A DNA stretch of 64,000 bases from Bartonella apihabitans (GTDB lineage Bacteria > Pseudomonadota > Alphaproteobacteria > Rhizobiales > Rhizobiaceae): assembly GCF_030758755.1 (NCBI RefSeq), contig NZ_CP132387.1:1612001-1676000 (forward strand). Reading direction: 5' to 3'. How positions within the stretch are numbered: position 1 is the first letter of the stretch; each line of letters begins with the position of its first letter. The position numbers were made by a program, and so were the translations under genes. The notes below the pieces were generated by a model that had not been told where the DNA came from, did no database searches, and saw only the letters and a list, made by a program, of their open reading frames with translations. Shown here piece after piece: positions 1 to 64,000 of this stretch.

Positions 1-2
1 TT

Positions 3-383
3 TTACGTGAAGCAAAAGAACGTAATCTTTTCCGAATGGTAATGATTCACCACCCGCCTTATAAAAATGCAACTTATTGGCATAAAAAATTATGGGGTAT
101 TGAACGGTTCCAGCGCGTCATTAAACAACAAGGTGCCGAACTTATTCTTCATGGGCATACGCATGTTCCCTCTCTTGAACATATTGAAGGGAAAGAACGT
201 GACGTTCCGGTTGTTGGCGTTGCTTCTGCCTCGCAAGCCTTTGGCGGCAAAAAGCCACCCGCCAATTACAACTGGTTCACAATCGACGGAGATTGTGAAA
301 GCTGGCATTGCGGGCTTGAACGCTATTCAATCGTCAATAAAGAGAACGAAATCCACTGCACCGAAAAAATCACGCTTTTTTAG
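3..383 (+). CDS. Metallophosphoesterase, C-terminal part (cut by window start)
   Basis: The reading frame is open from the first bases, so the gene begins before the window. What remains is about 126 residues with the C-terminal motifs of the calcineurin-like phosphoesterase fold: a metal-binding MIHHPP segment (about residue 14 of the visible part) and a GHTH motif about 40 residues later. These histidines bind the dinuclear metal centre in this family. It is probably a soluble cytoplasmic phosphodiesterase or phosphatase. The substrate cannot be told from this fragment. It ends 537 bp before the converging leuA, and no clear terminator separates them on this strand. Confidence 0.85.
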   Translation, partial: LREAKERNLFRMVMIHHPPYKNATYWHKKLWGIERFQRVIKQQGAELILHGHTHVPSLEHIEGKERDVPVVGVASASQAFGGKKPPANYNWFTIDGDCESWHCGLERYSIVNKENEIHCTEKITLF

Positions 384-919
384 TGCCTAGAAAACTCGAC
401 AGCAATTTTCGTTTATAAGCCTTTAACACAACGGATTTTAAATACTGCCGGCGTTTAAAATAACGGTAGCATTTTAAATAACGATAACGCGGCAGGAATC
501 GGTTTTGCTTGCTCTGGATTTCTCTGTTTTTCCGGACTTTTTGTAGCGATTGTTTTGTCACACCAGTGAGGCGCAATTGCTCCCGATCGTTTTTCGCTAT
601 CTTTCTTATTTCGGACGCCCTGTTTTTCGTGGCGAATAAAAAGCGTGGTTTGTTCCCCCTATTCAGAGGGCTAAATAAGGTGAATTGAGTGTTTTGAAGT
701 GGAGAGACGGCTTAACCGTTATGAATTAGTAAGAGGACAACACGCTACATCGGCGTTCCGGAATGGCTGTTGACGAGACTATTCAAACTTCCGCTAGCAA
801 CTTGCCAAATGCCGGTTACTGTTTTTGCGTTATCACGATTTTCGAGAATTTAGCGGAGGTCAAGAGCTTAACGGGCGGCAAAATCAAGACAAAATGTCTT
901 TATTGCCGCCCGTAAAACA
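384..919. other. Intergenic gap between metallophosphoesterase and leuA
   Basis: No convincing gene was seen on either strand. The DNA is AT-rich with short degenerate repeats around 430-490 (variants of TTTAAATAACG). The only clear structure is the long hairpin just after leuA, listed separately. Confidence 0.6.
871..913 (-). terminator. Long hairpin directly downstream of leuA
   Basis: Perfect 11-bp inverted repeat (ACGGGCGGCAA at 871-881, TTGCCGCCCGT at 903-913) with a small inner GACA/TGTC hairpin, starting 6 bp after the leuA stop codon. There is no long U-run in the leuA direction, so it may be a weak terminator or a 3'-end stabilising structure rather than a classical intrinsic terminator. 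Confidence 0.5.
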
Positions 920-2617
920 TTAAAGTTTCAACCGGTTAACTGCTGAAACGATAGCATCAAGCGAAGCTGTTGTAATATTTTCATCAATGGCAACGCCGAA
1001 GATTTTGCCTTCCGGATAGGCTATTTCCATATAACAAATGGCTTTTGCATCCGAACCGCGTTGCAAAGAATGTTCCGAATAATCAACAACCGAAAGCTTT
1101 TTATCAAGATATTTGGAAAAAGCATCGATAAAGCCGTCTACCAGACCGGTACCGCTTCCCTTGATGGTTTTTTCTTTTCCGTGATCGGTAATTGTTGCGG
1201 TCACATCAATGCGACCTTTTTCCTTCGGATCGGCTTTGGTTTTATAGTCGACAAAACCAAAACGGCCTTTATCCTGTTTGACATAAGTCTTGACGAATTC
1301 GTCATAAATCCGCTTCGACGGCAGCTCTTTGCCTTCTTTATCGGTGATATGCTGGATAACATCGCGAAATTCGATTTGCAAAGCGCGCGGCAGGTTCAGG
1401 CCGTAGTCTGATTGCAGAATATAGGCAATGCCACCTTTGCCCGATTGCGAATTGATGCGGATAATGGCTTCATAGCTTCTGCCGACATCTTGCGGATCAA
1501 TCGGCAGATAAGGCACTTCCCACAAAGTCTTGTTCGACTTTTTCATTGCCTTCATGCCTTTATTGATCGCATCCTGATGCGAACCCGAAAAAGCGGTATA
1601 AACCAGCTCGCCCACATAAGGGTGGCGTTCCGGAATTCTGAGCTGGTTACAATATTCATAGACTTCCTTGATTTTCTCGATATTCGAGCAATCAAGCTCC
1701 GGATCAACCCCTTGGGTAAACATATTCAATGCCAGAGCGACAACGTCCACATTACCGGTTCGTTCGCCATTTCCGAACAGTGTCCCTTCAACACGGTCAG
1801 CACCGGCAAGCAGGCCCAATTCGGTGGCTGCAATGCCGCAACCACGGTCATTATGCGGATGCAGAGAAATCAGAACACTGTCACGCCGGTCAATATTTCT
1901 CCCCATCCACTCGATTTCATCGGCATAGATATTGGGAGTGGACATTTCAACCGTGGAAGGCAAATTCAAAATCATTTTATTGTCGGGCGTCGGATTGACA
2001 ATTTCGATGACGGCGTTCGAAATTTCCAGCGCAACTTCAAGCTCGGTACCGGTAAAACTTTCCGGCGAATACTCGAAACGATAATGTTTTCCGGCTTTGG
2101 CGGCCATATCCATGACCATTTTTGCAGCATCGGTTGCAATTTTCTTAACGCCTTGAACATCTTTTCCGAACACAACCCGCCGCTGCAATTCGCTGGTCGA
2201 ATTGTAAAAATGCACAATCGGGTGGTTAGCTCCTTCCAGCGCCTCGAATGTGCGGGTAATCAATTCCGGACGGCATTGAACCAGAACCTGCAAGCTCACA
2301 TTTTCAGGAACATTGCCATGTTCGATACACCAGCGCGCGAAGTCGAAATCGGTTTGCGAAGCCGATGGAAAACCGATTTCGATTTCCGGAAAGCCCATTT
2401 CCAAAAGCAGGCGGAACATGCGTTCTTTACGGTCTTGTCCCATAGGGTCAATCAAAGCCTGATTACCATCACGTAGATCGACAGAACACCAGATTGGCGC
2501 TTTTTCGATACGTTTGTCAGGCCATTGGCGATTTTCCAATGTCACTTGCGGGTAAGGTTGATATTTTTGCGATGCTGTCGGCATGCCTTTTTGTGAAAAA
2601 TTCGGGGAAATACTCAT
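920..2617 (-). CDS. leuA: 2-isopropylmalate synthase (long LeuA type)
   Basis: Catalyses condensation of acetyl-CoA with 2-oxoisovalerate to 2-isopropylmalate, the first committed step of leucine synthesis, in the cytoplasm. The 565-residue protein has the DRE-TIM barrel signature SVDLRDGNQAL near residues 45-55 and the metal-binding LHPHNDRG near residue 255. The C-terminal third, with repeated glycine turns and GSGTGLVDGF, is the LeuA allosteric domain that senses leucine. Length and N-terminal extension fit the longer alphaproteobacterial/actinobacterial LeuA class rather than the ~520-residue enteric one. The gene stands alone and is preceded by a Leu-rich leader peptide (2719-2838), so transcription is probably attenuated by leucine supply. 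Confidence 0.96.
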   Translation of the reverse strand: MSISPNFSQKGMPTASQKYQPYPQVTLENRQWPDKRIEKAPIWCSVDLRDGNQALIDPMGQDRKERMFRLLLEMGFPEIEIGFPSASQTDFDFARWCIEHGNVPENVSLQVLVQCRPELITRTFEALEGANHPIVHFYNSTSELQRRVVFGKDVQGVKKIATDAAKMVMDMAAKAGKHYRFEYSPESFTGTELEVALEISNAVIEIVNPTPDNKMILNLPSTVEMSTPNIYADEIEWMGRNIDRRDSVLISLHPHNDRGCGIAATELGLLAGADRVEGTLFGNGERTGNVDVVALALNMFTQGVDPELDCSNIEKIKEVYEYCNQLRIPERHPYVGELVYTAFSGSHQDAINKGMKAMKKSNKTLWEVPYLPIDPQDVGRSYEAIIRINSQSGKGGIAYILQSDYGLNLPRALQIEFRDVIQHITDKEGKELPSKRIYDEFVKTYVKQDKGRFGFVDYKTKADPKEKGRIDVTATITDHGKEKTIKGSGTGLVDGFIDAFSKYLDKKLSVVDYSEHSLQRGSDAKAICYMEIAYPEGKIFGVAIDENITTASLDAIVSAVNRLKL

Positions 2618-2718
2618 GATCTATGCTCGTCTGAAACACCGATAACCGGTTGATATTTTAAAAGGAAGATTGTTGAAGAGGAGCATTTACGCCGGCAGGT
2701 AACGACCGCCGGGCGCCC

Positions 2719-2838
2719 TCACCGGCCCCGGCTGTCGCTCATAAGCCCGAGAAGAAGCAAATTTGAAGGCAAAGCACAAAAGCCCGCATCGCTGATGCGG
2801 TCAAAATCCAACAATTTTTGTGCGCCATAATTTTTCAT
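2719..2838 (-). CDS. Candidate leucine leader peptide upstream of leuA
   Basis: A 39-codon reading frame ending 101 bp before leuA contains four consecutive leucine codons followed closely by another (NLLLLGLMSDSRGR at the C-terminus). A run of codons for the pathway's end product just upstream of the first biosynthetic gene is the mark of ribosome-mediated attenuation. Mutually exclusive GC-rich pairings follow: GCCGGG/CCCGGC overlaps CCGGC/GCCGG. A CCGCAT/ATGCGG hairpin with a short T-run lies inside the frame. The ribosome-binding site before the ATG at 2838 is poor and that ATG lies almost at the predicted transcript start, so the true start could be further inside or the peptide leaderless. 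Confidence 0.6.
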   Translation of the reverse strand: MKNYGAQKLLDFDRISDAGFCALPSNLLLLGLMSDSRGR

Positions 2839-2845
2839 GGGCGAA

Positions 2846-2874
2846 AATATGACATAGCTTTTTTTCAAGTGCAA
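2846..2874 (-). promoter_or_regulatory. Candidate leuA promoter
   Basis: TTGCAC (2869-2874) and CATATT (2846-2851) are separated by 17 bp on the minus strand, close to sigma-70 spacing. Transcription would begin a few bases before the leader-peptide ATG. Confidence 0.4.
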
Positions 2875-2990
2875 CCCGTTTTATCAAAGCTTCACCGGTT
2901 CGTGTTCAAAATTGCGTGGCCGGTCGCGTAAAGCCTTACTTTTTGCAATTGAAGCCCGAAAATCAAGTCTTGCCATTCAATAGGCACGGT

Positions 2991-3566
2991 TCACAATTTC
3001 AAACGCCGACGCAGCTCGTTGATCAACAGAGCTGTTTTCATGTCGTTGATTTGTCCTTTTTCGTTAAGCTTGATTGCCTCTTCAACAGCCATTTCAACAA
3101 TGTCGAGATTTTCTCCTTCATTGGCGAGCCCTCCGCCTGAAAAACGGTGGTCTTGCGGGCGATAACGGGCAAGATAAAGCCAAAGCTGTTCGGTTGAAAA
3201 TCCCGGAGTTGTGAAGCCTTTGAAAACCAGTTCGAGATTATGGATCTGGTAGCCTAATTCCTCTTTTGCCTCGCGCAGCATGGTTTCATCGGCCAATTCG
3301 TCTTTTTCAATGTGGCCGGCACAAGCTTCAAGAACATACATGGAACCGGATGCAAGATAGACAGGCGCACGAAACTGCTTGACAAAAAGCACTGTTTTTC
3401 TTTCCTCGTCATAAGGCAAAACGGCAGCACCATTGCGATTATGGTAGGTTTCACGCTTTACTGTTCTCCATTCGCCAGCGGCATCTTGCTGCTCATAGGA
3501 AACGGCCGTCAGTTTTGTCCAATGGTCGGACAATACAGTTTCTTTCAAATTTCTGATTTTTAACAT
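2991..3566 (-). CDS. Nudix hydrolase, ADP-ribose pyrophosphatase/NudK-like
   Basis: The protein of about 191 residues carries a complete Nudix box beginning GHIEKDE and ending REAKEELGY around residues 91-113, matching G-x5-E-x7-REUxEExGU. Enzymes with this layout and length hydrolyse nucleoside-diphosphate sugars such as ADP-ribose or GDP-mannose, but the exact substrate is not readable here. An upstream ATG at 3578 overlaps the end of the cation-transporter gene by ATGA. I prefer the second ATG at 3566 because AGGAG sits 4-5 bases before it. The gene is translationally coupled to, and follows, the cation diffusion facilitator and trpE(G). Confidence 0.88.
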   Translation of the reverse strand: MLKIRNLKETVLSDHWTKLTAVSYEQQDAAGEWRTVKRETYHNRNGAAVLPYDEERKTVLFVKQFRAPVYLASGSMYVLEACAGHIEKDELADETMLREAKEELGYQIHNLELVFKGFTTPGFSTEQLWLYLARYRPQDHRFSGGGLANEGENLDIVEMAVEEAIKLNEKGQINDMKTALLINELRRRLKL

Positions 3567-3574
3567 AATGCTCC

Positions 3575-4492
3575 TCATGCAATGGGAACGGCAGTGGTTC
3601 CCTTTGGCAGTTTTGCTTCCTCTTCCGGTTCGATATGAATGACAATACGTGCCTTTTCGATTTCTTGTCTGAGAGCATCTTCTATTCTGTTACATATATC
3701 GTGGGCATCTCCCACCGTCATTTTGGAAGGAACCACCAGATGGAATTCGATAAAGGTGACCTGACCGGCCACACGTGTGCGCAAATCATGCGCTTCGATA
3801 GCACCGGCTGCATGGCTTGAAATAATGTCTCTGATGCGCATTGTCTCTTCAAGCTCGACACCGACATCCATCAACCCCTGCACCGAATTGTTGATAACCT
3901 TCCAGCCTTGCCAGAGAATGTTCAAGGCCACAATAATAGCAAGCACGGGGTCGAGAATGGCCCAACCGCTCAAGATTGCCGCAAGAAGACCGGCAAGCAC
4001 ACCAAAAGAGGTAAAAACGTCGGTCATCAAATGCATTCCATCGGCTTTCAATGCCGGAGAATGGGAAATTCTGCCCTGTTTTATTAAAACCAAAGCCCAG
4101 ATTGCATTAATGGCACTGGCAATAAGGTTGATTGCGAGCCCGTAGCCCGGCTGTTCGGGCAAATGGGTCGAGGTAAGCAAAGGCCATGATTCATGCAAAA
4201 TCATGATGGCGGCAACAAAAATCATTGCCCCTTCAAGAATTGCCGAAAAATATTCTGCCTTGGTATGGCCGAAGGGGTGATCGTTATCGGCCGGTTTCAT
4301 GCTGATAAGAATGGCAACATAAGCAGCAATGGCCGCAATGACATTGACAATCGACTCCAGCGCATCGGAATAAAGAGCCACCGAGCCGGTTATATAATAA
4401 GCGAAATATTTGAGCGCAAAAACAACAATGGCAACAGGGATAGACCATATTGCCAATTGTTTCAGCCTTGTATTCGCATCTGTCATTGCCAT
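3575..4492 (-). CDS. Cation diffusion facilitator transporter
   Basis: A 305-residue inner-membrane protein with the CDF plan: about six membrane segments in the first 200 residues and a cytoplasmic C-terminal ferredoxin-like domain (residues ~205-290, [11 protein letters not shown]). It carries SDALES in the second helix and an HLMTD motif in the fifth, where CDF proteins coordinate Zn2+, Fe2+, Mn2+ or Co2+, plus the conserved [10 protein letters not shown] loop. It exports divalent metal using the proton gradient; metal choice cannot be decided here. The 5' end overlaps the 3' end of trpE(G) by 10 bp, so it is probably read on the trp transcript. Confidence 0.9.
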
Positions 4493-6663
4493 GCCTTCTT
4501 AATTAGTCTTGAAACAACATTTTCAATGATTGCCATTCCGACATTTCCACCGAGGCTCATAATTGATTCGGGATGGAATTGGACAGCGGCAATCGGCTGG
4601 CTTTTATGTTCGATTGCCATAATAACACCATCTGCGGTTTCTGCTGTCACGTTAAATTCGGAAGGCAAGCGGCTCGGGTCGGCAAAAATCGAATGATAGC
4701 GGCCAACCGTTATTTCTTTCGGCAAATCCTTAAACAGCAGGGTTTCGCCGGTAATATGAATGCGCGACGGTTTGCCATGCATCGGCTGATCAAGCACGCG
4801 AAGGCTCCCGCCGAAAGCTTCTGTCAGTGCTTGCAGCCCCAGACAAACGCCGAAAATCGGAATTTTACGTGCCCTTGCTTTATTGATTGTGTCTTCACAG
4901 TTGAAATCTTTCGGTGTTCCGGGTCCCGGTGACAAAACAACAAGATCGGGATTGACCGTTTCAAACACCTTGTCATCCACCGGACTTCTCACCGTTGTCA
5001 CCTTGGCGCCCGTCTCGCGGAAATAATTGGCAAGCGTGTGCACAAATGAATCTTCATGGTCGACAAGCAGGATATTGACACCCGTGCCGGGTTTTTCTTT
5101 CTCCTGCCTGACGGCCTTTGGCAAAGGTTTGGCACTGTCGCGAATAGCGGCAATCATGGCAGAGGCTTTGAGCTCTGTCTCTTTTTCTTCCTCTTCCGGA
5201 TTGGAATCATAAAGCAATGTCGCGCCTGCTCTGACCGATGCCACACCATCCTTGATGCGCACGGTGCGAAGAGTAAGCCCCGTATTCATATCGCCATTAA
5301 AGAAAATCATGCCGATAGCACCGGCATACCATGCACGCGCACTTCTTTCATGGTTTTCAATAAAGCGCATAGCCCACAATTTCGGTGCACCGGTTACAGT
5401 CACAGCCCATGCATGGGACAAAAATGCGTCGAACGCATCAAGCCCGTTCCGCAAGCGCCCCTCAATGTGATCGACCGTGTGAATAAGGCGCGAATACATT
5501 TCAATTTGTCGGCGCCCGATTACCCTCACCGAACCCGGTTCGCAAACGCGGCTTTTATCATTACGGTCAACATCCGAACACATGGTCAATTCCGACTCAT
5601 CCTTTTTGGAATTGAGCAAAGCCAATATCTGTTCGGAATCGGCAATGGCATCCTGCCCGCGTTTGATTGTTCCGGAAATCGGGCAGGTTTCAACCCGCCT
5701 TCCGGTCACCCGAACATACATTTCAGGCGAAGCGCCAACGAGATATTCCTGTTCTCCGAGATTTATAAAGAAAGAATAGGGAGATGGATTGGTAAGTTTC
5801 AATCTTCTGCTGATTGCCGAAGGACTTGCCGGACAAGCTTCATAAAAGGTTTGCCCCGGCACCACCTCGAAGAGGTCGCCGCGCTTGAAACTTTCCTTGG
5901 CTTCCCTCACCAGAGAAGCATATTCGCCCTTTTCATGATCGCCTTTTTGCGGAACCGCTTTGGCTGCTTCAAAGGGCTTTTCTTCGGTATGACGAATTAA
6001 GCCTGAAGTTGTTTTTTCCCCTTCGGAAAATTCATAATTCTCTATCCATGCGCGTGCCGAATAATGGTCGACAATGAGAATGGAATCCGGCAGATAAAGC
6101 ACCATATCCCGCTGGTCGTCAGGACGTTTTATTTTAAACTCGATGGGCTCGAACTGGAACGCAAGGTCATAGCCGAAAGCACCATAAAGGCCAAGACTCT
6201 GGTCTTCTGTCGAATGGAAAATATCGCAAATAGCCCGTAACAGAGAAAAAACCGATGGCATACGGGAGCGTTCTTCCTCGCTGAAGACACGACCCGGTTT
6301 TTTGACCGTAATTGCCAATTTGGCTTTTGTGCGCGCGGTTGCTTCCACGGCGTCGAGATTTTCAAGGCGTGGCTCGATCATATCAAGGATGATTTGACCG
6401 CGCTCGTTGAGCGCCTCGATTTTCATGTGGCGGCCGCGCGACGTAATAGCAATTGGCGGGTCGATAATGCCGGAATCCCAGCGTGTATAGCGCCCCGGAT
6501 ATTCATAATTCGATGAAAAAATTGCCCCACGGTGGCTATCAAGTGCATCAACCATTTTGTCGATTGCACTTTCATAGGCAATATCCTCGCAAGAACGGCT
6601 AACTTTTATGTTCCCTTTCGTGCGGTATTCAAAAGCTTTTTCACCAGCCATATTCTTTTCCAT
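4483..6663 (-). CDS. trpE: Fused anthranilate synthase, TrpE plus TrpG
   Basis: Makes anthranilate from chorismate and glutamine, the first step of tryptophan synthesis. One 726-residue chain holds the chorismate-binding TrpE domain (residues ~1-510; [10 protein letters not shown] and DVDRNDKSR) and, from about residue 530, a class-I glutamine amidotransferase domain with [12 protein letters not shown], the nucleophile loop [10 protein letters not shown] and the catalytic HPES near the end. The fusion, often written trpE(G), is characteristic of Rhizobiales and a few other groups. It is preceded by trpL and an intrinsic terminator, so expression should follow tryptophan supply. Downstream genes are not trp genes. 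Confidence 0.97.
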
Positions 6664-6712
6664 ATTTGAAACTCCGTCCTGTTTTTAAGGTCACCACCGG
6701 AACGGAGTATAT

Positions 6713-6744
6713 AAAAAAGGCCGCCCGGTTTTTCCGTCGCGACC
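6713..6744 (-). terminator. trp attenuator terminator
   Basis: On the minus strand, GGTCGC...CGG-AAAAA-CCG...GCGGCC forms a GC-rich stem followed by six Ts, between the trpL stop and trpE(G). The GCGGCC just after the trpL stop codon can compete for the same pairing, giving the usual terminator/antiterminator switch. Confidence 0.85.
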
Positions 6745-6780
6745 TTGTCCTGAATTTTACGCACAAACAAGCTGAGGCCG

Positions 6781-6828
6781 CTAGAAGCAACCCCACCACC
6801 AGATCATGAATGTACGTTTATTGTTCAT
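6781..6828 (-). CDS. trpL: Tryptophan leader peptide
   Basis: A 15-residue frame, MNNKRTFMIWWWGCF, with three adjacent TGG codons and an AAAAGGA ribosome-binding site. Ribosome stalling at the Trp codons when charged tRNA-Trp is scarce would prevent the downstream terminator and allow trpE(G) transcription. Rhizobial trpL peptides with an IWWW core are known (Sinorhizobium meliloti), and there the peptide itself also acts in trans. Whether this one does is unknown. Confidence 0.9.
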   Translation of the reverse strand: MNNKRTFMIWWWGCF

Positions 6829-6839
6829 AAAAATCCTTT

Positions 6840-7377
6840 TAACCTGTCCGATATTCTATAGCAACAGAAAACAGCAATAATGAAAAAGAGATGAGCTTTA
6901 ACTTCTTTTTGTCAAGAATAGAGGGGTAGCCAATTTTTGACCGGTAGCACTCATCCCGATAATGAAAATTAATGAATTTGCCTTGGACTGCCACTATTTT
7001 TCAGGCTCTATCCGCTTTATCCCCTCGCCTTTTGAACAATCACTTCGTCGGCTAAAGGTATGAGCCTTTTCTTCTGTTCTGATGGAAATGATTTTGCCTA
7101 AAAATCCGGCTTTTTCGCCCGTCAATCGACATTCCAAAACGGGTTTTAAACCAATAAAACCACTGATCAATCGGGATAGGCATCGGTGAGAGGACTTGCT
7201 CCCAACAATCAGGTCAATCCCACCTTTTTAATATATTGGTCTTCTCTTGCCGGTTTCTGGAATAAAGAAGAAAGCCGGTTTGACGTATTTTTTTCACAAA
7301 AAAAACGAGGCTTTTTCACAAATATAGATTGAATCAATACATTCCGGTTAAAGCCGAATTTGACAAAGTCTATTTAC
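6840..7377. other. Intergenic gap upstream of the trp leader
   Basis: No gene seen. It holds the presumed trp promoter region: TTGACA on the minus strand at 6910-6915, although no good -10 hexamer sits at the right distance. The rest is AT-rich non-coding DNA. Confidence 0.5.
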
Positions 7378-7512
7378 AAAAAAAAGTCCGGGCATTGGGA
7401 ACCCGGACTTTTCTCCCCCTCTTAAGAAAGGGGGAACACAGGTGTAGGAAATAGCGGGGGACCTAAACACCTGTAACCAACACAACCAGAACACAAGTTC
7501 TTTCGTGCGGTG
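7378..7512 (-). ncRNA. Candidate small regulatory RNA with own promoter and terminator
   Basis: A complete transcription unit of about 135 nt with no reading frame. In order on the minus strand: a small GAAC/GTTC hairpin; an 8-bp ACAGGTGT/ACACCTGT stem closing a loop that exposes CCCCCGC; a CCCCCT/AGAGGGGG hairpin; and an intrinsic terminator GTCCGGG/CCCGGAC followed by eight Ts. A good sigma-70 promoter lies immediately upstream. C-rich single-stranded loops are typical of alphaproteobacterial trans-acting sRNAs that mask ribosome-binding sites. I cannot assign a named family. Confidence 0.7.
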
Positions 7513-7518
7513 AGATCA

Positions 7519-7546
7519 AATATAGATTAGGGACTAAAATAGTCAA
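7519..7546 (-). promoter_or_regulatory. Promoter of the candidate sRNA
   Basis: TTGACT (7541-7546) and TATATT (7519-7524), 16 bp apart on the minus strand, placing the start near 7512. Confidence 0.65.
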
Positions 7547-7560
7547 TATTTTTTTACAAC

Positions 7561-8621
7561 CTAAGGTTTTGTTTTTTCAACTCTGGATCCCCATTCAAGA
7601 CGCCTCATCAGACTGTATAATTTCTTGTTCTTTTTTGTTGATATTTCAGTGTCTTTTTCCCCATTTGGCAAGCAAAGCGAAATATTTATTCTTCCGCTTG
7701 ACCGTTGTGGACGCGAAAGGATGCGACAATATTGCACATCCGGTTTCTTTTCTGTCACGGCAAGATAACAATATTTCTCGTCTTCAAAAGGAACAACTGC
7801 CTGTTTGGCAAGCTTGTGCATACGCGAACGTTCAACCCTTACAGAAAAATGGCACCAGTCGGGAGATTGAACCGGACAAGCCAATTCATGGGGACAAGGA
7901 GCAAGAATATGGGCAGATTGTTCGAGCAATCTTTGGCGCTGCCGCATCAGCCTTTTAAAACCGGCAGGTGTGCCTGGCTCGACCAATAAAAGCACGCCAA
8001 CAGTTTTTTCCCAAAGTCTGTCGACAAGAAAATCCTGTGTCTTTTCTTGAAGCTCGTCAAGCACGTAACTTGCCGTGACAAGATCGGCATCCGGTAATTT
8101 TTCACCGGAAAGCGCTGAAATATCGGCTTTTTGCCAATTGGTTGAAAAGGCGGATTGAACACCGTTTTCAGAAGAAGTTTCGCGGGGCAATTCGCCGGCT
8201 TTAACTGCGAAAATATCGGGGTCTTTTTCGGCAATTAAACGGGAAAACAGTTGTTTGCCAATAGCGATAATGTCATTGCTTTGCTCAACAAGCATTGCCT
8301 TTTCAAGAGAAGGAAAAATTTTACTTGCAGCAAAAACGGCTGTCCCCGCCCCGCTCCTACATCAAGCTGGCTTGACGGCAAAAAGGAAGGGCATATATCA
8401 GCCACCTCGTCAAGTGCGGAATAAACCGCGCCATAGGTTGCCGGAAAGCGCGCCGCAATATAGCCGAGAGCCGCGTTTTTATCGCCGATATGCATTTTCC
8501 CGTCCAGCACTTCATCGCGATAACGTCGGGTAAGCCTGCTTGACGCTTTTTCAAGGTCGGACGGATTTGTCTGTTCGAAAAGCTCGTCAAGTGCGCTTCT
8601 CAAATTTGCAGGAAGTTGCAT
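7561..8621 (-). pseudogene. Rsm22-family small-subunit rRNA methyltransferase, frameshifted
   Basis: Two overlapping frames together give one SAM-dependent methyltransferase of about 350 residues of the Rsm22 family (mitochondrial/bacterial small ribosomal subunit). The N-terminal part (8235-8621) ends just after the SAM-binding LDVGAG loop. The rest (7561-8295) continues with a different frame, including DADLVTASYVLDEL. Restoring one G in the GGGGCGGGG run at 8344-8352 gives a continuous DVGAGAGTAVFAA, a normal motif I. So the break is a single-base deletion in a homopolymer, either a real mutation or a sequencing error. The downstream C-rich segment (CPHELACP...CHFSVR) resembles the family's metal-binding cysteine cluster. 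Confidence 0.8.
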
Positions 8622-8736
8622 AATAGGATTCCGTAAATAAAAGGCTTTTCTTGTGAACCTTATTTCATTCTTTGTTGAAATAGTCTAACCCCATCCTTAA
8701 GCTGTATGGTGCGTAATCATGGAGTAGCCCGAAACT

Positions 8737-10536
8737 TTGTCAGGCATTTTAAAACAGATAGCTGTATTTTTCGTAAGCTTGTTTCTGATTGTAGACGCAG
8801 GATATGCAGCCGCGCCTTCGAGCGATCCGCAAACATGCAAAATGGTGCGCTTTGCCGATACCGGTTGGACCGATATTTCCGCAACAACGGCAATTGCCAC
8901 GACACTGCTTGAAGCACTGGGCTATAACACCGAAACAAGAATTTTATCGGTTCCGGTTACCTATGCATCGCTTTCAAACGGCGATCTCGACGTATTTCTG
9001 GGATATTGGAATCCCTCCATGACACCCGATTTCAAACCTTATCGGGATGACGGCAGTGTCGAACTTCTTCGCTACAATCTTGAAGGCGCCAAATATACTT
9101 TGGCTGTGCCGCAATTCGTCTATGACAAAGGCTTGAAAACATTTCAGGATATAAAACGCTTTGGCCCCGAACTTGGTTATGCCATTTACGGGGTCGAACC
9201 CGGCAATGACGGTAACCGGCTTATTCTTTCTTTACTTGGTGATTCCACCTTCGGACTTTCCGATTTCCACATTGTTGAAACATCCGAACAGGCGATGCTC
9301 GCCGAGGTTGAAGCCCGCATTGAGGAACAACGGCCCATCGTTTTTTTAGGCTGGGAACCGCACCCGATGAATATGCGCTTCAAAATGGCCTATCTTTCAG
9401 GGGGCGACAAATTTTTCGGCGAAAATTTCGGCAATGCCAAAGTGGGCACGAATATCCGCCGGAATTATCGTACAGACTGCCCGAATGTAGCGCATTTTCT
9501 CGGCAATCTCGTCTTTGATGTCGATATGGAAAACCGCTTGATGGATAAAATCCTTGATAGCGGAGAGGCTCCCGAAGAGGCCGCCCGTTCCTTTCTCTCC
9601 GACAATCCGGAAAAAGTGAAAGCCTGGCTTTCCGGTGTGACCGCTTTTGACGGAAGCAATGCCACTCGCGCCGTCGAGAATGCATTGAAATCACCTGCCA
9701 ACGAAACACATTTAGCCTATAAAATTCCGGTCGGGGAAACGGCAAATATCGTTGTCGAATTTTTGAAAGAGCATGGCGGGCTCTTTTTTACCGCCCTTCG
9801 TGTCGGGCTGGGGAGCTTGTTGAAAGCCACATTGGCACTGTTATTGTGGCCAAATCCCTTATTGTTGATTGCCTTTTTATGCGTTCTTGCCTTTGCCATA
9901 CAGAGAAACTGGCGGGTCGTGCTGCTTACCGGACTGGGTTTCCTGTTCGTCATCAATCAGGGTTACTGGGTTGATACCATGGAAACTATAACCCTGCTCT
10001 TCTGGTCGTGCATTCTTTGCATGGGAATAGGTGTTCCCGTCGGCATAGCCTGCGCCCATCGGCCTAAAATCTATCGGGTAATACAGCCCATTCTCGATCT
10101 TATGCAGACATTGCCGACCTTTGTCTATCTGATACCGGCTATCATTTTCTTCCGCATCGGCATGGTACTGGGATTGATCGCAACAATTATCTTTGTGCTC
10201 CCTGCACCCATAAGGCTTACCCAGCAGGGTATCGTCTCGACGCCGAAAGCCTTGATCGAGGCGGGTAAAGCATTCGGTTCAAACCGTCGTCAAATATTAT
10301 GGAAAATCGAATTTCCCCATGCAATGCCGGAAATACGCGCAGGCATGACACAAACCATTATGCTTTCGCTTTCCATGGTGGTGATTGCAGCAACTGTTGG
10401 CGGTAATGGGCTGGGTGTCAAAGTTTACCGTGCCCTCCAGCAACATGATGCTGCCATGGGCTTTGAAGCAGGCTGCGTGATTGTGGTGGTGGCCATTGTC
10501 CTTGACCGCCTGTTCCGTCCGGGAAAGGTACGCTAA
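8737..10536 (+). CDS. Choline/betaine-type ABC transporter, binding protein fused to permease
   Basis: A 599-residue chain that combines two normally separate subunits. Residues ~1-25 are a signal peptide or anchor. Residues ~30-320 are a ChoX/ProX-type periplasmic binding protein (VRFADTGWTDI, GYWNPSM, GWEPHPM) using aromatic residues for quaternary amines. From ~345 it is a ChoW/ProW permease with about six helices and the EAA loop near residue 510 (ALIEAGKAFGSNRRQI) that docks on the ATPase. I take the TTG at 8737 as start because an in-frame stop lies four codons upstream and the signal peptide starts there. It overlaps choV by one base. The substrate, choline or glycine betaine, is inferred from family. 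Confidence 0.87.
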   Translation: MSGILKQIAVFFVSLFLIVDAGYAAAPSSDPQTCKMVRFADTGWTDISATTAIATTLLEALGYNTETRILSVPVTYASLSNGDLDVFLGYWNPSMTPDFKPYRDDGSVELLRYNLEGAKYTLAVPQFVYDKGLKTFQDIKRFGPELGYAIYGVEPGNDGNRLILSLLGDSTFGLSDFHIVETSEQAMLAEVEARIEEQRPIVFLGWEPHPMNMRFKMAYLSGGDKFFGENFGNAKVGTNIRRNYRTDCPNVAHFLGNLVFDVDMENRLMDKILDSGEAPEEAARSFLSDNPEKVKAWLSGVTAFDGSNATRAVENALKSPANETHLAYKIPVGETANIVVEFLKEHGGLFFTALRVGLGSLLKATLALLLWPNPLLLIAFLCVLAFAIQRNWRVVLLTGLGFLFVINQGYWVDTMETITLLFWSCILCMGIGVPVGIACAHRPKIYRVIQPILDLMQTLPTFVYLIPAIIFFRIGMVLGLIATIIFVLPAPIRLTQQGIVSTPKALIEAGKAFGSNRRQILWKIEFPHAMPEIRAGMTQTIMLSLSMVVIAATVGGNGLGVKVYRALQQHDAAMGFEAGCVIVVVAIVLDRLFRPGKVR

Positions 10537-11576
10537 TGGCCAGAGTGATTATCGATCATGTGAGTGTGGTTTTTGGCAATCGCCGCAAGCAGGCGCTTGA
10601 TCTTGCAGATCAGGGCGCATCACGGGCAGAAATCAAGGATTTAACCAATACCGTGCTTGGTGTCCATGAATGTTCGCTCGACATTGCCGAAGGTGAAACG
10701 CTGGTTCTAATGGGGCTCTCCGGTTCGGGAAAATCGACTTTGCTGCGCACCATCAACCGTTTGATAAAGCCGGTTGAAGGCAATATTTATGTTGGCGATG
10801 AGGGAAGGGAAATTAATGTCACCACCGCGTCGAGCGACGAATTGCGCTATGTGCGGACACGCCTTGTTTCCATGGTATTCCAGCAATTCGGCCTTTTTCC
10901 ATGGCGCACCGTTGCCGATAATATCGGCTTCGGCCTTGAAGTGGCGGGAGTGCCAAAGAAGCAACGTCAGGCCATTATTGCCGAACAGCTTGATCTTGTC
11001 GGGTTGAATGAATGGGCAAACCGCATGGTGACCGAGCTTTCCGGCGGTATGCAACAAAGAATTGGCCTTGCCCGTGCTTTTGCAACCGGCGCACCGGTGC
11101 TACTAATGGACGAGCCGTTTTCAGCCCTCGACCCGCTTATACGCAACCATTTGCAGGACGAGCTTCTGGAACTCCAAAAGCGGCTCAATAAAACATTGAT
11201 CTTTGTGAGCCATGACCTTGATGAAGCCATCAAAATGGGCAACCGCATCGCCATTATGGAAGACGGGCGAATCTTACAATGCGGAACAGCACAGGAAATC
11301 GTGCTAACGCCCGCCAATGAACATGTCGCCAATTTTGTACGCCACATTAATCCATTGAGCTTTTTAACAGCCCGACAGGTCATGCGCCCCTATAATTTTC
11401 AAAATGGTGATATTTCAGTTGCAGCCATGGCAAAACCTGATACGAGTTTACCTGATCTCATCAGTGTTTGTGACCGGAAAAATGGAGCAATCGGTGTGGC
11501 TGAAGACGGACGTGTCATCGGCGTTATTACCGAAGAAGACATCATCCATCATCTGGCAGAACACCAGAAACGGTGA
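10536..11576 (+). CDS. choV: Choline/betaine ABC transporter ATPase, ChoV/ProV-like
   Basis: The 346-residue cytoplasmic ATPase of the preceding transporter, energising uptake. It shows Walker A (GLSGSGKST) near residue 61, the signature LSGGMQQR, Walker B VLLMDEP and the switch VSHD, all intact. The ~60 residues after the ATPase core resemble a CBS-type sensory tail (AIGVAEDGRVIGVITEEDI), as found in osmoprotectant ATPases. The long N-terminal region, containing RRKQALDLADQG, is typical of choline-type members. The start overlaps the permease stop (TAATG), which implies translational coupling. Confidence 0.9.
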   Translation: MARVIIDHVSVVFGNRRKQALDLADQGASRAEIKDLTNTVLGVHECSLDIAEGETLVLMGLSGSGKSTLLRTINRLIKPVEGNIYVGDEGREINVTTASSDELRYVRTRLVSMVFQQFGLFPWRTVADNIGFGLEVAGVPKKQRQAIIAEQLDLVGLNEWANRMVTELSGGMQQRIGLARAFATGAPVLLMDEPFSALDPLIRNHLQDELLELQKRLNKTLIFVSHDLDEAIKMGNRIAIMEDGRILQCGTAQEIVLTPANEHVANFVRHINPLSFLTARQVMRPYNFQNGDISVAAMAKPDTSLPDLISVCDRKNGAIGVAEDGRVIGVITEEDIIHHLAEHQKR

Positions 11577-11588
11577 TAGGTGTGTTTT

Positions 11589-12404
11589 ATGAGTTTGGAT
11601 ATTACGACAATAAGCGATGTTGATGATCCTCGTCTTGCTCCCTATCGGGATATCAAGGAGCGGGATCTCGTCGGTCGTGAACATCATTTTATCGCCGAAG
11701 GCAAGGTCGTTTTATCGGTTCTTTTGCGCTCCAAACGCTTTGCGGCCCAGTCACTCCTTGTTGCAGCAGCCAAGCTTCTGGGATTAATGCCGGTACTGGA
11801 TGCAACAAAACCCGCCTGCCCGATCTATTGTGTCCCACAAAAAATTATGGACGATATTGCAGGCTTCAATGTGCATCGCGGTATTCTCGGCATCGGAGAA
11901 CGTGTAAGCACCCCGACACTTGATGAATTTCTGGCGGGTTTACCGGAAAAAGCACTGGTTCCGGTTTTATGCGGCATTTCCAATCATGATAATATGGGCT
12001 CGATTTTCCGGAATGCTGCGGCATTTGCAGCCGATGGTATCATAATCGATAAAACCTGTTGCGATCCGCTCTATCGCAAAGCCATTCGCGTCTCGGTGGG
12101 GGCGGCACTAAAAGTACCCTATACGCAAGGCGAAGATATCAAGACTATCCTTGCAGCTCTTGAAAAGGCCGATTTCCGTATCTATTCGCTTTCTCCGGCC
12201 GCTTCGAACTATTTGAAAGATGCTGAAGTTGCAAAAAGAACCGCGCTTGTTTTTGGTACAGAAGGTGAAGGTCTTCCCGAATTTGTCCTGAAAGATACCG
12301 AAACTTTGCGCATTCCCATTGCCTATGATTTTGACAGTCTGAACGTTGCCACAGCAACCGGACTGGCACTTGAACATTTTGCCGATTTCGACAAACTGAA
12401 TTGA
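11589..12404 (+). CDS. TrmH/SpoU-family RNA 2'-O-methyltransferase
   Basis: About 271 residues with the SPOUT knot motifs near the C-terminus: LCGISNHDNMGSIFRNAAAF, VFGTEGEGLP and IPIAYDFDSLNVA, which build the SAM site and the trefoil knot. It probably methylates a guanosine ribose in rRNA or tRNA; the target is not deducible. A GTG at 11580 could extend the frame, but the ATG at 11589 has an AGG about 8 bases upstream and begins the conserved region, so I prefer it. It follows choV by 12 bp and may be co-transcribed. Confidence 0.87.
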   Translation: MSLDITTISDVDDPRLAPYRDIKERDLVGREHHFIAEGKVVLSVLLRSKRFAAQSLLVAAAKLLGLMPVLDATKPACPIYCVPQKIMDDIAGFNVHRGILGIGERVSTPTLDEFLAGLPEKALVPVLCGISNHDNMGSIFRNAAAFAADGIIIDKTCCDPLYRKAIRVSVGAALKVPYTQGEDIKTILAALEKADFRIYSLSPAASNYLKDAEVAKRTALVFGTEGEGLPEFVLKDTETLRIPIAYDFDSLNVATATGLALEHFADFDKLN

Positions 12405-12545
12405 AAACAAACGTAAAAAAGTTTTTTCACCAACAGACGAAAACATCGGTGTAACAGTGTTACAGTGTATTCGTTTTGCCGGAATTTTATCGGGAAATTC
12501 CCGTTAACGGGCAATCTTATATCCGGATCATTTTTTCAAACAAAA

Positions 12546-12592
12546 AGATAAAAGCAGAGACATGATTGCCTCTGCTCGTTTTGTTGTTTTTG
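12546..12592. terminator. Bidirectional terminator between TrmH-family gene and mnmA
   Basis: Stem AGCAGAG (12553-12559)/CTCTGCT (12570-12576) with T-rich tails in both directions, lying between two converging genes. Confidence 0.7.
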
Positions 12593-12613
12593 CTTTTCAA
12601 TACTGGAAGCCGA

Positions 12614-13810
12614 TCAGGCAGCCGTGTTTTCACGCGATTGATCGAGCAAATTTTTAAGCATCGCCTCGGCACGGGAGTCCCGCTCGGAACGGGTAATGAA
12701 ACCGCCGCCCAGAACACGGGCATCATTGCTTTCATTGTCATAAAGAACGCAAGCCTGCCCCGGAGCAACGCCGGTTTCACCTTCCAATAGTTCAACCGTC
12801 AGAGCACCATCCTCATATTTGAGTATGGCTGGCCTTGGCGGGCGCGTAGAGCGCACTTTGGCGGCAACTTCAATTCCCTCTTCGGGGAATTCATCAAGAT
12901 TTTCATCGCCAAGCCAATTGGTATCACGCAAAAACAGTTTGCGCGTTTCAAGTGCTTCTCTGGGACCAACAATGACACGGGAATTTTCCGCATCAAGATA
13001 GACAACATAAAGCGCTTCGCCGGTTGCAATGCCAATGCCGCGACGTTGACCGATGGTGTAATTGACAATACCCGCATGACGACCAAGAATGCGCCCGTCA
13101 ATATGGACAATTTCACCCGGATTTGCAGCTTCGGGACGCAATTTGGCAATCACATCCGAATAGCGCCCTTGCGGTACAAAACAAATATCCTGACTGTCAT
13201 GCTTGGATGCAACAGATAGCCCCATTTCGGCAGCAATTTCGCGAACATGGGGTTTGGCAAGATCGCCTAAAGGAAAACGTAAATAATCAATCTGTTCCTG
13301 TGTCGTGGCAAAAAGGAAATAACTTTGGTCACGATTGGCATCAACCGGCCGATATAATGCACGGTGCGCACCATTGGGACGACTTCTTATATAATGACCC
13401 GTTGCCAGAGCATCAGCACCAAGATTTTTTGCTGTCACAAGAAGATCGGCAAATTTCACCGTCTGGTTACAGGCAACACAGGGAATTGGCGTTTCGCCAT
13501 GGGCATAGCTATCGGCAAAAGGATTGATCACCGCTTCACGGAAGCGGGCTTCATAATCCAGCACATAATGGGGAATACCCAAAGTTTCCGAAACACGCCG
13601 CGCATCCTCAATATCCTGACCGGCACAGCAGGAGCCGACACGGTGGGTCGCCGCACCATGATCATAAAGTTGAAGAGTGACGCCGACAACATCATAGCCT
13701 TCTTTTTTCAACAATCCCGCAACAACGGACGAATCGACACCACCCGACATGGCAACAACCACACGTGTATCCTCGGGACGTTTTGGAAGATCAAGACTGT
13801 TGAGAGACAT
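12614..13810 (-). CDS. mnmA: tRNA-specific 2-thiouridylase MnmA
   Basis: Introduces sulfur at U34 of tRNA-Lys, -Glu and -Gln, using ATP to activate the base and a cysteine persulfide to deliver sulfur. The 398-residue protein has the PP-loop [12 protein letters not shown] near residue 17, the catalytic cysteine in [10 protein letters not shown] near residue 113 and the second cysteine in [12 protein letters not shown] near residue 205, followed by the C-terminal beta-barrel domains. Length is normal. It stands alone and converges on the methyltransferase gene. Confidence 0.96.
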
Positions 13811-14153
13811 AAACTCACCTTCTAACTCATTGGACGGATCGTTAAACTATATCGTGTTTTTAAGCACACAACACAACCGTCGTCTCGAAAAAGAGACTGT
13901 AAATCGAGCATTTTTTCAAAAACTCACAGTCCCAGTTTATAAAAAAACAAAAAAAAATAAAGTAGCGTTTTTTGTTCAAGTTTGTTTGATTGCAGTAAAT
14001 TTTATCTAACACGCTGATTTTTTTACCATTTTACAAACGAACACAATTTTGCGCCTGTGTATTTGTTAAATTTTCCTTTCCGGCTGTTTAGCTCTTTTTT
14101 AAAGCTCGGCGGTTATTGTCGCTTCAGGTCCTTGAATAAGAGTAGAGAGTACA
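13811..14153. other. Divergent spacer between mnmA and sciP
   Basis: Non-coding, with several poly-A tracts (around 13940-13965). It must hold promoters for both mnmA and sciP. I see no clear full CtrA site. Confidence 0.5.
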
Positions 14154-14429
14154 ATGACCGAGTTAGTAAGAACACGAGTAAAATACGTTATTGGCCCAGA
14201 TGGGAGTCCACTTACGATCACCGACCTGCCGCCAAGCAACACACGGCGCTGGGTTATCCGTCGCAAAGCCGAAGTAGTAGCCGCTGTCAGAGGTGGCCTG
14301 CTCAGTCTGGATGAAGCCTGCCAACGTTATACATTGACGGTGGAAGAATTTTTGTCCTGGCAATGCTCGATTGATGAACATGGTCTTGCAGGTTTACGTA
14401 CAACACGTATCCAGCAATACCGCCATTGA
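14154..14429 (+). CDS. sciP: SciP, CtrA-inhibitory helix-turn-helix protein (DUF1153)
   Basis: A 91-residue DUF1153 protein, nearly full family length. In Caulobacter SciP binds CtrA and blocks its activation of target promoters late in the cell cycle. Conserved parts seen here are the N-terminal YVIGPDGSPLT, the RRWVIRRKAEVVAAVRGGLL helix pair and the helix-turn-helix segment YTLTVEEFLSW. It lies about 1.8 kb from ctrA, as in related genomes, and ends in a strong terminator, so it is monocistronic. Confidence 0.93.
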   Translation: MTELVRTRVKYVIGPDGSPLTITDLPPSNTRRWVIRRKAEVVAAVRGGLLSLDEACQRYTLTVEEFLSWQCSIDEHGLAGLRTTRIQQYRH

Positions 14430-14463
14430 TAAGCATGACCCATTTTGCCTTCAAGCGTAAATA

Positions 14464-14502
14464 AAACAACCGTTTCTTGAATTTCAGGAAACGGTTGTTT
14501 TA
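14464..14502 (+). terminator. Intrinsic terminator of sciP
   Basis: Stem AAACAACCGTTTC/GAAACGGTTGTTT, loop of about 11 nt, then TTTAT. It starts 34 bp after the sciP stop. Confidence 0.85.
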
Positions 14503-15265
14503 TATTCGGGCAAATTCATGAATTATCGGGCGACATGTTTCCTGAAACCGGACAGCTCACTTGCTAACGAAAATGGCAAGCCGCAAAACGAATCTTCCAC
14601 GCGGATCGGTTTAATCTGTTTATCCGTCATATTGGCAAATAAAGTAACGCTCCCCCACCATCACTTGCCCTCGCCGCTCCGGTTCGGCAGAAATTTTCTT
14701 TATTGCGGTTGTTTTTCCGCGCTTTGTCGGGAGGCTACTCCCCAACAATTCCGAATTTTTCGTTTTCTTGATATTTATAACCGGATTGTCGTCCTTCCGG
14801 CTTTTTGTTGATAGAAAGACAAACGGGTGAACGATAAAAATAAATGGCGGGAGACACGCAAAAAAAAGCGTCCAAGTGAAGCTTCGTGAAACACAACTCG
14901 ACAGACACGAATATACGCCAATAAAAGGCCGAATATATACGCCCATCCAAGGTTGAACAGTAGGATTAACCGGACAGTGGCCTGAAACAGGAACAGGCGA
15001 CAATGCGCTATCTTTTAGCGTTTGTGCGTGTCTATCGGCTTGACCGGCTTATATCAACACCGTCGGCTTCAATCTACATTGTCGGCGTCTATTGTTTTCA
15101 TAAACGGACTTTTGAGCTTTTATGTGATGAGAACGCCTTTCGAGACCGCAAGCACTGTCCCGATGGCGTTTGACTATTTTAATGACAAAAAGCCGGAGTC
15201 CGCTTTCAAAACTTCCGTCTTGCCGAATTCCGCTTTGCCAAATTCAGCTTCTTGAGGGGAAAACC
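14503..15265. other. Gene-poor gap between sciP and fliJ
   Basis: About 760 bp with no gene I can support. Small open frames on both strands lack ribosome-binding sites and family features. In relatives this neighbourhood carries flagellar export genes such as fliI beside fliJ, so it could be an eroded remnant, but I see no recognisable fliI sequence. Confidence 0.45.
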
Positions 15266-15652
15266 TCAACCGATCATCGATCGACTTTGGACAAATACCA
15301 CGTCTTCACTGGGAAGAGATTTGCCATCACGTTCTTCCAAAGCTTGTGCGCGTTCAAGTTCCGCCTCTAGCTCGTGCAGCTTCATTTCACCGGAAGCCTT
15401 CTGGATTTGCAAATCCCGAATGGAATTGATGAGATTTTCACGTCGTTGACGGGCGGCACGTGCAAAGGTGGGATAGGCAAAATGGTTGACATCGGTGATG
15501 CCCGATTTGCGTTCTTCATTGGCAATTTGCGTTTCCAGTTCGCTTGCCATACGGTCGAATTCACTCATCATCATATCGAGTTGAGAAATCTGGCGACGTT
15601 TTTCGCGCACCTGAAACATTTTCAACCGAACCACACTTTCACGCGGTTTCAT
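15266..15652 (-). CDS. fliJ: FliJ-family coiled-coil protein next to ctrA
   Basis: A 128-residue, almost entirely helical protein rich in Arg, Glu and Lys with heptad patterns (QVREKRRQISQL, ELETQIANEERK, MKLHELEAELERAQ). This matches the FliJ protein encoded beside ctrA in Rhizobiales. FliJ is a chaperone/escort of flagellar export that links the FliI ATPase to the export gate. I chose the ATG at 15652 (MKPRESVV), with GGGAG upstream, over the earlier ATG at 15685. No other flagellar gene lies in the window, so a different role or a relic is possible. Confidence 0.72.
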   Translation of the reverse strand: MKPRESVVRLKMFQVREKRRQISQLDMMMSEFDRMASELETQIANEERKSGITDVNHFAYPTFARAARQRRENLINSIRDLQIQKASGEMKLHELEAELERAQALEERDGKSLPSEDVVFVQSRSMIG

Positions 15653-16241
15653 ACGCAATACTCCCTGACTACCGTGAACAAACAATGTTCACGCCTTGAT
15701 ACTCATACACATCGACCGGAAACCGGTTTCTCCCTTCGTGTCCCACAAAGAGACCATGGAAAACTCCATGGCGGCTCGTGCTCCTTAAAAACCCGTATGG
15801 AGCTGCAATAACAAGCTTTCTTAACCAATTGTTTACGGTCTTTGAGCACTATAGCGGAAGTCCCTTAAAGCTCGGTAAACAAAAGACCTTTTTTCGAATT
15901 CCGAAAGAGTGAATCTAAAGAGTCAGTTAGAGCGATTTCTTAAAGTAAAAATTAAGCATAAATGTTTAGCTTTTATATCCATGAATCAACGGACTACAAC
16001 GTTTTTTTCAGAAAATTTTATTAACTTCTTGCCAACAAGAATCATATTTTGTTAACCATTTTGGTGCAAATTGGTTAATGAAGGCAACGAATTGTTCTGA
16101 CGCTGCCGAAGTAAAAAATCGTGTTTGAGTTAATGCCATGATTTTATGGTGTTTTTTAAATTAACTGCACAACAGTCGGTGCAGAAATTTGTACGGACTC
16201 TGATAACGCCTGATTCGGCTAGTGGAAAGGGGATATAGGAT
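15653..16241. promoter_or_regulatory. ctrA upstream regulatory region with clustered GANTC sites
   Basis: Nearly 600 bp of non-coding DNA before ctrA. Six GANTC sites (starting at 15911, 15920, 15983, 16039, 16196, 16212) fall within about 306 bp. CcrM methylates this sequence, and GcrA-dependent promoters respond to its state. TTAACC half-sites resembling CtrA boxes occur at about 15820 (TTAACCAATTGTTTAC) and 16052 (TTAACCAT), suggesting autoregulation. GGAAAGGGG lies upstream of the ATG. Confidence 0.65.
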
Positions 16242-16943
16242 ATGCGCGTATTATTGATTGAAGATGACCACGCGACAGCGACAAGCATCGAGCTTATGCT
16301 CAAATCGGAAAGTTTCAATGTCTACACGACAGACCTTGGAGAGGAAGGTGTAGATCTTGGAAAACTTTATGATTACGACATCATATTGTTGGACCTTAAT
16401 TTGCCGGATATGTCCGGTTACGAGGTTTTGCGCACATTGCGCCTTTCCAAAGTTAAAACACCAATCCTTATCCTTTCCGGTATGGGTGGTATCGAAGACA
16501 AGGTACGCGGTTTGGGCTTCGGTGCCGACGATTATATGACAAAGCCATTTCATAAAGACGAACTGGTCGCTCGTATTCATGCTATTGTTCGCCGCTCGAA
16601 AGGTCACGCCCAATCGGTAATTGCAACCGGAGATCTGGTTGTCAATCTTGACGCCAAAACAGTTGAAATCGGTGGCCATCCGGTTCATTTGACCGGTAAA
16701 GAATACCAGATGCTTGAGCTTCTTTCATTGCGTAAAGGAACCACTTTAACCAAGGAAATGTTCCTGAACCACCTCTATGGCGGCATGGACGAGCCGGAAC
16801 TCAAAATTATCGACGTTTTCATCTGTAAACTGCGCAAAAAGCTGGATGCTGTTTCCGGTGGCGTCAATTACATCGAAACCGTTTGGGGACGCGGTTATGT
16901 GCTGCGTGAACCAAATGAAGAGCCGATGCGCGAAACTGCTTGA
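16242..16943 (+). CDS. ctrA: Cell-cycle response regulator CtrA
   Basis: OmpR-class master regulator of the alphaproteobacterial cell cycle, 233 residues. The receiver domain (1-120) shows EDDH, the phosphorylated Asp51 in [11 protein letters not shown] and the conserved Lys in DYMTKPF. The winged-helix domain (~125-230) contains [12 protein letters not shown] and CKLRKKLD, as in CtrA of Caulobacter and Brucella. It binds TTAA-N7-TTAA boxes and represses or activates many genes. The phosphate arrives through CckA and ChpT; chpT is the next gene but on the opposite strand. Confidence 0.97.
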
Positions 16944-16982
16944 TTTTTCAACAATTTCATCTCTTTGAAATTGAATCATCAC

Positions 16983-17024
16983 GCCGGAATTTTTTCCATT
17001 CGGGAAAGGTTCCGGCATTTTTTT
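16983..17024 (+). terminator. Intrinsic terminator of ctrA
   Basis: Stem GCCGGAA (16983-16989)/TTCCGGC (17010-17016), followed by ATTTTTTT, 40 bp after the ctrA stop. Confidence 0.85.
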
Positions 17025-17303
17025 GCCAGTAATTTTTTTGGCACCAATTTTTTAGGCGGCATTTTTTGGGTGGCAATTTCTGTCTTTTTGCCAGAATTTT
17101 CAGTCTTTTTATTTGTGCTTTAAAAAAATTGCTGTCCCGATTTTTAAAAAACGGTTCCGGCTCGCCCCCTGAGCTTTAAAAAAATTGTTCCGGCCTTAAA
17201 AAGTATTTTTAACCGGATAAATTTTCGTCTCTTCCGGTTTTATCTCTGTTCCATTTTTGTAAGCGGCAAAAATTTTTTGAAGATCAAACGGGTTTTTCCA
17301 ACT
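17025..17303. repeat. T-rich low-complexity spacer with short direct repeats
   Basis: Spacer between ctrA and chpT dominated by poly-T/poly-A tracts. GCTTTAAAAAAATTG occurs twice (17117-17131 and 17173-17187), and GGC-ATTTTTT-like units recur around 17020-17090. No gene seen. It looks like expanded low-complexity DNA rather than a mobile element. Confidence 0.5.
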
Positions 17304-17341
17304 AAAAACCGGCATTAACCGCTTTTGCGGTCAATTCCGGT
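17304..17341 (-). terminator. Intrinsic terminator of chpT
   Basis: Long imperfect stem ACCGG-ATT-ACCGC / GCGGT-AAT-CCGGT with an AAAA loop on the minus strand, followed by TTTTTAG. It begins about 75 bp after chpT. Confidence 0.7.
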
Positions 17342-17415
17342 ATTTTGTGCGTGGTTTATTGCCAAGTTCCAGCTTCTTTGACCGGAATGATTTTCCGGTC
17401 AGAAATTTGGTCGGC

Positions 17416-18045
17416 TCAGCCTGCTATAATGGTAATAATTTCGGGCTGTACCTGAACTTTGATCGGCATATTCGACATTTGCGACAATAAAAGAGCGTAA
17501 TAGAACTGGACACTATGGGCATCAATCGGTTCTTCCGGTACCTGCCCGTTATATAATTCGAGGAATTTTGGCGGCACACGCAACATTTTTCCACTTACCT
17601 TTAACTGGAAAAGGCGTTTTCCGCCGTTCTCGCCAATCTCGACAACAATATCGCCACCGCGCGGAATAGAAAGATTTGCAATCAAAACGAGATTGAGCAA
17701 AAGCTTGACTTCGTTCTTTGGCAAAAGCAGGCGTGGCGCTTTCCAGTCAAGATTGCCTTTTTCATTTTCCATGTAATTTTTTGCCACTGTCTCGGCATCG
17801 CCACTGTCAATTTCGCTTCCTGCCGAACCGGCGGCTCCGAAAGCAATACGGGCAAATTGCAATTTGGACGATGCATTGACAGCCGACATGCGAATGAGTT
17901 CGATTGCATCTTCCTGTGCATCGGCTTCGTCATAAAGTTCAATCCCATTATTGATTGCCCCGACCGGCGAAATAAGATCATGACAAATGCGGCTGCATAA
18001 CAATGCGGCAAGATCGGCAGGGCTTAATGTAACGGCTAGTGGCAT
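17416..18045 (-). CDS. chpT: Histidine phosphotransferase ChpT
   Basis: A 209-residue dimeric phosphotransferase that passes phosphate from the hybrid kinase CckA to CtrA and CpdR. The H-box is SRICHDLISPVGAINNG with the phospho-acceptor His22. The C-terminal part is a degenerate Bergerat fold that lacks the kinase N, G1 and G2 boxes, as expected for ChpT. It is convergent with ctrA and divergent from the eipA gene. Length and start agree with orthologues. Confidence 0.93.
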   Translation of the reverse strand: MPLAVTLSPADLAALLCSRICHDLISPVGAINNGIELYDEADAQEDAIELIRMSAVNASSKLQFARIAFGAAGSAGSEIDSGDAETVAKNYMENEKGNLDWKAPRLLLPKNEVKLLLNLVLIANLSIPRGGDIVVEIGENGGKRLFQLKVSGKMLRVPPKFLELYNGQVPEEPIDAHSVQFYYALLLSQMSNMPIKVQVQPEIITIIAG

Positions 18046-18310
18046 AATAATTGGAACTCCAGAATACTCTTTTTCCCGTTCCTTAAATCAAAACCCTTAA
18101 GATTCCATGGACAATTTTTCGTTTTTGATTGTCCGGAAAACACACAAACTTCCTTAAAACATGCCTTTTTGGCCAAATCTTCCGGTTCTTTTTCAGTGTT
18201 TTTATCGTTTTTAAGAATTTAAACAACTTTGCCCGCTAAAATCAGAAGAAACCGGATCTTTGCTTACGTCAAGATTCAAACCATTGAGTGACCAGAAGAG
18301 GTGAAACAAC

Positions 18311-18904
18311 ATGAACCGTTCCATCCAAATTCAGTGGCGTAAAGTCGTTCTTCTCTTTGCGTTGGCTTTATTTACAAATATCGGATTGATACCGGCGCAG
18401 GCTCAGACCCAGCAGCAAAACGGGCGCTATTCGGCACAGGAAATTATTGATTCCGGCCACCGCTTTTTTGGTGATGCAGCAGGCAGCATGGCAACCGGAA
18501 TTGAAAAAGTATTTGCCAAATACGGTTTGCCGAATGGCTATATTCTGGGTGAAGAAGGCTCTGGCGCCATTATCGGCGGCCTTACCTATGGAGAGGGAAC
18601 GCTTTACACAAAAAACGCCGGTGACCATAAGGTTTTCTGGCAAGGCCCGACAGTCGGCTGGGATATTGGTGGTCAAGGGTCGCGGTTGATGATTCTGGTT
18701 TACGAGCTTGATAACGTCAATAACCTTTGGGGACGCTATGCAGGTATCTCTGGTTCAGCTTATTTTGTTGCAGGCGTAGGCTTTCATGTGCTTAAGAAAG
18801 GAAACATCCTTTTGGTACCGGTCAGAACCGGTGTTGGCGCACGTTTGGGGGTCAATATCGGCTATCTGAAATTGACACCGGCTGCCACCTGGAATCCGTT
18901 TTAA
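18311..18904 (+). CDS. eipA: EipA, periplasmic envelope-integrity protein (DUF1134)
   Basis: A 197-residue protein with an N-terminal signal peptide (hydrophobic ~13-25, cleavage near AQAQ). A glycine-rich small beta-barrel domain follows, with GEEGSGAIIGGL, WDIGGQGSR and GVGARLGVNIGYL, the hallmark of DUF1134. The Brucella orthologue EipA is periplasmic, linked to cell-envelope stability, and its promoter is CtrA-controlled. A single GANTC site at 18273 and TTAA-rich DNA lie in the 265-bp spacer shared with chpT, but I see no perfect CtrA box. Confidence 0.92.
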   Translation: MNRSIQIQWRKVVLLFALALFTNIGLIPAQAQTQQQNGRYSAQEIIDSGHRFFGDAAGSMATGIEKVFAKYGLPNGYILGEEGSGAIIGGLTYGEGTLYTKNAGDHKVFWQGPTVGWDIGGQGSRLMILVYELDNVNNLWGRYAGISGSAYFVAGVGFHVLKKGNILLVPVRTGVGARLGVNIGYLKLTPAATWNPF

Positions 18905-18931
18905 ACTTTTGTCCGGCTCCCGAGGCATTTT

Positions 18932-19756
18932 ATGCTTATCCAATCGGTACTGTTTTTCATTCTTGGCGTCGCTGCCACAACCTTTGTTCTTATTCTTTTA
19001 TCGCCGGCAATCTGGCGACGTGCGCTTTATCTAGCCCGTCAGGCAATTGCCGCCGAGGTACCGCTTTCCCTCACCGAAGTCGAGGCAGACAGGGATTTTT
19101 TACGTGCAAAACAGGCGGTTGAACTGGTCACGCGCGATGAAAAATTCGAACATCTCAATGAAAAATTTGCCACTCAGAAACGTGAACTTGATCAAGCCAA
19201 AGAGGAGCTTTTCCGTCTTGGTGATGCCGAACACCGTGCCGGACTGCTTGTCGAACAATTGGCAGACCAGACCGAAGAACTCGAAACCGAGCGGCAGCTT
19301 ACCGCCACACTTGAAGCCAATAAAGGCAAAGAACTTGCAGAAATCCGTGATCTGTTGCAACAGGAAAGACAGGCGAGCCGCGCTGAGGCCGACAGGACTG
19401 AGCAATTGAAAGCACTGGAAAAAGAAGTCGCAACTTTGAAAGAAGAAGTCGCGGCAGCAAAAAAGGAAGCCTTGGCAAATAAAACCACCAAAACCGATAT
19501 GGAAAATCTCAGGCAGGAAATTTTAAACACTGCTGCAAAATTCACCGCGGAAGTAGCAATTTCCGAAGGTGACACCTCCCCCATACCGGAGCTTGTTGGA
19601 AAAGTTCGCGATCGAAAAAGTCTGGCAGCACGCATAAAAAAAGAACTGAACAACCACAAAAAACAATCCGGTCAAAGCACTGCCAAAGTTGCAAAACCCG
19701 CTTCCCGTAAGAAAACGTCTACACGTAAAAAAACAACCAAATCGGCACAAAATTGA
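18932..19756 (+). CDS. Membrane-anchored coiled-coil protein, function unknown
   Basis: The 274-residue protein has one N-terminal membrane helix (residues ~5-27) followed by SPAIWRRALYLARQAIAAEVPLS, a motif I recognise from rhizobial proteins encoded next to DUF1134. Residues ~60-190 form a long coiled coil (QLADQTEELETERQ, LKALEKEVATLKEEVAAAKKE). The tail of about 50 residues is very rich in Lys, Thr and Ser, suggesting binding to nucleic acid, membrane or peptidoglycan. It starts 27 bp after eipA, so is probably in one operon with it. An envelope-structural role is an inference from that pairing. Confidence 0.75.
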   Translation: MLIQSVLFFILGVAATTFVLILLSPAIWRRALYLARQAIAAEVPLSLTEVEADRDFLRAKQAVELVTRDEKFEHLNEKFATQKRELDQAKEELFRLGDAEHRAGLLVEQLADQTEELETERQLTATLEANKGKELAEIRDLLQQERQASRAEADRTEQLKALEKEVATLKEEVAAAKKEALANKTTKTDMENLRQEILNTAAKFTAEVAISEGDTSPIPELVGKVRDRKSLAARIKKELNNHKKQSGQSTAKVAKPASRKKTSTRKKTTKSAQN

Positions 19757-20327
19757 ACTCTGACGGGCTTACCCGACAGAGTGCCGGACATCGTGAAAAA
19801 ATCACCAACAACAATTTTACCGGAAAGTTTTTCGTAGAAGCGCATGGGCTCACCGAAAGAGCCTTGTTGAAACCTTCCTTTTCTGACAAGTGTCAAAACC
19901 AACGGTCATTCTTTGAAAGCGGATGTAAGAAAAACCGCTAATACGAATCGGATGGAGAAAAGAAAGATCATCCATCCTATTTGCCGGTTTTTCTTTTTTC
20001 CTCGGAGAGTTCGAGAATATCGTTTCATTGCTGAAAGCTGCCTGAAGAGAATTTCATTCAAAAGCCCGCTATCGCGAAGAATATGCTGCTTGATCTTTTG
20101 GCTTCATCCCTTTCGCCTCTCGACACACAAAAAGAATTTTTCCGACAAAAAGAGAAAGCTGTGAATCAAAGGCGATAACTGTGCTTTGAAGACTTTCCCC
20201 CTTATAGCCTAATGCCGACAAAATGTTATAAATGGCTAGCTGGTTCAGCACCCGCAACAGGGTTTTAAGTGGCGGCAATAAAACAGCAAAGTCACCTTGA
20301 AAAACGGTTTTAACAGGGATCGGTAGG
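19757..20327. other. Intergenic gap before the NCS2 permease
   Basis: No gene seen. I looked for a purine-riboswitch fold in the 150 bases before the permease and did not find a convincing one. Confidence 0.5.
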
Positions 20328-21650
20328 ATGCTCGAAAAACTATTTCACTTGAAAGCGAACAATACGCGCACCGGTATTGAAATTGGTGCCGGTCTTACAA
20401 CTTTTTTGACCATGTCCTACATCCTTGCTGTCAACCCCACTATTCTGGGCGCTGCCGGAATGGATAAAGGGGCGGTTTTTGTAGCGACCTGTATTGCTGC
20501 CGCAGTCGGCTCTTTCATCATGGGGTTGCTTGCCAATTGGCCAATCGGCATGGCACCCGGTATGGGGCTCAATGCATTTTTTGCCTATTCGGTTGTCATT
20601 ACCATGGGCTATAGCTGGCAACAGGCTTTGGGAGCGGTTTTCCTTTCGGGCATTGTCTTTCTTATTTTAACAGCAACCGGTGTCAGACAATGGCTGATTG
20701 CCGGTGTGCCGAAGTCTTTGCGCAGTGCTATCGGTGCCGGTATCGGCATGTTTCTGGCCATTGTGGCGTTCCAGAGTGCAGGCATTGTTATCAATAATGA
20801 TGCCACTCTGGTGGGGCTTGGCGATGTAACCAAAGCGGTGCCTGCCCTTGCCGGTATCGGGCTTTTTATTATTGTTGCCCTTGATGCTTTCAAAATACGC
20901 GGCGGCATTCTGATCGGTATTATTGCTGTAACCATTCTCTCTTTCATCTTTACCGATGACGGCTACAAGAGTTTTCAAGCGCTTGTTCATTCGGGCGGAA
21001 TTGCGCTTCCCCCTTCTGTTGCACCGACCTTCCTCCAGCTTGATATTGTGGGTGTATTGCATACCGGCATTTTCCACGTGCTTCTGGTTTTCGTGCTGGT
21101 TGAAATATTCGATGCCACCGGCACACTTGTCGGCGTTGGCAAACGCGCCGGTCTTATTCCCGACGACAAACCCAATAATCTCGGACGCGCACTTTTTGCC
21201 GATAGCACGGCCATTCTTGCAGGCTCCTTGATCGGTACAAGCTCCACCACCGCTTTTGTTGAAAGTGCCTCCGGCGTTGCTGCTGGCGGGCGCACAGGGC
21301 TCACGGCAATAACCGTTGGGGTATTCTTCCTGCTCGCTCTGTTTTTTGCTCCTGTCGCGCTTTCAATCCCTGCCTATGCCACCGCACCGGCATTGATTTT
21401 TGTTGCCTGTCTGATGATGCGTGAATTTGCCGAAATCAATTGGGACGACATTGTCGAGGCAGTTCCGGCAGCACTCACCGCTCTTTTGATGCCGTTTACC
21501 TATTCCATCGCCAATGGCCTTGCCTTCGGCTTCATAAGCTATGCTATTTTGAAAACAATTACCGGTAAATGGCGTGATGTTCACCCTGCAACGTGGATTA
21601 TCGCTCTCCTCTTCATCATACGTTTTCTGATCGAAGGCGGGGTGTTCTAA
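20328..21650 (+). CDS. NCS2-family purine permease (AzgA/PbuG type)
   Basis: A 440-residue inner-membrane transporter, predicted 12-14 helices, of the NCS2/AzgA branch that imports hypoxanthine, guanine or adenine with protons. Family motifs are present: TTFLTMSYILAVNP near residue 25, GLLANWPIGMAPGMGLNAFFAY near residue 65 and GTSSTTAFVESASGVAAGGRTGL near residue 305. Length is normal. It is a single gene flanked by long spacers. Exact base specificity is not readable. Confidence 0.92.
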   Translation: MLEKLFHLKANNTRTGIEIGAGLTTFLTMSYILAVNPTILGAAGMDKGAVFVATCIAAAVGSFIMGLLANWPIGMAPGMGLNAFFAYSVVITMGYSWQQALGAVFLSGIVFLILTATGVRQWLIAGVPKSLRSAIGAGIGMFLAIVAFQSAGIVINNDATLVGLGDVTKAVPALAGIGLFIIVALDAFKIRGGILIGIIAVTILSFIFTDDGYKSFQALVHSGGIALPPSVAPTFLQLDIVGVLHTGIFHVLLVFVLVEIFDATGTLVGVGKRAGLIPDDKPNNLGRALFADSTAILAGSLIGTSSTTAFVESASGVAAGGRTGLTAITVGVFFLLALFFAPVALSIPAYATAPALIFVACLMMREFAEINWDDIVEAVPAALTALLMPFTYSIANGLAFGFISYAILKTITGKWRDVHPATWIIALLFIIRFLIEGGVF

Positions 21651-22136
21651 AGCGGCTATTCCGTTCACCCGTCGTTAAGGCGGGAGTTCCTAAAATGGAT
21701 AAACGTTCTCTCCCTTATTGAGACGGGGGATTCCAGAAGGCTTATACCCTCTCCCCTTCTTTGCAAGAGAGTGCTCGCCAATTTTTGGCCTCTAAAATCT
21801 TTCCGGTTGTCAGGCATAGCGTAGGTTTTTAGACGAGTGCTTGGTCCTTTCCAAGCTTCTGCTTTTCATCCATTCATTGAACCGGTTGTGAAAATTCTGA
21901 AATCAATAAAGCGAATCCGCATTTCTTGGGAAAAGAAAGGGGGCACAAAAATTTACAGCCATTGTTTTGTTGAGAAAGCGATCGCATTCTTTGTCTTTTC
22001 ACATGGGATAAACGACAAGCATAATGAGAAAAAGCATCAAGAGGAATGGAAAAGACAAGCCCGATGGACAAGACGTTTTTAAGACGAATAAATTCATTAC
22101 CTAATAAATTCAATACCCGATAAATTTTTTTCAGGC
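21651..22136. other. Intergenic gap between converging genes
   Basis: No gene seen. Small frames here lack ribosome-binding sites or family features. Confidence 0.5.
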
Positions 22137-22165
22137 AAAAAAAAGACCGGCACGAAACCGGTCTT
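22137..22165 (-). terminator. Intrinsic terminator of the DegT-family gene
   Basis: AAGACCGG/CCGGTCTT stem with an A-run on the plus side, i.e. eight Us in the minus direction, about 60 bp after the aminotransferase gene. Confidence 0.8.
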
Positions 22166-22222
22166 CTTCTTTATTCCTGATTGCTATTGCCGATCGTTCG
22201 GTTGGCGATAGCAAAGCTTTTC

Positions 22223-23340
22223 TCACTTGCCACAAAATTCTCTGATCAAGCCGATAATTTTGTCCTGATCGCTTTCCGGCAAATAAGGATGCATCGGCAA
22301 GCTCAAAACGTGATCGGCTGCATGTTCGGAAACCGGCAGGCCACCTTTGGCTTGCGGGAAATGACGATAGGCTGTCTGCAAATGCAACGGCTTGATATAA
22401 TAGATCATGGATGGAATACCGGCATTTTTGAGGTGTGCCTGAAGCCCGTTACGGTCTTCTACAACGATTGTGTATTGGGCAAAGGCCGAGCGCGACCCTT
22501 TTTCGATTTTCGGGGTTTTGACAACGTCTTTCAAACCATCGCTATAACGTTTGCCAATAACAGCGCGTTTTTCCATCTCGTCTTCAAGAATATCGAGTTT
22601 CTGCAACAGAATGGCAGCTTGAATGGTATCAAGACGCGAGTTCAAACCAATGCGGACATTGTCATATTGGGATGAACCTTTGCCGTGGAAATAGATTGAA
22701 CGCAGACGTTCGGCAAGGTCATCATCATCGGTAAACATTGCGCCGCCATCACCATAGCAGCCGAGCGGCTTTGCCGGATAAAAACTCGTTGCGCCGACAT
22801 TACCGAACGCCCCGCACATGGCATTTTCATGTTTTCCGCCAATGGCTTGGGCTGCATCTTCAATGATAAACAGGTTTTCTTTGGCGGCAACTGCCGAAAT
22901 TCTGTTATAGTCGGCAGGAAGACCAAAGAGATCAACCGGAATGATCGCCCGAGGTGTCAGGCGGCCTTCTTTTTTGATCATTGCAATGGCTTCTTCAAGT
23001 TTTGCCGGATCCATATTGAAAGTATCGGGCAGAATATCGACAAAAACCGGTTCTGCACCGGTTAATGCAACAACTTCGGCGGTTGCAGCAAATGTAAAGC
23101 TTGGACAGAAAACAGCATCTCCCGGTCCGATATTTTCAGCCATAAGAGGCATCAACAATGCGTCAGTGCCGTTCGAGCAGCCAATCACATGTTTGACGCC
23201 GATATAATCGGCCATACGTTTTTCGAATTCTTCGACTTCCGCCCGAGAATATATTTGCCACTTTCAATCACATGGGCAATAGCCGTATTGATTTTATCTT
23301 TAATACGCGCCCTTTGCGCTCCAAGATCTATAAATTGCAT
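22223..23340 (-). pseudogene. DegT/DnrJ/EryC1 aminotransferase, frameshifted near the 5' end
   Basis: PLP-dependent sugar aminotransferase family that converts keto-sugars of nucleotide-sugar pathways to amino-sugars. The main frame (22223-23215) has GCSNGTDALLM, EDAAQAIGG and the lysine loop GATSFYPAKPLG. The true start is the ATG at 23340 (MQFIDLGAQRARIKDK). That segment runs to KYILG and then loses frame in the GGGCGG stretch at about 23241-23245. Adding one C restores ILGPEVEEFEKRMADYIG, the normal family sequence. It is therefore a one-base deletion, real or artefactual. The oxidoreductase gene 125 bp upstream is a likely pathway partner. Confidence 0.83.
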
Positions 23341-23465
23341 ATTCACTCCGTTGCTATCAATTGTTTAGCTGGCCGAATCATTCATTGGCACGGCTGGCCT
23401 AACATAACGCGTTATACGAACAATATGTAATCAAAGTTCTATGACGCATGTAACAGCTTTTTACA

Positions 23466-24473
23466 TTATTTCTTTGCCGTATCTTTATTTTTAGCCTGCG
23501 TTTTACCGGCAATTTCCTTTGCTTTATGGTGGACACTGCCGGCCGTCAGAATACGCAGAACGGCAATGGCCTCGTCGCCATTGGTGCGGGGTTCCTCACG
23601 GGTTTCAATGCAATGCAGGAAATGCTGCAATTCGCGGGTAAGCGGCATTGCTTCCTCAACCGGAATATATTCCGGCTCGTCGGCGGTAAATGCCCATTGA
23701 TTATTATCCTGCCAAACCTCGAAACGATAAATGGCAAGCTTTCTTCCCCACGGTTCGACATCATCGAACACGGCCATGGCTTTGGTGCCAACCACAGTCA
23801 AACGACGTTCGCGATAGGGATTGAGGCGCGACGCAAAAAGGTGGCTGCGCATGCCATTGGGAAACTTCATATGGACATGGGCAAAGTCGGACAAATTGTC
23901 GATAATCGCCGCGCCCTCGCCGTGAATTTCCGACGGTTCACATTTTGTTATAGCCAGAATCATTGAAAGGTCGTGGGGCGCAAGATCCCACAATGCATCA
24001 CTTTCGGTGTGGAATTTGCCAAGCCCCAGACGGTGCGCATGGATATAGCGCACTTCGCCCAACGCCCCTTGATTGACAAGTTCAAGCAATTTTTCAAATG
24101 CCGGATGGTAGCGCAATACATGCCCCACCATGAAGATGCGCTTATGTTCGCGTGCAATACGCACTTCGCGCTCTGCATCCTCGACATTAAGCGCAATCGG
24201 TTTTTCAACCAGCACATCCTTGCCGCCTTCAATCGCCCTGATGGCGTTTTCCGCATGAAACTGCGGAGGCAGTGCCAGAACCATAGCATCTATATCTTTG
24301 CGGGTGAAAACCTCGTCAACGGGGATTGCCTCGACATCGTGTTCTGCTGCAAACCCTTCCGCACGATGAACGTTCACGTCGGAAACGGCTGCGAGCGCTC
24401 CCAAACTTTTCAAGGTACGTATGTGATTGCTCCCCCAATAACCACATCCCAAAACTGCTACGCGTGGAGCCAT
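23466..24473 (-). CDS. Gfo/Idh/MocA-family sugar dehydrogenase
   Basis: A 335-residue NAD(P)-dependent oxidoreductase with the N-terminal Rossmann motif VAVLGCGYWGSNH, the family signature VEKPIALNVEDAE near residue 92 and a C-terminal substrate domain with WDLAPHDLSMI. The GYWG variant with HRLGLG and LAPHD is typical of WbpB/WlbA-like enzymes that oxidise UDP-GlcNAc-uronate, and the following DegT aminotransferase would be the WbpE/WlbC-like next step. Together they suggest synthesis of a 2,3-diamino or 3-amino sugar for surface glycan. The pathway is inferred; no acyltransferase is nearby. Confidence 0.85.
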   Translation of the reverse strand: MAPRVAVLGCGYWGSNHIRTLKSLGALAAVSDVNVHRAEGFAAEHDVEAIPVDEVFTRKDIDAMVLALPPQFHAENAIRAIEGGKDVLVEKPIALNVEDAEREVRIAREHKRIFMVGHVLRYHPAFEKLLELVNQGALGEVRYIHAHRLGLGKFHTESDALWDLAPHDLSMILAITKCEPSEIHGEGAAIIDNLSDFAHVHMKFPNGMRSHLFASRLNPYRERRLTVVGTKAMAVFDDVEPWGRKLAIYRFEVWQDNNQWAFTADEPEYIPVEEAMPLTRELQHFLHCIETREEPRTNGDEAIAVLRILTAGSVHHKAKEIAGKTQAKNKDTAKK

Positions 24474-24644
24474 TGTCTATGCCTTATCCTTATTGCTGAA
24501 CTAAAAAGCAATATCTTATCTGTTCAATATCGGTCATGAACGCCATTGACAAGAGAAAAGCTCAAAAACGATGCTTGACAGAGTGGGATTGAACCCCTTA
24601 TATCGCCGCCACGGCTAAATGTTTTTTAAAAAGACATTTTTTGT

Positions 24645-24721
24645 GGCGGAGTAGCTCAGTAGGTCAGAGCAGAGGAATCATAATCCTTGTGTCGGGGGTT
24701 CAAATCCCTCCTCCGCTACCA
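24645..24721 (+). tRNA. tRNA-Met (anticodon CAT)
   Basis: Complete 77-nt cloverleaf with encoded CCA: acceptor GGCGGAG/CTCCGCT (first pair G-U), D arm AGCTCAGTAGGTCAGAGC, anticodon stem GAGGA/TCCTT with loop ATCATAA, and T arm GGGGGTTCAAATCCCTC. The body matches alphaproteobacterial elongator tRNA-Met. A lysidine-modified tRNA-Ile2 also has CAT but a different acceptor. Confidence 0.9.
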
Positions 24722-25858
24722 AAGCCGCCGTTTTCCCCCTTTTTGATCGCTTCCCGCATAATCGCTTTTAATAGCTATCCGCTTGATCGCTCCATTCATA
24801 ACGATAAAGTCTTTCATAATGGCTTTCGTCTCGGAAAATCGGGAGTCTTGGGTTTTTAAAAAATTTGGTCCCGAGGTGCTGCCTCCAAGTCTTACTGTTT
24901 CAACTTAAAAAACGCCCTTAAAAAACGTGCCTTTAAAAATCCGTTCAACTATTCAAAAAAGCGTTATTCTTTTTTGAATGGAAAAATTGCCGATATTTTC
25001 TTTCCTCATCAATTTTAAATAATCTTTGTATCATTATGGGACACAACAGCCGGTTTTGATATTTCCGCTTGAAGCTTTCCTTCGTTTTGAAGCCGCGAAC
25101 TTCTTGCGGTTATGAGATTTCCGGATTGTTTCGCCTCTTCCCCCATCATTTTAGTTACTTTTCCAAGTCGGGCTTATCCGGTTTTATTGAAACCTTTGAT
25201 CTCGTGTTTTGGAGACTAAAAACACCGGCAAATGAACGAACCAATCCAGATGGATTTGTTGTTTTGTTTCTGCTGCTCGCTTTTTGGCAAGCCACCCATG
25301 TGGCGCTTTGTGATTCGTTTTGCCTTTCTCGTCTGTGGTCAAAAACATGAGTGTCGGAGGAAAAGCATTAAATATTCCAACTTCTCCCCAATCCCTTTAT
25401 TTTTCCAATTTTTCCCGTCCACCGATTTTCAGCTATTTTTCGACAGTCTCGCTTAACCTATGATGCTTCATGAGAGAGGCTTCCTTCAAAAAATAAATTG
25501 TCAGGGAAGAAGAGTGCCTCAACGGGGCTAAATTTTTAATGCCCGAAATATCAAAGCGGTTTTCGCACTATTTGGCTGTTTTCTTGCGGGCTTTTTTTCA
25601 AAATAATTTTCAACAGTTTTTCGGGGCTAAAGTTGTTTCCACCCGATTACACCTCGTGGAAGCAATTTATCTCGGTTTAAAGCCCCAAGAGAAGCGACAA
25701 TTTTTATTGGAGTGTCCTGTTTATTGCCGGTTAAAAATGGCATTATTGTTAAATGTGGGGTAAGAACCCCCCATTGATTGACAAAATGGCGATCATTTTG
25801 CCAAGGCGAAGAAATGACCGCAATTTTTACCTGTTGCGCCTGATAATAGAGAATATTG
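24722..25858. other. Long intergenic gap before fhs
   Basis: Over 1.1 kb without a gene I can support. It is T-rich on the plus strand with scattered short frames and no clear ribosome-binding sites. Close to fhs there is a perfect 7-bp inverted repeat, listed separately. Confidence 0.5.
25778..25800 (+). promoter_or_regulatory. TTGACA box overlapping an inverted repeat upstream of fhs
   Basis: TTGACA (25778-25783) runs into CAAAATG-GCGAT-CATTTTG (25782-25800), a perfect 7-bp inverted repeat 59 bp before the fhs start. It could be an operator, but I do not recognise it and no good -10 is spaced from the TTGACA. Confidence 0.35.
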
Positions 25859-27532
25859 ATGAATCTTTCAGATATTGAAATAGCCCGTCAAGCAACCAAA
25901 CTTCCTATCCGTGACATTGCCGCCAAGCTTGATATTCCTTATGAGGATATTGTTCCTTACGGCCATGACAAGGCAAAAATCAGCGCAAAATACATCGAGA
26001 CGCTCAAAAACAATAAAAACGGCAAACTTATTCTGGTGACTGCCATTAACCCGACACCGGCAGGTGAAGGAAAAACCACGACAACAATCGGCCTTACCGA
26101 TGCGCTCAATCATATTGGCAAAAAGGCTGTTGCAGCGTTACGCGAGCCCTCTCTCGGCCCCAATTTCGGACAGAAAGGTGGGGCAGCCGGTGGCGGCCGT
26201 TCGCAAGTCATTCCGATGGAAGACATCAATTTGCATTTCACCGGTGATTTTCACGCCATCACATCGGCCAATAATCTTCTTGCCGCAATGGTGGATAACC
26301 ACATTTATTGGGGCAATGAGCAGAATATCGACTCCCGCCGGATTACATGGAAACGCGTTGTCGACATGAATGACCGCGCGCTTCGTGACATTGTTCTTTC
26401 CCTTGGCGGGGTCAAAAACGGGTTTTGCCGCCAAAGCGGCTTCGACATTACGGTGGCCTCCGAAATCATGGCAATTTTCTGCCTTTCCGAAAACCTTGCC
26501 GATCTGACAAAGCGCTTAGGTAAAATCATTATCGGTTACCGTTACGATAAAACGCCGGTCACCGCTTCCGACATTCACGCAGAAGGTGCAATGGCGGTTT
26601 TGTTGCGCGATGCATTGGCGCCCAATCTGGTGCAGACAATCGAACACAATCCGGCTTTTATCCATGGTGGTCCTTTTGCCAATATTGCCCATGGTTGCAA
26701 CTCGGTCATTGCCACCAAAACCGCGTTGAAGCTTGCCGATTATGTCGTCACAGAAGCGGGTTTCGGTGCTGATCTTGGAGCTGAAAAATTCTTCGACATC
26801 AAATGCCGCAAAGCCGGATTAAAGCCTGATGCAACCGTCATTGTTGCAACAATCCGTGCATTGAAAATGAATGGTGGCGTTGCAAAAGCCGATCTTGCCC
26901 ATGAAAATGTTGCGGCATTGAAAAAAGGCACAGCCAATTTGTTGCGCCATATTTCGAACATGGGAAAATATGGTGTACCGGTCATTGTGGCGGTCAATTA
27001 TTTCAATTCCGACACCGATGCGGAAATAGACGTTTTAAAGAAAGCCGTTTCCAAAACCGGCCATCAGGCCATTATTTGCCACCATTGGGAAAAAGGTGGT
27101 GAAGGTGCCGAAGAACTGGCGCGCGCTGTCGTGCAGATGATTTCCGAAAATAAAAGCAACTTCCACCCACTTTATGCCGACAACTTGCCGCTGGAAGAGA
27201 AGATCAGCACCATTGTGCGCGAGATTTATGGCGGGCGTGGTGCCGATATTCCGGCCAATATTCTGAGCCAATTGAAGGCTTGGGATGAGGAAGGTTACGG
27301 GAATTTGCCGGTTTGCATGGCAAAAACGCAATATTCATTTTCGGCCGACCCGAAATTGTTGGGCGCGCCGGAAAATTTCACCATTCCTGTACGCGAGGTC
27401 AAATTGAGTGCCGGTGCGGGATTTGTTGTGGTGATTTGCGGTGATATCATGACCATGCCGGGGCTTCCCCGCCACCCCATGGCTGAAAAAATCCACCTTG
27501 ATGAAAACGGTGAAATCGAAGGCCTTTCGTAA
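25859..27532 (+). CDS. fhs: Formate-tetrahydrofolate ligase
   Basis: Joins formate to tetrahydrofolate using ATP, giving 10-formyl-THF for purine and formyl-Met synthesis and one-carbon metabolism. The 557-residue protein has the nucleotide loop [14 protein letters not shown] near residue 65, [18 protein letters not shown], and [12 protein letters not shown], all family hallmarks at normal length. An in-frame TTG precedes the ATG at 25859, which I take as start. Monocistronic. Confidence 0.96.
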
Positions 27533-28016
27533 CCCCTCAACAATTTTCATAACGCTTTCAAACCGTCGGCTTAATTATTTGGCTGGCGGTTTGCGTAGCT
27601 TTATAGTGCGTAAATGCTCAATGCGTTAACGCTCAAATGTGCAAGGCTTGATAACGCTCAAATGCTTGAGACTTTCAAGTTTACTTGATTCTCGGCTGCT
27701 TCCCCTCATTTCAACTCGAAACTTTCAGTTTTTGCCTTTTCTCGTCTGCCTCGCCCTTCAAAAGCTTTCAATAAACGCCAGCGCGTGGGGCTCATGGCTT
27801 CGCTATTCCCTCGTCTTATTTTGTTCCTTTCCCCCTCCTCGCCTCTCTATTCCTTGCCTATCAAGCTCTGCACTTCCTGATCAGCGCATGTTTTCTTCTT
27901 CGTTTTTCTGTTCAATCGCCCTTCTATTTCTTCCCTTCTCTATCCTTTGCTTTGTTCACTGTTCCGTTTTGAAAGCCCTTGAGACTGACCGCCGTCTCAA
28001 AAATATTCGGAGCAAT
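27533..28016. other. Pyrimidine-rich intergenic gap after fhs
   Basis: About 480 bp, strongly C+T-rich on the plus strand (27670-27960). Short repeats of AACGCTCAAATG lie near 27625-27665. A TTGAGAC/GTCTCAA hairpin lies at about 27979-28000. No gene seen. Confidence 0.5.
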
Positions 28017-28047
28017 AAAAAACCCCGGTTGGAGACCGGGGTTTTGT
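28017..28047 (-). terminator. Intrinsic terminator of the first RND operon
   Basis: CCCCGGT/ACCGGGG stem with a run of six Us in the minus direction, about 22 bp after the RND transporter gene. Confidence 0.85.
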
Positions 28048-28069
28048 TTTTGGCTTTGTCAACAAGCAA

Positions 28070-31000
28070 TCAGGCTTGCTGGACATTATTGCCTGACTGA
28101 TTATCGGGTGCGGATTGAGCTTCCGGTGCATTGCCGCCATTTGTCGGCTCTCCACCAGCAGTTCTTCCGGCACGGTTTCCGCTAAACAGCCTGTAGAACA
28201 TCGGGATAAAGAAGGTTGCAATACATGTTGCAGCCAACATACCACCGATAACACCGGTACCAATTGCGTGACGGCTAGCGGAACCGGCACCGGTAGATCT
28301 TGCCAAGGGGACAACACCAAGGATAAACGCCAGAGATGTCATCACAATCGGGCGGAAGCGAAGACGTGCTGCTGAAATCGCCGCATCAATAGCCGATTTG
28401 CCGCTTTCACGTTCAAGCACAGCAAATTCGACAATCAGAATAGCGTTTTTCGCAGCCAGCCCCACAAGTGTAACGAGGCCGATCTGGAAATAAACGTCGT
28501 TGCTGAGGCCCCTCAGGTAAGTGAATGTCAACGCACCGGCAATTGCGAATGGCACAGCGGTGACAACCGCAAAAGGCAGGCTCCAGCGTTCATATTGCGC
28601 AGCCAGAATGAGGAACACCATAATGATACCGAAGATCATAGCGGTTGAACCAGCACCACCGGCCACAACTTCCTGATAGGCGGAACCTGTCCATGCGATC
28701 TGGTAAGTATTCGGCAGAACCTTACCGGCAACCTCTGTCATAGCCTTGATCGCATCACCGGAAGTAAAGCCGGTTCCCGGATCACCCATGATCTTGGTTG
28801 CATAGAAAGCGTTGAAGCGTTCAAGCTGGTCGGAACCGGTAATACGCGTTGTTTGGACAAGCGCATTCAACGGTATCATGCTGCCGGAATTCGACCGCAC
28901 AAAAACCTGCTTGATGTCTTCCGCACTTTTACGGAACTCGCCTTCGGACTGGATTTTAACCTGATAGTTACGTCCGTAAAGGGTGAAGTCGTTGATATAG
29001 ATGTTACCGAATGTTGCCGAAAGGGCATCATAAATCGAATTGATCGGCACATCCATAGCACGCGCTTTGACACGATCGACATGGAAGTCGTACTTCGGAA
29101 CGTTCGGGTCAAAAGTGGTGCGGACATTCTTCAATTCCGGACGCTGGTTGGCAGCTTTGACAAGTTTCATTGTCATATTGAAGAGTTCGTCAATCGAGCC
29201 ACCGGCGCGATCCTGTAGATACATTTCAAAGCCACCTGTTGTCGACAAACCGGTAATAGGCGGCGGGTTGAAAGCAACGGTCACACCGTCCTTGATACCG
29301 GAGGTCATACCGATGACTTGCGGGGCAATCACACGTGCATCATCCTTCGGGTCAGGTCTATCTTTCCAATCCTTGAACATGACGAACATGGCGCCAGAAC
29401 TTGTCTTCAAACCACCCGAAAGCAGGTCATAACCGGCAAGTTCTGCAATGTTCTCGACCGCAGGGTTCTGCTTGAGAATTTTGTAGGCCTTGTCAACAAC
29501 ACCTTGTGTTCTTTCAAGTGATGAAGCCGAAGGCAGGAACGAAACGGCAAGCACATAGCCCTGATCTTCATCCGGAACGAGAGAGGAAGGAACCTTCTCG
29601 AACATGAAGACAGCAAAGACACAAACCAGCACAAAACCGATAATACCATACCAGAATTTATGGACGAAGAAACCCACACCGGAAACATAAAGATCGGTGA
29701 TTTTCTGGAATGTCTCGTTAAACCAGCGGAACGGTGCAATCGGTTCGCTATGGCGCGGCTTTAACAAGAGCGAGCACAAAGCCGGTGTCAATGTCAAAGC
29801 AACGGTACCGGAGATCACAACCGAAATGGCGATTGTTACAGCAAATTGCTGATACATAACACCGGCCATACCGCCCATGAAGGAAACCGGAATGAACACG
29901 GCGCACAGAACCAGCACAATAGCAACAACCGGCCCAGTCACCTCGCTCATCGACTTGATTGCCGCATCATGAGGCGAAAGCTTTTCTTCCGACATGACAC
30001 GTTCGACGTTTTCCAACACCACAATCGCGTCATCAACCACAATACCGATGGCAAGCACCAGCCCGAACAATGTCAACATATTGATCGAGAAACCGAGCAC
30101 ATAAATACCCGCAAACGTCCCGATAATAGATATTGGCACCGCGATAATCGGAATAAGCGTCGCTCGCCAGTTCTGCAGGAAGATGAACACAACCACAATA
30201 ACAAGCAGAATAGCTTCGATGAAGGTGTGAACAACTTCCTCGACGGAAACCTGAATGAACTTGGTGGTATCGTAAGGAACGGAATATTCAATCCCCGGCG
30301 GGAATGCGACTTTCAATTCATCCATACGTTTCTTGATCGACTGCATGGTGGCAAGCGCGTTGGCACCCGGTTGCAGGAAGATCAGAATCGGCACCATCGG
30401 ATTGCCGTTCAAATTGGATTCAATGAAATATTGCTGGGTACCGAGTTCGATACGCGCAACATCTTTCAAACGCAATGAAGCACCCGTATCATCCGAACGC
30501 AGAATAATATTGCCGAATTCTTCCGCTGTAACAAGGCGGCCTTGCGTCGTTGCCGAATAGGTGAAAGCGCCATTGATATCAGGCTGTTCACCGATACGAC
30601 CGACCGGATACTGGTTGTTCTGTTCCTTGACCGCATTGATAACGTCGGTCGGGGTCATATTATATTGGGCAAGCTTGTCAGGCCGCAACCAGATACGCAT
30701 CGAATAATCGACATGTCCGAGCACCTGCGCATCACCGACACCGGGAATACGTTTCAAATCGTCGACAACGTTAAGCAATGCATAGTTGCCGACATAAATA
30801 CGGTCATAGGCATTGGTTGTCGAACGCATGGCAACAAGGCCGAGAATGGATGAAGAGCGTTTATCGGCAACAACACCGAGACGCTGCACTTCCTGCGGCA
30901 AAGTTGTCAAAGCACGCTGAACGCGGTTATTGACGTTAATGGTTGCCTGATCAGGGTCTGTTCCAAGCGCAAAAGTAACAGTGATCTGCAATGTACCGGA

Positions 31001-31255
31001 CGCGTTGCTGGTCGATTGCATATAGATCATGTCTTCAACGCCGTTGATCTGCTGCTCGAGCGGCACGGCCACAGTCTGGGCCACTGTTTCGGCACTGGCA
31101 CCGGGGTACTGCGCCGAAACCACCACCTGCGGTGGCAGCAAATCCGGATATTGGGCAATAGGCAATATGCGCATACACATAAAGCCGGCCAATACGATGA
31201 TAATGGATATAACCGACGCGAAAACCGGTCGGTTAATAAAGAAACTATAGCTCAT
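28070..31255 (-). CDS. RND multidrug efflux transporter, AcrB/BepE-like
   Basis: A 1061-residue inner-membrane proton antiporter of the HAE-1 family that pushes drugs, bile salts or dyes through a trans-envelope channel. The first membrane helix follows [13 protein letters not shown]. The proton-relay aspartates are in [19 protein letters not shown] (helix 4), and the second half repeats the fold ([14 protein letters not shown]). A Gly/Asn/Gln-rich C-terminal tail of about 25 residues follows. It overlaps the adaptor gene by 4 bp. The arrangement with a divergent TetR gene and an AcrR-like operator is the classical acrAB/bepDE layout. No outer-membrane channel gene is adjacent. Confidence 0.95.
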
Positions 31256-32616
31256 TGTGCAGGTCCCGAAGCTTTTGCATTGCCCCCGTTAGGTGCCTGT
31301 TGCGGCGCGTCATCGGTGACATTAACCATCAGGCTCTTGCCCTCGGGAACACGCATCAGCCCCTGTTCAATATAAACCTGGCCTTCGGTGACAACTTCAT
31401 CTCCGTCACGAAGCCCCTGAACGATCTTGTTTTTGTCTTTTGCATCAAATTCGGCATTTTCAATCAGCCAATCGCCATTTTGCATCTTGCGCACGGCCTT
31501 GACCGGACGTTGTTCGACAACCATCAACCGACCGGCCGGCTTTTGCGGCTGCCCCTTGCCAGCATCGCCACCATTGGTGGCAGCCGGAGCTTGAGCTTCA
31601 GCACCTTTCGGAGCTTTCGGGTCGGCCTTTGGCGGCTCGGGCTTTTTCAGCAAATAGACGAACTGGCCACTGCTGTTTTGGATAAGAGCCGATTCCGGAA
31701 TGGTCATGGCATTCGCTAATTTGATACCGGTGACCGTTACACGTACAAACATACCCGGAACCAGACGACGATCGGGGTTGGCAATAACAGCACGTGCCCC
31801 CAAGGTTCCTGTCTGCTTGTCAATTGTCGGCGAGGTAAAATCGACCGTACCCTGTTCGGGATAATCAACCCCTTCACCAAGGCGGACAGTGACTTTCAGA
31901 TTGTCTATCTTTTCGCCGCGCTTCTGCATCTCGTCCATCAAATGGCGAATCTGGTCATATTCACCATCGGCAAAGGAGAAGTTGACATAGATCGGGTCAA
32001 GCTGGGTAATGGTGGTAAGCAAGCTCGATGTCGGGTCGGTTCCGATAAGCGAACCTTCCGAAACAGCCTCGCGACTGGTCAACCCGCTGATCGGGGCTGC
32101 CACTTTCGTATATTCGAGATTGAGCTCGGCAGTGCGCAATTCGGCTTTTGACTGCATCAATGTTGCTTCATCGGCATCGCGTTTGGCAAAAGCCTGATCA
32201 CGCAATGACGTTGATTGCACCTTCTGTTTCACCAGTTCTTCGGCACGGTCGGCATCACGAACCGACTGGTCGTAATTGGCTTGTGCCTGCGCAACCTGCG
32301 CGCGCGCCGAAGCAACAGCAGCCTCGTATTTGTCCGGATCAATCTCGAACAATATGTCGCCCTGTTTGACTTCCGAGCCTTCAACAAAATTGCGGTGCAA
32401 CAAAATACCGCCGACACGGGCACGAACTTCGGTTTCACGATAGGCAACAACACGGGCTGCATATTCGTAATTTAACGGAACTTCTGCCTGATGGATAACC
32501 TTGCCGCTTGCTTGTGATGGCGGCGGCGTAGGTTTTTCCTGTTTGCCACAGGCAACGAGTCCAAAAGACAGCACGCCAACAAAAAGAGCGGCCGATATTT
32601 TCCTTAATAGTGTCAT
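31252..32616 (-). CDS. RND periplasmic adaptor lipoprotein, AcrA/BepD-like
   Basis: The 454-residue membrane-fusion protein that couples the RND pump to an outer-membrane channel. The N-terminus has a signal peptide and lipobox LSFGLVACG, so it is lipid-anchored. The two lipoyl halves ([21 protein letters not shown] and [18 protein letters not shown]) flank a helical hairpin (~100-165). The beta-barrel domain follows. An unusual Pro/Ala/Lys-rich insert of about 35 residues ([16 protein letters not shown], then GNGG-like repeats) interrupts the membrane-proximal domain near residue 335. First gene of the operon. Confidence 0.93.
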
Positions 32617-32658
32617 AGGATGTCAGACCTTGATATTTTTTTCGTGTCCGGTAAAATA

Positions 32659-32678
32659 TACATACATGGATGTTTGTA
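32659..32678. promoter_or_regulatory. AcrR/BepR-type operator in the divergent promoter
   Basis: TACATACATGGATGTTTGTA is a near-perfect inverted repeat (TACA-T-ACAT / ATGT-T-TGTA), closely resembling the E. coli AcrR operator. It overlaps a minus-strand promoter-like TTTACA-16 bp-TATTTT reading into the pump operon, so the TetR repressor would block transcription there. Confidence 0.8.
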
Positions 32679-32835
32679 AATAGCTAATTCGCTAATAACC
32701 ACTTAATAACAGCAATAATAAGGCGTCACAACCGGCAGGAAAGACTTAATCGAACTTTTTTAATCAGGATTTTGCTTTTTTAGGACAAGATGTGGTGTTT
32801 GCGGGGTCTATGACGGGACAAAAAGGGGTAACGAG

Positions 32836-33468
32836 ATGCGCCGGACAAAAGCCGAGGCAAGCGAGACACGTGAAGCCATTCTTGATGCTGCAGAAACGGC
32901 TTTTCTAACCAAAGGTGTTTCCAAAACGTCATTGAACGAAATTGCCGAACGGGCCGGCGTCACACGCGGAGCAATCTATTTCCATTTCCGCGACAAACCG
33001 GCCATTTACAATGCCATTATCGACCGTATCAAATTTCCGCAAGAAGACCTTATTGATGAAGTAAGCCGCAATGATTCTGTCAATCCGATTGATGTTCTGG
33101 AAAAATCGGCCTGTGCTTCACTCAGCCGTTTTGCCGAGGACGAGCACCAGCAGCGGGTTATGACAATCATCACTTTGCGTTGCGAATATGTTGATGAATT
33201 TTCGCAAATGATATTACGCTTGAGAGAAGCCCATGACAGCATGCTCGATCTTTTTACGCGCATGCTTTACGTGGCGCGAAGCCGCGATATGCTTTCCGAT
33301 GAATGGGAACCCGAAGATGGCGCGCGCGTGCTTGTGTGTGTGGTGGGCGGCATTCTCCACGAGTGGCTGAATTCGGCAAAGAATTTTGACCTCTATGCGC
33401 TCGGTACACGATTGATTCTAAGCCAAACCCGCTCTTTCCGAAAAAATTCCCGCCAACTTGTCGGATGA
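32836..33468 (+). CDS. TetR-family efflux repressor, AcrR/BepR-like
   Basis: 210 residues. The N-terminal helix-turn-helix (TREAILDAAETAF, then LNEIAERAGVTRGAIYFHFRDK) is a textbook TetR domain, and the C-terminal ~150 residues form the ligand-binding AcrR-type domain. It is divergent from the adaptor-pump operon and faces the palindromic operator at 32659-32678, so it most likely represses the pump and is released by drugs. GGGGTAACGAG precedes the ATG. Brucella BepR has the same position and role. Confidence 0.92.
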   Translation: MRRTKAEASETREAILDAAETAFLTKGVSKTSLNEIAERAGVTRGAIYFHFRDKPAIYNAIIDRIKFPQEDLIDEVSRNDSVNPIDVLEKSACASLSRFAEDEHQQRVMTIITLRCEYVDEFSQMILRLREAHDSMLDLFTRMLYVARSRDMLSDEWEPEDGARVLVCVVGGILHEWLNSAKNFDLYALGTRLILSQTRSFRKNSRQLVG

Positions 33469-33801
33469 AAAACTTTAAAGTTTAAAAGATAACCGGCAAA
33501 ATTTTTTTAAGGTTTTATGTAAGCCTCGCCCCTCCTGAAATTCTCCAAACCAACAAGCCCGCTTTTGGGTGAGATTTTTGACCCCGCCTTCATATTTCCA
33601 ACGAACCGGAATTTTCAAAAACCGGATGAATTATTTTGCTGTAGCTTGAATAACAGGATGTAGGCAACAGAAAAGCCAACCTGTCATATAGACCACTATA
33701 ACCTGAAAACGAGCTATTGCCCGAACTTCGAGACAAGTGAAAGAAAAAGTAAGACGAAAAATAAAATAGGCTTAAAAAAGATCAAGCGAATTTAAAGCCC
33801 G
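33469..33801. other. Intergenic gap between the TetR gene and pgi
   Basis: AT-rich and non-coding. Nothing recognised apart from the terminator that follows. Confidence 0.5.
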
Positions 33802-33845
33802 AAATAAAGGCAGCGTCTTTTTAGACACTGCCTTTAATTTTTTTT
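33802..33845. terminator. Bidirectional terminator beside pgi
   Basis: AAAGGCAG-GTCT/AGAC-CTGCCTTT stem with A/T tails on both sides, 14 bp after the pgi stop. Confidence 0.8.
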
Positions 33846-33858
33846 GAAACCCGAAATT

Positions 33859-35508
33859 TCAGTGCGCGCGGCGCTCTTTGACATAAGCGATCAAACCGCT
33901 TGTCGAACTATCGTGGCCGTCAGTACTTTCCTGACCTGAAACCATGGGCAATAATTCATTGGCAAGTTCCTTACCCAATTCGACGCCCCATTGGTCGAAG
34001 GAGTTGATATTCATGAGCGTGCCTTCAACAAAAACCCTGTGTTCATAAAGCGCAATCAACCGCCCCAATGTGAAAGGGGTGAGTTTGTCGTGAACAAGCG
34101 TCAATGTCGGGCGATTGCCGACAAAGCTTTTGTGCGGGGCTAGTTTTTCTGCTTCCGCTTCGCTCATGCCGCCTTTCATCAACATGGCTTTGGCCGCTTC
34201 TTGGCTTCTACCGCGCATCAATGCTTCCGATTGGGCAAAACAATTGGCAAGCAGCATGTTATGCTGATGACGCAAGTTTTGTTCATGCCCGTTCACAGCA
34301 ACAATGAATTCGACCGGTATAATATCGGTTCCCTGATGCAAAAGCTGGAAGAAAGCATGTTGTCCATTGGTTCCGGGTTCCCCCCAGACAACAGGGCCTG
34401 TCGGCATTGTAACCGGCTTGCCATCAATGGTGACATGTTTGCCGTTCGATTCCATGTCAAGTTGCTGGAGATAGGCGGGAAGACGCGACAGCCGTTCCTC
34501 ATAAGGGATAACAGCGCGTGTCGGATAGCCGCAAATGACGCGGTTGAAAAAACCGATCAATCCCAGCCGGACGGCAAGATTTCGAGAATAAGGTGCGGTG
34601 CGGAAATGTTCGTCCATTGCATGGCCGCCAGAGAGAAACTTCCTGAAATTTTCCGGCCCGATTGCCATCATCACCGAAAGGCCGATTGCCGACCAGACGG
34701 AATAACGCCCGCCAACCCAGTTCCAGAAGCCGAAAACGCGCGACGGATCAATGCCGAAATCGGCCACCTTGCCAAGTGCTGTCGAAACCGCTGCAAAATG
34801 TTTTGAAACCGCCATCTCGCCCAGTTTTTCAGCAATCCATTGACGCGCAACACGTGCATTGGTCATGGTTTCGGCGGTCGTGAAGGTTTTGGAAGAAATA
34901 ATAATCAATGTCGTTGCCGGATCAAGCCGCGACAATGTATCGGCAATATCGGCACCATCGACATTGGAGACAAAGTGGCAATTCGGCCCGTCATGATAGG
35001 GTTTTAAGGCAAGCGTTGCCATTTTGGACCCGAGGTCGGAGCCGCCGATACCGATATTGACAACATCGGTAATCTTGCCGCCATGTTCTCCTTTCAACGC
35101 ACCGGAGCGCACCCCTTCACAGAATTTTTCCATATGCGAAAGAACCGATTGCACATCCTCGACAATGTTTTTGTCGCCCAGCATGATTTTGCCGCCCTCC
35201 GGCGCACGCAATGCAACGTGAAGAACCGCACGATTTTCGGTCAGATTGATCGCCTCGCCGTTAAACATGGCCTCGCGCCGCTCTTTCAAACCGGCAGCAT
35301 CGGCAAGATTATCAAGAAGCTCCAAAGTTTTCGCTGTAACCCCGCATTTGGAAAAATCGAACAGCAAATCATCTAGCCGCAATGAAAAGTGCTCGAAACG
35401 CTGCGGATCATTTTTAAAAAGTGAGCGAATATCGCCAAGCTCCGGATCTTTTGCATGGGTTTTCAATGCGTTAAAAGCGGCGCGGAATTTTTCTTCGTTG
35501 CGGAACAT
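33859..35508 (-). CDS. pgi: Glucose-6-phosphate isomerase
   Basis: Interconverts glucose-6-phosphate and fructose-6-phosphate in glycolysis/gluconeogenesis. The 549-residue protein has the family signatures [22 protein letters not shown], the SIS phosphate site [22 protein letters not shown] near residue 265 and [12 protein letters not shown] near residue 505. Full length. Monocistronic with its own terminator. Confidence 0.97.
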
Positions 35509-36350
35509 GGCAAGCTACCCTCCATTGTGTAAATAGAATTTAAGATGAAACATATTGAAGTAAAAGAGGTAAAATTGCCTTTATCCATTTCGCTTGAAAG
35601 AAAACGCAATTTCACTAAAAAGAAAGTCCAATTTCGCTTAAAAAAAATTCGGCGGGCCTTTTATCGCGGCTCTTTTTTGTGACCTCAATCAAGGCGTCAT
35701 AAGAGGGTTTTCTTGAGGCCCCCGATAGACAATCGACAAAGCCGCCAACAGACCAGCAAATAGCTTATCTCTTATCACTATTATCTTGACCCTGCCTTCA
35801 AATAAATAAGGGGCGTTAACCACAGCCATGCGGACAACCTACAGCGTTCAATGAGGGACGCGGTTGCCACAAGGCTGCTAGGCCGCAAGCGGCCAGCCCT
35901 TCGGGTGGATAACGCTCCTATCGGCCGGGGAAGCCCTAGAGAATGTAACAAGGTAGAATGTTCCAGGGCGACACGGCCTTGCCGCTGCTCAAAATCGAGA
36001 ACAACGGTCGAGATCGAGGCGCGTCGAGATCCAAGCATAGCGGAATCTCGTAAGTGAATTTTTTGAAACTAGCCGATCCTGCCGACCACAAAAAAATCAG
36101 CGGCCTTGCGTCACTGATCGTTACCCGAAAGGGACAAGACCACACATCCATGGCGGGGCTTGGGCTTGGTTTTGCTATCGCTTCGCGCTGCCGGCACAAG
36201 CAAAATAGAGCAGGACGATAACAAACAACAAAGTCTGTTCGATTAGTGTTTTATGTGATACAATCTAAGCGTATTCATGAAAAATACATTATCGGATAGC
36301 GTGAAATCATGAGGATTAGCACTCGTCCATGATCGTTGTGGAGAGAGACA
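35509..36350. other. Unexplained GC-rich, structured segment (about 35815-36215)
   Basis: Within an 840-bp gap, the stretch around 35815-36215 is clearly richer in G+C than its AT-rich flanks. It holds several hairpins, for example GGCCGC-AAG-CGGCC near 35881. On the minus strand, ATCAG/CTGAT followed by seven Ts near 36085-36113 resembles a terminator. The open frames on both strands encode Arg/Ser/Leu-rich sequence without family features. It could be a remnant of a mobile element, a structured RNA gene or decayed phage DNA. I could not match it to RNase P, tmRNA or a known intron. Confidence 0.4.
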
Positions 36351-37025
36351 ATGGTTACATCTGTACATTCTTTATCCGGTGTGCATGGAGAGATCGCGCT
36401 CAAGCTTATCACTGATATAGCGCACCCCGAAGCCGCAAAATCCAAGAAAAACGAAGAACCGACTGTAAAAGTAGGTGCTGATACGACTGTTTCCGACCGA
36501 ACACAATCCGCAATTTCATCAATTACGTGGGACCCTAATAAAAAACCATCAGCTGAACAAGTTGCAAAGCTCGTTGAATATTACTCAACACATGATGAAC
36601 CTATGAGTTATGATGCTATGATGATGATCCATTGCTCTGATTGGGCTAAAGTCAATCTACAAGGTGGTCAAATAAATCAACGTGTGCCGTCGGATATGTC
36701 GATAGATGAATTTAAGCAGCTTGCAAAAAATGTTGTCCGCGCTCAATTAACCGAAGCTCAAAAAATGCTTGGTGATGAAGATGGTAGTTTCTCAAAACAA
36801 CTAGCCGCTTTGAAAAACGGTAATTTTAAGATTTATACAAATGGAGAACAATCAGACCTATTCGGTTCTGCCAGAGTTGAAAGCACCTGGCATAACGGTG
36901 CTTTTGGATACAGCTGGAACTCGGACAATGTAGATCAAGATGTTGTTCAGCAAAAAATAAAAGACGGTTTAGGAATTGTACATTCACAAATAGGCGGTTT
37001 TGTTTTCACATTTACCTATTGGTAA
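36351..37025 (+). CDS. Orphan accessory protein, function unknown
   Basis: About 224 residues from the ATG at 36351, which has GGAGAG five bases upstream. I do not recognise the family. It has no signal peptide or membrane helix. The N-terminal ~70 residues are Lys/Glu/Ser/Thr-rich and probably disordered (PEAAKSKKNEEPTVKV). The remainder looks folded, with a YDAMMMIHCSDWAKVNL segment and an aromatic C-terminus (FVFTFTYW). AT-rich codon use unlike its neighbours, no operon partners and the adjacent GC-anomalous and decayed sequences suggest horizontal acquisition. A secreted effector or toxin is possible but unsupported. Confidence 0.6.
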   Translation: MVTSVHSLSGVHGEIALKLITDIAHPEAAKSKKNEEPTVKVGADTTVSDRTQSAISSITWDPNKKPSAEQVAKLVEYYSTHDEPMSYDAMMMIHCSDWAKVNLQGGQINQRVPSDMSIDEFKQLAKNVVRAQLTEAQKMLGDEDGSFSKQLAALKNGNFKIYTNGEQSDLFGSARVESTWHNGAFGYSWNSDNVDQDVVQQKIKDGLGIVHSQIGGFVFTFTYW

Positions 37026-37057
37026 ATGTGCTTTTTGTTAAGTGAGAGGAGAATAAT

Positions 37058-37281
37058 ACGCGTATTTTACCTGCTGTTTTATCATCTATTGCTATTTTGA
37101 CTGTTTCTATTGAGCCGCAAACAGTATGAGTGTGGGCATCCGGAATGCTGTTAAGGATGATAACGGCCGTACATATTCTGTAAGCCGGACAAGCGAACGG
37201 TGGTGCGGTTCTGGACAAACATGTGACGCACCTTCATCAATCAGTTTTGGCGGTTATGGTACAGCAACAAATCGCGGTACG
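37058..37281 (+). pseudogene. Decayed gene for a small secreted protein
   Basis: A strong AGAGGAG sits before an ACG codon (37058) that starts a signal-peptide-like stretch, RILPAVLSSIAILTVS, ending at a TGA. A second frame from 37126 then continues with GIRNAVKDDNGRTYSVSRTSERWCGSG until it runs into the end of the converging RND gene. This reads as one short exported protein that lost its ATG, shifted frame once and was truncated. No family recognised. Confidence 0.35.
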
Positions 37282-37313
37282 TTTTTTTGTTTTTCTCGTA
37301 TTGATCTCTTGTT

Positions 37314-40300
37314 TCAGCCACTCGTTTTGGCATTTTGTGCGGCATTGAGCTCCTCCTCAAGCTCGAAATCCTCTTCGGCTTTCGGGCGGATGAAGCGGCC
37401 AAGCAAGAGATAGGTGACCGGTGTGACATAAAGCGTTGCAATGGTGGCAAGCCCAAGCCCGCCGACAATGACAAAGCCTAAAGAAATTCTGGCTTCTGCA
37501 CCCGCCCCGCTTGCAAGGATCAGCGGTACACCGCCAAGAATGGCGCAAATCATTGTCATTGATACCGGCCGCAAACGTATATTGGCAGCATTTTCCACCG
37601 CCTCGCGCAAAGTCTGGTTGCGGTTTCTGAGCTGGTCGGCAAATTCGACAATCAGAATGCCGTTTTTGGCCATAATGCCGACAAGCAGCACCAGCCCGAT
37701 TTCGCTATAGACATTCAGGCTTACGCCACTCACCATCATGGCAAAAACCGCACTGCCAAGGCCAAGTGGCACAGTTGCCATGACAATGAGGCCGGAAATG
37801 AAACTTTCAAACTGTGCGGCAAGAACAAGAAGAATAATGACCAATGCAAAGCCGAACACAATAATAAGGCCGGAAGAGGTTTCACTCAATGTGGCAGCCT
37901 CGGCAAGCGGAATAATATAGCTTCCCGCCGGCAATATGGGTTTTGCAAGTTCAAGCGCCTGCTGATAGGCTTCACCGAGTGCAAAACCCGGTGCAAGACT
38001 TGCCGTCAAGGCAATGGAGCGCATACGCGATTCCCGCCCGAGTTCCGGCGGTACCGGCTTTTCTTTAACTGTTGTTACCACCGACATCGGCACAAAACGG
38101 TCATCTGCCGTTTTCATGAAAATATTTTCAAGATCGGTCGGGTCATTGACCGGTGTGCTATTCGACACAAGCTTCACATCATAGGAACGGTCGCCAATAT
38201 AGACCGAGCCGATTTTGCGCCCGTCAAGCATGGATTGCACGGCGTTGGCAAGGCCTGTAATGTCAATACCGAGATCGGTTGCCCTTTCACGATTAATGTC
38301 GATGAACAATTGCGGCTGCGTTGCTTCAACACTCAAGCGCGGCTGGACAAAACGCGGGTCCTCCTGCATTTTCCTGACCAGCGCATCGGCAACCGGCTGG
38401 AGTTTGGCATAATCGGTGCCGAGAATTGCAAATTGCAAGCCTTGTCCTGCCCCCCTGATGCCGAGCGAATTACCTTCCGCAGCAATGACACGCACAGCCG
38501 GAAAACCCTTCATAATTTGATTGATTTCCTGAACAATTTCCTGCTGGCTGCGGTTGCGTTCCCCCCAGGGAGCAAGATTGAGCATGAGAAAACCGTTATT
38601 GGACGAGCCGAAAGTGCCCGATACCGAATAGGTATTGATGATTTCGCCCCTTTCTTTGAAGGGTGAAAGCGCATCCTCTATCTTGCGCATTTCATCATTG
38701 AGATAATCGACAGAAATTCCTTGTGGCCCGTTAATGCGCAAAAACACCTGTGCGCGATCTTCCGACGGGGTCAGTTCCTGCCGCAAGGTAAGGTATCCAC
38801 CCGCACTTAGGATAACAAAGCCGATCGAAAGCAAAACCACAATCCACGGATGGTCAAGAGCACGGTGTAAGGTGCGGGCATAGAAATTTTGTAATATCTG
38901 GGCAAATTTCAAAAGCAATGCCGGTTTGGAATGCCCGTCGCTTAAGCCCTCCTGCCCTTTGTTTTCCAGAACGTGCCGATTTTCCTCACCGTTTAAATTT
39001 CCCTCATTATCGGCAATGTCTGCGGCAGGCTTTTTGACATCTTTCAGAAATCTTGAAGCAAGCATCGGGCAAAGTGTCAAAGCCACAATTGCCGAAAGCA
39101 GAATGGCAATGGCCAGCACAAAACCGAATTCGCGGAAAAGCCCGCCTGCCTGACCTGGCAAAAAGGAAATCGGCACGAAAACCGCAACAAGGGTGAGCGT
39201 TGTGGCAATCACGGCAAAAAACACTTCTCTTGTGCCAATGACCGCCGCAGCCCTGGCGCTGCGCCAAGATTACGGTGGCGCACAATATTTTCCAGAACGA
39301 CAATCGCATCATCGACCACCAGACCGGTTGCAAGAACAAGTGCAAGGAGAGTTAGAATATTGACCGAAAAACCGGCAAGATAAATGGCGGCAAATGTGCC
39401 GATCAAGGCGACAGGGATAGAAAGGGCGGGAATGAAAGTGGCGCGCAAATCCCACAAAAACAGAAAAATGATAACCACAACGCTTAAAACCGCAACAACA
39501 AGCGCAACCTCGACTTCGTGAATAGCGCCTTTGATAAAGCTTGCATCATCACTCGTTATGGTAATATGCACGCCTTCAGGAAGTGTTTTGTTGAGATTGT
39601 CAACGGCCGATCTTATCCCTTCGGAAATATCGAGTGTGTTTGATTGTGCCTGCCGCACAATACCAAGCCCGACACCGGGTTTTCCATTGACCCGCACAAT
39701 CGAGGTTTCCACATCCGGCCCCAGAGTGACATTGGCAATATCGCCGATACGCACACGATTGTTTAGATAGACATTCTCGAATTCTTCCGGTGTGGAGATA
39801 TTGGCGGTTGCTCTCACCACCAGCGCCTGACTGGAACTTCTAAGCGAACCGGCCGGCGCATCAAGTGCCATATCGGACAGTGTTTTCGTAACATCGGCAA
39901 TGGTCAGGCCATAACTTGCAAGTTTTGCCGGATTAATGTCTATCCTGAAAATCTTGTCGCGGTCACCATTGACTTGCACATCCGCAACACCGGAAACCGC
40001 CGAAAGTGTGTCGACAATCTGGTCTTCGGTCAAAACCGTCAAATCATCAACACTCATTGTTGTTGACGTTACGGCAAGGCGCATCACCGCATCGGCATTG
40101 GAATCTGCCTTGATAATGCGGGACGCATCGGCATCATCGGGTAAATCATTGGTAACACGCGAAATAGCATCGCGAATATCGGCTGCCGCTACATTAAGAT
40201 CGACACCGTCATTAAATTCGACCGTTACCCGCGAGCGGGCAAAAGAGGAACGCGAGGATATGGTTTTGACACCTGAAACACGTGCCACCGCATCTTCAAG

Positions 40301-40543
40301 TTTCTGGGTGATTTCACGATCGATTGTTTCAGCCGCCGCACCATCGAAATCGGTTGAGACTGTGACCACCGGACGGTCGACATCCGGCAATTCGCGCACA
40401 TCAATGCCCTGAAGTGCGGCAAGCCCCGCCACCATGATGAGCACATTGAGCACAAAAGCCGAAACCGGCCGGCGGATGAAAAGTGCAACCAGCCCGCCTT
40501 TATCCTTTTCGCGTTCACCGGATTTCTGAAAAGCGCCCGCCAT
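37314..40543 (-). pseudogene. Second RND efflux transporter (HAE-1), frameshifted in the middle
   Basis: Two frames, 39209-40543 (N-terminal half) and 37314-39224 (C-terminal half), give one RND permease of normal length (~1075 residues). The N-terminal half starts ALFIRRPVSAFVLNVL and holds the proton-relay [20 protein letters not shown]. The C-terminal half resumes at VFFAVIATTLTLVAVFVPISFLPG. The break lies at GCGCC-AGGGCT (plus strand about 39252-39259). One added base restores GAAPRAAAVIGTREVFF. The C-terminal half also has GIMAKNGILIVEFADQL. A single-base deletion in otherwise perfectly conserved sequence points to a recent mutation or a sequencing error. Confidence 0.85.
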
Positions 40544-41790
40544 TACCGGTTTGCTCCGTCAGGGATTTTCTTTTCGTTTCCCTTCACTTCTTGAGGTTCA
40601 CCGGCTGCTTTCCTGGCTTCATCCGCAGTCGCTTCTGCTGCTTTTTCGCGTGGCTTACTATTGCCACCGGATTGAGCCGAATAATTATTCTGATCCTTAA
40701 GAGAAACGCTTTTACCCGCCTCTTTCACCCCTTCATCCGGCAAAATATCGACCGCACTTTTATCTTGCAGATTTTGCACACCCTTGGTGACAACAAGATC
40801 TCCGTGATGAAGTGCACCGGTAACAAGCACCGAATCCGCATTGCGTTGGACAATGCCGACACGCACATGTTCCACAACTCCATTTTTTACCCGCCAGACA
40901 TAGGCACCCTCGGCATTCCACTGGATTGCAAGCGGGTCGACGGCCGGATAAGGGTCACCCGGAAAAGCAAGAGACACAGAAAAAGACATGCCCGACTGCA
41001 GCACACCGGAGGCATTATCGACTTCCGCACGAATGCGCAAAGTGCGGCTTTGCTCGTCAATCATATTGTCAATGGCGCTGATACGGCCGACAAATTCTTC
41101 ACCAGGACGGGCAATTGAGGTCGCTTTCACTTGTTGGCCGATTTTAATGAGCGGGGCAAAACGTTCAGGCACCCAAACGTCGATCAGAATATGGTCGCGA
41201 TTATCAATGCGGGCAATTGTTGTATCGGATGTCACGTAATTTCCTGCGTCAACGGGTAAAATACCCACAATGCCGCTTACCGGTGCGCGAATTGTGCGGC
41301 GATCGGCGGCAAGCTCGGCATCGCGCAGTGCAAGCCTTGCCTTGTCGAGGGCGAGTTTTGCCGATAATTCCTGCACTTCGGTTGCGGTATTGGAGGAACG
41401 CAACTTCACCGTTCTTGCCATGGTCAATTCCGCATCATTGACTTCCACTTTGGCGCGCTCGACGGCGATTTCTTCATTATCGGAATCAAGCTTTGCAACC
41501 GGATCGCCGACATTGACGTGCATTCCTGCACTCACATAAATCTTGTCCATCACGCCGCTAGACCAGGGGGTCACGGCCACCGTTGCAAGTGCCCTACCCG
41601 TGCCGATTGCGCTTAAACGGTCATTGATGAGTTTTTGATCGACGGCTTTTACAACCACTTCGTTATTTTTAGCGGATGAAGAAGAGGCATGTTCGCCAGT
41701 TTTCTCGTTTTTTGAACCCTGCCAGACAAACAGTCCGACGACAATGAGGGCAAAAATAACAACAAGGGCAATTTTCGACGGGCGTTTCAT
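40543..41790 (-). CDS. RND periplasmic adaptor of the second pump
   Basis: The 415-residue membrane-fusion protein has one N-terminal membrane helix (residues ~6-24, no lipobox), so it is anchored rather than lipidated. Lipoyl halves are VTPWSSGVMDKIYVSAGMHVNVGDPVAKLD and RTIRAPVSGIVGILPVDAGNYV, flanking a helical hairpin. A beta-barrel domain follows (VWVPERFAPLIKIGQQV). The C-terminal ~60 residues are charged and low-complexity (REKAAEATADEARKAAGEPQEV). It overlaps the pump gene by one base. No regulator gene is directly divergent; the histidine kinase gene starts 485 bp away. Confidence 0.9.
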   Translation of the reverse strand: MKRPSKIALVVIFALIVVGLFVWQGSKNEKTGEHASSSSAKNNEVVVKAVDQKLINDRLSAIGTGRALATVAVTPWSSGVMDKIYVSAGMHVNVGDPVAKLDSDNEEIAVERAKVEVNDAELTMARTVKLRSSNTATEVQELSAKLALDKARLALRDAELAADRRTIRAPVSGIVGILPVDAGNYVTSDTTIARIDNRDHILIDVWVPERFAPLIKIGQQVKATSIARPGEEFVGRISAIDNMIDEQSRTLRIRAEVDNASGVLQSGMSFSVSLAFPGDPYPAVDPLAIQWNAEGAYVWRVKNGVVEHVRVGIVQRNADSVLVTGALHHGDLVVTKGVQNLQDKSAVDILPDEGVKEAGKSVSLKDQNNYSAQSGGNSKPREKAAEATADEARKAAGEPQEVKGNEKKIPDGANR

Positions 41791-42275
41791 CGCGCTGCTT
41801 TCAACAAAGGATGAGAAAATCGGACAGATTATTATCCGATACTATTTTTTGTCACTCTGTATTTAATGTCTTCTACAAATTTTAACATTCTTCGGAGCCT
41901 CGTTAAACAGGGTTTAAATTATTGCCCCGAATTCAACCATGTTAATTCATGCAAAATCTGCAATTTTTAGTCCAGTTAAATTTCGGTAATATTGGAGCGA
42001 TCACAAATAGCGAACGCATAAGCGCAAAAAACAATTTGTTTTTGATCAAAAAACAATTTGTTCTTGATCAAGGATTTTTATAGAGTGAATTAAAATTGCG
42101 GGTTTTATAGGGCAAAATTGACTCGTTATAGGTCAAACCGACGCGACATTTTGCCGGCAGGACGGTCGTCTGAAGAGGTCGAATGGCTAAAGAAGAAACA
42201 AGCGGTAAACAAGCGCCGACATCGGCGGGCCTGTCGATTTAACACGAGCATGAACAAATACCGTTCTACCGGCGT
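41791..42275. other. Divergent spacer between the second RND operon and the histidine kinase
   Basis: Non-coding, with the tandem repeat at 42026-42069 as its main feature. Presumably holds both promoters. Confidence 0.5.
42026..42069. repeat. Tandem 22-bp repeat with palindromic core upstream of the kinase
   Basis: Two adjacent 22-bp units, 42026-42047 and 42048-42069, differ at one base. Each contains AACAATTTGTT, a near-perfect palindrome, and TTGATC, with TGATCA at the junction. Two helically phased copies of a palindromic motif in a divergent promoter region suggest an operator for a dimeric regulator. Confidence 0.6.
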
Positions 42276-43667
42276 ATGCGTGTGCGCCTTATATTGCTGA
42301 TTACGCTTTCCGTCTTCATCACTGAAATTATGGTCTTTATGCCCTCTATTGCCAGCATGCAACAAAGCTGGCTCGAAGACCACCACCAGTCGACCAAAGC
42401 CATCAGCATGATTCTGGCTTCAAGCCCCGAAATAAGCTTAAGCCCGAGCTTGCAGAAAAATGTTCTGACCGCCACCGATGCATTGGCTATCAGTATTGTC
42501 AAAAATAACCAAAGATATAATTTTGCCACCTCGCCGGATTTGACAAAGGTCAATGAAACAATCAACCTTCCCGATTATAGCGAAACCAAGGCGCTGCTTG
42601 ACTCTCTTACAACGCTCTATTTTGGCGGCAATAATATTCTGCTGTTGCGCGGTCCCATTGAAGGAACAGACATTACACTTGAAGTAACGGTTGCAGACGC
42701 GAAATTGCGTGAGGCAATGATCGACTTTTCGTGGCATTTTATTGTCATTTCGCTCACCATTGCGATTGTTGCGGCAACCACGATTTACCTGATTGTGCAT
42801 GAACTTCTGGTGCGACCTTTACAGAATATCTACACCAATATGCTGGATTTTGTGATGGAACCGCACAATCCCAGCAAAATCCTTGTTCCGGAAGCGCGGC
42901 GCGATGAGCTCGGTATTACGCAGAAACGTATTTCGGTTATCGAAAGTGAATTGCAAAAAAGCTATGCCCACCAGAAACATCTTGCCAATCTCGGTCTTGC
43001 GGTTTCCAAAATCAATCATGACATGAGAAATATTCTGGCTTCCGCGCAATTGATGTCGGATCACCTTGCCGATGCAAAAGACCCGATGGTGAAGAAGATC
43101 GCGCCAAAACTTATCCGCGCTATCGACCGCGCTGTCACTTATAGCCAGACAGTCATCACATACGGGCGCACACAGGAAGAAGCCCCAAAGCGCAAAACAC
43201 TTCTTCTTCACGATCTTGTGGAAGATATATTTGAATCGCTCACTCTTCCAGGTTCCGATCAGGTCGAATTTATCGATTCCGTCCCCTTTGATATGACAAT
43301 CGACGCGGATGAAGAACAGCTCCATCGTGTCATCACCAATTTATGCCGCAATGCCGTTCAGGCAATGCTGGAGCGGGAAGACAGCGAAAAGTTCCCGAAA
43401 AAACTCACCGTTAGCGGACACCGAATCGACAATGTGGCTGTTATCGACGTCGTGGATACAGGCCCCGGTTTGCCAGCAAAAGCAAAAGAACATCTGTTTT
43501 CACCCTTTCAGGGCTCGACCCGCCGCAATGGCTCGGGTTTGGGGCTGACAATATGCGAAGAGCTTATCCATGCTCTTGGTGGCACAATTACACTCGTCGA
43601 GGACGAAAAGGAGGGCGCACATTTTGAAATCCGCATTCCCGATCTTCCCTCACATAGTGAAGAATGA
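42276..43667 (+). CDS. Orphan sensor histidine kinase
   Basis: A 463-residue membrane kinase with two transmembrane helices (~4-22 and ~150-172) around a ~125-residue periplasmic sensor domain. A HAMP-like linker follows. The dimerisation/phosphoacceptor helix has SKINHDMRNILASAQL (His near residue 248), and the ATPase domain shows N box LCRNAVQAML, G1 DTGPGLP and G2 GSGLGLTI. No response regulator is adjacent, so its partner is elsewhere or it feeds a branched pathway. The divergent RND operon is a possible target by position only. The ATG at 42276 lacks a strong ribosome-binding site. Confidence 0.9.
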   Translation: MRVRLILLITLSVFITEIMVFMPSIASMQQSWLEDHHQSTKAISMILASSPEISLSPSLQKNVLTATDALAISIVKNNQRYNFATSPDLTKVNETINLPDYSETKALLDSLTTLYFGGNNILLLRGPIEGTDITLEVTVADAKLREAMIDFSWHFIVISLTIAIVAATTIYLIVHELLVRPLQNIYTNMLDFVMEPHNPSKILVPEARRDELGITQKRISVIESELQKSYAHQKHLANLGLAVSKINHDMRNILASAQLMSDHLADAKDPMVKKIAPKLIRAIDRAVTYSQTVITYGRTQEEAPKRKTLLLHDLVEDIFESLTLPGSDQVEFIDSVPFDMTIDADEEQLHRVITNLCRNAVQAMLEREDSEKFPKKLTVSGHRIDNVAVIDVVDTGPGLPAKAKEHLFSPFQGSTRRNGSGLGLTICEELIHALGGTITLVEDEKEGAHFEIRIPDLPSHSEE

Positions 43668-43831
43668 CAGAAAGCGGAAAATAACAGGGGAAGCGAAAAA
43701 CTAAACCGGAACATGACTGGAACTGTGATTCAGATTATTTTCGGCAATATTAATACCTTCAATATTAATAAAAATGCAGAAAATTTGAAAAGAGATAGCG
43801 GCGAGAAATAAACAAGAAACGGAGGGATTAA

Positions 43832-44224
43832 ATGCCGGAAGTGAGAATTTTTATAGCAACAATATCTATTTTGACCGCTGGTGTAGCTTCAGCCGATGAA
43901 ATAAAACCGATGACTGCTTTTGACTTTCTTCTCGAATGTGAAAATCTGATCGGTCAGTCTGTCCAGATCGACGATTGTGATGCAAGTAACGTTTCTATTG
44001 ATGGCTTTCTTTGCCGTGTTAAAACAGAGACAGGGAATGCGGGGGCTATTGCCATATTGCCGGACAAACTTCCAAAAAAGAAAATGTCTTATGGTTTACA
44101 AAAGTGCGGCAATTCCCGTCCCAAAGATAATTGCGTGGCTATCATAAATGGCATCGCAAAACAAAGCGAGTCAGGTATGGCTCAAATTGAAGCTACCGAA
44201 ATTATCTGGCAAGCGGAAAAGTGA
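43832..44224 (+). CDS. Small periplasmic protein, function unknown
   Basis: 130 residues with a signal peptide (MPEVRIFIATISILTAGVASA, cleavage before DE) and a mature part of about 108 residues containing five cysteines. The pattern, with VQIDDCDASN, LCRVKT, LPKKKMSYGLQKCG and a late VAIINGIAKQ, suggests a small OB-like beta-barrel of the kind found in secreted DUF families. GGAGGG precedes the ATG. No operon partner. I do not recognise a named family. Confidence 0.65.
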   Translation: MPEVRIFIATISILTAGVASADEIKPMTAFDFLLECENLIGQSVQIDDCDASNVSIDGFLCRVKTETGNAGAIAILPDKLPKKKMSYGLQKCGNSRPKDNCVAIINGIAKQSESGMAQIEATEIIWQAEK

Positions 44225-44955
44225 CTTCAGTGACTTCTTCGGGTTCCCACCTCAAATTATTGAAGCACTAAAAATTTTCACCTTAACGCTTTGTTATTGT
44301 TGTATATATTTAAGGTGGAAACGACATCGCGTAACTTTATTCAAAATTTCCCACCTTAAACACTTATTTGTTCCAAATATCGTGTCACATTCTAACGGAG
44401 CAATCAGTGCAAGGCCTTGCTACACTTGACTTTCCGTTTGATAGCACTTTGATTGAAAATGATATTAAAATGATAGCGAATTGATCGAAAATGATGGTCT
44501 GCCAGATCATGACGATTTTTCCACTTTTCCAGCCGCAATCTGGTTTTCATAATATTTTTCTGCCAATTACGTTTTTTTTCGGTTAGATCATCACGATTCA
44601 GATATTCTGGAAATCTGTCTTAAATAACACAGCCCCCTTCAGAACAGTGATTTATTGCTTTTATGCCAACAATCACCATGGCTTTTACGAAGCATTCCGG
44701 TGTTCAAAGCTTCATTTTACCGTTTTGCCATTATGAAACGCCAATAACGAATTTTTGCTTTCAACGTGCGAAAGGCTTAAATTTCGCCTTTATATGGGCA
44801 AATGAACGACAAGAATGAACAAAAAAATAAAATCTTCTCTTGCATTTCTTTCGCGAACCAATTAGGAAACCGCTTGTCAGTCGATTGAAGATATTCGAAA
44901 CCGGATGTCGGCGATGAGACTGGCTTGAAACATCATTTCGGTGGTTTTCAAAAGT
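44225..44955. other. AT-rich gap before the tRNA
   Basis: About 730 bp of AT-rich DNA without a supportable gene. Near-repeats of TTGAT-GAAAATGAT occur at about 44450-44500. Confidence 0.5.
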
Positions 44956-45032
44956 GCACCCGTAGCTCAGCTGGATAGAGCACCAGACTACAAATCTGGG
45001 GGTCAGGAGTTCGAATCTCTTCGGGTGCGCCA
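44956..45032 (+). tRNA. tRNA with arginine-type body but anticodon ACA
   Basis: Intact 77-nt cloverleaf with encoded CCA: acceptor GCACCCG/CGGGTGC and G73, D arm AGCTCAGCTGGATAGAGC (A20 present), anticodon stem CCAGA/TCTGG, T arm AGGAGTTCGAATCTCTT. The body matches bacterial tRNA-Arg, most closely tRNA-Arg(ACG), whose loop is CTACGAA or CTACGGA. Here the loop is CTACAAA, giving anticodon ACA at 44990-44992, formally a cysteine (UGU) anticodon. C35, the main arginyl-tRNA synthetase identity base, is kept. Confidence 0.8.
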
Positions 45033-45332
45033 TTTAAAATCTGGTATTTCACCACACTTTCCAAAAGAGCAATTTTTTCCGTTTTTAAAAGCAAACACCG
45101 GTCTCTACTATTTTTTAAAAATATGTGAGGAAAATCGTTTTTTGATGGATAATGCTTTCAATCAATCATGATTTAAAACCACACTCCCAATTTCCTTCAA
45201 AAGGCTTGCCGTCTGAAATTCGGTTGTCTTTCTGTGTCCAAGCGGAATAACACCATTTGATTTATTGTATTTAAAAGCAAACGAGACTAATCAATTGCAC
45301 TGCTTATGTGTGCTTTTCCGGCGCGTCACTCC
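45033..45332. other. AT-rich gap after the tRNA
   Basis: No gene and no clear terminator seen. Confidence 0.5.
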
Positions 45333-46004
45333 TCACTTAATTAAACTCAATGATGATCTTAATGATTTGCATGCCGACATTATATGGGAATAGAGGAGTT
45401 CACCGGCATAGCTGACATTCTTGTCACGACATGCATTAAGCAGAAGGAGATGTTCTTTATCTGCCAGATTTTTACCATGGGATAGCGATAATTGAATGCG
45501 CAAATATCGTTCCAGACGGTCATTCAACGAACGAATTGTTTTCACGAAAAATGGTCTATTCGCATCTTCAAAAAGAGAACTGTGAAATTGCCAGTTTAAC
45601 AATGCCCACTTCGAGACATCCTTTTCCTCTTGGAATTGATGGCAATAAAGGCTTGCCTTTTCCAAGGATTCTTTGGTCATATTGGGAATTGATAGCTCAA
45701 CTGTACGGCTTTCAAGAATTGCTCTCATTTCAAAAATTTGAACAATCTCGGGCTCGGTGAGCTCGGTTACTATAGCCCCCTTATTGCGCTTGAATTCAAC
45801 AAACCCCTCTGACTCAAGCTGTTTTAAAGCCTCTCTGACCGGTATCTTGCTTACATTGAATAATTGCGCAACCTCATCCTGACGTATTGCCTCACCACCT
45901 GCCAGAGAACCATCAATGATAGATGATCTGATATATCTCAGTATGACATCAGAGGTGGACGGAATCTGCGCTAAATCGGGTATATTATTGCTTGGTAATG
46001 GCAT
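45333..46004 (-). CDS. GntR-family (FCD) regulator of the hydroxyproline genes
   Basis: 223 residues: an N-terminal winged helix (RYIRSSIIDGSLAGGEAIRQDEVAQLFNVSKIPVREALKQLESEGFVE) and a C-terminal all-helical FCD ligand domain starting near residue 85 with EMRAILESRTVE. Members of this family sense small carboxylates or amino acids. It is divergent from the proline-racemase-family gene, with a perfect palindrome between, so it most likely controls that gene and itself, with hydroxyproline or a product as inducer. Confidence 0.9.
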   Translation of the reverse strand: MPLPSNNIPDLAQIPSTSDVILRYIRSSIIDGSLAGGEAIRQDEVAQLFNVSKIPVREALKQLESEGFVEFKRNKGAIVTELTEPEIVQIFEMRAILESRTVELSIPNMTKESLEKASLYCHQFQEEKDVSKWALLNWQFHSSLFEDANRPFFVKTIRSLNDRLERYLRIQLSLSHGKNLADKEHLLLLNACRDKNVSYAGELLYSHIMSACKSLRSSLSLIK

Positions 46005-46075
46005 TAATCGGCTATTCCGTTGAAAAGTTCATTCAGATTAAAACACAGATTGACGTGTAAATCCATACTTGGTAG

Positions 46076-46087
46076 ATCGTATACGAT
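46076..46087. promoter_or_regulatory. GntR/FCD operator upstream of the hydroxyproline genes
   Basis: ATCGTATACGAT, a perfect 12-bp palindrome containing the T-N-GTATAC-N-A core typical of FadR-subfamily operators, located 22 bp before the start codon of the racemase-family gene. Confidence 0.75.
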
Positions 46088-46109
46088 ATACTTTTTTAGG
46101 GAGGACAAA

Positions 46110-47138
46110 ATGCGTACCAGCAAAATTGTGCATGTTGTGAGCTGCCATGCGGAAGGGGAAGTGGGCGATGTGATTGTCGGGGGAGTAACACCTCCTCCGG
46201 GCAATACAATCTGGGAGCAATCGCGTTGGTTAGCCAAAGATGAAACCTTAAGAAATTTTGTTTTAAACGAGCCGCGTGGCGGGGTATTCCGTCATGTAAA
46301 TCTGCTTGTTCCTCCCAAAAACCCGAAAGCCCAGATGGCCTGGATCATCATGGAACCTGCCGATAACCCACCAATGTCCGGTTCGAATTCCATATGTGTT
46401 TCGACTGTATTATTGGATACAGGCATTATTCCGATGCAGGAACCGATCACACATATGACTCTTGAAGCACCAGGTGGTTTGGTAGAGGTTGAAGCCGAGT
46501 GTAAAAATGGCAAGGCCGAAAGGATCAATGTTCGTAATGTCCCCTCTTTCGTTGACAAATTGGATGCGAAACTTGAAGTTGAGGGCATAGGCACAATATC
46601 AGTTGATACCGCCTACGGGGGCGATAGTTTTGTGATTGTCGATGCCGCTTCTATCGGCCTTGGCCTTCATCCTGATCAAGCAAGGGATATTGCCACGCTT
46701 GGGATCAAGATTACCAATGCGGCCAATGAACAACTCGGCTTCAAGCACCCTGCCAATGATTGGAACCACATATCCTTTTGCCAAATCACCGACCCGATAA
46801 CGAAAAAAAATGGTGTCCTATGGGGGAAAAATGCCGTCGTTATTCAACCGGGGAAGATCGATCGTTCACCCACAGGCACCGGCTGTTCGGCGAGAATGGC
46901 AGTCCTTTACGCGCGTGGAGAAATGAAGGTCGGTGATAAATTCGTAGGGACATCAATTATCGATACCGAGTTTCATTGCAGAATTGAGAGTGTTGGAGAG
47001 ATCAACGGTAAACCGGCAATAAAACCGATCATTTCCGGCCGCGCTTGGGTTACCGGAATACATCAGCACATGATTGATCCGTCTGATCCTTTCCCTACCG
47101 GTTATCGACTGGCTGATACATGGCCAATGAACAAATAA
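46110..47138 (+). CDS. Proline racemase family: trans-3-hydroxy-L-proline dehydratase / 4-hydroxyproline 2-epimerase
   Basis: A 342-residue cytoplasmic enzyme of the proline racemase fold. The catalytic pair is Ser/Cys: the first position reads [10 protein letters not shown] (Ser90 where racemases have Cys) and the second [13 protein letters not shown] keeps Cys. In this family the Ser/Cys pair is associated with hydroxyproline 2-epimerase and trans-3-hydroxyproline dehydratase activity, not plain proline racemisation. The start at 46110 is set by AGGGAGGA; an upstream in-frame extension has no such site. The next gene, a pyrroline-2-carboxylate-reductase-type protein, makes the dehydratase role more likely. 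Confidence 0.88.
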
Positions 47139-47358
47139 GTCGCGTTATGCCAATTTTAGAAATTGAATTTCCCTCGCGAGATAAAGAAAAAAGAATTGTC
47201 GGCAATGGAAATTATAAAAGTTTTGAAAGAGAAGCTTGGTATTCCGTCACTATCAACGACTGTCATTTTTACGGGAAATAAGCCGGAATGACCGGTTTGT
47301 GGCTCATAAAAAATACTGAAGTCCCCCTTAATTAATATTGAGATGAATGGAAGAACAG

Positions 47359-48318
47359 ATGAGCTTTGCAATTTATGATGCAGACGAAACTGCCGAAGGT
47401 TTGGCATTTCCTTCCTTGATCAATGAACTTGAACTGGGTTTCAAAGAAGGTTGCGAGGTTCCTGTTCGCCATCATCATCAGATCAGGCAAAACGGGGAAG
47501 TGGACTCAACTCTTTTGCTCATGCCCGCCTGGAGCAATGGCACCACCAAAGATCAATATCTTGGTGTAAAACTGGTTACCGTGATGCCGGGAAACACAGC
47601 ACGAAAAATGCCCGGACTTTATTCGACTTATATCCTTTACAATAAAGTAACAGGCGAGCAGTTGGCAATTCTGGATGGCAATACCATTACAGGAAGACGC
47701 ACTGTCGCCACGTCGGCATTAGCTTCCAAATATTTATCCCGACCAAACTCGAGCAAGCTTTTGGTCATTGGTGCTGGACGTGTGGCCAGTCTACTTGCGG
47801 AAGCCCATGCAGCAACACGCCCGATCAGGTTTGTCAAAGTTTGGAACATAAATCCGGCCAATGCCGAAAAGCTTGTCTCACACCTTAACGCGTTGGGGTT
47901 TGCGGCCAAACTCAGCGAAAATCTGGAAGCCGATGTTAAAGAAGCAGATATTATAACGTCGGCAACTTTATCGACAGAGCCGATTATTAACGGTGACTGG
48001 CTTCAAGAAGGCACACATGTCGATCTCATTGGTGCTTTTACACCAAAAATGAGAGAATCCGATGATCTCACAATCAAGAAGAGTAAGGTTTATATCGACA
48101 CTGAAGAAGCACTTGATGAAGCAGGCGATATTGTACAGCCTTTAAAAAGTGGCATTATCAATAAAACCCATATCAAAGCAACATTGACAGATTTGATAAA
48201 GGGTAACGCAAAGGGACGCATCAATGATCGGGACATAACGCTTTTTAAAGCGGTGGGGACCGGATTGGCTGATTTGGTTGCAGCCCGATTGGTTTATAAT
48301 TCTGCAAAAAAACGATAG
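47359..48318 (+). CDS. Ornithine cyclodeaminase/mu-crystallin family, probable pyrroline-2-carboxylate reductase
   Basis: About 319 residues with the family's N-terminal LLLMPAW and Rossmann NAD(P) loop VIGAGRVASLLAEAH near residue 135. In hydroxyproline operons this family reduces delta-1-pyrroline-2-carboxylate, the product of the dehydratase, to L-proline, which completes a two-enzyme route. The ATG at 47359 follows GGAAGAA; an ATG 12 bp upstream is less well placed. It is 220 bp after the dehydratase on the same strand, so probably co-regulated. Confidence 0.85.
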   Translation: MSFAIYDADETAEGLAFPSLINELELGFKEGCEVPVRHHHQIRQNGEVDSTLLLMPAWSNGTTKDQYLGVKLVTVMPGNTARKMPGLYSTYILYNKVTGEQLAILDGNTITGRRTVATSALASKYLSRPNSSKLLVIGAGRVASLLAEAHAATRPIRFVKVWNINPANAEKLVSHLNALGFAAKLSENLEADVKEADIITSATLSTEPIINGDWLQEGTHVDLIGAFTPKMRESDDLTIKKSKVYIDTEEALDEAGDIVQPLKSGIINKTHIKATLTDLIKGNAKGRINDRDITLFKAVGTGLADLVAARLVYNSAKKR

Positions 48319-48485
48319 AAAAAGCGGACGAAATCTAGTTTCGTCTTCCTAAAGCATTTTAATTTATTCTTTTGTTACACAAAGATGTTTCTTGAATAAA
48401 TTCTGGTGCAATAAATTTTTGTTTGAATATGTTACACTCTATAAAATAAAGATTGCACTTATCAATCCAACGGAGAGAAAAGCCA

Positions 48486-48836
48486 ATGCGTAAGTTTCCT
48501 ATTCTGGCACCGCTTTTCGTGCTTTTGGGCGGCTGTTGGCTTTCAACCAATATCCCTGCTGAAACACAAACTGCATGGCGAGGTCGGCCAATCAGTGACT
48601 TACAACAAGCCATCGGGCCAGGTGGTGGTTTCAGCGTGGATGAAAAGGGTGAAAAGTATTATTATCGACAAAAAGGAGGCAATTTCTTGGTAACTGGTTC
48701 AGGCAGTCCGCTCGGGGGCTATGTTACTAAATCATGTGAATTGCGTGTGTATGTTGATAATGAGGACAAGATCACAAGATTTGTCACTTATAATAAAGGA
48801 CTGAATTGCGCTTATTATAATTCAGATTTGAAGTAG
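48486..48836 (+). CDS. Small lipoprotein, paralogue A
   Basis: About 116 residues beginning MRKFPILAPLFVLLGGC, a signal peptide with lipobox LGGC, so it is probably anchored in the outer membrane. Mature part: WLSTNIPAETQTAWRGRPISDL, then a region with GEKYYYRQKG and a C-terminal KSCELRVYVDNEDKITRFVTYNKGLNC. It is clearly related to the lipoprotein at 50429-50761 (shared WLS, WRG-PI, KGEKY-Y, DKITR, NCA). Two late cysteines may form a disulfide. Preceded by CGGAGAG. Function unknown; resembles small SmpA/OmlA-like envelope lipoproteins in length and layout only. Confidence 0.75.
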   Translation: MRKFPILAPLFVLLGGCWLSTNIPAETQTAWRGRPISDLQQAIGPGGGFSVDEKGEKYYYRQKGGNFLVTGSGSPLGGYVTKSCELRVYVDNEDKITRFVTYNKGLNCAYYNSDLK

Positions 48837-48841
48837 TGGGT

Positions 48842-49114
48842 TTATCTACATTTATAAGGGCTTTCACTCTTTAATTCTTTTCCGGTATGAATATCCGTAA
48901 TGTGAACGGTCGCTCCGGGGTTGTTGGCGCAAATTGCATTTCTCATCGTATAAATCATGCGTCCTTCAGCATAAATTTCAGACTTTTCCATGATCGGCTT
49001 ACCTGCTTGATCGACTGCGGTGACTTTGTAGTCACCACTCATTGTCAAACAACCACTTATGAAGATGGTTGCCATAGATATTGCTGCGATACCGATTGTT
49101 TTCATTTTCATCAT
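48842..49114 (-). CDS. Small lipoprotein with C-terminal CNN/YKCR segment
   Basis: A 90-residue lipoprotein: signal peptide MMKMKTIGIAAISMATIFISGC with lipobox ISGC, then a short mature domain beginning LTMSGDYKV and ending GKELKSESPYKCR. AGGAGAAAAC precedes the ATG. The 5'-truncated copy at about 50800-50960 shares NA...GAT-IT---GKE-KSES-YKCR. It converges with paralogue A, the stop codons being 5 bp apart. Function unknown. Confidence 0.75.
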   Translation of the reverse strand: MMKMKTIGIAAISMATIFISGCLTMSGDYKVTAVDQAGKPIMEKSEIYAEGRMIYTMRNAICANNPGATVHITDIHTGKELKSESPYKCR

Positions 49115-49126
49115 GTTTTCTCCTGA

Positions 49127-49546
49127 TTAGGGCTGACATACTGGCAGATGCTCGTCTTTCCATTCTTTGCAATAAGCACTATTTAATCTTCTCGAAACAC
49201 TGCGGGATGGAATAACCGCATTCGGTTTACAAGCAGGCAGGTTCTTCTCCCTGAATGTATTGCAGACAACACTACTGGCGGCGTGTTCCAAGGGCTTGAA
49301 ACCGGATTTTTCCATGCATTTTGTGTACATTATGACTTCATTATCAGTTAAACCATACTCCTGCCATGTAACATAATAAGGTGCAGGATATCCGCATTCC
49401 ATGAAAGCTTTTTTGACCTCTAATTCATCAGCACCTTTTTTGACATAAAGATCGTGGATTAGCCCCGGTGGCTGATTAAGGTGGCCAAGACTACAACCTG
49501 GCAAAATAGATATCAGAAGAATAGTGATAATTTTTCTATGAATCAT
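49127..49546 (-). CDS. Cysteine-containing lipoprotein, function unknown
   Basis: 139 residues: MIHRKIITILLISILPGC gives a signal peptide with lipobox LPGC. The mature part, with KKAFMECGYPAPYYVTWQEYGLTDNEVIMYTKCMEKSGFK, has a paired C...C spacing seen in many small secreted Gram-negative lipoproteins. The C-terminal half holds four further cysteines (VVCNTF, LPACKPN, AYCKEW, LPVCQP). It ends 12 bp before the next minus-strand lipoprotein, so the two form an operon. Confidence 0.7.
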   Translation of the reverse strand: MIHRKIITILLISILPGCSLGHLNQPPGLIHDLYVKKGADELEVKKAFMECGYPAPYYVTWQEYGLTDNEVIMYTKCMEKSGFKPLEHAASSVVCNTFREKNLPACKPNAVIPSRSVSRRLNSAYCKEWKDEHLPVCQP

Positions 49547-50191
49547 AACCTATCCCCCCTGCTCGCACGTGTAAGCCTTGTGATGAACCAAATGCGCCGC
49601 CACCAGATTAACCAGAGCCTTAACAGCTATAGATAGAAAAGCCATGCTTTCCATCAACACCACCAAACATATTAACCCGTCCCAACAGCATATCACTAAC
49701 AGAAGGCACCTGCCACGTCACGGCCGGATTTCCACAATATTAAAATAACATTTTTCTTTGCATTGTTGCCGAATGGAAAAGATAAATGTCCTTATCAACC
49801 ATCGTATTATTTATAGGCACCACGTGTTATAAATATTGGAAGCTTGGAACCATGATATTTTGTATAGCTTTGACACGGAATTTTTTGAGATATACCCTGT
49901 CCTCTATAGCCTTTATCTTCCACGCAAAAATCACTACTCAGTGCATAATTCAGACCAACGTCAGCAGCTAGGGATAAACTTTGTGACCGGTTGCTGGCTT
50001 CAAGGTAATAGCCTGCCGGTATATTGCTTCTATACTCTTTTTCTTCATAAGCTTGGCAACATGCAGTTGCGCGACTTCATCGCGCTAAAGTCACCACCGT
50101 GAATGTGTCTCGACTTTAAAGGGGTTAAGTCTTCGCCGAAGTACAACTTTATTCTGACAACACCTCTAAAGGCCATGAAAATAATTCAAAA
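49547..50191. other. AT-rich gap inside the lipoprotein cluster
   Basis: About 645 bp with no supportable gene. It separates the two lipoprotein sub-clusters. Confidence 0.5.
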
Positions 50192-50356
50192 TTATGGGTG
50201 ATATGTCACATGACACCCTAGTCGTTCACAAAGCTTCTCGCTTTTTTTTACCATAGCCGGTTTTTCTTGAGACGACGTCGCAGTGGTTTGTTGACAAGCG
50301 GTGAGGAAGAGACCTGAAACGATGAAAACAAATATAGTTATTGCAAAGTTCTTCAT
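50192..50356 (-). CDS. Very small lipoprotein
   Basis: 54 residues from the ATG at 50356: MKNFAITIFVFIVSGLFLTAC is a signal peptide with lipobox LTAC, followed by a short mature peptide (QQTTATSSQEKPAMVKK...) ending CERLGCHVTYHP. It has the look of small antidote- or entericidin-like envelope lipoproteins, but there is no toxin partner. Ribosome-binding site is weak. Confidence 0.55.
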   Translation of the reverse strand: MKNFAITIFVFIVSGLFLTACQQTTATSSQEKPAMVKKSEKLCERLGCHVTYHP

Positions 50357-50428
50357 TTTAACAACAGTCCTAATAAAGACAATTTTTCTACATACTGAAT
50401 AATTAAAAACCAACCAATAACAACTGTT

Positions 50429-50761
50429 TTACTTTAGCGAGTTTCTAAAACTAAGAGCGCAATTAGCTCCTCTCGAATAAGTATCCAGCCTTGTGATTTT
50501 GCCGTGGTCGTCATAGAACGCGCGGGTTTCACAATAAGCTAACTCAGATCCTGTAGGTGTACTTTTTTGAAAAGATTGTTCCCAGTATATATATTTTTCT
50601 CCCTTTTTATTTTGTGCAACGTGGAATGGACCTAACCGTTTAATGATATTTTCGATAGGTTGCCCACGCCATTTATCTTGAATTTCCTGACTAAAGTTGA
50701 GAGAAAGCCAACAGCCACTCAGCATAAGGACGACACATAAAAGAGAGATAAATTTTTTCAT
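50429..50761 (-). CDS. Small lipoprotein, paralogue B
   Basis: 110 residues from the ATG at 50761, set by GGTGAGGA. Signal peptide MKKFISLLCVVLMLSGC with lipobox LSGC, then WLSLNFSQEIQDKWRGQPIENI, KKGEKYIYWEQ and DDHGKITRLDTYSRGANCA, parallel to paralogue A throughout. The frame stays open upstream into a decayed copy of the 48842 lipoprotein, so longer start choices are artefacts. Confidence 0.72.
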   Translation of the reverse strand: MKKFISLLCVVLMLSGCWLSLNFSQEIQDKWRGQPIENIIKRLGPFHVAQNKKGEKYIYWEQSFQKSTPTGSELAYCETRAFYDDHGKITRLDTYSRGANCALSFRNSLK

Positions 50762-50960
50762 TGAATCCTCACCTTGGATTATTTTTGATAATATCATTTT
50801 CATGCATGACCGACACTTGTAAGAACTTTCGCTTTTTATCTCTTTGCCATTATCGGCATCAGTAATGCGCAAAGTAGCACCTTCATGGTTAGAGAAAAGT
50901 GCATTGCACACTTTATAAATACCATAACCGTGGGCAGAATATAGATATTCTGCTTCTGTC
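50762..50960 (-). pseudogene. Truncated copy of the YKCR lipoprotein
   Basis: In frame with paralogue B, residues CNALFSNHEGATLRITDADNG and KEIKSESSYKCR match the C-terminal half of the lipoprotein at 48842-49114. The signal peptide is gone (a stop lies just upstream), and the stop after KCR is lost, so the relic runs on into the paralogue B leader. It shows that the two-lipoprotein module was duplicated and then partly decayed. Confidence 0.65.
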
Positions 50961-51501
50961 CATCAGAATGCGAGATTATGATCTCACATTGGAAAATGCT
51001 TGAGTTTACTTTTCCTCTTTGTCATTACGCCCATAGAGATGCGATTTGCTGGTCGCAGATGTTTCACCTCTTCCCGCATTTTTTTACTCTCATCATTGGC
51101 TGCAATTTCATCTCTACAGAAAATGAGCTCGGCCCCGATATCATGCAACCAGAGTCTGAATGGATGTAGAAATCAGCGGTTTTTAGCCGCCTGTTGTCGG
51201 GTTATTTATGATTTCATTATCTTAGAACCGGATATCAAACTGAATTCCCGACCGGGTTTTTGCTTTAACAATACTGTCAACTCCTCCGGTGCCGGTATTG
51301 ATCTCGCTTTGGTCACCAGCTTTCATATAAAGCAGTGCCATTTTGACCGGAACGCCAAAAATAACCGGCACGCTCAAGAAAATTCGGAACCGGTTTCCAT
51401 ATTACTTACCCGCACCACGCAATGAGGGATGCGCAAATAGATGCTTTTCTGTTAAGAGCTTCGCCCGGAACCATTATGGTCTATTCCGGCTCGACTACCT
51501 T
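50961..51501. other. Gap between the lipoproteins and the catabolic operon
   Basis: No gene supported. It marks the downstream boundary of the catabolic operon. Confidence 0.45.
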
Positions 51502-51557
51502 GAGCCTAGACTTCCACACATAGATATTCGAGCCTAGACTTCCACACACAGATATTT
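51502..51557. repeat. 28-bp tandem duplication at the end of the aldehyde dehydrogenase gene
   Basis: The last bases of the gene, including its stop codon, occur twice in tandem (51502-51529 and 51530-51557, starting GAGCCTAGACTTCCACACA), with one or two mismatches. A local slippage duplication; the protein end is unaffected. Confidence 0.75.
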
Positions 51558-53011
51558 AAGCTCCGTATAGTCATCCAGACTGAAATGTGACCCTTCGCGT
51601 CCTATGCCTGATTGTTTAATGCCTCCGAAAGGTGCCGTTTCTGTTGAAATAGCACCGGTATTAATTCCGACCATGCCATATTCAAGTGCTTCGGCGACAC
51701 GTATTATTTTCGAGTAATCCCTGGAATAAAAGTAGGCTGCAAGACCGAATTCGGTATTATTAGCCGCTGCAATGACTTCTTCCACTGTGTTAAACTTGAA
51801 AATGGGTGCCAAGGACCAAAGGTTTCTTCCCTTGCGACTTTCATATTTGATGTGATGCCGGTCAGAAGTGTGGGAGCAAAAAAGTGACCTGTTTCCTCCA
51901 ATCTGTTTCCTCCCGTGACCAGAGTGGCACCTTTTTCCATAGCATCCTTCAGGTGCTCTTCCACCTTTTCCAGCGCTTTATCTGTAATGAGCGGTCCGAT
52001 CGTCACATTCACGCTAAAACCGTTACCGACTTTGAAGGCGGCAATGCGCTCACCGAGCTTTTTCACAAATTCATCATGCACATTCTTCTGGACATAAAGC
52101 CGGTTGGCGCAGACACAGGTCTGACCGGCATTGCGAAACTTTGAAACAATCGCCCCTTCAACTGCTTTATCGATGTCGGCATCGTCAAAAACGATAAAAG
52201 GTGCATTGCCACCGAGTTCAAGGCTCATTTTCTTGATCTGGTCGGAACATTGACGCATCAAAATACGGCCTACATTGGTAGAACCGGTAAAACTGACTTT
52301 GCGCACTTTTTCATTATTGCAAATTTCCTGACCGATTTCCGCACTTTTTGTTCCAAGAACGAGATTGATGAGGCCTTTGGGAAAACCGGCCATTTCTGCC
52401 AGTTTTACAAGTGCAATGGCAGTCAATGGTGTTTCCGCCGCTGGCTTTGCAACGACACTGCAACCGACAGCCAATGCCGGCGCAATTTTTCGCGTTAGCA
52501 TAGCTGCGGGGAAATTCCATGGCGTGATAATTCCGACAACACCTACCGGTTGACGGATGACAATGATACGTTTGCCTTTGCTAAAAGGGGGAATTGTTTC
52601 GCCATAAAGCCGTTTGGCCTCTTCGGCAAACCATTCGATATAGGATGCCGCATAATTGACTTCGCCTTTGGCCTCCAGAAGCGGCTTGCCCATTTCAAGC
52701 GTCATAATGGCAGCCACAGCATCCCTGTTTGCGATAAGAAGATCATGCCATTTGCGTAAGAGCCGGCTTCGTTCGGCCGAAGTTCTTTCAGCCCATTCTT
52801 TTTGCGCCTCGAACGCTGCTTGAATAGCCGCCGATGTTTCTTCTTTCCCCATATCCGGCAATGTGGCGAGAATTTCACCATCGGCAGGATTATCAACGTC
52901 GAAATGACCGTGCGAGCCGGTTTTGACCCAGACTCCGTCAATGAAGCCCGCATCCTCGAGTAATTTTTCGAAATTGGTTACATGTTTTTTCAAAATCTCT
53001 TTCAAAACCAT
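51534..53011 (-). pseudogene. Aldehyde dehydrogenase, GabD-like, frameshifted near the C-terminus
   Basis: NAD(P)-dependent aldehyde dehydrogenase close to succinate-semialdehyde dehydrogenase, about 490 residues when repaired. Seen in order: VGIITPWNFPAAM, KPAAETPLTAIAL, the catalytic Glu in LELGGNAPF and the nucleophile in AGQTCVCANRLYVQ. At EETFGP the frame breaks; one T restored at about 51808-51817 gives GPLAPIFKFNTVEEVI and the rest reads normally (GMVGINTGAIS, APFGGIKQSGIGREG). The last gene of the operon, 33 bp after the transporter ATPase. Its presence suggests a C4-semialdehyde-like intermediate. Confidence 0.87.
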
Positions 53012-53044
53012 GGTCGCAACTATCTTTTCTCTGTTGTGAAATAT

Positions 53045-54133
53045 CTATTCTTCGTTAAAAACACGGGCATTGGATGCTTCAAAAGCAAGATAAACTTTTT
53101 TATCAAGAGCCAATTTTGCAATGGCCGGATCCCCAAAAGAAAGACGCACTGCAATTGGCTGACCGGCGTTTGTTTTCGTCGCAACATGGACGTTGTTACC
53201 AAGAAAATTGATGTCTTTGATAATGACTTCCAGAACGGTATCGCTTGTAGCCGTTTCATGAAGCGTTATCCTTTCGGGGCGCAACATCAAGGTAGCTTTG
53301 GCTCCGGCTGTGACATTATTATGGGCAGGCACATTCTCGATTACTGAATCGCCACAGCGGATTGTCGCCAGACCTTCTTTATGCTCAAGAATTTCACAAG
53401 CAATAAAATCACTATCGCCAATGAATTCTGCAACAAAACGTGTTGCCGGATCGGCATAAAGCTCCTGCCCCGTGCCGACCTGATCAATACGGCCTTGTGA
53501 GAAAACGGAAATACGGTCGGAAAGGCGCAAAGCTTCTTCCTGATCATGGGTCACATAGAGGATGGTCACCTCTGTCTGATGATGGATGCGGCGGATTTCG
53601 TACTGGATTTCTTCCCGCAGTTTTTTATCAAGCGCCGAAAGCGGCTCATCCATCAACAGAACCGGTGGATCATAGGCAAGTGCGCGGGCGAGCGCGACAC
53701 GTTGTTGCTGACCGCCGGACATTTGCGAAGGCCGGCGATCTTCGAAACCTTCAAGGCGAACCAATTTCAGCATTTGGCGCACTTTTTCGGTTATTTCGGC
53801 TTTTGGACGCTTGCGCACTTTAAGCGGAAAAGCAATGTTTTCACCCACTGTCAAATTGGGAAACAATGTGTAACGTTGGAACACCATACCGACATTACGT
53901 TTATTGGATGGCGTCGAAAGCAAGCTCTGACCATTAATCTTGATATCTCCGCGGGTTGGATTTTCAAAACCGGCAAGAATATAAAGGGTCGTGCTTTTGC
54001 CTGAACCGGATGGTCCAAGAAAGGTCATAAACTCACCTTTATCGATATTCAAATCGACATTATGAACGGCAACAACAGAGCCATATTCCTTGCGGATATT
54101 TTCAATCTTCAAGAACGGTTCAGTCATTTTCAT
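53045..54133 (-). CDS. Polyamine-type ABC transporter ATPase, PotA-like
   Basis: 362 residues. ATPase core with Walker A GPSGSGKSTTL near residue 42, signature MSGGQQQR, Walker B VLLMDEPLSALD and VTHDQEEAL. A C-terminal TOBE regulatory domain (~240-355) follows with LMLRPERITL and VAVRLSFGDPAI-like strands. The architecture is that of PotA/PotG ATPases for spermidine, putrescine and related cationic compounds. It overlaps the permease gene by 14 bp. Confidence 0.92.
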   Translation of the reverse strand: MKMTEPFLKIENIRKEYGSVVAVHNVDLNIDKGEFMTFLGPSGSGKSTTLYILAGFENPTRGDIKINGQSLLSTPSNKRNVGMVFQRYTLFPNLTVGENIAFPLKVRKRPKAEITEKVRQMLKLVRLEGFEDRRPSQMSGGQQQRVALARALAYDPPVLLMDEPLSALDKKLREEIQYEIRRIHHQTEVTILYVTHDQEEALRLSDRISVFSQGRIDQVGTGQELYADPATRFVAEFIGDSDFIACEILEHKEGLATIRCGDSVIENVPAHNNVTAGAKATLMLRPERITLHETATSDTVLEVIIKDINFLGNNVHVATKTNAGQPIAVRLSFGDPAIAKLALDKKVYLAFEASNARVFNEE

Positions 54134-54923
54134 TTCCTTTACGTAAAAGCGCGAAAAACAGCATCAAAACCAATGTGAACAAAATTAACATTGTAGAGGC
54201 TGCGGCGATAACCGGTGTCAGACTTTGACCCAAGGTTGCCCAAATCTTGACCGGCAATGTCTGGAGGGTCGGGCTTGCCTGAAAAATAGCGACAACCACT
54301 TCATCCCATGATGTCAAAAACGAGAAAATGGCAGCCGAAAATATACCGGGCATAATGGCAGGAACTGTAATTTGTAAACGTGCCTGCCATTGGCTGGCGC
54401 CACATAAGACAGCAGCATCTTCTATCGACTTGTCGAATCCTTCCAGAACTGTTGTGATGGATAATACCGAAAATGGCAGTGCAAGGATTAGATGGCCGAT
54501 AACAAAACCGAAAAACGTACCATTAAATCCGAGCTTCAAGGAGAAAGCGTAAAGCGCGACGGCCAGAATAATAACGGGCATAATCATTGGCGTCAAAAAG
54601 AAAGTTCTTACCACCTCTCGCCCTTTGAACTGGCCGCGAACAAGACCGAATGAAGAAATAAGCCCAAGGCCTACCGATAAAATCGTAACGACAACAGCAA
54701 TCTTGAAACTGGTCCATGCAGATGTAAGCCAGCGTGGATCGCTGAATAATTCGACATACCAGCGCGTTGTCCAACCGGGCGGCGGAAAGATCAGCCATTG
54801 GGAAGAGCCAAAAGACAAAGCCACAATGAAAATAATAGGCAGTAACAAAAAGGCTGAAACGATAATGAGAATTATAACCAATATATAACGCCACCAGCCA
54901 AGTTTGTTGAAATTAAGTAACAT
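54120..54923 (-). CDS. Polyamine-type ABC transporter permease, PotC-like
   Basis: A 267-residue inner-membrane permease with six predicted helices, N-terminal LNKLGWWRYILVI and the EAA coupling loop near residue 170 (EDAAVLCGASQWQARLQITVPAIMPGIF). It pairs with the next upstream permease gene (9 bp away) to form the channel. Confidence 0.9.
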   Translation of the reverse strand: MLLNFNKLGWWRYILVIILIIVSAFLLLPIIFIVALSFGSSQWLIFPPPGWTTRWYVELFSDPRWLTSAWTSFKIAVVVTILSVGLGLISSFGLVRGQFKGREVVRTFFLTPMIMPVIILAVALYAFSLKLGFNGTFFGFVIGHLILALPFSVLSITTVLEGFDKSIEDAAVLCGASQWQARLQITVPAIMPGIFSAAIFSFLTSWDEVVVAIFQASPTLQTLPVKIWATLGQSLTPVIAAASTMLILFTLVLMLFFALLRKGNEND

Positions 54924-54932
54924 GGCCGCCTC

Positions 54933-55781
54933 CTACTTTTTAACATTCAGTAGTTTGAACTGGATGGTGTAGAGTATCAAAGTAACTACCATCAACACGA
55001 ACGCAGCTGCGCCACCCATGCCCCAATTAAGCAGCGACTGGACAAACTGCGCGATCATTTGTGCCACCATCATATTTGCAGCGCCGCCGAGCAATGCCGG
55101 TGTGACGAAATAACCGAGTGACATAACAAACACCATCAGCGCACCGGCAGCCATTCCGGGAGCCGATAAAGGCAACAGAATACGCCATAAAGCTTGTGTG
55201 CGTGACGCGCCGCAAAGCGAGGCGGCCTGCAAAATGGAAGGATCGATCTTTTTCAAAGTGCTATGCAACGGCAAAACTATAAAAGGCAACATGATATAGG
55301 TCATGCCGATGATAACGCCTGTCAGATTGTTGATGAGCGGTAATGGCCGATGAATAAGACCAATGCCCATCAACACCTTGTTTATCAGGCCGGTTTGCTG
55401 AAGAAGGATCATCCATGCATAGGTTCTCGTCAAAAGATTTGTCCACATGGACAACAGCATGATTCCGAAAAAAATCTGTGCCCAACGCTGCGGCATGATA
55501 GCAAGCCCCCAAGCCACCGGAAAACCGACGACAAGAGATATGACGGTAACGACACCGGAAACAATGAAAGTATTCAGAAAGACTCTTAAATAATTCGTCG
55601 ATCCCAGTAGCGCTTCGTAATTTTGCAATCCAGGTTCAGGCTCCATGACACTGCGCAATAAAAGACCGAGCAGCGGAATAATGAAGAAGATGACTAGAAG
55701 TGCAATGGCCGGTATGACAAGACCGATATGACTGGCCTTCCAGCGTTGGGATAAAGTCAGTTGGTCATTGACTGTTTGCAT
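54933..55781 (-). CDS. Polyamine-type ABC transporter permease, PotB-like
   Basis: A 282-residue permease with six predicted helices. The first membrane segment begins at HIGLVIPAIALLVIFFIIPL. The EAA loop is LQAASLCGASRTQALWRILLPLSAPGMAAG near residue 185. The N-terminal domain MTYIMLPFIVLPL and late QFVQSLLNWG are family-typical. GGAGG precedes the ATG. Confidence 0.9.
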   Translation of the reverse strand: MQTVNDQLTLSQRWKASHIGLVIPAIALLVIFFIIPLLGLLLRSVMEPEPGLQNYEALLGSTNYLRVFLNTFIVSGVVTVISLVVGFPVAWGLAIMPQRWAQIFFGIMLLSMWTNLLTRTYAWMILLQQTGLINKVLMGIGLIHRPLPLINNLTGVIIGMTYIMLPFIVLPLHSTLKKIDPSILQAASLCGASRTQALWRILLPLSAPGMAAGALMVFVMSLGYFVTPALLGGAANMMVAQMIAQFVQSLLNWGMGGAAAFVLMVVTLILYTIQFKLLNVKK

Positions 55782-55891
55782 TGAATTAACCTCCCCTTTT
55801 CGTCCCCTCCTCCGGAACGAAACTAGACCATGATATTCTGAAATTGGAAAATACGAACCCTATCTTCAGGTCGGCATTTCCCTATGACAGT

Positions 55892-56902
55892 TTATTTTGC
55901 CTGCCATGCATACCAGCGTTTACCGATTTCTTCACGATTGCTTGCCCAATATTGCATGTTCAGATTGACCTGACTTTCGCTGTGTCTATCCGGCATATTG
56001 TCGAGCAGTTCGGGAGCCATATATTTTTCTGAATCGAGATTAATGGGTGCAAAACCTGTTTCCGTTGCCATTGTGGCCTGCCCCTCGGGTGAAACGGCAG
56101 TGGCCAGAAACTTCATGGCCAAATCTTTCTTTTTATTGCCTTTGAGAACAACAAGTTGATCGGAAGCCGTCAAATTCTGCTGCCATGAAATCTTGGCATT
56201 GATACCGGTACGTTGCAAAATGGTCATGCGCCCATTCCAGATCAAACCATAGGGTGTCTCACCCGATGCAATCAATTGCTGGCTTTGCGCTCCGCCCTGC
56301 CACCAGACGATATAGTCTTTTATAGTATCCAATTTTTTGTAAGCCCGATCCAAATCGAGTGGATAGAGTTCATCCGGTTTGACACCGTCAGCGAGCAATG
56401 CCGCTTCGAGAACACCGGGAGCCGACCATTGATACAAGGTACGTTTTCCGGGGAATTTATCGACATCAAAAAAATCCGCCAACGTCTCCGGACAGGCTGG
56501 TGCTGCATCGGCATTGCACCCGATCACAAAAGAATAATAAAAACTACCAACCGAATAATCTGTAACAAAACGGGGATCCAGACGTGTTTTATCAACAATT
56601 GAAAAATCGATCGGTTCAAGCCATCCCTTGTTTGCTGCATAAATTGCAAAATCTGCTTCTACATCGACAACATCCCATGAAATATTGCCGGATTCGATCA
56701 TCGCCTGCAATTTTCCATAGTCGGTCGGTCCATCCTGCAATACAGCCGATTTGGTTGCCGTGGTGAAACGTTCCGCCCAAGCTTTATATTGACCGTCCTG
56801 TGTCGTTCCCCCCCATGCGGTAAAAACAATATTTTCGGAATGAGCCGTATTTGCGCCCCATAAAAAAGCCGAACATATAAATGCCAAATATAGTTTTTTC
56901 AT
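55892..56902 (-). CDS. Polyamine-type periplasmic binding protein, PotD-like
   Basis: 336 residues: signal peptide MKKLYLAFICSAFLWGANTAHS, then a two-lobed PotD/PotF-type fold with VFTAWGGTTQDGQYKAW and WDVVDVEADFAIYAANKGWL. Aromatic and acidic residues typical of amine binding are present (IVWWQGGAQSQQLIASGETPYGLIWNGRM). The bound compound need not be a polyamine; the family also takes opines, thiamine-like and aminophosphonate ligands. It lies 110 bp before the permeases, the largest gap in the operon. Confidence 0.9.
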   Translation of the reverse strand: MKKLYLAFICSAFLWGANTAHSENIVFTAWGGTTQDGQYKAWAERFTTATKSAVLQDGPTDYGKLQAMIESGNISWDVVDVEADFAIYAANKGWLEPIDFSIVDKTRLDPRFVTDYSVGSFYYSFVIGCNADAAPACPETLADFFDVDKFPGKRTLYQWSAPGVLEAALLADGVKPDELYPLDLDRAYKKLDTIKDYIVWWQGGAQSQQLIASGETPYGLIWNGRMTILQRTGINAKISWQQNLTASDQLVVLKGNKKKDLAMKFLATAVSPEGQATMATETGFAPINLDSEKYMAPELLDNMPDRHSESQVNLNMQYWASNREEIGKRWYAWQAK

Positions 56903-56942
56903 CTGCTCCTCCCTGCTGTTTTCTATTTTTACCGTTTGTGTC

Positions 56943-57257
56943 CTATGGAAGCGGTGAAAAATCGGCCGCTTTCATGATCTTGTTTTCTGCACTAATGATA
57001 AAATCTTTGAAAGCGCCCAGACATTTTTGCCAGGCAGGATCCTTTATCAATTTGGCGCGACGAACCTCCCGTTCATCGAGACTTGCATAGGCCCATATAT
57101 GGACGATCTGGTTGATTGGACCGATTTCACCATAATAATAGCCGACGAGATTTCCCAGATAGCGCTTTTGAATTTCGATCCCTTCTTCCCCGATAATCTT
57201 CAAATATTGAGGTACGGTACCATTTTTGAGCTGATAGGTGCGTATTTCGATATACAT
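56943..57257 (-). CDS. NIPSNAP-family protein
   Basis: A 104-residue ferredoxin-like (alpha+beta) protein with the NIPSNAP signature: YIEIRTYQLKNGTVPQYLKI at the start, LVGYYYGEIGPINQIVHIWAYASLDERE in the middle. These small proteins occur in catabolic operons beside flavin monooxygenases; their role is not established, possibly as a dimeric lyase or binding protein. It starts 4 bp after the upstream dehydrogenase gene. Confidence 0.88.
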   Translation of the reverse strand: MYIEIRTYQLKNGTVPQYLKIIGEEGIEIQKRYLGNLVGYYYGEIGPINQIVHIWAYASLDEREVRRAKLIKDPAWQKCLGAFKDFIISAENKIMKAADFSPLP

Positions 57258-57261
57258 CGTT

Positions 57262-58723
57262 TCACCTCATCACAAAGGGATCGGGTATCGGGGCATCGGA
57301 CGTTCTCACCCAGACTGTTTTTGTGGTCGTGTAATCGAGTGCTGCTTCAATTCCACCTTCACGGCCATGACCGGAAACACCATAACCTCCAAAAGGGGCA
57401 ATCGGTGAAACAGCACGATAGGTATTGACCCACACGATACCGGAATGGATTGCATCGATCATACGATGGGCCAAACTGAGCCGATTGGTGAAGACACCGG
57501 AAGCCAAGCCGAATTCGGTGTCATTTGCGAGATTGACTGCCTCTTCCTCTGTTTCAAAGGAAACCACCGAAAGAACCGGTCCAAAAATTCGTTAACCAGC
57601 GAAGGAGAGTCGATGCCGTCACAGTCGAGGATTGTCGGTAGATAATAGTAGCCGGTTTCTTTCGCCCTTTTACCACCTGTTATCAACTTGGCTCCCGCCT
57701 TAATTGAATCGGCAACCAATTTCTCGATACGCTCGAGTTGACGTTTAGTAGCCAAAGGCCCGATTTCGGTTGCCATATCCTGCGGGTTTCCGATAACGAT
57801 CTTTTCCGCTTTCTCTTTCAAACGCTTCAAAAATTCGTCCTTGATAGAGCGCTGGATGATAAGACGTGAACCGGCAACACAACTTTGGCCGGTTGCGGCA
57901 AATACAGCAGCAACTTGCGTGTTGACCGCACTTTCAATATCCGCGTCTTCAAAAACAATAAAAGGTGATTTTCCTCCCAGTTCGAGGGACGTCGATGCGA
58001 GGTTGTTGGCAGAATTGCGGATAATATGGCGCGCTGTTTCTGTACCGCCGGTAAAGGCAATATGGGCAATATCGGGATGAGAGCTCAAAACGGCGCCGCA
58101 ATCCTTGCCATTGCCGGTGATGATATTGACAACGCCTTTGGGAAAACCGGCTTCATGAACAAGACGTGCAAAAGCCAAAAGCGGCGTCGGCTCATCTTCC
58201 GAAGCTTTGACGACAACCGTGCAACCGGCAGCAAGTGCCGGACCATTTTAACCGCAGATAGAAAAAGCTGGCTGTTCCATGGAATAATCAAGGCGACAAC
58301 ACCGATTGGCTCACGCTTCAATATAACCTGCATTTCCGTTTTATCTATCGGCAGAACCGCGCCTTCAATTTTATCGGCAAGACCGGCATAATAACGATAA
58401 TAATCGGCAACATAAGCAATCTGGCTTGATGTTTCGCGAATGATCTTACCGGTATCGTCTGTCTCCAGCCGCGCCAATTCGGATGCGTTCTTTTCAACGA
58501 GATCGGCAAGTTTATATAAAAGCTTGCCACGCTGCGTCGCATTGAGATTTCTCCAGGAAGGGTCGTGAAAGGCTTTTTTGGCGGCAGCAACAGCCCTGTT
58601 GACATCGTTTTCCCGCGCTTCGGCAATTTCGACCCATGGCTGTTCGGTTGCCGGATCGAGGCTTTTGAAACTAGCCTCGCCCCGTACGAACTCACCATCA
58701 ATATAGGATTCAAAATATTCCAT
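57262..58723 (-). pseudogene. Aldehyde dehydrogenase, two frameshifts
   Basis: Three successive frames (58085-58723, 57459-58178, 57262-57567) encode one aldehyde dehydrogenase of about 487 residues. Seen in order: EYFESYIDGEFV, VALIIPWNSQLFL, the Rossmann/Glu region LELGGKSPF, the nucleophile in TGQSCVAGSRL, and the C-terminal WVNTYRAVSPIAPFGGYGVSGHGREGG. Break 1 is a G lost in GGG at about 58240; repair gives KMGPALAAGCTVVVKASEDEPTPL. Break 2 is a T lost in a T6 run at about 57583; repair gives NEFFGPVLSVVSFETEEEA. All family residues are otherwise intact. It overlaps the monooxygenase gene by one base. Confidence 0.85.
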
Positions 58724-59763
58724 TATTGTGCTCCAAAAGCGGGGATGACATCCTTTATAAAACGCTCCAAAGAAGCTTTTTTGCGTTCAAAAGTCATTCC
58801 GCTATCGATCCAGAACGAATATTCGTCAAATCCGAGTTTTTCATAATTCTTCAGTTTTGCGATAACCTCGTCTGCTGTACCGATTGAAAGATTATTCAGC
58901 ATAACCTCCGGTGCAACCATGGTATTCTGCGCCATATCTTCTTCTGTGAGCGGGTCTACCAGTCCCTGATGAATCGGGCTTTTGTTCTTTGCCCACGCCA
59001 GAAAATAATTGTAATACCGGCTCAGTTCTTTTGCCGCTTGCTGCTTGTCGGCATCACCATCGGCAACGTAAGTGTGCTGAAGAAGCATGATTTTCGATTT
59101 ATTGTCAGGATATTTTTCCTGCGCAGCACGGAAACGCCCCATCAGATTCCGGACTTCTTCATCACCATTCCACAAAGCCAGACATTGAACATTGCAACCA
59201 TTTGCAACAGCAAATTCATGACTATTCGGATCACGAGCGGCAATCCAGAGTGGCGGATGTGGCTTCTGGAGAGGTTTCGGAGAAGAGGTGGTCGACGGGA
59301 ACTTCCAGAACTCGCCATTATGGGTATAATCACCGATCCAGAGTTTCTTGATAGCCGGTATCATTTCACGCAATTTCTGACCGGCAGTCCATGCATCAAG
59401 TCCGGGGCTCAAGCGTTCATATTCGAAATTATAAGCACCACGTGCAATACCGACTTCCAAACGCCCGTTCACCATATGGTCTGCGGCAGCCACTTCCCCC
59501 GCCACCCTGATCGGATGCCAGAACGGTGCGATAATCGTTCCTGTTCCAAGCCTAACATTCTTTGTCACATGGGACAAATCAACCAGATATAACAAAGGGT
59601 TTGGTGAAATCGTAAAATTCATACCATGGTGTTCACCAGTCCAGATTGTAGAAAAACCGCCAGCATCTGCAATTTTACAAAGCTCGACATATTCGTGATA
59701 AAGTTCTTCATCAGTTGGACCAGCAACAAGACGTTCCATATGAATAAAAAGAGAGAATTTCAT
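58723..59763 (-). CDS. Luciferase-like (LLM) flavin-dependent monooxygenase
   Basis: 346 residues of the bacterial luciferase/LLM TIM-barrel class, using reduced flavin and O2. Landmarks: MKFSLFIHMERLV at the start, IWTGEHHGMNF near residue 43, VRLGTGTIIAPFWHPIRVAGEVAAADHMVNGRLEVGIARGAY near residues 70-112. I chose the ATG at 59763 because homology begins there and GAAAGG precedes it; longer frames are spurious. Such enzymes cleave C-C, C-N or C-S bonds or do Baeyer-Villiger chemistry. The partner flavin reductase gene is 4 bp upstream. Confidence 0.9.
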   Translation of the reverse strand: MKFSLFIHMERLVAGPTDEELYHEYVELCKIADAGGFSTIWTGEHHGMNFTISPNPLLYLVDLSHVTKNVRLGTGTIIAPFWHPIRVAGEVAAADHMVNGRLEVGIARGAYNFEYERLSPGLDAWTAGQKLREMIPAIKKLWIGDYTHNGEFWKFPSTTSSPKPLQKPHPPLWIAARDPNSHEFAVANGCNVQCLALWNGDEEVRNLMGRFRAAQEKYPDNKSKIMLLQHTYVADGDADKQQAAKELSRYYNYFLAWAKNKSPIHQGLVDPLTEEDMAQNTMVAPEVMLNNLSIGTADEVIAKLKNYEKLGFDEYSFWIDSGMTFERKKASLERFIKDVIPAFGAQ

Positions 59764-59767
59764 TTTT

Positions 59768-60700
59768 TTATACCTTTCGCGAAACAGGGTGGATTGAACC
59801 GGTATGTTCGTTACCAAAATAAACAGTGAAGTTTCCGATTTTACTTTCGCCAATGTAGCGCTTGATCACATCGGCAGTGGCTGAAGAGACCAGTTTGTCA
59901 AAGGGGATTTCGTCAAAGGAAAATAACTTTCCCTCTTTAGGCGAACCGCCTTCCATCAGAGCACGATAAACTATGTGTTGCTGGCCGCTACCTCGATTTT
60001 CGTAAATCGAATAGGGAAAGCCCACATCCACGACACAACCGGAAAGATTACGTAAATAATCTTGTAAGTCTTTCACTGCATCGTCGGTTTGCGGCGTTGT
60101 TTCCGGCAACGTCCATTGTCCGTTTTCTGTTTTCAGCAAATAAAGGGCGCCATGTGTCTCGGTAACAGCCGCGATCTTCACCGTACCGTTGGCAGCAGCG
60201 GCTGCTACGGCTTTGCCGGCCAATGATGACGTAACATAACGACCACGCGCATAACCAAGACCGCTTGCAGCCGAATTGGTAAAAGCGATAACACGTCCCA
60301 ACAGAATTAAATGGTCACCGGCTTCGATGCTCTTTTCCAAAAGGCAAGTAAAGCTCGCAGCAACATGATCGATAATCGGCACATCGAATTCGCTCTTATG
60401 CCATTCAACTTGCGAAAATCTGTCTTCAACAGGACGAGCAAATGTATTGGATACAGCTATCTGGTCCTCTGAAAGAATATTTATTCCAAAATGTTGTGCA
60501 TTGGCAAAATTATCATAATTACGCGAGCTTTTGGCAATACACACCGCAAGGAGAGGTGGCTCAAGAGAAACCGAAGAAAAAGAATTGGCAGTAAAACCGA
60601 CCGGAGAACCGTCTTTCGCCACAGCGGTTACAACAGTCACGCCCGTCATAAAGGCTCCAAATGCATCGCGCAACGCGCGCAGGTCAATACCTTCTTCCAT
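59768..60700 (-). CDS. Flavin reductase fused to a Nudix-like domain
   Basis: 310 residues. Residues ~1-165 are a HpaC-type flavin reductase: FMTGVTVVTAVAKDGSPVGFTANSFSSVSLEPPLLAVCI and GDHLILLGRV. It would supply reduced FMN or FAD to the adjacent monooxygenase. From ~175 to the end a second domain resembles a Nudix fold (ALYLLKTENGQWTLPE, HIVYRALMEGG, FSFDEIPFDKL), but the catalytic REUxEExGU box is degenerate (AVKDLQDYLRNLSG), so it is more likely a binding or regulatory module. Standard HpaC-type reductases are about 165-200 residues; this extension is unusual. GGAGG precedes the ATG. Confidence 0.85.
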   Translation of the reverse strand: MEEGIDLRALRDAFGAFMTGVTVVTAVAKDGSPVGFTANSFSSVSLEPPLLAVCIAKSSRNYDNFANAQHFGINILSEDQIAVSNTFARPVEDRFSQVEWHKSEFDVPIIDHVAASFTCLLEKSIEAGDHLILLGRVIAFTNSAASGLGYARGRYVTSSLAGKAVAAAAANGTVKIAAVTETHGALYLLKTENGQWTLPETTPQTDDAVKDLQDYLRNLSGCVVDVGFPYSIYENRGSGQQHIVYRALMEGGSPKEGKLFSFDEIPFDKLVSSATADVIKRYIGESKIGNFTVYFGNEHTGSIHPVSRKV

Positions 60701-60710
60701 TTATTCCTCC

Positions 60711-61517
60711 CTAATTATCCAGCCATTTTTTCATGATTTGATTTACTTTTTCGAATGCTGTCAGATTGACCATATGACGGTGCCCTTCGATAATGACAGC
60801 CGTCCCGTTCTGCGTTGCAGCGGCCATATCAATCGACATTTGAGGCGTTGAATTCGGGTCGTCCGAGCCGGTAATGAATAGAGACGGCATTGTGACAGAG
60901 GGCCAACAGTCTGCGTAGACATCATCCCCTTCCGAAAACGCACGGTAAGCTGTTCTATAGCCACGGATATCGACACCGGCGAGCCAGTTTCTAACGACAC
61001 CGACAATCGGAGCATTGGCCGGATCATCACCAAACCAACGTTCAATCGGCGAGACAATATCAACTTTACCGTTTTCAATTTCGCGGGCACGTTTAACAAC
61101 AGCCGATCGTGATGCCGCGTCACGCTTATAAACCCCGTTCAACAAAGCAACGCGCTTCACCCTGTCGGACAATTCGGCAGCAGCACCTTCGGCAATCAAT
61201 GCGCCCATCGAATGGCCCGCGACGGATATGTTTTGAAGAGAAAGATCGGCAAGGAAACGGCCAAACCATTGAACGAAATCCGGCAATCTTGCGTTTTCAC
61301 CAATATAGCTGCTTTTCCCGTGTCCGGGCATATCAACAGCAATAACGCGATGGGTCAGAGAAAATGCGTCTATTTGCGGTGCCCATGCCTCCAATCGCAT
61401 GCCGACACCATGGATCAGCACAAGAACCTCCCCCTCCCCCACGTCACAATAAGCCGTGCCGTGGGGCGACATTTTACGTTCACGAGATTTTATAAGTGAA
61501 TCCGGAGATACCGTCAC
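60711..61517 (-). CDS. Alpha/beta hydrolase
   Basis: 268 residues with the oxyanion motif VLIHGVGM near residue 33, the nucleophile elbow AGHSMGALIAEG (Ser near residue 102), a likely acid in ITGSDDPNSTP near residue 217 and the catalytic His in IEGHRHMVNL near residue 245. It is a complete serine-hydrolase triad. In this operon it would hydrolyse the ester or lactone produced by the monooxygenase, or an amide. GGGAGGAA-like site precedes the start. Confidence 0.88.
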   Translation of the reverse strand: MTVSPDSLIKSRERKMSPHGTAYCDVGEGEVLVLIHGVGMRLEAWAPQIDAFSLTHRVIAVDMPGHGKSSYIGENARLPDFVQWFGRFLADLSLQNISVAGHSMGALIAEGAAAELSDRVKRVALLNGVYKRDAASRSAVVKRAREIENGKVDIVSPIERWFGDDPANAPIVGVVRNWLAGVDIRGYRTAYRAFSEGDDVYADCWPSVTMPSLFITGSDDPNSTPQMSIDMAAATQNGTAVIIEGHRHMVNLTAFEKVNQIMKKWLDN

Positions 61518-61551
61518 ATCTTCCTCCCAAAAGATTAAACGTTATTTTACA

Positions 61552-62154
61552 TCAAATACCGGCAGGGTTTTTGATGTCACCTCCCATTTCTTTTATGTCC
61601 TGATAACGATCTCCTATGCGATGATGAGGACGACCGCCAACAGAAGCGCCAAGGGCAATGACGATTTCATCATTTGCCGGAGCATCAGGAACAGCTGTTT
61701 GAATTGTAAGATAATGAGAACGACGTCCCTCATCATTTTTATCCATGAGCGGGATCATAATAGCGGCATTGGCCGTGCCACGCGTATTACAAAAAGCAAG
61801 ATAGGACTTGGCACCAACTGCATTACGATAGAAATTGCCAAACCGTAATGTATGAATAAGCGCCGATGCATGCTCGATTTCACCGTCCAAGCCGACAATA
61901 GCAGATTTACCATAGGCCTCGACGCGTTCGCCACCGCCGACTGCCTCAACAATCATGTCGGTTAAAAGTTTACCCAAAATCGGGGCCTGTTCATGAATTT
62001 CAGGCTTGAGATCTTCTACAAATCCACGGCCCGCCCAAGGGTTTTTAATAACAGCAATCGCTGCATAAAGTGTCAGAGGGATTTTCGCCTCTTTTCCACC
62101 TTCGATAAGGGTTTTTTCAATTTGCAAAAGTGTTTTTCGAACCTTGAGAGCCAT
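61552..62154 (-). CDS. DUF1185 ('amino acid synthesis') family protein
   Basis: About 200 residues from the ATG at 62154, which has GGAGG ten bases upstream (an in-frame ATG at 62169 overlaps that site). Family features: KIPLTLYAAIAVIKNPWAGRGFVEDL near residue 20, VEAVGGGERVEAYGKSAIVGLDGEIEHASALIHTL and VIALGASVGGRPHHRIGD. DUF1185 proteins are widely found beside amidases, hydrolases and flavin oxygenases, but their reaction is not established. First gene of the operon, directly next to the operator and regulator. Confidence 0.88.
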   Translation of the reverse strand: MALKVRKTLLQIEKTLIEGGKEAKIPLTLYAAIAVIKNPWAGRGFVEDLKPEIHEQAPILGKLLTDMIVEAVGGGERVEAYGKSAIVGLDGEIEHASALIHTLRFGNFYRNAVGAKSYLAFCNTRGTANAAIMIPLMDKNDEGRRSHYLTIQTAVPDAPANDEIVIALGASVGGRPHHRIGDRYQDIKEMGGDIKNPAGI

Positions 62155-62181
62155 CCCGTTTTCCTCCATTTGATAATAACA

Positions 62182-62197
62182 TTATGGTATACCATAA
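62182..62197. promoter_or_regulatory. Perfect palindromic operator controlling the catabolic operon
   Basis: TTATGGTATACCATAA, a perfect 16-bp palindrome with the T-x-GTATAC-x-A core of FadR-subfamily GntR sites, lies between the operon and its divergent regulator, 28 bp before the DUF1185 start. The only similar site in the window is the 12-bp one at 46076. Confidence 0.8.
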
Positions 62198-62274
62198 TAC
62201 ATATTGTCAATCGATATTTTTCAGCTTAAAGAGAAAATATCTGAAAATAAAAATTGGATGCTAAAAGCTCAAAG

Positions 62275-62964
62275 ATGATGACAAGCCACAGCACCATGCG
62301 TATTAAACGCCCCAACACGACATTGCGTGAACTTGCGCTTGAAAAAATGCGTCAGGCTATTTTGGAATTGCATTTCAAACCGGGAGAACGTTTGGTCGAA
62401 CGCAAATTATGTGACGAACTCGGAGTTAGCCGCACTGTGGTTCGGGAGGTGTTGCGGCATCTGGAAGCTGATGGTCTTGTCCAGACATTGCCGAACAAGG
62501 GGCCAATTGTTGCCATTACAACGGCAGACGAAGCACGACAAATCTATGAAATACGTGCGATTTTGGAAGCAACAGCAGCACGCGCCTGCGCACTGGAAAA
62601 TAATAAGGCGAACAGCAAAAAGCTACAGCAAATCATGGATCATATCCGTTTAGCCTATAGTGAAAAAAACTATGATCATGTGTTATCAAACACCAATGCG
62701 TTTTATGATACGCTGTTTCGAGCCTCACACCGTGAAATAGCACTTGGCATTGTTAATTCTCTGAAAATTCGCATTAATCATTTGCGTTCTCTCACCATCA
62801 AGTCGCCGCAACGCGATATCGAGGGACCAAAACAAATGCAGAAGATTGTCGATGCCATTTCTGCAGGCAATGGAGAGGAAGCTTATGAGGCAACATTAGC
62901 CCATATCAAACGTGCTTCCGAAATTGCCAAAACAATTCTTGATAAAGATGAAACAGTCTCCTGA
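62275..62964 (+). CDS. GntR-family (FCD) regulator of the catabolic operon
   Basis: About 229 residues: winged helix MRQAILELHFKPGERLVERKLCDELGVSRTVVREVLRHLEADGLV, then an FCD effector domain from about residue 75 (QIYEIRAILEATAARACA) with the family's metal/ligand histidines further on (YDTLFRASHREIALG, ALAHIKRASEIA-like end). Divergent from the operon across a 120-bp spacer with a perfect palindrome. The ATG at 62275 (or 62278) is preferred to a TTG at 62254. It probably represses until an operon substrate or intermediate binds. Confidence 0.9.
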   Translation: MMTSHSTMRIKRPNTTLRELALEKMRQAILELHFKPGERLVERKLCDELGVSRTVVREVLRHLEADGLVQTLPNKGPIVAITTADEARQIYEIRAILEATAARACALENNKANSKKLQQIMDHIRLAYSEKNYDHVLSNTNAFYDTLFRASHREIALGIVNSLKIRINHLRSLTIKSPQRDIEGPKQMQKIVDAISAGNGEEAYEATLAHIKRASEIAKTILDKDETVS

Positions 62965-63732
62965 AAAATCAGGTTCTTATAATTGACTCTCATAAGCTTG
63001 AAAGCGAATTCCCACACTTTCGGGTAATCATAAAACAATATCCTGAAACGATATCCTGCTCGATGTTGCTTAACCTTATCCCCCCTCCTTCAACAGGTGG
63101 TCGCCTATAATTTGGTTTTAAAGGGCATAAAGCCGCATTCTAAAGTTCTCCAGATTGTGATGTGCTATAGGAAACGTACGCCGGATGGAAAAGCCAATAC
63201 ACTCCGTTTATGAAGCTCGTGACTAATGCGCTTACCCGGACAAATTCCATTTCCTCTTGAGAAGTGAAAGTTGCGTCAATACTTTTGATATTTTTACGTC
63301 TTTCAATGTTTTTCAGATCAAGTCTGGCTGTCCGCGTTGCTTGAAGTAAACGCAAATTTTTTGGCTGATCTACCAAGTATATCCGAATGTATTTTTCTGT
63401 TAAACAGTACCGGACGTAAAAATAAACTATTGTATGCTAAAAATGAATAACGCTTGCGAAACAAACATCAACAAATGAAAACAAAATGATTTCGGAGAAA
63501 TATTATCGTCTTGATACCAATCCACGAGGATTTTTAAGTCTTCATGGAAACAAATACTTTTATAGAATTTGCGATTAACCACTGGTCATTTCTGTTTCAA
63601 GATAGATCTCCATCCCTATCCTGATTAAGCGTTTAAAGCTTTAGAAAAGAAATGACCAGTGCCTCGACTATACCCCGTAAACTAACTTACGAGTTCCTTC
63701 ACTCAACTATTCGCCATTGTTCTTAATAGAGG
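62965..63732. other. AT-rich gap near the window end
   Basis: No gene I can support. A 78-codon frame on the minus strand (63140-63376) lacks a ribosome-binding site and family features. Confidence 0.45.
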
Positions 63733-64000
63733 TCATTGACGCATAGAAATGGCAAGTCTGTTCATTCCATTCATCAGCGATATTGCAAATGTAAGGTCTG
63801 ATATTTCCTTGTCACTAAAGACCTTTTTTAATGCCTCGTACGACTCGTCATCGGCGTGGCTTGTCGATATGTTTGTTAACTGCTCTGCCCAGTTCAGTGC
63901 TGCTCGTTCTTTTTCAGAATATTGGTCACTCACACGCCAACCGGCCACTTCGGATATGCGGCGCTGTGTTTCGCCATCTTTTAGCAAGGAATTTGTATGG
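63733..64000 (-). CDS. Carboxymuconolactone decarboxylase/AhpD-family protein, C-terminal part (cut by window end)
   Basis: The minus-strand frame is open to the window edge, so the gene begins outside. The visible ~88 residues match the AhpD-like core after the CxxC motif: HTN..LKDGETQRRISEVAGWRVSDQYSEKERAALNWAEQLT, then FSDKEISDLTFAISLMNGMNRLAI. Members are small helical oligomers with peroxidase or decarboxylase-like activity that often protect against oxidative stress. The catalytic cysteines would lie beyond the edge. Confidence 0.82.
   Translation of the reverse strand, partial: HTNSLLKDGETQRRISEVAGWRVSDQYSEKERAALNWAEQLTNISTSHADDESYEALKKVFSDKEISDLTFAISLMNGMNRLAISMRQ

Follow-up and report, generated by a model that had tools for sequence, protein, structure and literature searches.

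An eleven-gene operon of Bartonella, read here from sequence comparisons, probably codes for the import of trigonelline by a Pot-type ABC importer and for its degradation to succinate, a reading to which we give a probability of about 0.85. The operon is very probably a member of the already described trigonelline pathway rather than a new pathway. It lies in a stretch of DNA of 64 kb, which was analysed at its full length and is called the window below. Trigonelline (N-methylnicotinate) is a widespread plant alkaloid. Perchat and colleagues reportedly described in 2018 a tgn cluster for its degradation in Acinetobacter baylyi, and the designations TgnC and TgnD, like the intermediate names used here, reportedly go back to the same work. 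The original prediction had outlined import, flavin-dependent opening of an N-heterocycle, hydrolysis and two aldehyde oxidations toward a C4 acid such as succinate, all of which fits the trigonelline pathway. It had also recognised no described pathway with this set of genes, a statement that no longer stands, as the core is that of the trigonelline cluster of A. baylyi and the full set is found on pSymA of Sinorhizobium meliloti.

Organization of the operon and of its regulator

ORF reading and profile matches agree on eleven minus-strand genes at 51534-62169, in the order proposed from the sequence alone. Next to the regulator lies a tgnF-like gene (61552-62154) coding for a DUF1185 protein (AA_synth, PF06684), a family of hexamers with a chorismate-mutase-like fold. 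It is followed by a tgnD-like alpha/beta hydrolase gene (60711-61517), the product of which carries a GHSMG motif at residues 101-105 and is 51% identical to its A. baylyi counterpart, by a tgnA-like gene (59768-60700) for a flavin reductase with a C-terminal extension (40% identity to A. baylyi, 53% to S. meliloti), and by a tgnB-like gene (58723-59763) for an LLM flavin-dependent oxygenase (64% to A. baylyi). The tgnC-like aldehyde dehydrogenase gene (57262-58723) extends over three frames, the pieces being 67-74% identical to A. baylyi. A NIPSNAP family protein (56943-57257; PDB 2ap6, E 1e-40) precedes the predicted importer, which consists of a PotD-like solute-binding protein (55892-56902, 67% to S. 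meliloti), a PotB-like permease (54933-55781, 68% to S. meliloti), a PotC-like permease (54120-54923, 56% to S. meliloti ABS7 and 70% to Phyllobacterium zundukense) and a PotA-like ATPase (53045-54133, 71% to S. meliloti). The last gene (51534-53011), a tgnE-like succinate-semialdehyde dehydrogenase (SSADH) gene, extends over two frames with pieces 51 and 63% identical to A. baylyi; the best NCBIfam match of the longer piece is the SSADH subfamily, and its score falls under the whole-protein cut-off (560.9 bits against 646.35), as expected since only a piece was scored. From the homologues, we think that the LLM gene starts at about 59763 and not at 59853, and that the DUF1185 gene starts at about 62154, which a GGAGG precedes, and not at 62169.

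The GntR/FCD regulator predicted opposite the operon is indeed divergent (62254-62964, plus strand; Pfam FCD and GntR, with an uncertain start codon and further methionines close behind) and shares 44% identity with the divergent regulator adjoining the A. baylyi cluster. The spacer between the two also contains the perfect palindrome that had been noticed there, which spans 18 bases (62181-62198) with the core TGGTATACCA. It is the longest perfect palindrome in the window; when the 84-base spacer was dinucleotide-shuffled 5000 times, 13 of the shuffled sequences contained one of equal length. Among 80 genome loci compared, 77 were testable; TGGTATACCA stands ahead of the DUF1185 gene exactly in 61 of these and in 75 if up to one mismatch is allowed. 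Under the same criteria, 2934 random 220-base stretches taken from those loci gave 2 and 11 occurrences, respectively. Five of the eight exact sites found elsewhere, one of them in A. baylyi, stand about 90-120 bases upstream of an SSADH gene. The regulator and the operator-like core are thus common to other trigonelline-type clusters, and we predict that the palindrome is a conserved operator, which would offer a simple handle for finding the regulon in other genomes.

Likeness to the A. baylyi and S. meliloti clusters

In A. baylyi DSM 14961 the regulator, DUF1185, hydrolase, reductase, LLM and aldehyde dehydrogenase genes follow one another as in the window, with the SSADH gene downstream, and the operator core stands before the DUF1185 gene with at most one mismatch and before the SSADH gene exactly. 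The two clusters differ between the dehydrogenase genes, a place taken in A. baylyi by a cytosine-permease-type transporter and a porin-like ORF (judged by eye), and in the window by the NIPSNAP gene and the Pot-type ABC importer. On S. meliloti pSymA the full set of twelve genes is present, each with an open frame and in unchanged order, at 53-78% protein identity; unlike in the window, the regulator gene there precedes the operon and shares its strand. A palindrome with core GTATAC was not found within 150 bases before the DUF1185 gene in the S. meliloti loci L013 and L014. From the plasmid on which it lies and from the nod and nif genes nearby, we infer that the pSymA locus is the trc region of trigonelline catabolism (Goldmann 1991; Boivin 1990, both as cited in reference lists). 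The title of the former places genes essential for trigonelline catabolism on pSym (Goldmann 1991, as listed in PMC12489286), and according to a passage of PMC4207669 wild-type S. meliloti grows on 10 mM trigonelline and a strain lacking pSymA does not.

The synteny extends beyond this genome, so that the original prediction is not refuted on this point, and the gene set is present across many loci. The DUF1185 gene is in place in all 77 testable loci and the five-gene core is complete in 74. All twelve genes, in the order of the window and each in an open frame, occur in 5 of 93 loci of relatives, from four species (S. meliloti ABS7 and 1021, P. zundukense, Rhizobium johnstonii 3841 and Phyllobacterium brassicacearum); of these, the two Phyllobacterium loci have a divergent regulator like that of the window, and the other three have it on the strand of the operon. 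NIPSNAP, searched for with the protein of Phyllobacterium, was found in 8 of the 80 loci, all Hyphomicrobiales by their titles.

The LLM oxygenase and its likely substrate

An LLM phylogeny, suggested as a check of the original prediction, groups the protein with a known enzyme whose pathway does use the other genes. The LLM oxygenase falls within a clade of 45 sequences that holds the A. baylyi and S. meliloti proteins (support 99), and its gene adjoins that of the flavin reductase. Q6F9F6 is named TgnB, the flavin-dependent trigonelline monooxygenase, in a legend of PMC11354265, and a passage of PMC8269262 has TgnA/TgnB opening the trigonelline ring. PDB 3rh7, which the reductase matches with E 1e-100, is the corresponding protein of S. 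meliloti 1021 pSymA, the printed sequences agreeing at all of 312 residues.

Several observations count against the trigonelline reading, the frame breaks treated below among them. The Bartonella LLM lies on a long branch (0.65). Of 117 columns that do not vary among 43 relatives (L022 having been left out beforehand) it differs at 9, two adjacent pairs (38-39 and 195-196) included, whereas no single relative exceeded 6 of 123 in a leave-one-out comparison. Among 120 close LLM matches listed the JGI name "flavin-dependent trigonelline monooxygenase, oxygenase component" appears 7 times, most of the JGI names being the general "alkanesulfonate monooxygenase SsuD/...". The solute-binding protein has drifted as well, with 24 of 174 positions invariant in 14 relatives altered. 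Moreover, there are sister operons with the same partner families, DUF1185 included in those read, and an LLM about 40% identical, so that the module probably serves other substrates too. The same machinery could then act on another N-methylated or carboxylated pyridine, such as homarine or N-methylpyridinium, preferred by the diverged LLM. We consider this unlikely, as the proteins that have to accommodate the ring-opened product (TgnC-, TgnD- and TgnF-like) have changed very little, and the operon shares both its gene order and its operator with the trigonelline cluster; homarine itself is an improbable substrate of TgnA/TgnB on the steric argument given in a section of PMC8269262. In the enzymes other than the LLM, departures from positions invariant in relatives are few and amount to 1 of 69 in DUF1185, 1 of 58 in the reductase, 3 of 39 in the hydrolase, 5 of 195 in the aldehyde dehydrogenase and 8 of 148 in the SSADH (12 relatives), the two dehydrogenases being read from G073, another genome of this species.

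Frame breaks in the dehydrogenase genes

The operon had been described as one unbroken series, which does not apply to its two dehydrogenase genes, broken into three and two frames. Alignment to G073 shows a single base missing from the window at each of three coding places, near 58244 and 57582 in the tgnC-like gene and near 51812 in the tgnE-like gene. In G073 the tgnC-like gene is whole, with an open frame of 508 codons, and is also open in the congener G018; the tgnE-like gene of G073 has an open frame of 503 codons. If the three frameshifts were genuine, the pathway would be lost in this strain, a decay that would agree with both dehydrogenase genes being out of frame while all others are open, and with the presence of the DUF1185 gene in only 3 of 71 Bartonella genomes searched. 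However, ALDH-family genes are split in 6 of 11 cases in this assembly (pieces grouped by hand) against 1 of 11 in G073, an RND pump gene inside the window is likewise split, and an arginine tRNA reads ACA in this assembly and ACG in G073 and two congeners, all of which points to assembly error. Together with the whole genes of G073, the split ALDH-family genes make assembly error the likeliest cause of the one-base frameshifts, and a dying operon improbable. Attributing the missing bases to one methylated motif fitted three gaps relative to G018, the others not clearly; the motif is not depleted in the window, and the idea was dropped.

Proposed route and the role of DUF1185

In the proposed route, the Pot-type ABC proteins would import trigonelline, presumably the substrate in this Bartonella also. 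The TgnA reductase would supply reduced flavin to the TgnB LLM oxygenase, which would open the pyridinium ring, and TgnC would convert the ring-opened aldehyde or lactol into an N-methylformamido-methylene-succinate. From this, the TgnD hydrolase would release succinic semialdehyde, formate, methylamine and CO2, and TgnE, with help from DUF1185 (TgnF), would oxidise the semialdehyde to succinate. The GntR protein would bind the palindrome and may repress both directions until the substrate arrives.

DUF1185 scores above the Pfam gathering score of PF06684 and has the fold of 3byq and 2qtp, which are the only convincing Foldseek matches of its AlphaFold model (mean pLDDT 77.6, loops weak). The suggestion that it may supply an unknown step needs revision: the A. 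baylyi homologue, 67% identical, is already named TgnF and, according to a 2021 paper, stimulates TgnE-dependent oxidation of succinic semialdehyde (PMC7913881). Tentatively, DUF1185 could be more than an accessory and itself act as an enzyme, of Rid/chorismate-mutase-like fold, on an enamine or enol arising from the hydrolase cut, which it would hydrolyse or tautomerise, thereby feeding the last dehydrogenase. It would at the same time be a general part of an N-heterocycle-opening module (LLM oxygenase, reductase, aldehyde dehydrogenase, alpha/beta hydrolase and DUF1185) shared by several operon types, the trigonelline operon being one of them. Its constancy in the cluster and its presence in the sister operons read make its reaction a well-posed question.

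NIPSNAP would also be part of the trigonelline pathway, and our searches with it gave nothing beyond its family and PDB entries that name no function. Although this would suit a new pathway for some other compound, perhaps an alkaloid or a polyamine, such a pathway is highly improbable and was dropped because the core is found in A. baylyi, each core gene having a close relative at the same place there and every operon gene one on S. meliloti pSymA. The Rut pyrimidine pathway is alike in outline, with an LLM oxygenase, a flavin reductase, an alpha/beta hydrolase and the Rid-fold RutC. It was rejected on the profile scores (RutF 82.7 bits against a cut-off of 254.75, RutD 52.2 against 238.5), and the RutA model was absent among the best 25 of 26 LLM model matches. 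An EDTA/NTA-type monooxygenase was also rejected (NtaA/DmoA model, 27 bits against 279.7).

Trigonelline and Bartonella

No paper joining trigonelline and Bartonella appeared among the literature matches listed, although one may exist. Trigonelline has been measured in bee pollen, according to PMC9278072. Should this Bartonella belong to the bee-gut species, as its genome size and GC content suggest, the gene set would be accounted for by diet. If the trigonelline reading is true, Bartonella gains a plant-alkaloid operon, and what began as a guess at an unnamed compound becomes a named, testable substrate, trigonelline.

Organization and integrity of the operon

The eleven minus-strand genes running from 62169 to 51534 code, in this order, for a DUF1185 protein, an alpha/beta hydrolase, a flavin reductase, an LLM oxygenase, an aldehyde dehydrogenase (ALDH), a NIPSNAP protein, four Pot-type ABC proteins and a succinate-semialdehyde dehydrogenase (SSADH). 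They lie divergent to a GntR/FCD regulator gene (62254-62964), as the original prediction had described. The predicted perfect palindrome is also present in the spacer separating the regulator from the DUF1185-led unit; it spans 18 bases, longer than any other perfect palindrome in the window, and was equalled in length in 13 of 5000 dinucleotide shuffles of this divergent spacer.

The series is not unbroken as had been claimed: the first dehydrogenase gene is split over three frames and the last over two. Taken at face value, these frameshifts would mean that this strain has lost the pathway. However, in G073, another genome of the species, both genes are intact, their open frames being 508 and 503 codons long. 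Alignment of 15.8 kb of the window with G073 (98.6% identity) revealed seven indels. In three cases a single base is absent from the window inside a dehydrogenase gene. Of the remaining four, two are single bases that the window lacks outside genes, one is an additional base where the LLM gene starts, and one consists of five additional bases outside genes. The first dehydrogenase gene is also open in the congener G018, whose contig stops short of the frameshift site in the last one. For the window's assembly (2.74 Mb, three contigs), 18 ALDH-family pieces are listed, which we grouped into 11 genes, 6 of them split; in G073 the figure is 1 of 11, and that gene looks like one of the same six. 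Further signs of indels come from an AcrB-type RND pump gene (37314-40543) read as two overlapping frames. A tRNA with an arginine-type body (44956-45032) carries the anticodon ACA and is called tRNA-Cys, while G073 and the congeners G021 and G007 have ACG (tRNA-Arg), so that ACA is likely an assembly error. Because the G073 genes are whole and ALDH-family genes, the pump gene and this tRNA are all affected in the window's assembly, assembly errors are the simplest cause of both frameshifted dehydrogenase genes, and genuine loss of the pathway is improbable.

Resemblance to the trigonelline cluster of Acinetobacter baylyi

The trigonelline pathway was reportedly worked out in A. baylyi ADP1, a different strain of the same species as DSM 14961. 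Scanning named genomes from an Acinetobacter LLM confirmed at least 549 relatives, of which the best 80 were kept; DSM 14961 is one of them. Like the window, it carries the regulator, DUF1185, hydrolase, reductase, LLM and ALDH genes in the same order; unlike the window, it has a cytosine-permease-type gene and a porin-like ORF after ALDH, followed by SSADH. Identities range from 40 to 74% overall: 64% for the LLM, 67% for DUF1185, 51% for the hydrolase, 40% for the reductase, 67-74% for the ALDH pieces, 51 and 63% for the SSADH pieces and 44% for the regulator. Among the matches listed, the nearest LLM proteins from other species are ~70% identical. Seven of the 120 LLM matches listed are called 'flavin-dependent trigonelline monooxygenase, oxygenase component' by JGI, fewer than have a general alkanesulfonate-monooxygenase-like name.

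In excerpts of the literature, TgnA (flavin reductase) and TgnB (LLM) are described as opening the aromatic ring (PMC8269262), Q6F9F6 is given as TgnB (PMC11354265), and A. baylyi TgnF, a DUF1185 homologue, is said to boost TgnE-dependent succinic semialdehyde oxidation, the authors detecting no comparable stimulation for their own HcdD (PMC7913881). Another excerpt states that trigonelline supports growth of wild-type Sinorhizobium meliloti, not of a strain lacking pSymA (PMC4207669).

Annotated sarcosine oxidase genes adjoin the cluster in Phyllobacterium zundukense (L016, 3832-8851), and ORFs judged by eye to be of similar size lie beside that of A. baylyi (L029, 1243-6412); such genes perhaps serve the N-methyl end of the pathway.

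Synteny among relatives

We compared 93 relatives' loci, comprising 13 plasmid-collection records and the best 80 genome loci of at least 549. All twelve genes occur in five of the 93, from four species: S. meliloti ABS7, S. meliloti 1021 pSymA, P. zundukense, Rhizobium johnstonii 3841 and Phyllobacterium brassicacearum, with open frames for 12 of 12 matches in each. The claim that no described pathway has this gene set thus falls, since its core is that of the A. baylyi trigonelline cluster and pSymA carries all twelve genes.

Synteny, proposed as a check, thus extends beyond this genome. DUF1185 is in place in all 77 of the 80 genome loci with enough upstream sequence for the core test, and DUF1185, hydrolase, reductase, LLM and ALDH occur together in 74 of these; the reductase was not found in place in the other three (L036, L039 and L042), nor was the hydrolase in L042. 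NIPSNAP was matched in 8 of 80 genome loci and all four ABC genes in 21 (13 on the same strand downstream, 8 on the opposite strand, in Burkholderia and Paraburkholderia), while a cytosine-permease-type transporter occurs in 20. Proteins of Phyllobacterium and Caballeronia served as probes, so these counts may omit diverged copies. Across these genome loci the core genes are constant, with a seemingly exchangeable importer. In Mesorhizobium sp. WSM1497 (L022, 10205-12004), hydrolase and flavin reductase are apparently fused in one frame of about 600 residues.

A conserved candidate operator

In 61 of 77 loci the sequence TGGTATACCA is found unchanged no more than ~200 bases upstream of DUF1185, and 75 have it there with at most one mismatch. 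Random 220-base stretches from the same loci, 2934 in all, gave 2 exact occurrences and 11 with at most one mismatch. Of eight further exact sites elsewhere in the 1.53 Mb of these loci, five precede an SSADH gene by some 90 to 120 bases; they belong to one Ruegeria locus and four Acinetobacter loci, that of A. baylyi included. Two loci (L086 and L096) have the divergent regulator, yet no site within one mismatch upstream of DUF1185, and S. meliloti (L013 and L014) yielded no GTATAC-centred site in the 150 bases before DUF1185.

LLM phylogeny and related operons

A tree of 53 LLM rows was built by a quick method with SH-aLRT support. Selected relatives' loci supplied 43 of the rows (out of 93 loci), and the window, G073 and a Pantoea locus one each; two moderately similar LLMs and five LLMs of sister operons made up the rest. 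The window LLM groups with those of G073, A. baylyi and S. meliloti in a clade of 45 rows (support 99). The proposed phylogenetic comparison thus places it with a known enzyme, whose pathway uses these other genes. The sister-operon LLMs (~40% identity) fall outside this clade (support 100), as do the two moderately similar ones and that of L022; the last has the same gene order, so that tree and synteny disagree there. The window LLM has a long branch with no settled position within the clade. With L022 excluded, 117 columns do not vary among 43 relatives, and the window LLM differs at 9 of them. It is mainly for this divergence that we retain, as an unlikely alternative to trigonelline, action on a sister substrate.

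The sister operons (L020, 9466-15255; L120, 2681-10280; L017, 18747-25032, a stretch that stops inside the LLM) combine such an LLM with flavin reductase, ALDH and DUF1185; L020 and L120 add an alpha/beta hydrolase and a carboxymuconolactone-decarboxylase family gene, and L020 a NIPSNAP gene. These could be versions of the same module that act on a different substrate. A third type (L121, 2410-12894; L122, 3496-12988) has DUF1185, hydrolase and RidA, joined in L122 by flavin reductase, opposite ALDH and LLM; after these come carnitinyl-CoA dehydratase or enoyl-CoA hydratase, 3-hydroxyacyl-CoA dehydrogenase and 3-keto-5-aminohexanoate cleavage protein. Adjoining the operon in the window, genes for a GntR/FCD regulator, a proline-racemase family protein and an ornithine-cyclodeaminase family protein (45333-48318) possibly form a second small catabolic unit; the best relatives of the last in G007, G018 and G021 are just 51-52% identical.

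Distribution

The window's anthranilate synthase shares 98% identity with a protein named for Bartonella, which identifies the organism as a member of that genus. Within the genus, 3 of 71 genomes hold DUF1185 of the operon type (that of the window, G073 and the fragmented G018); across the order, 15 of 150 genomes, counting the window's, have an LLM with E ≤ 1e-100. The gene set is therefore sporadic. Bee pollen contains trigonelline, according to an excerpt of PMC9278072, and this Bartonella may live in bees, as its genome size and GC suggest. Judged from gene content and sequence likeness, the operon is very probably the known trigonelline operon in its rhizobial form, here in a Bartonella.
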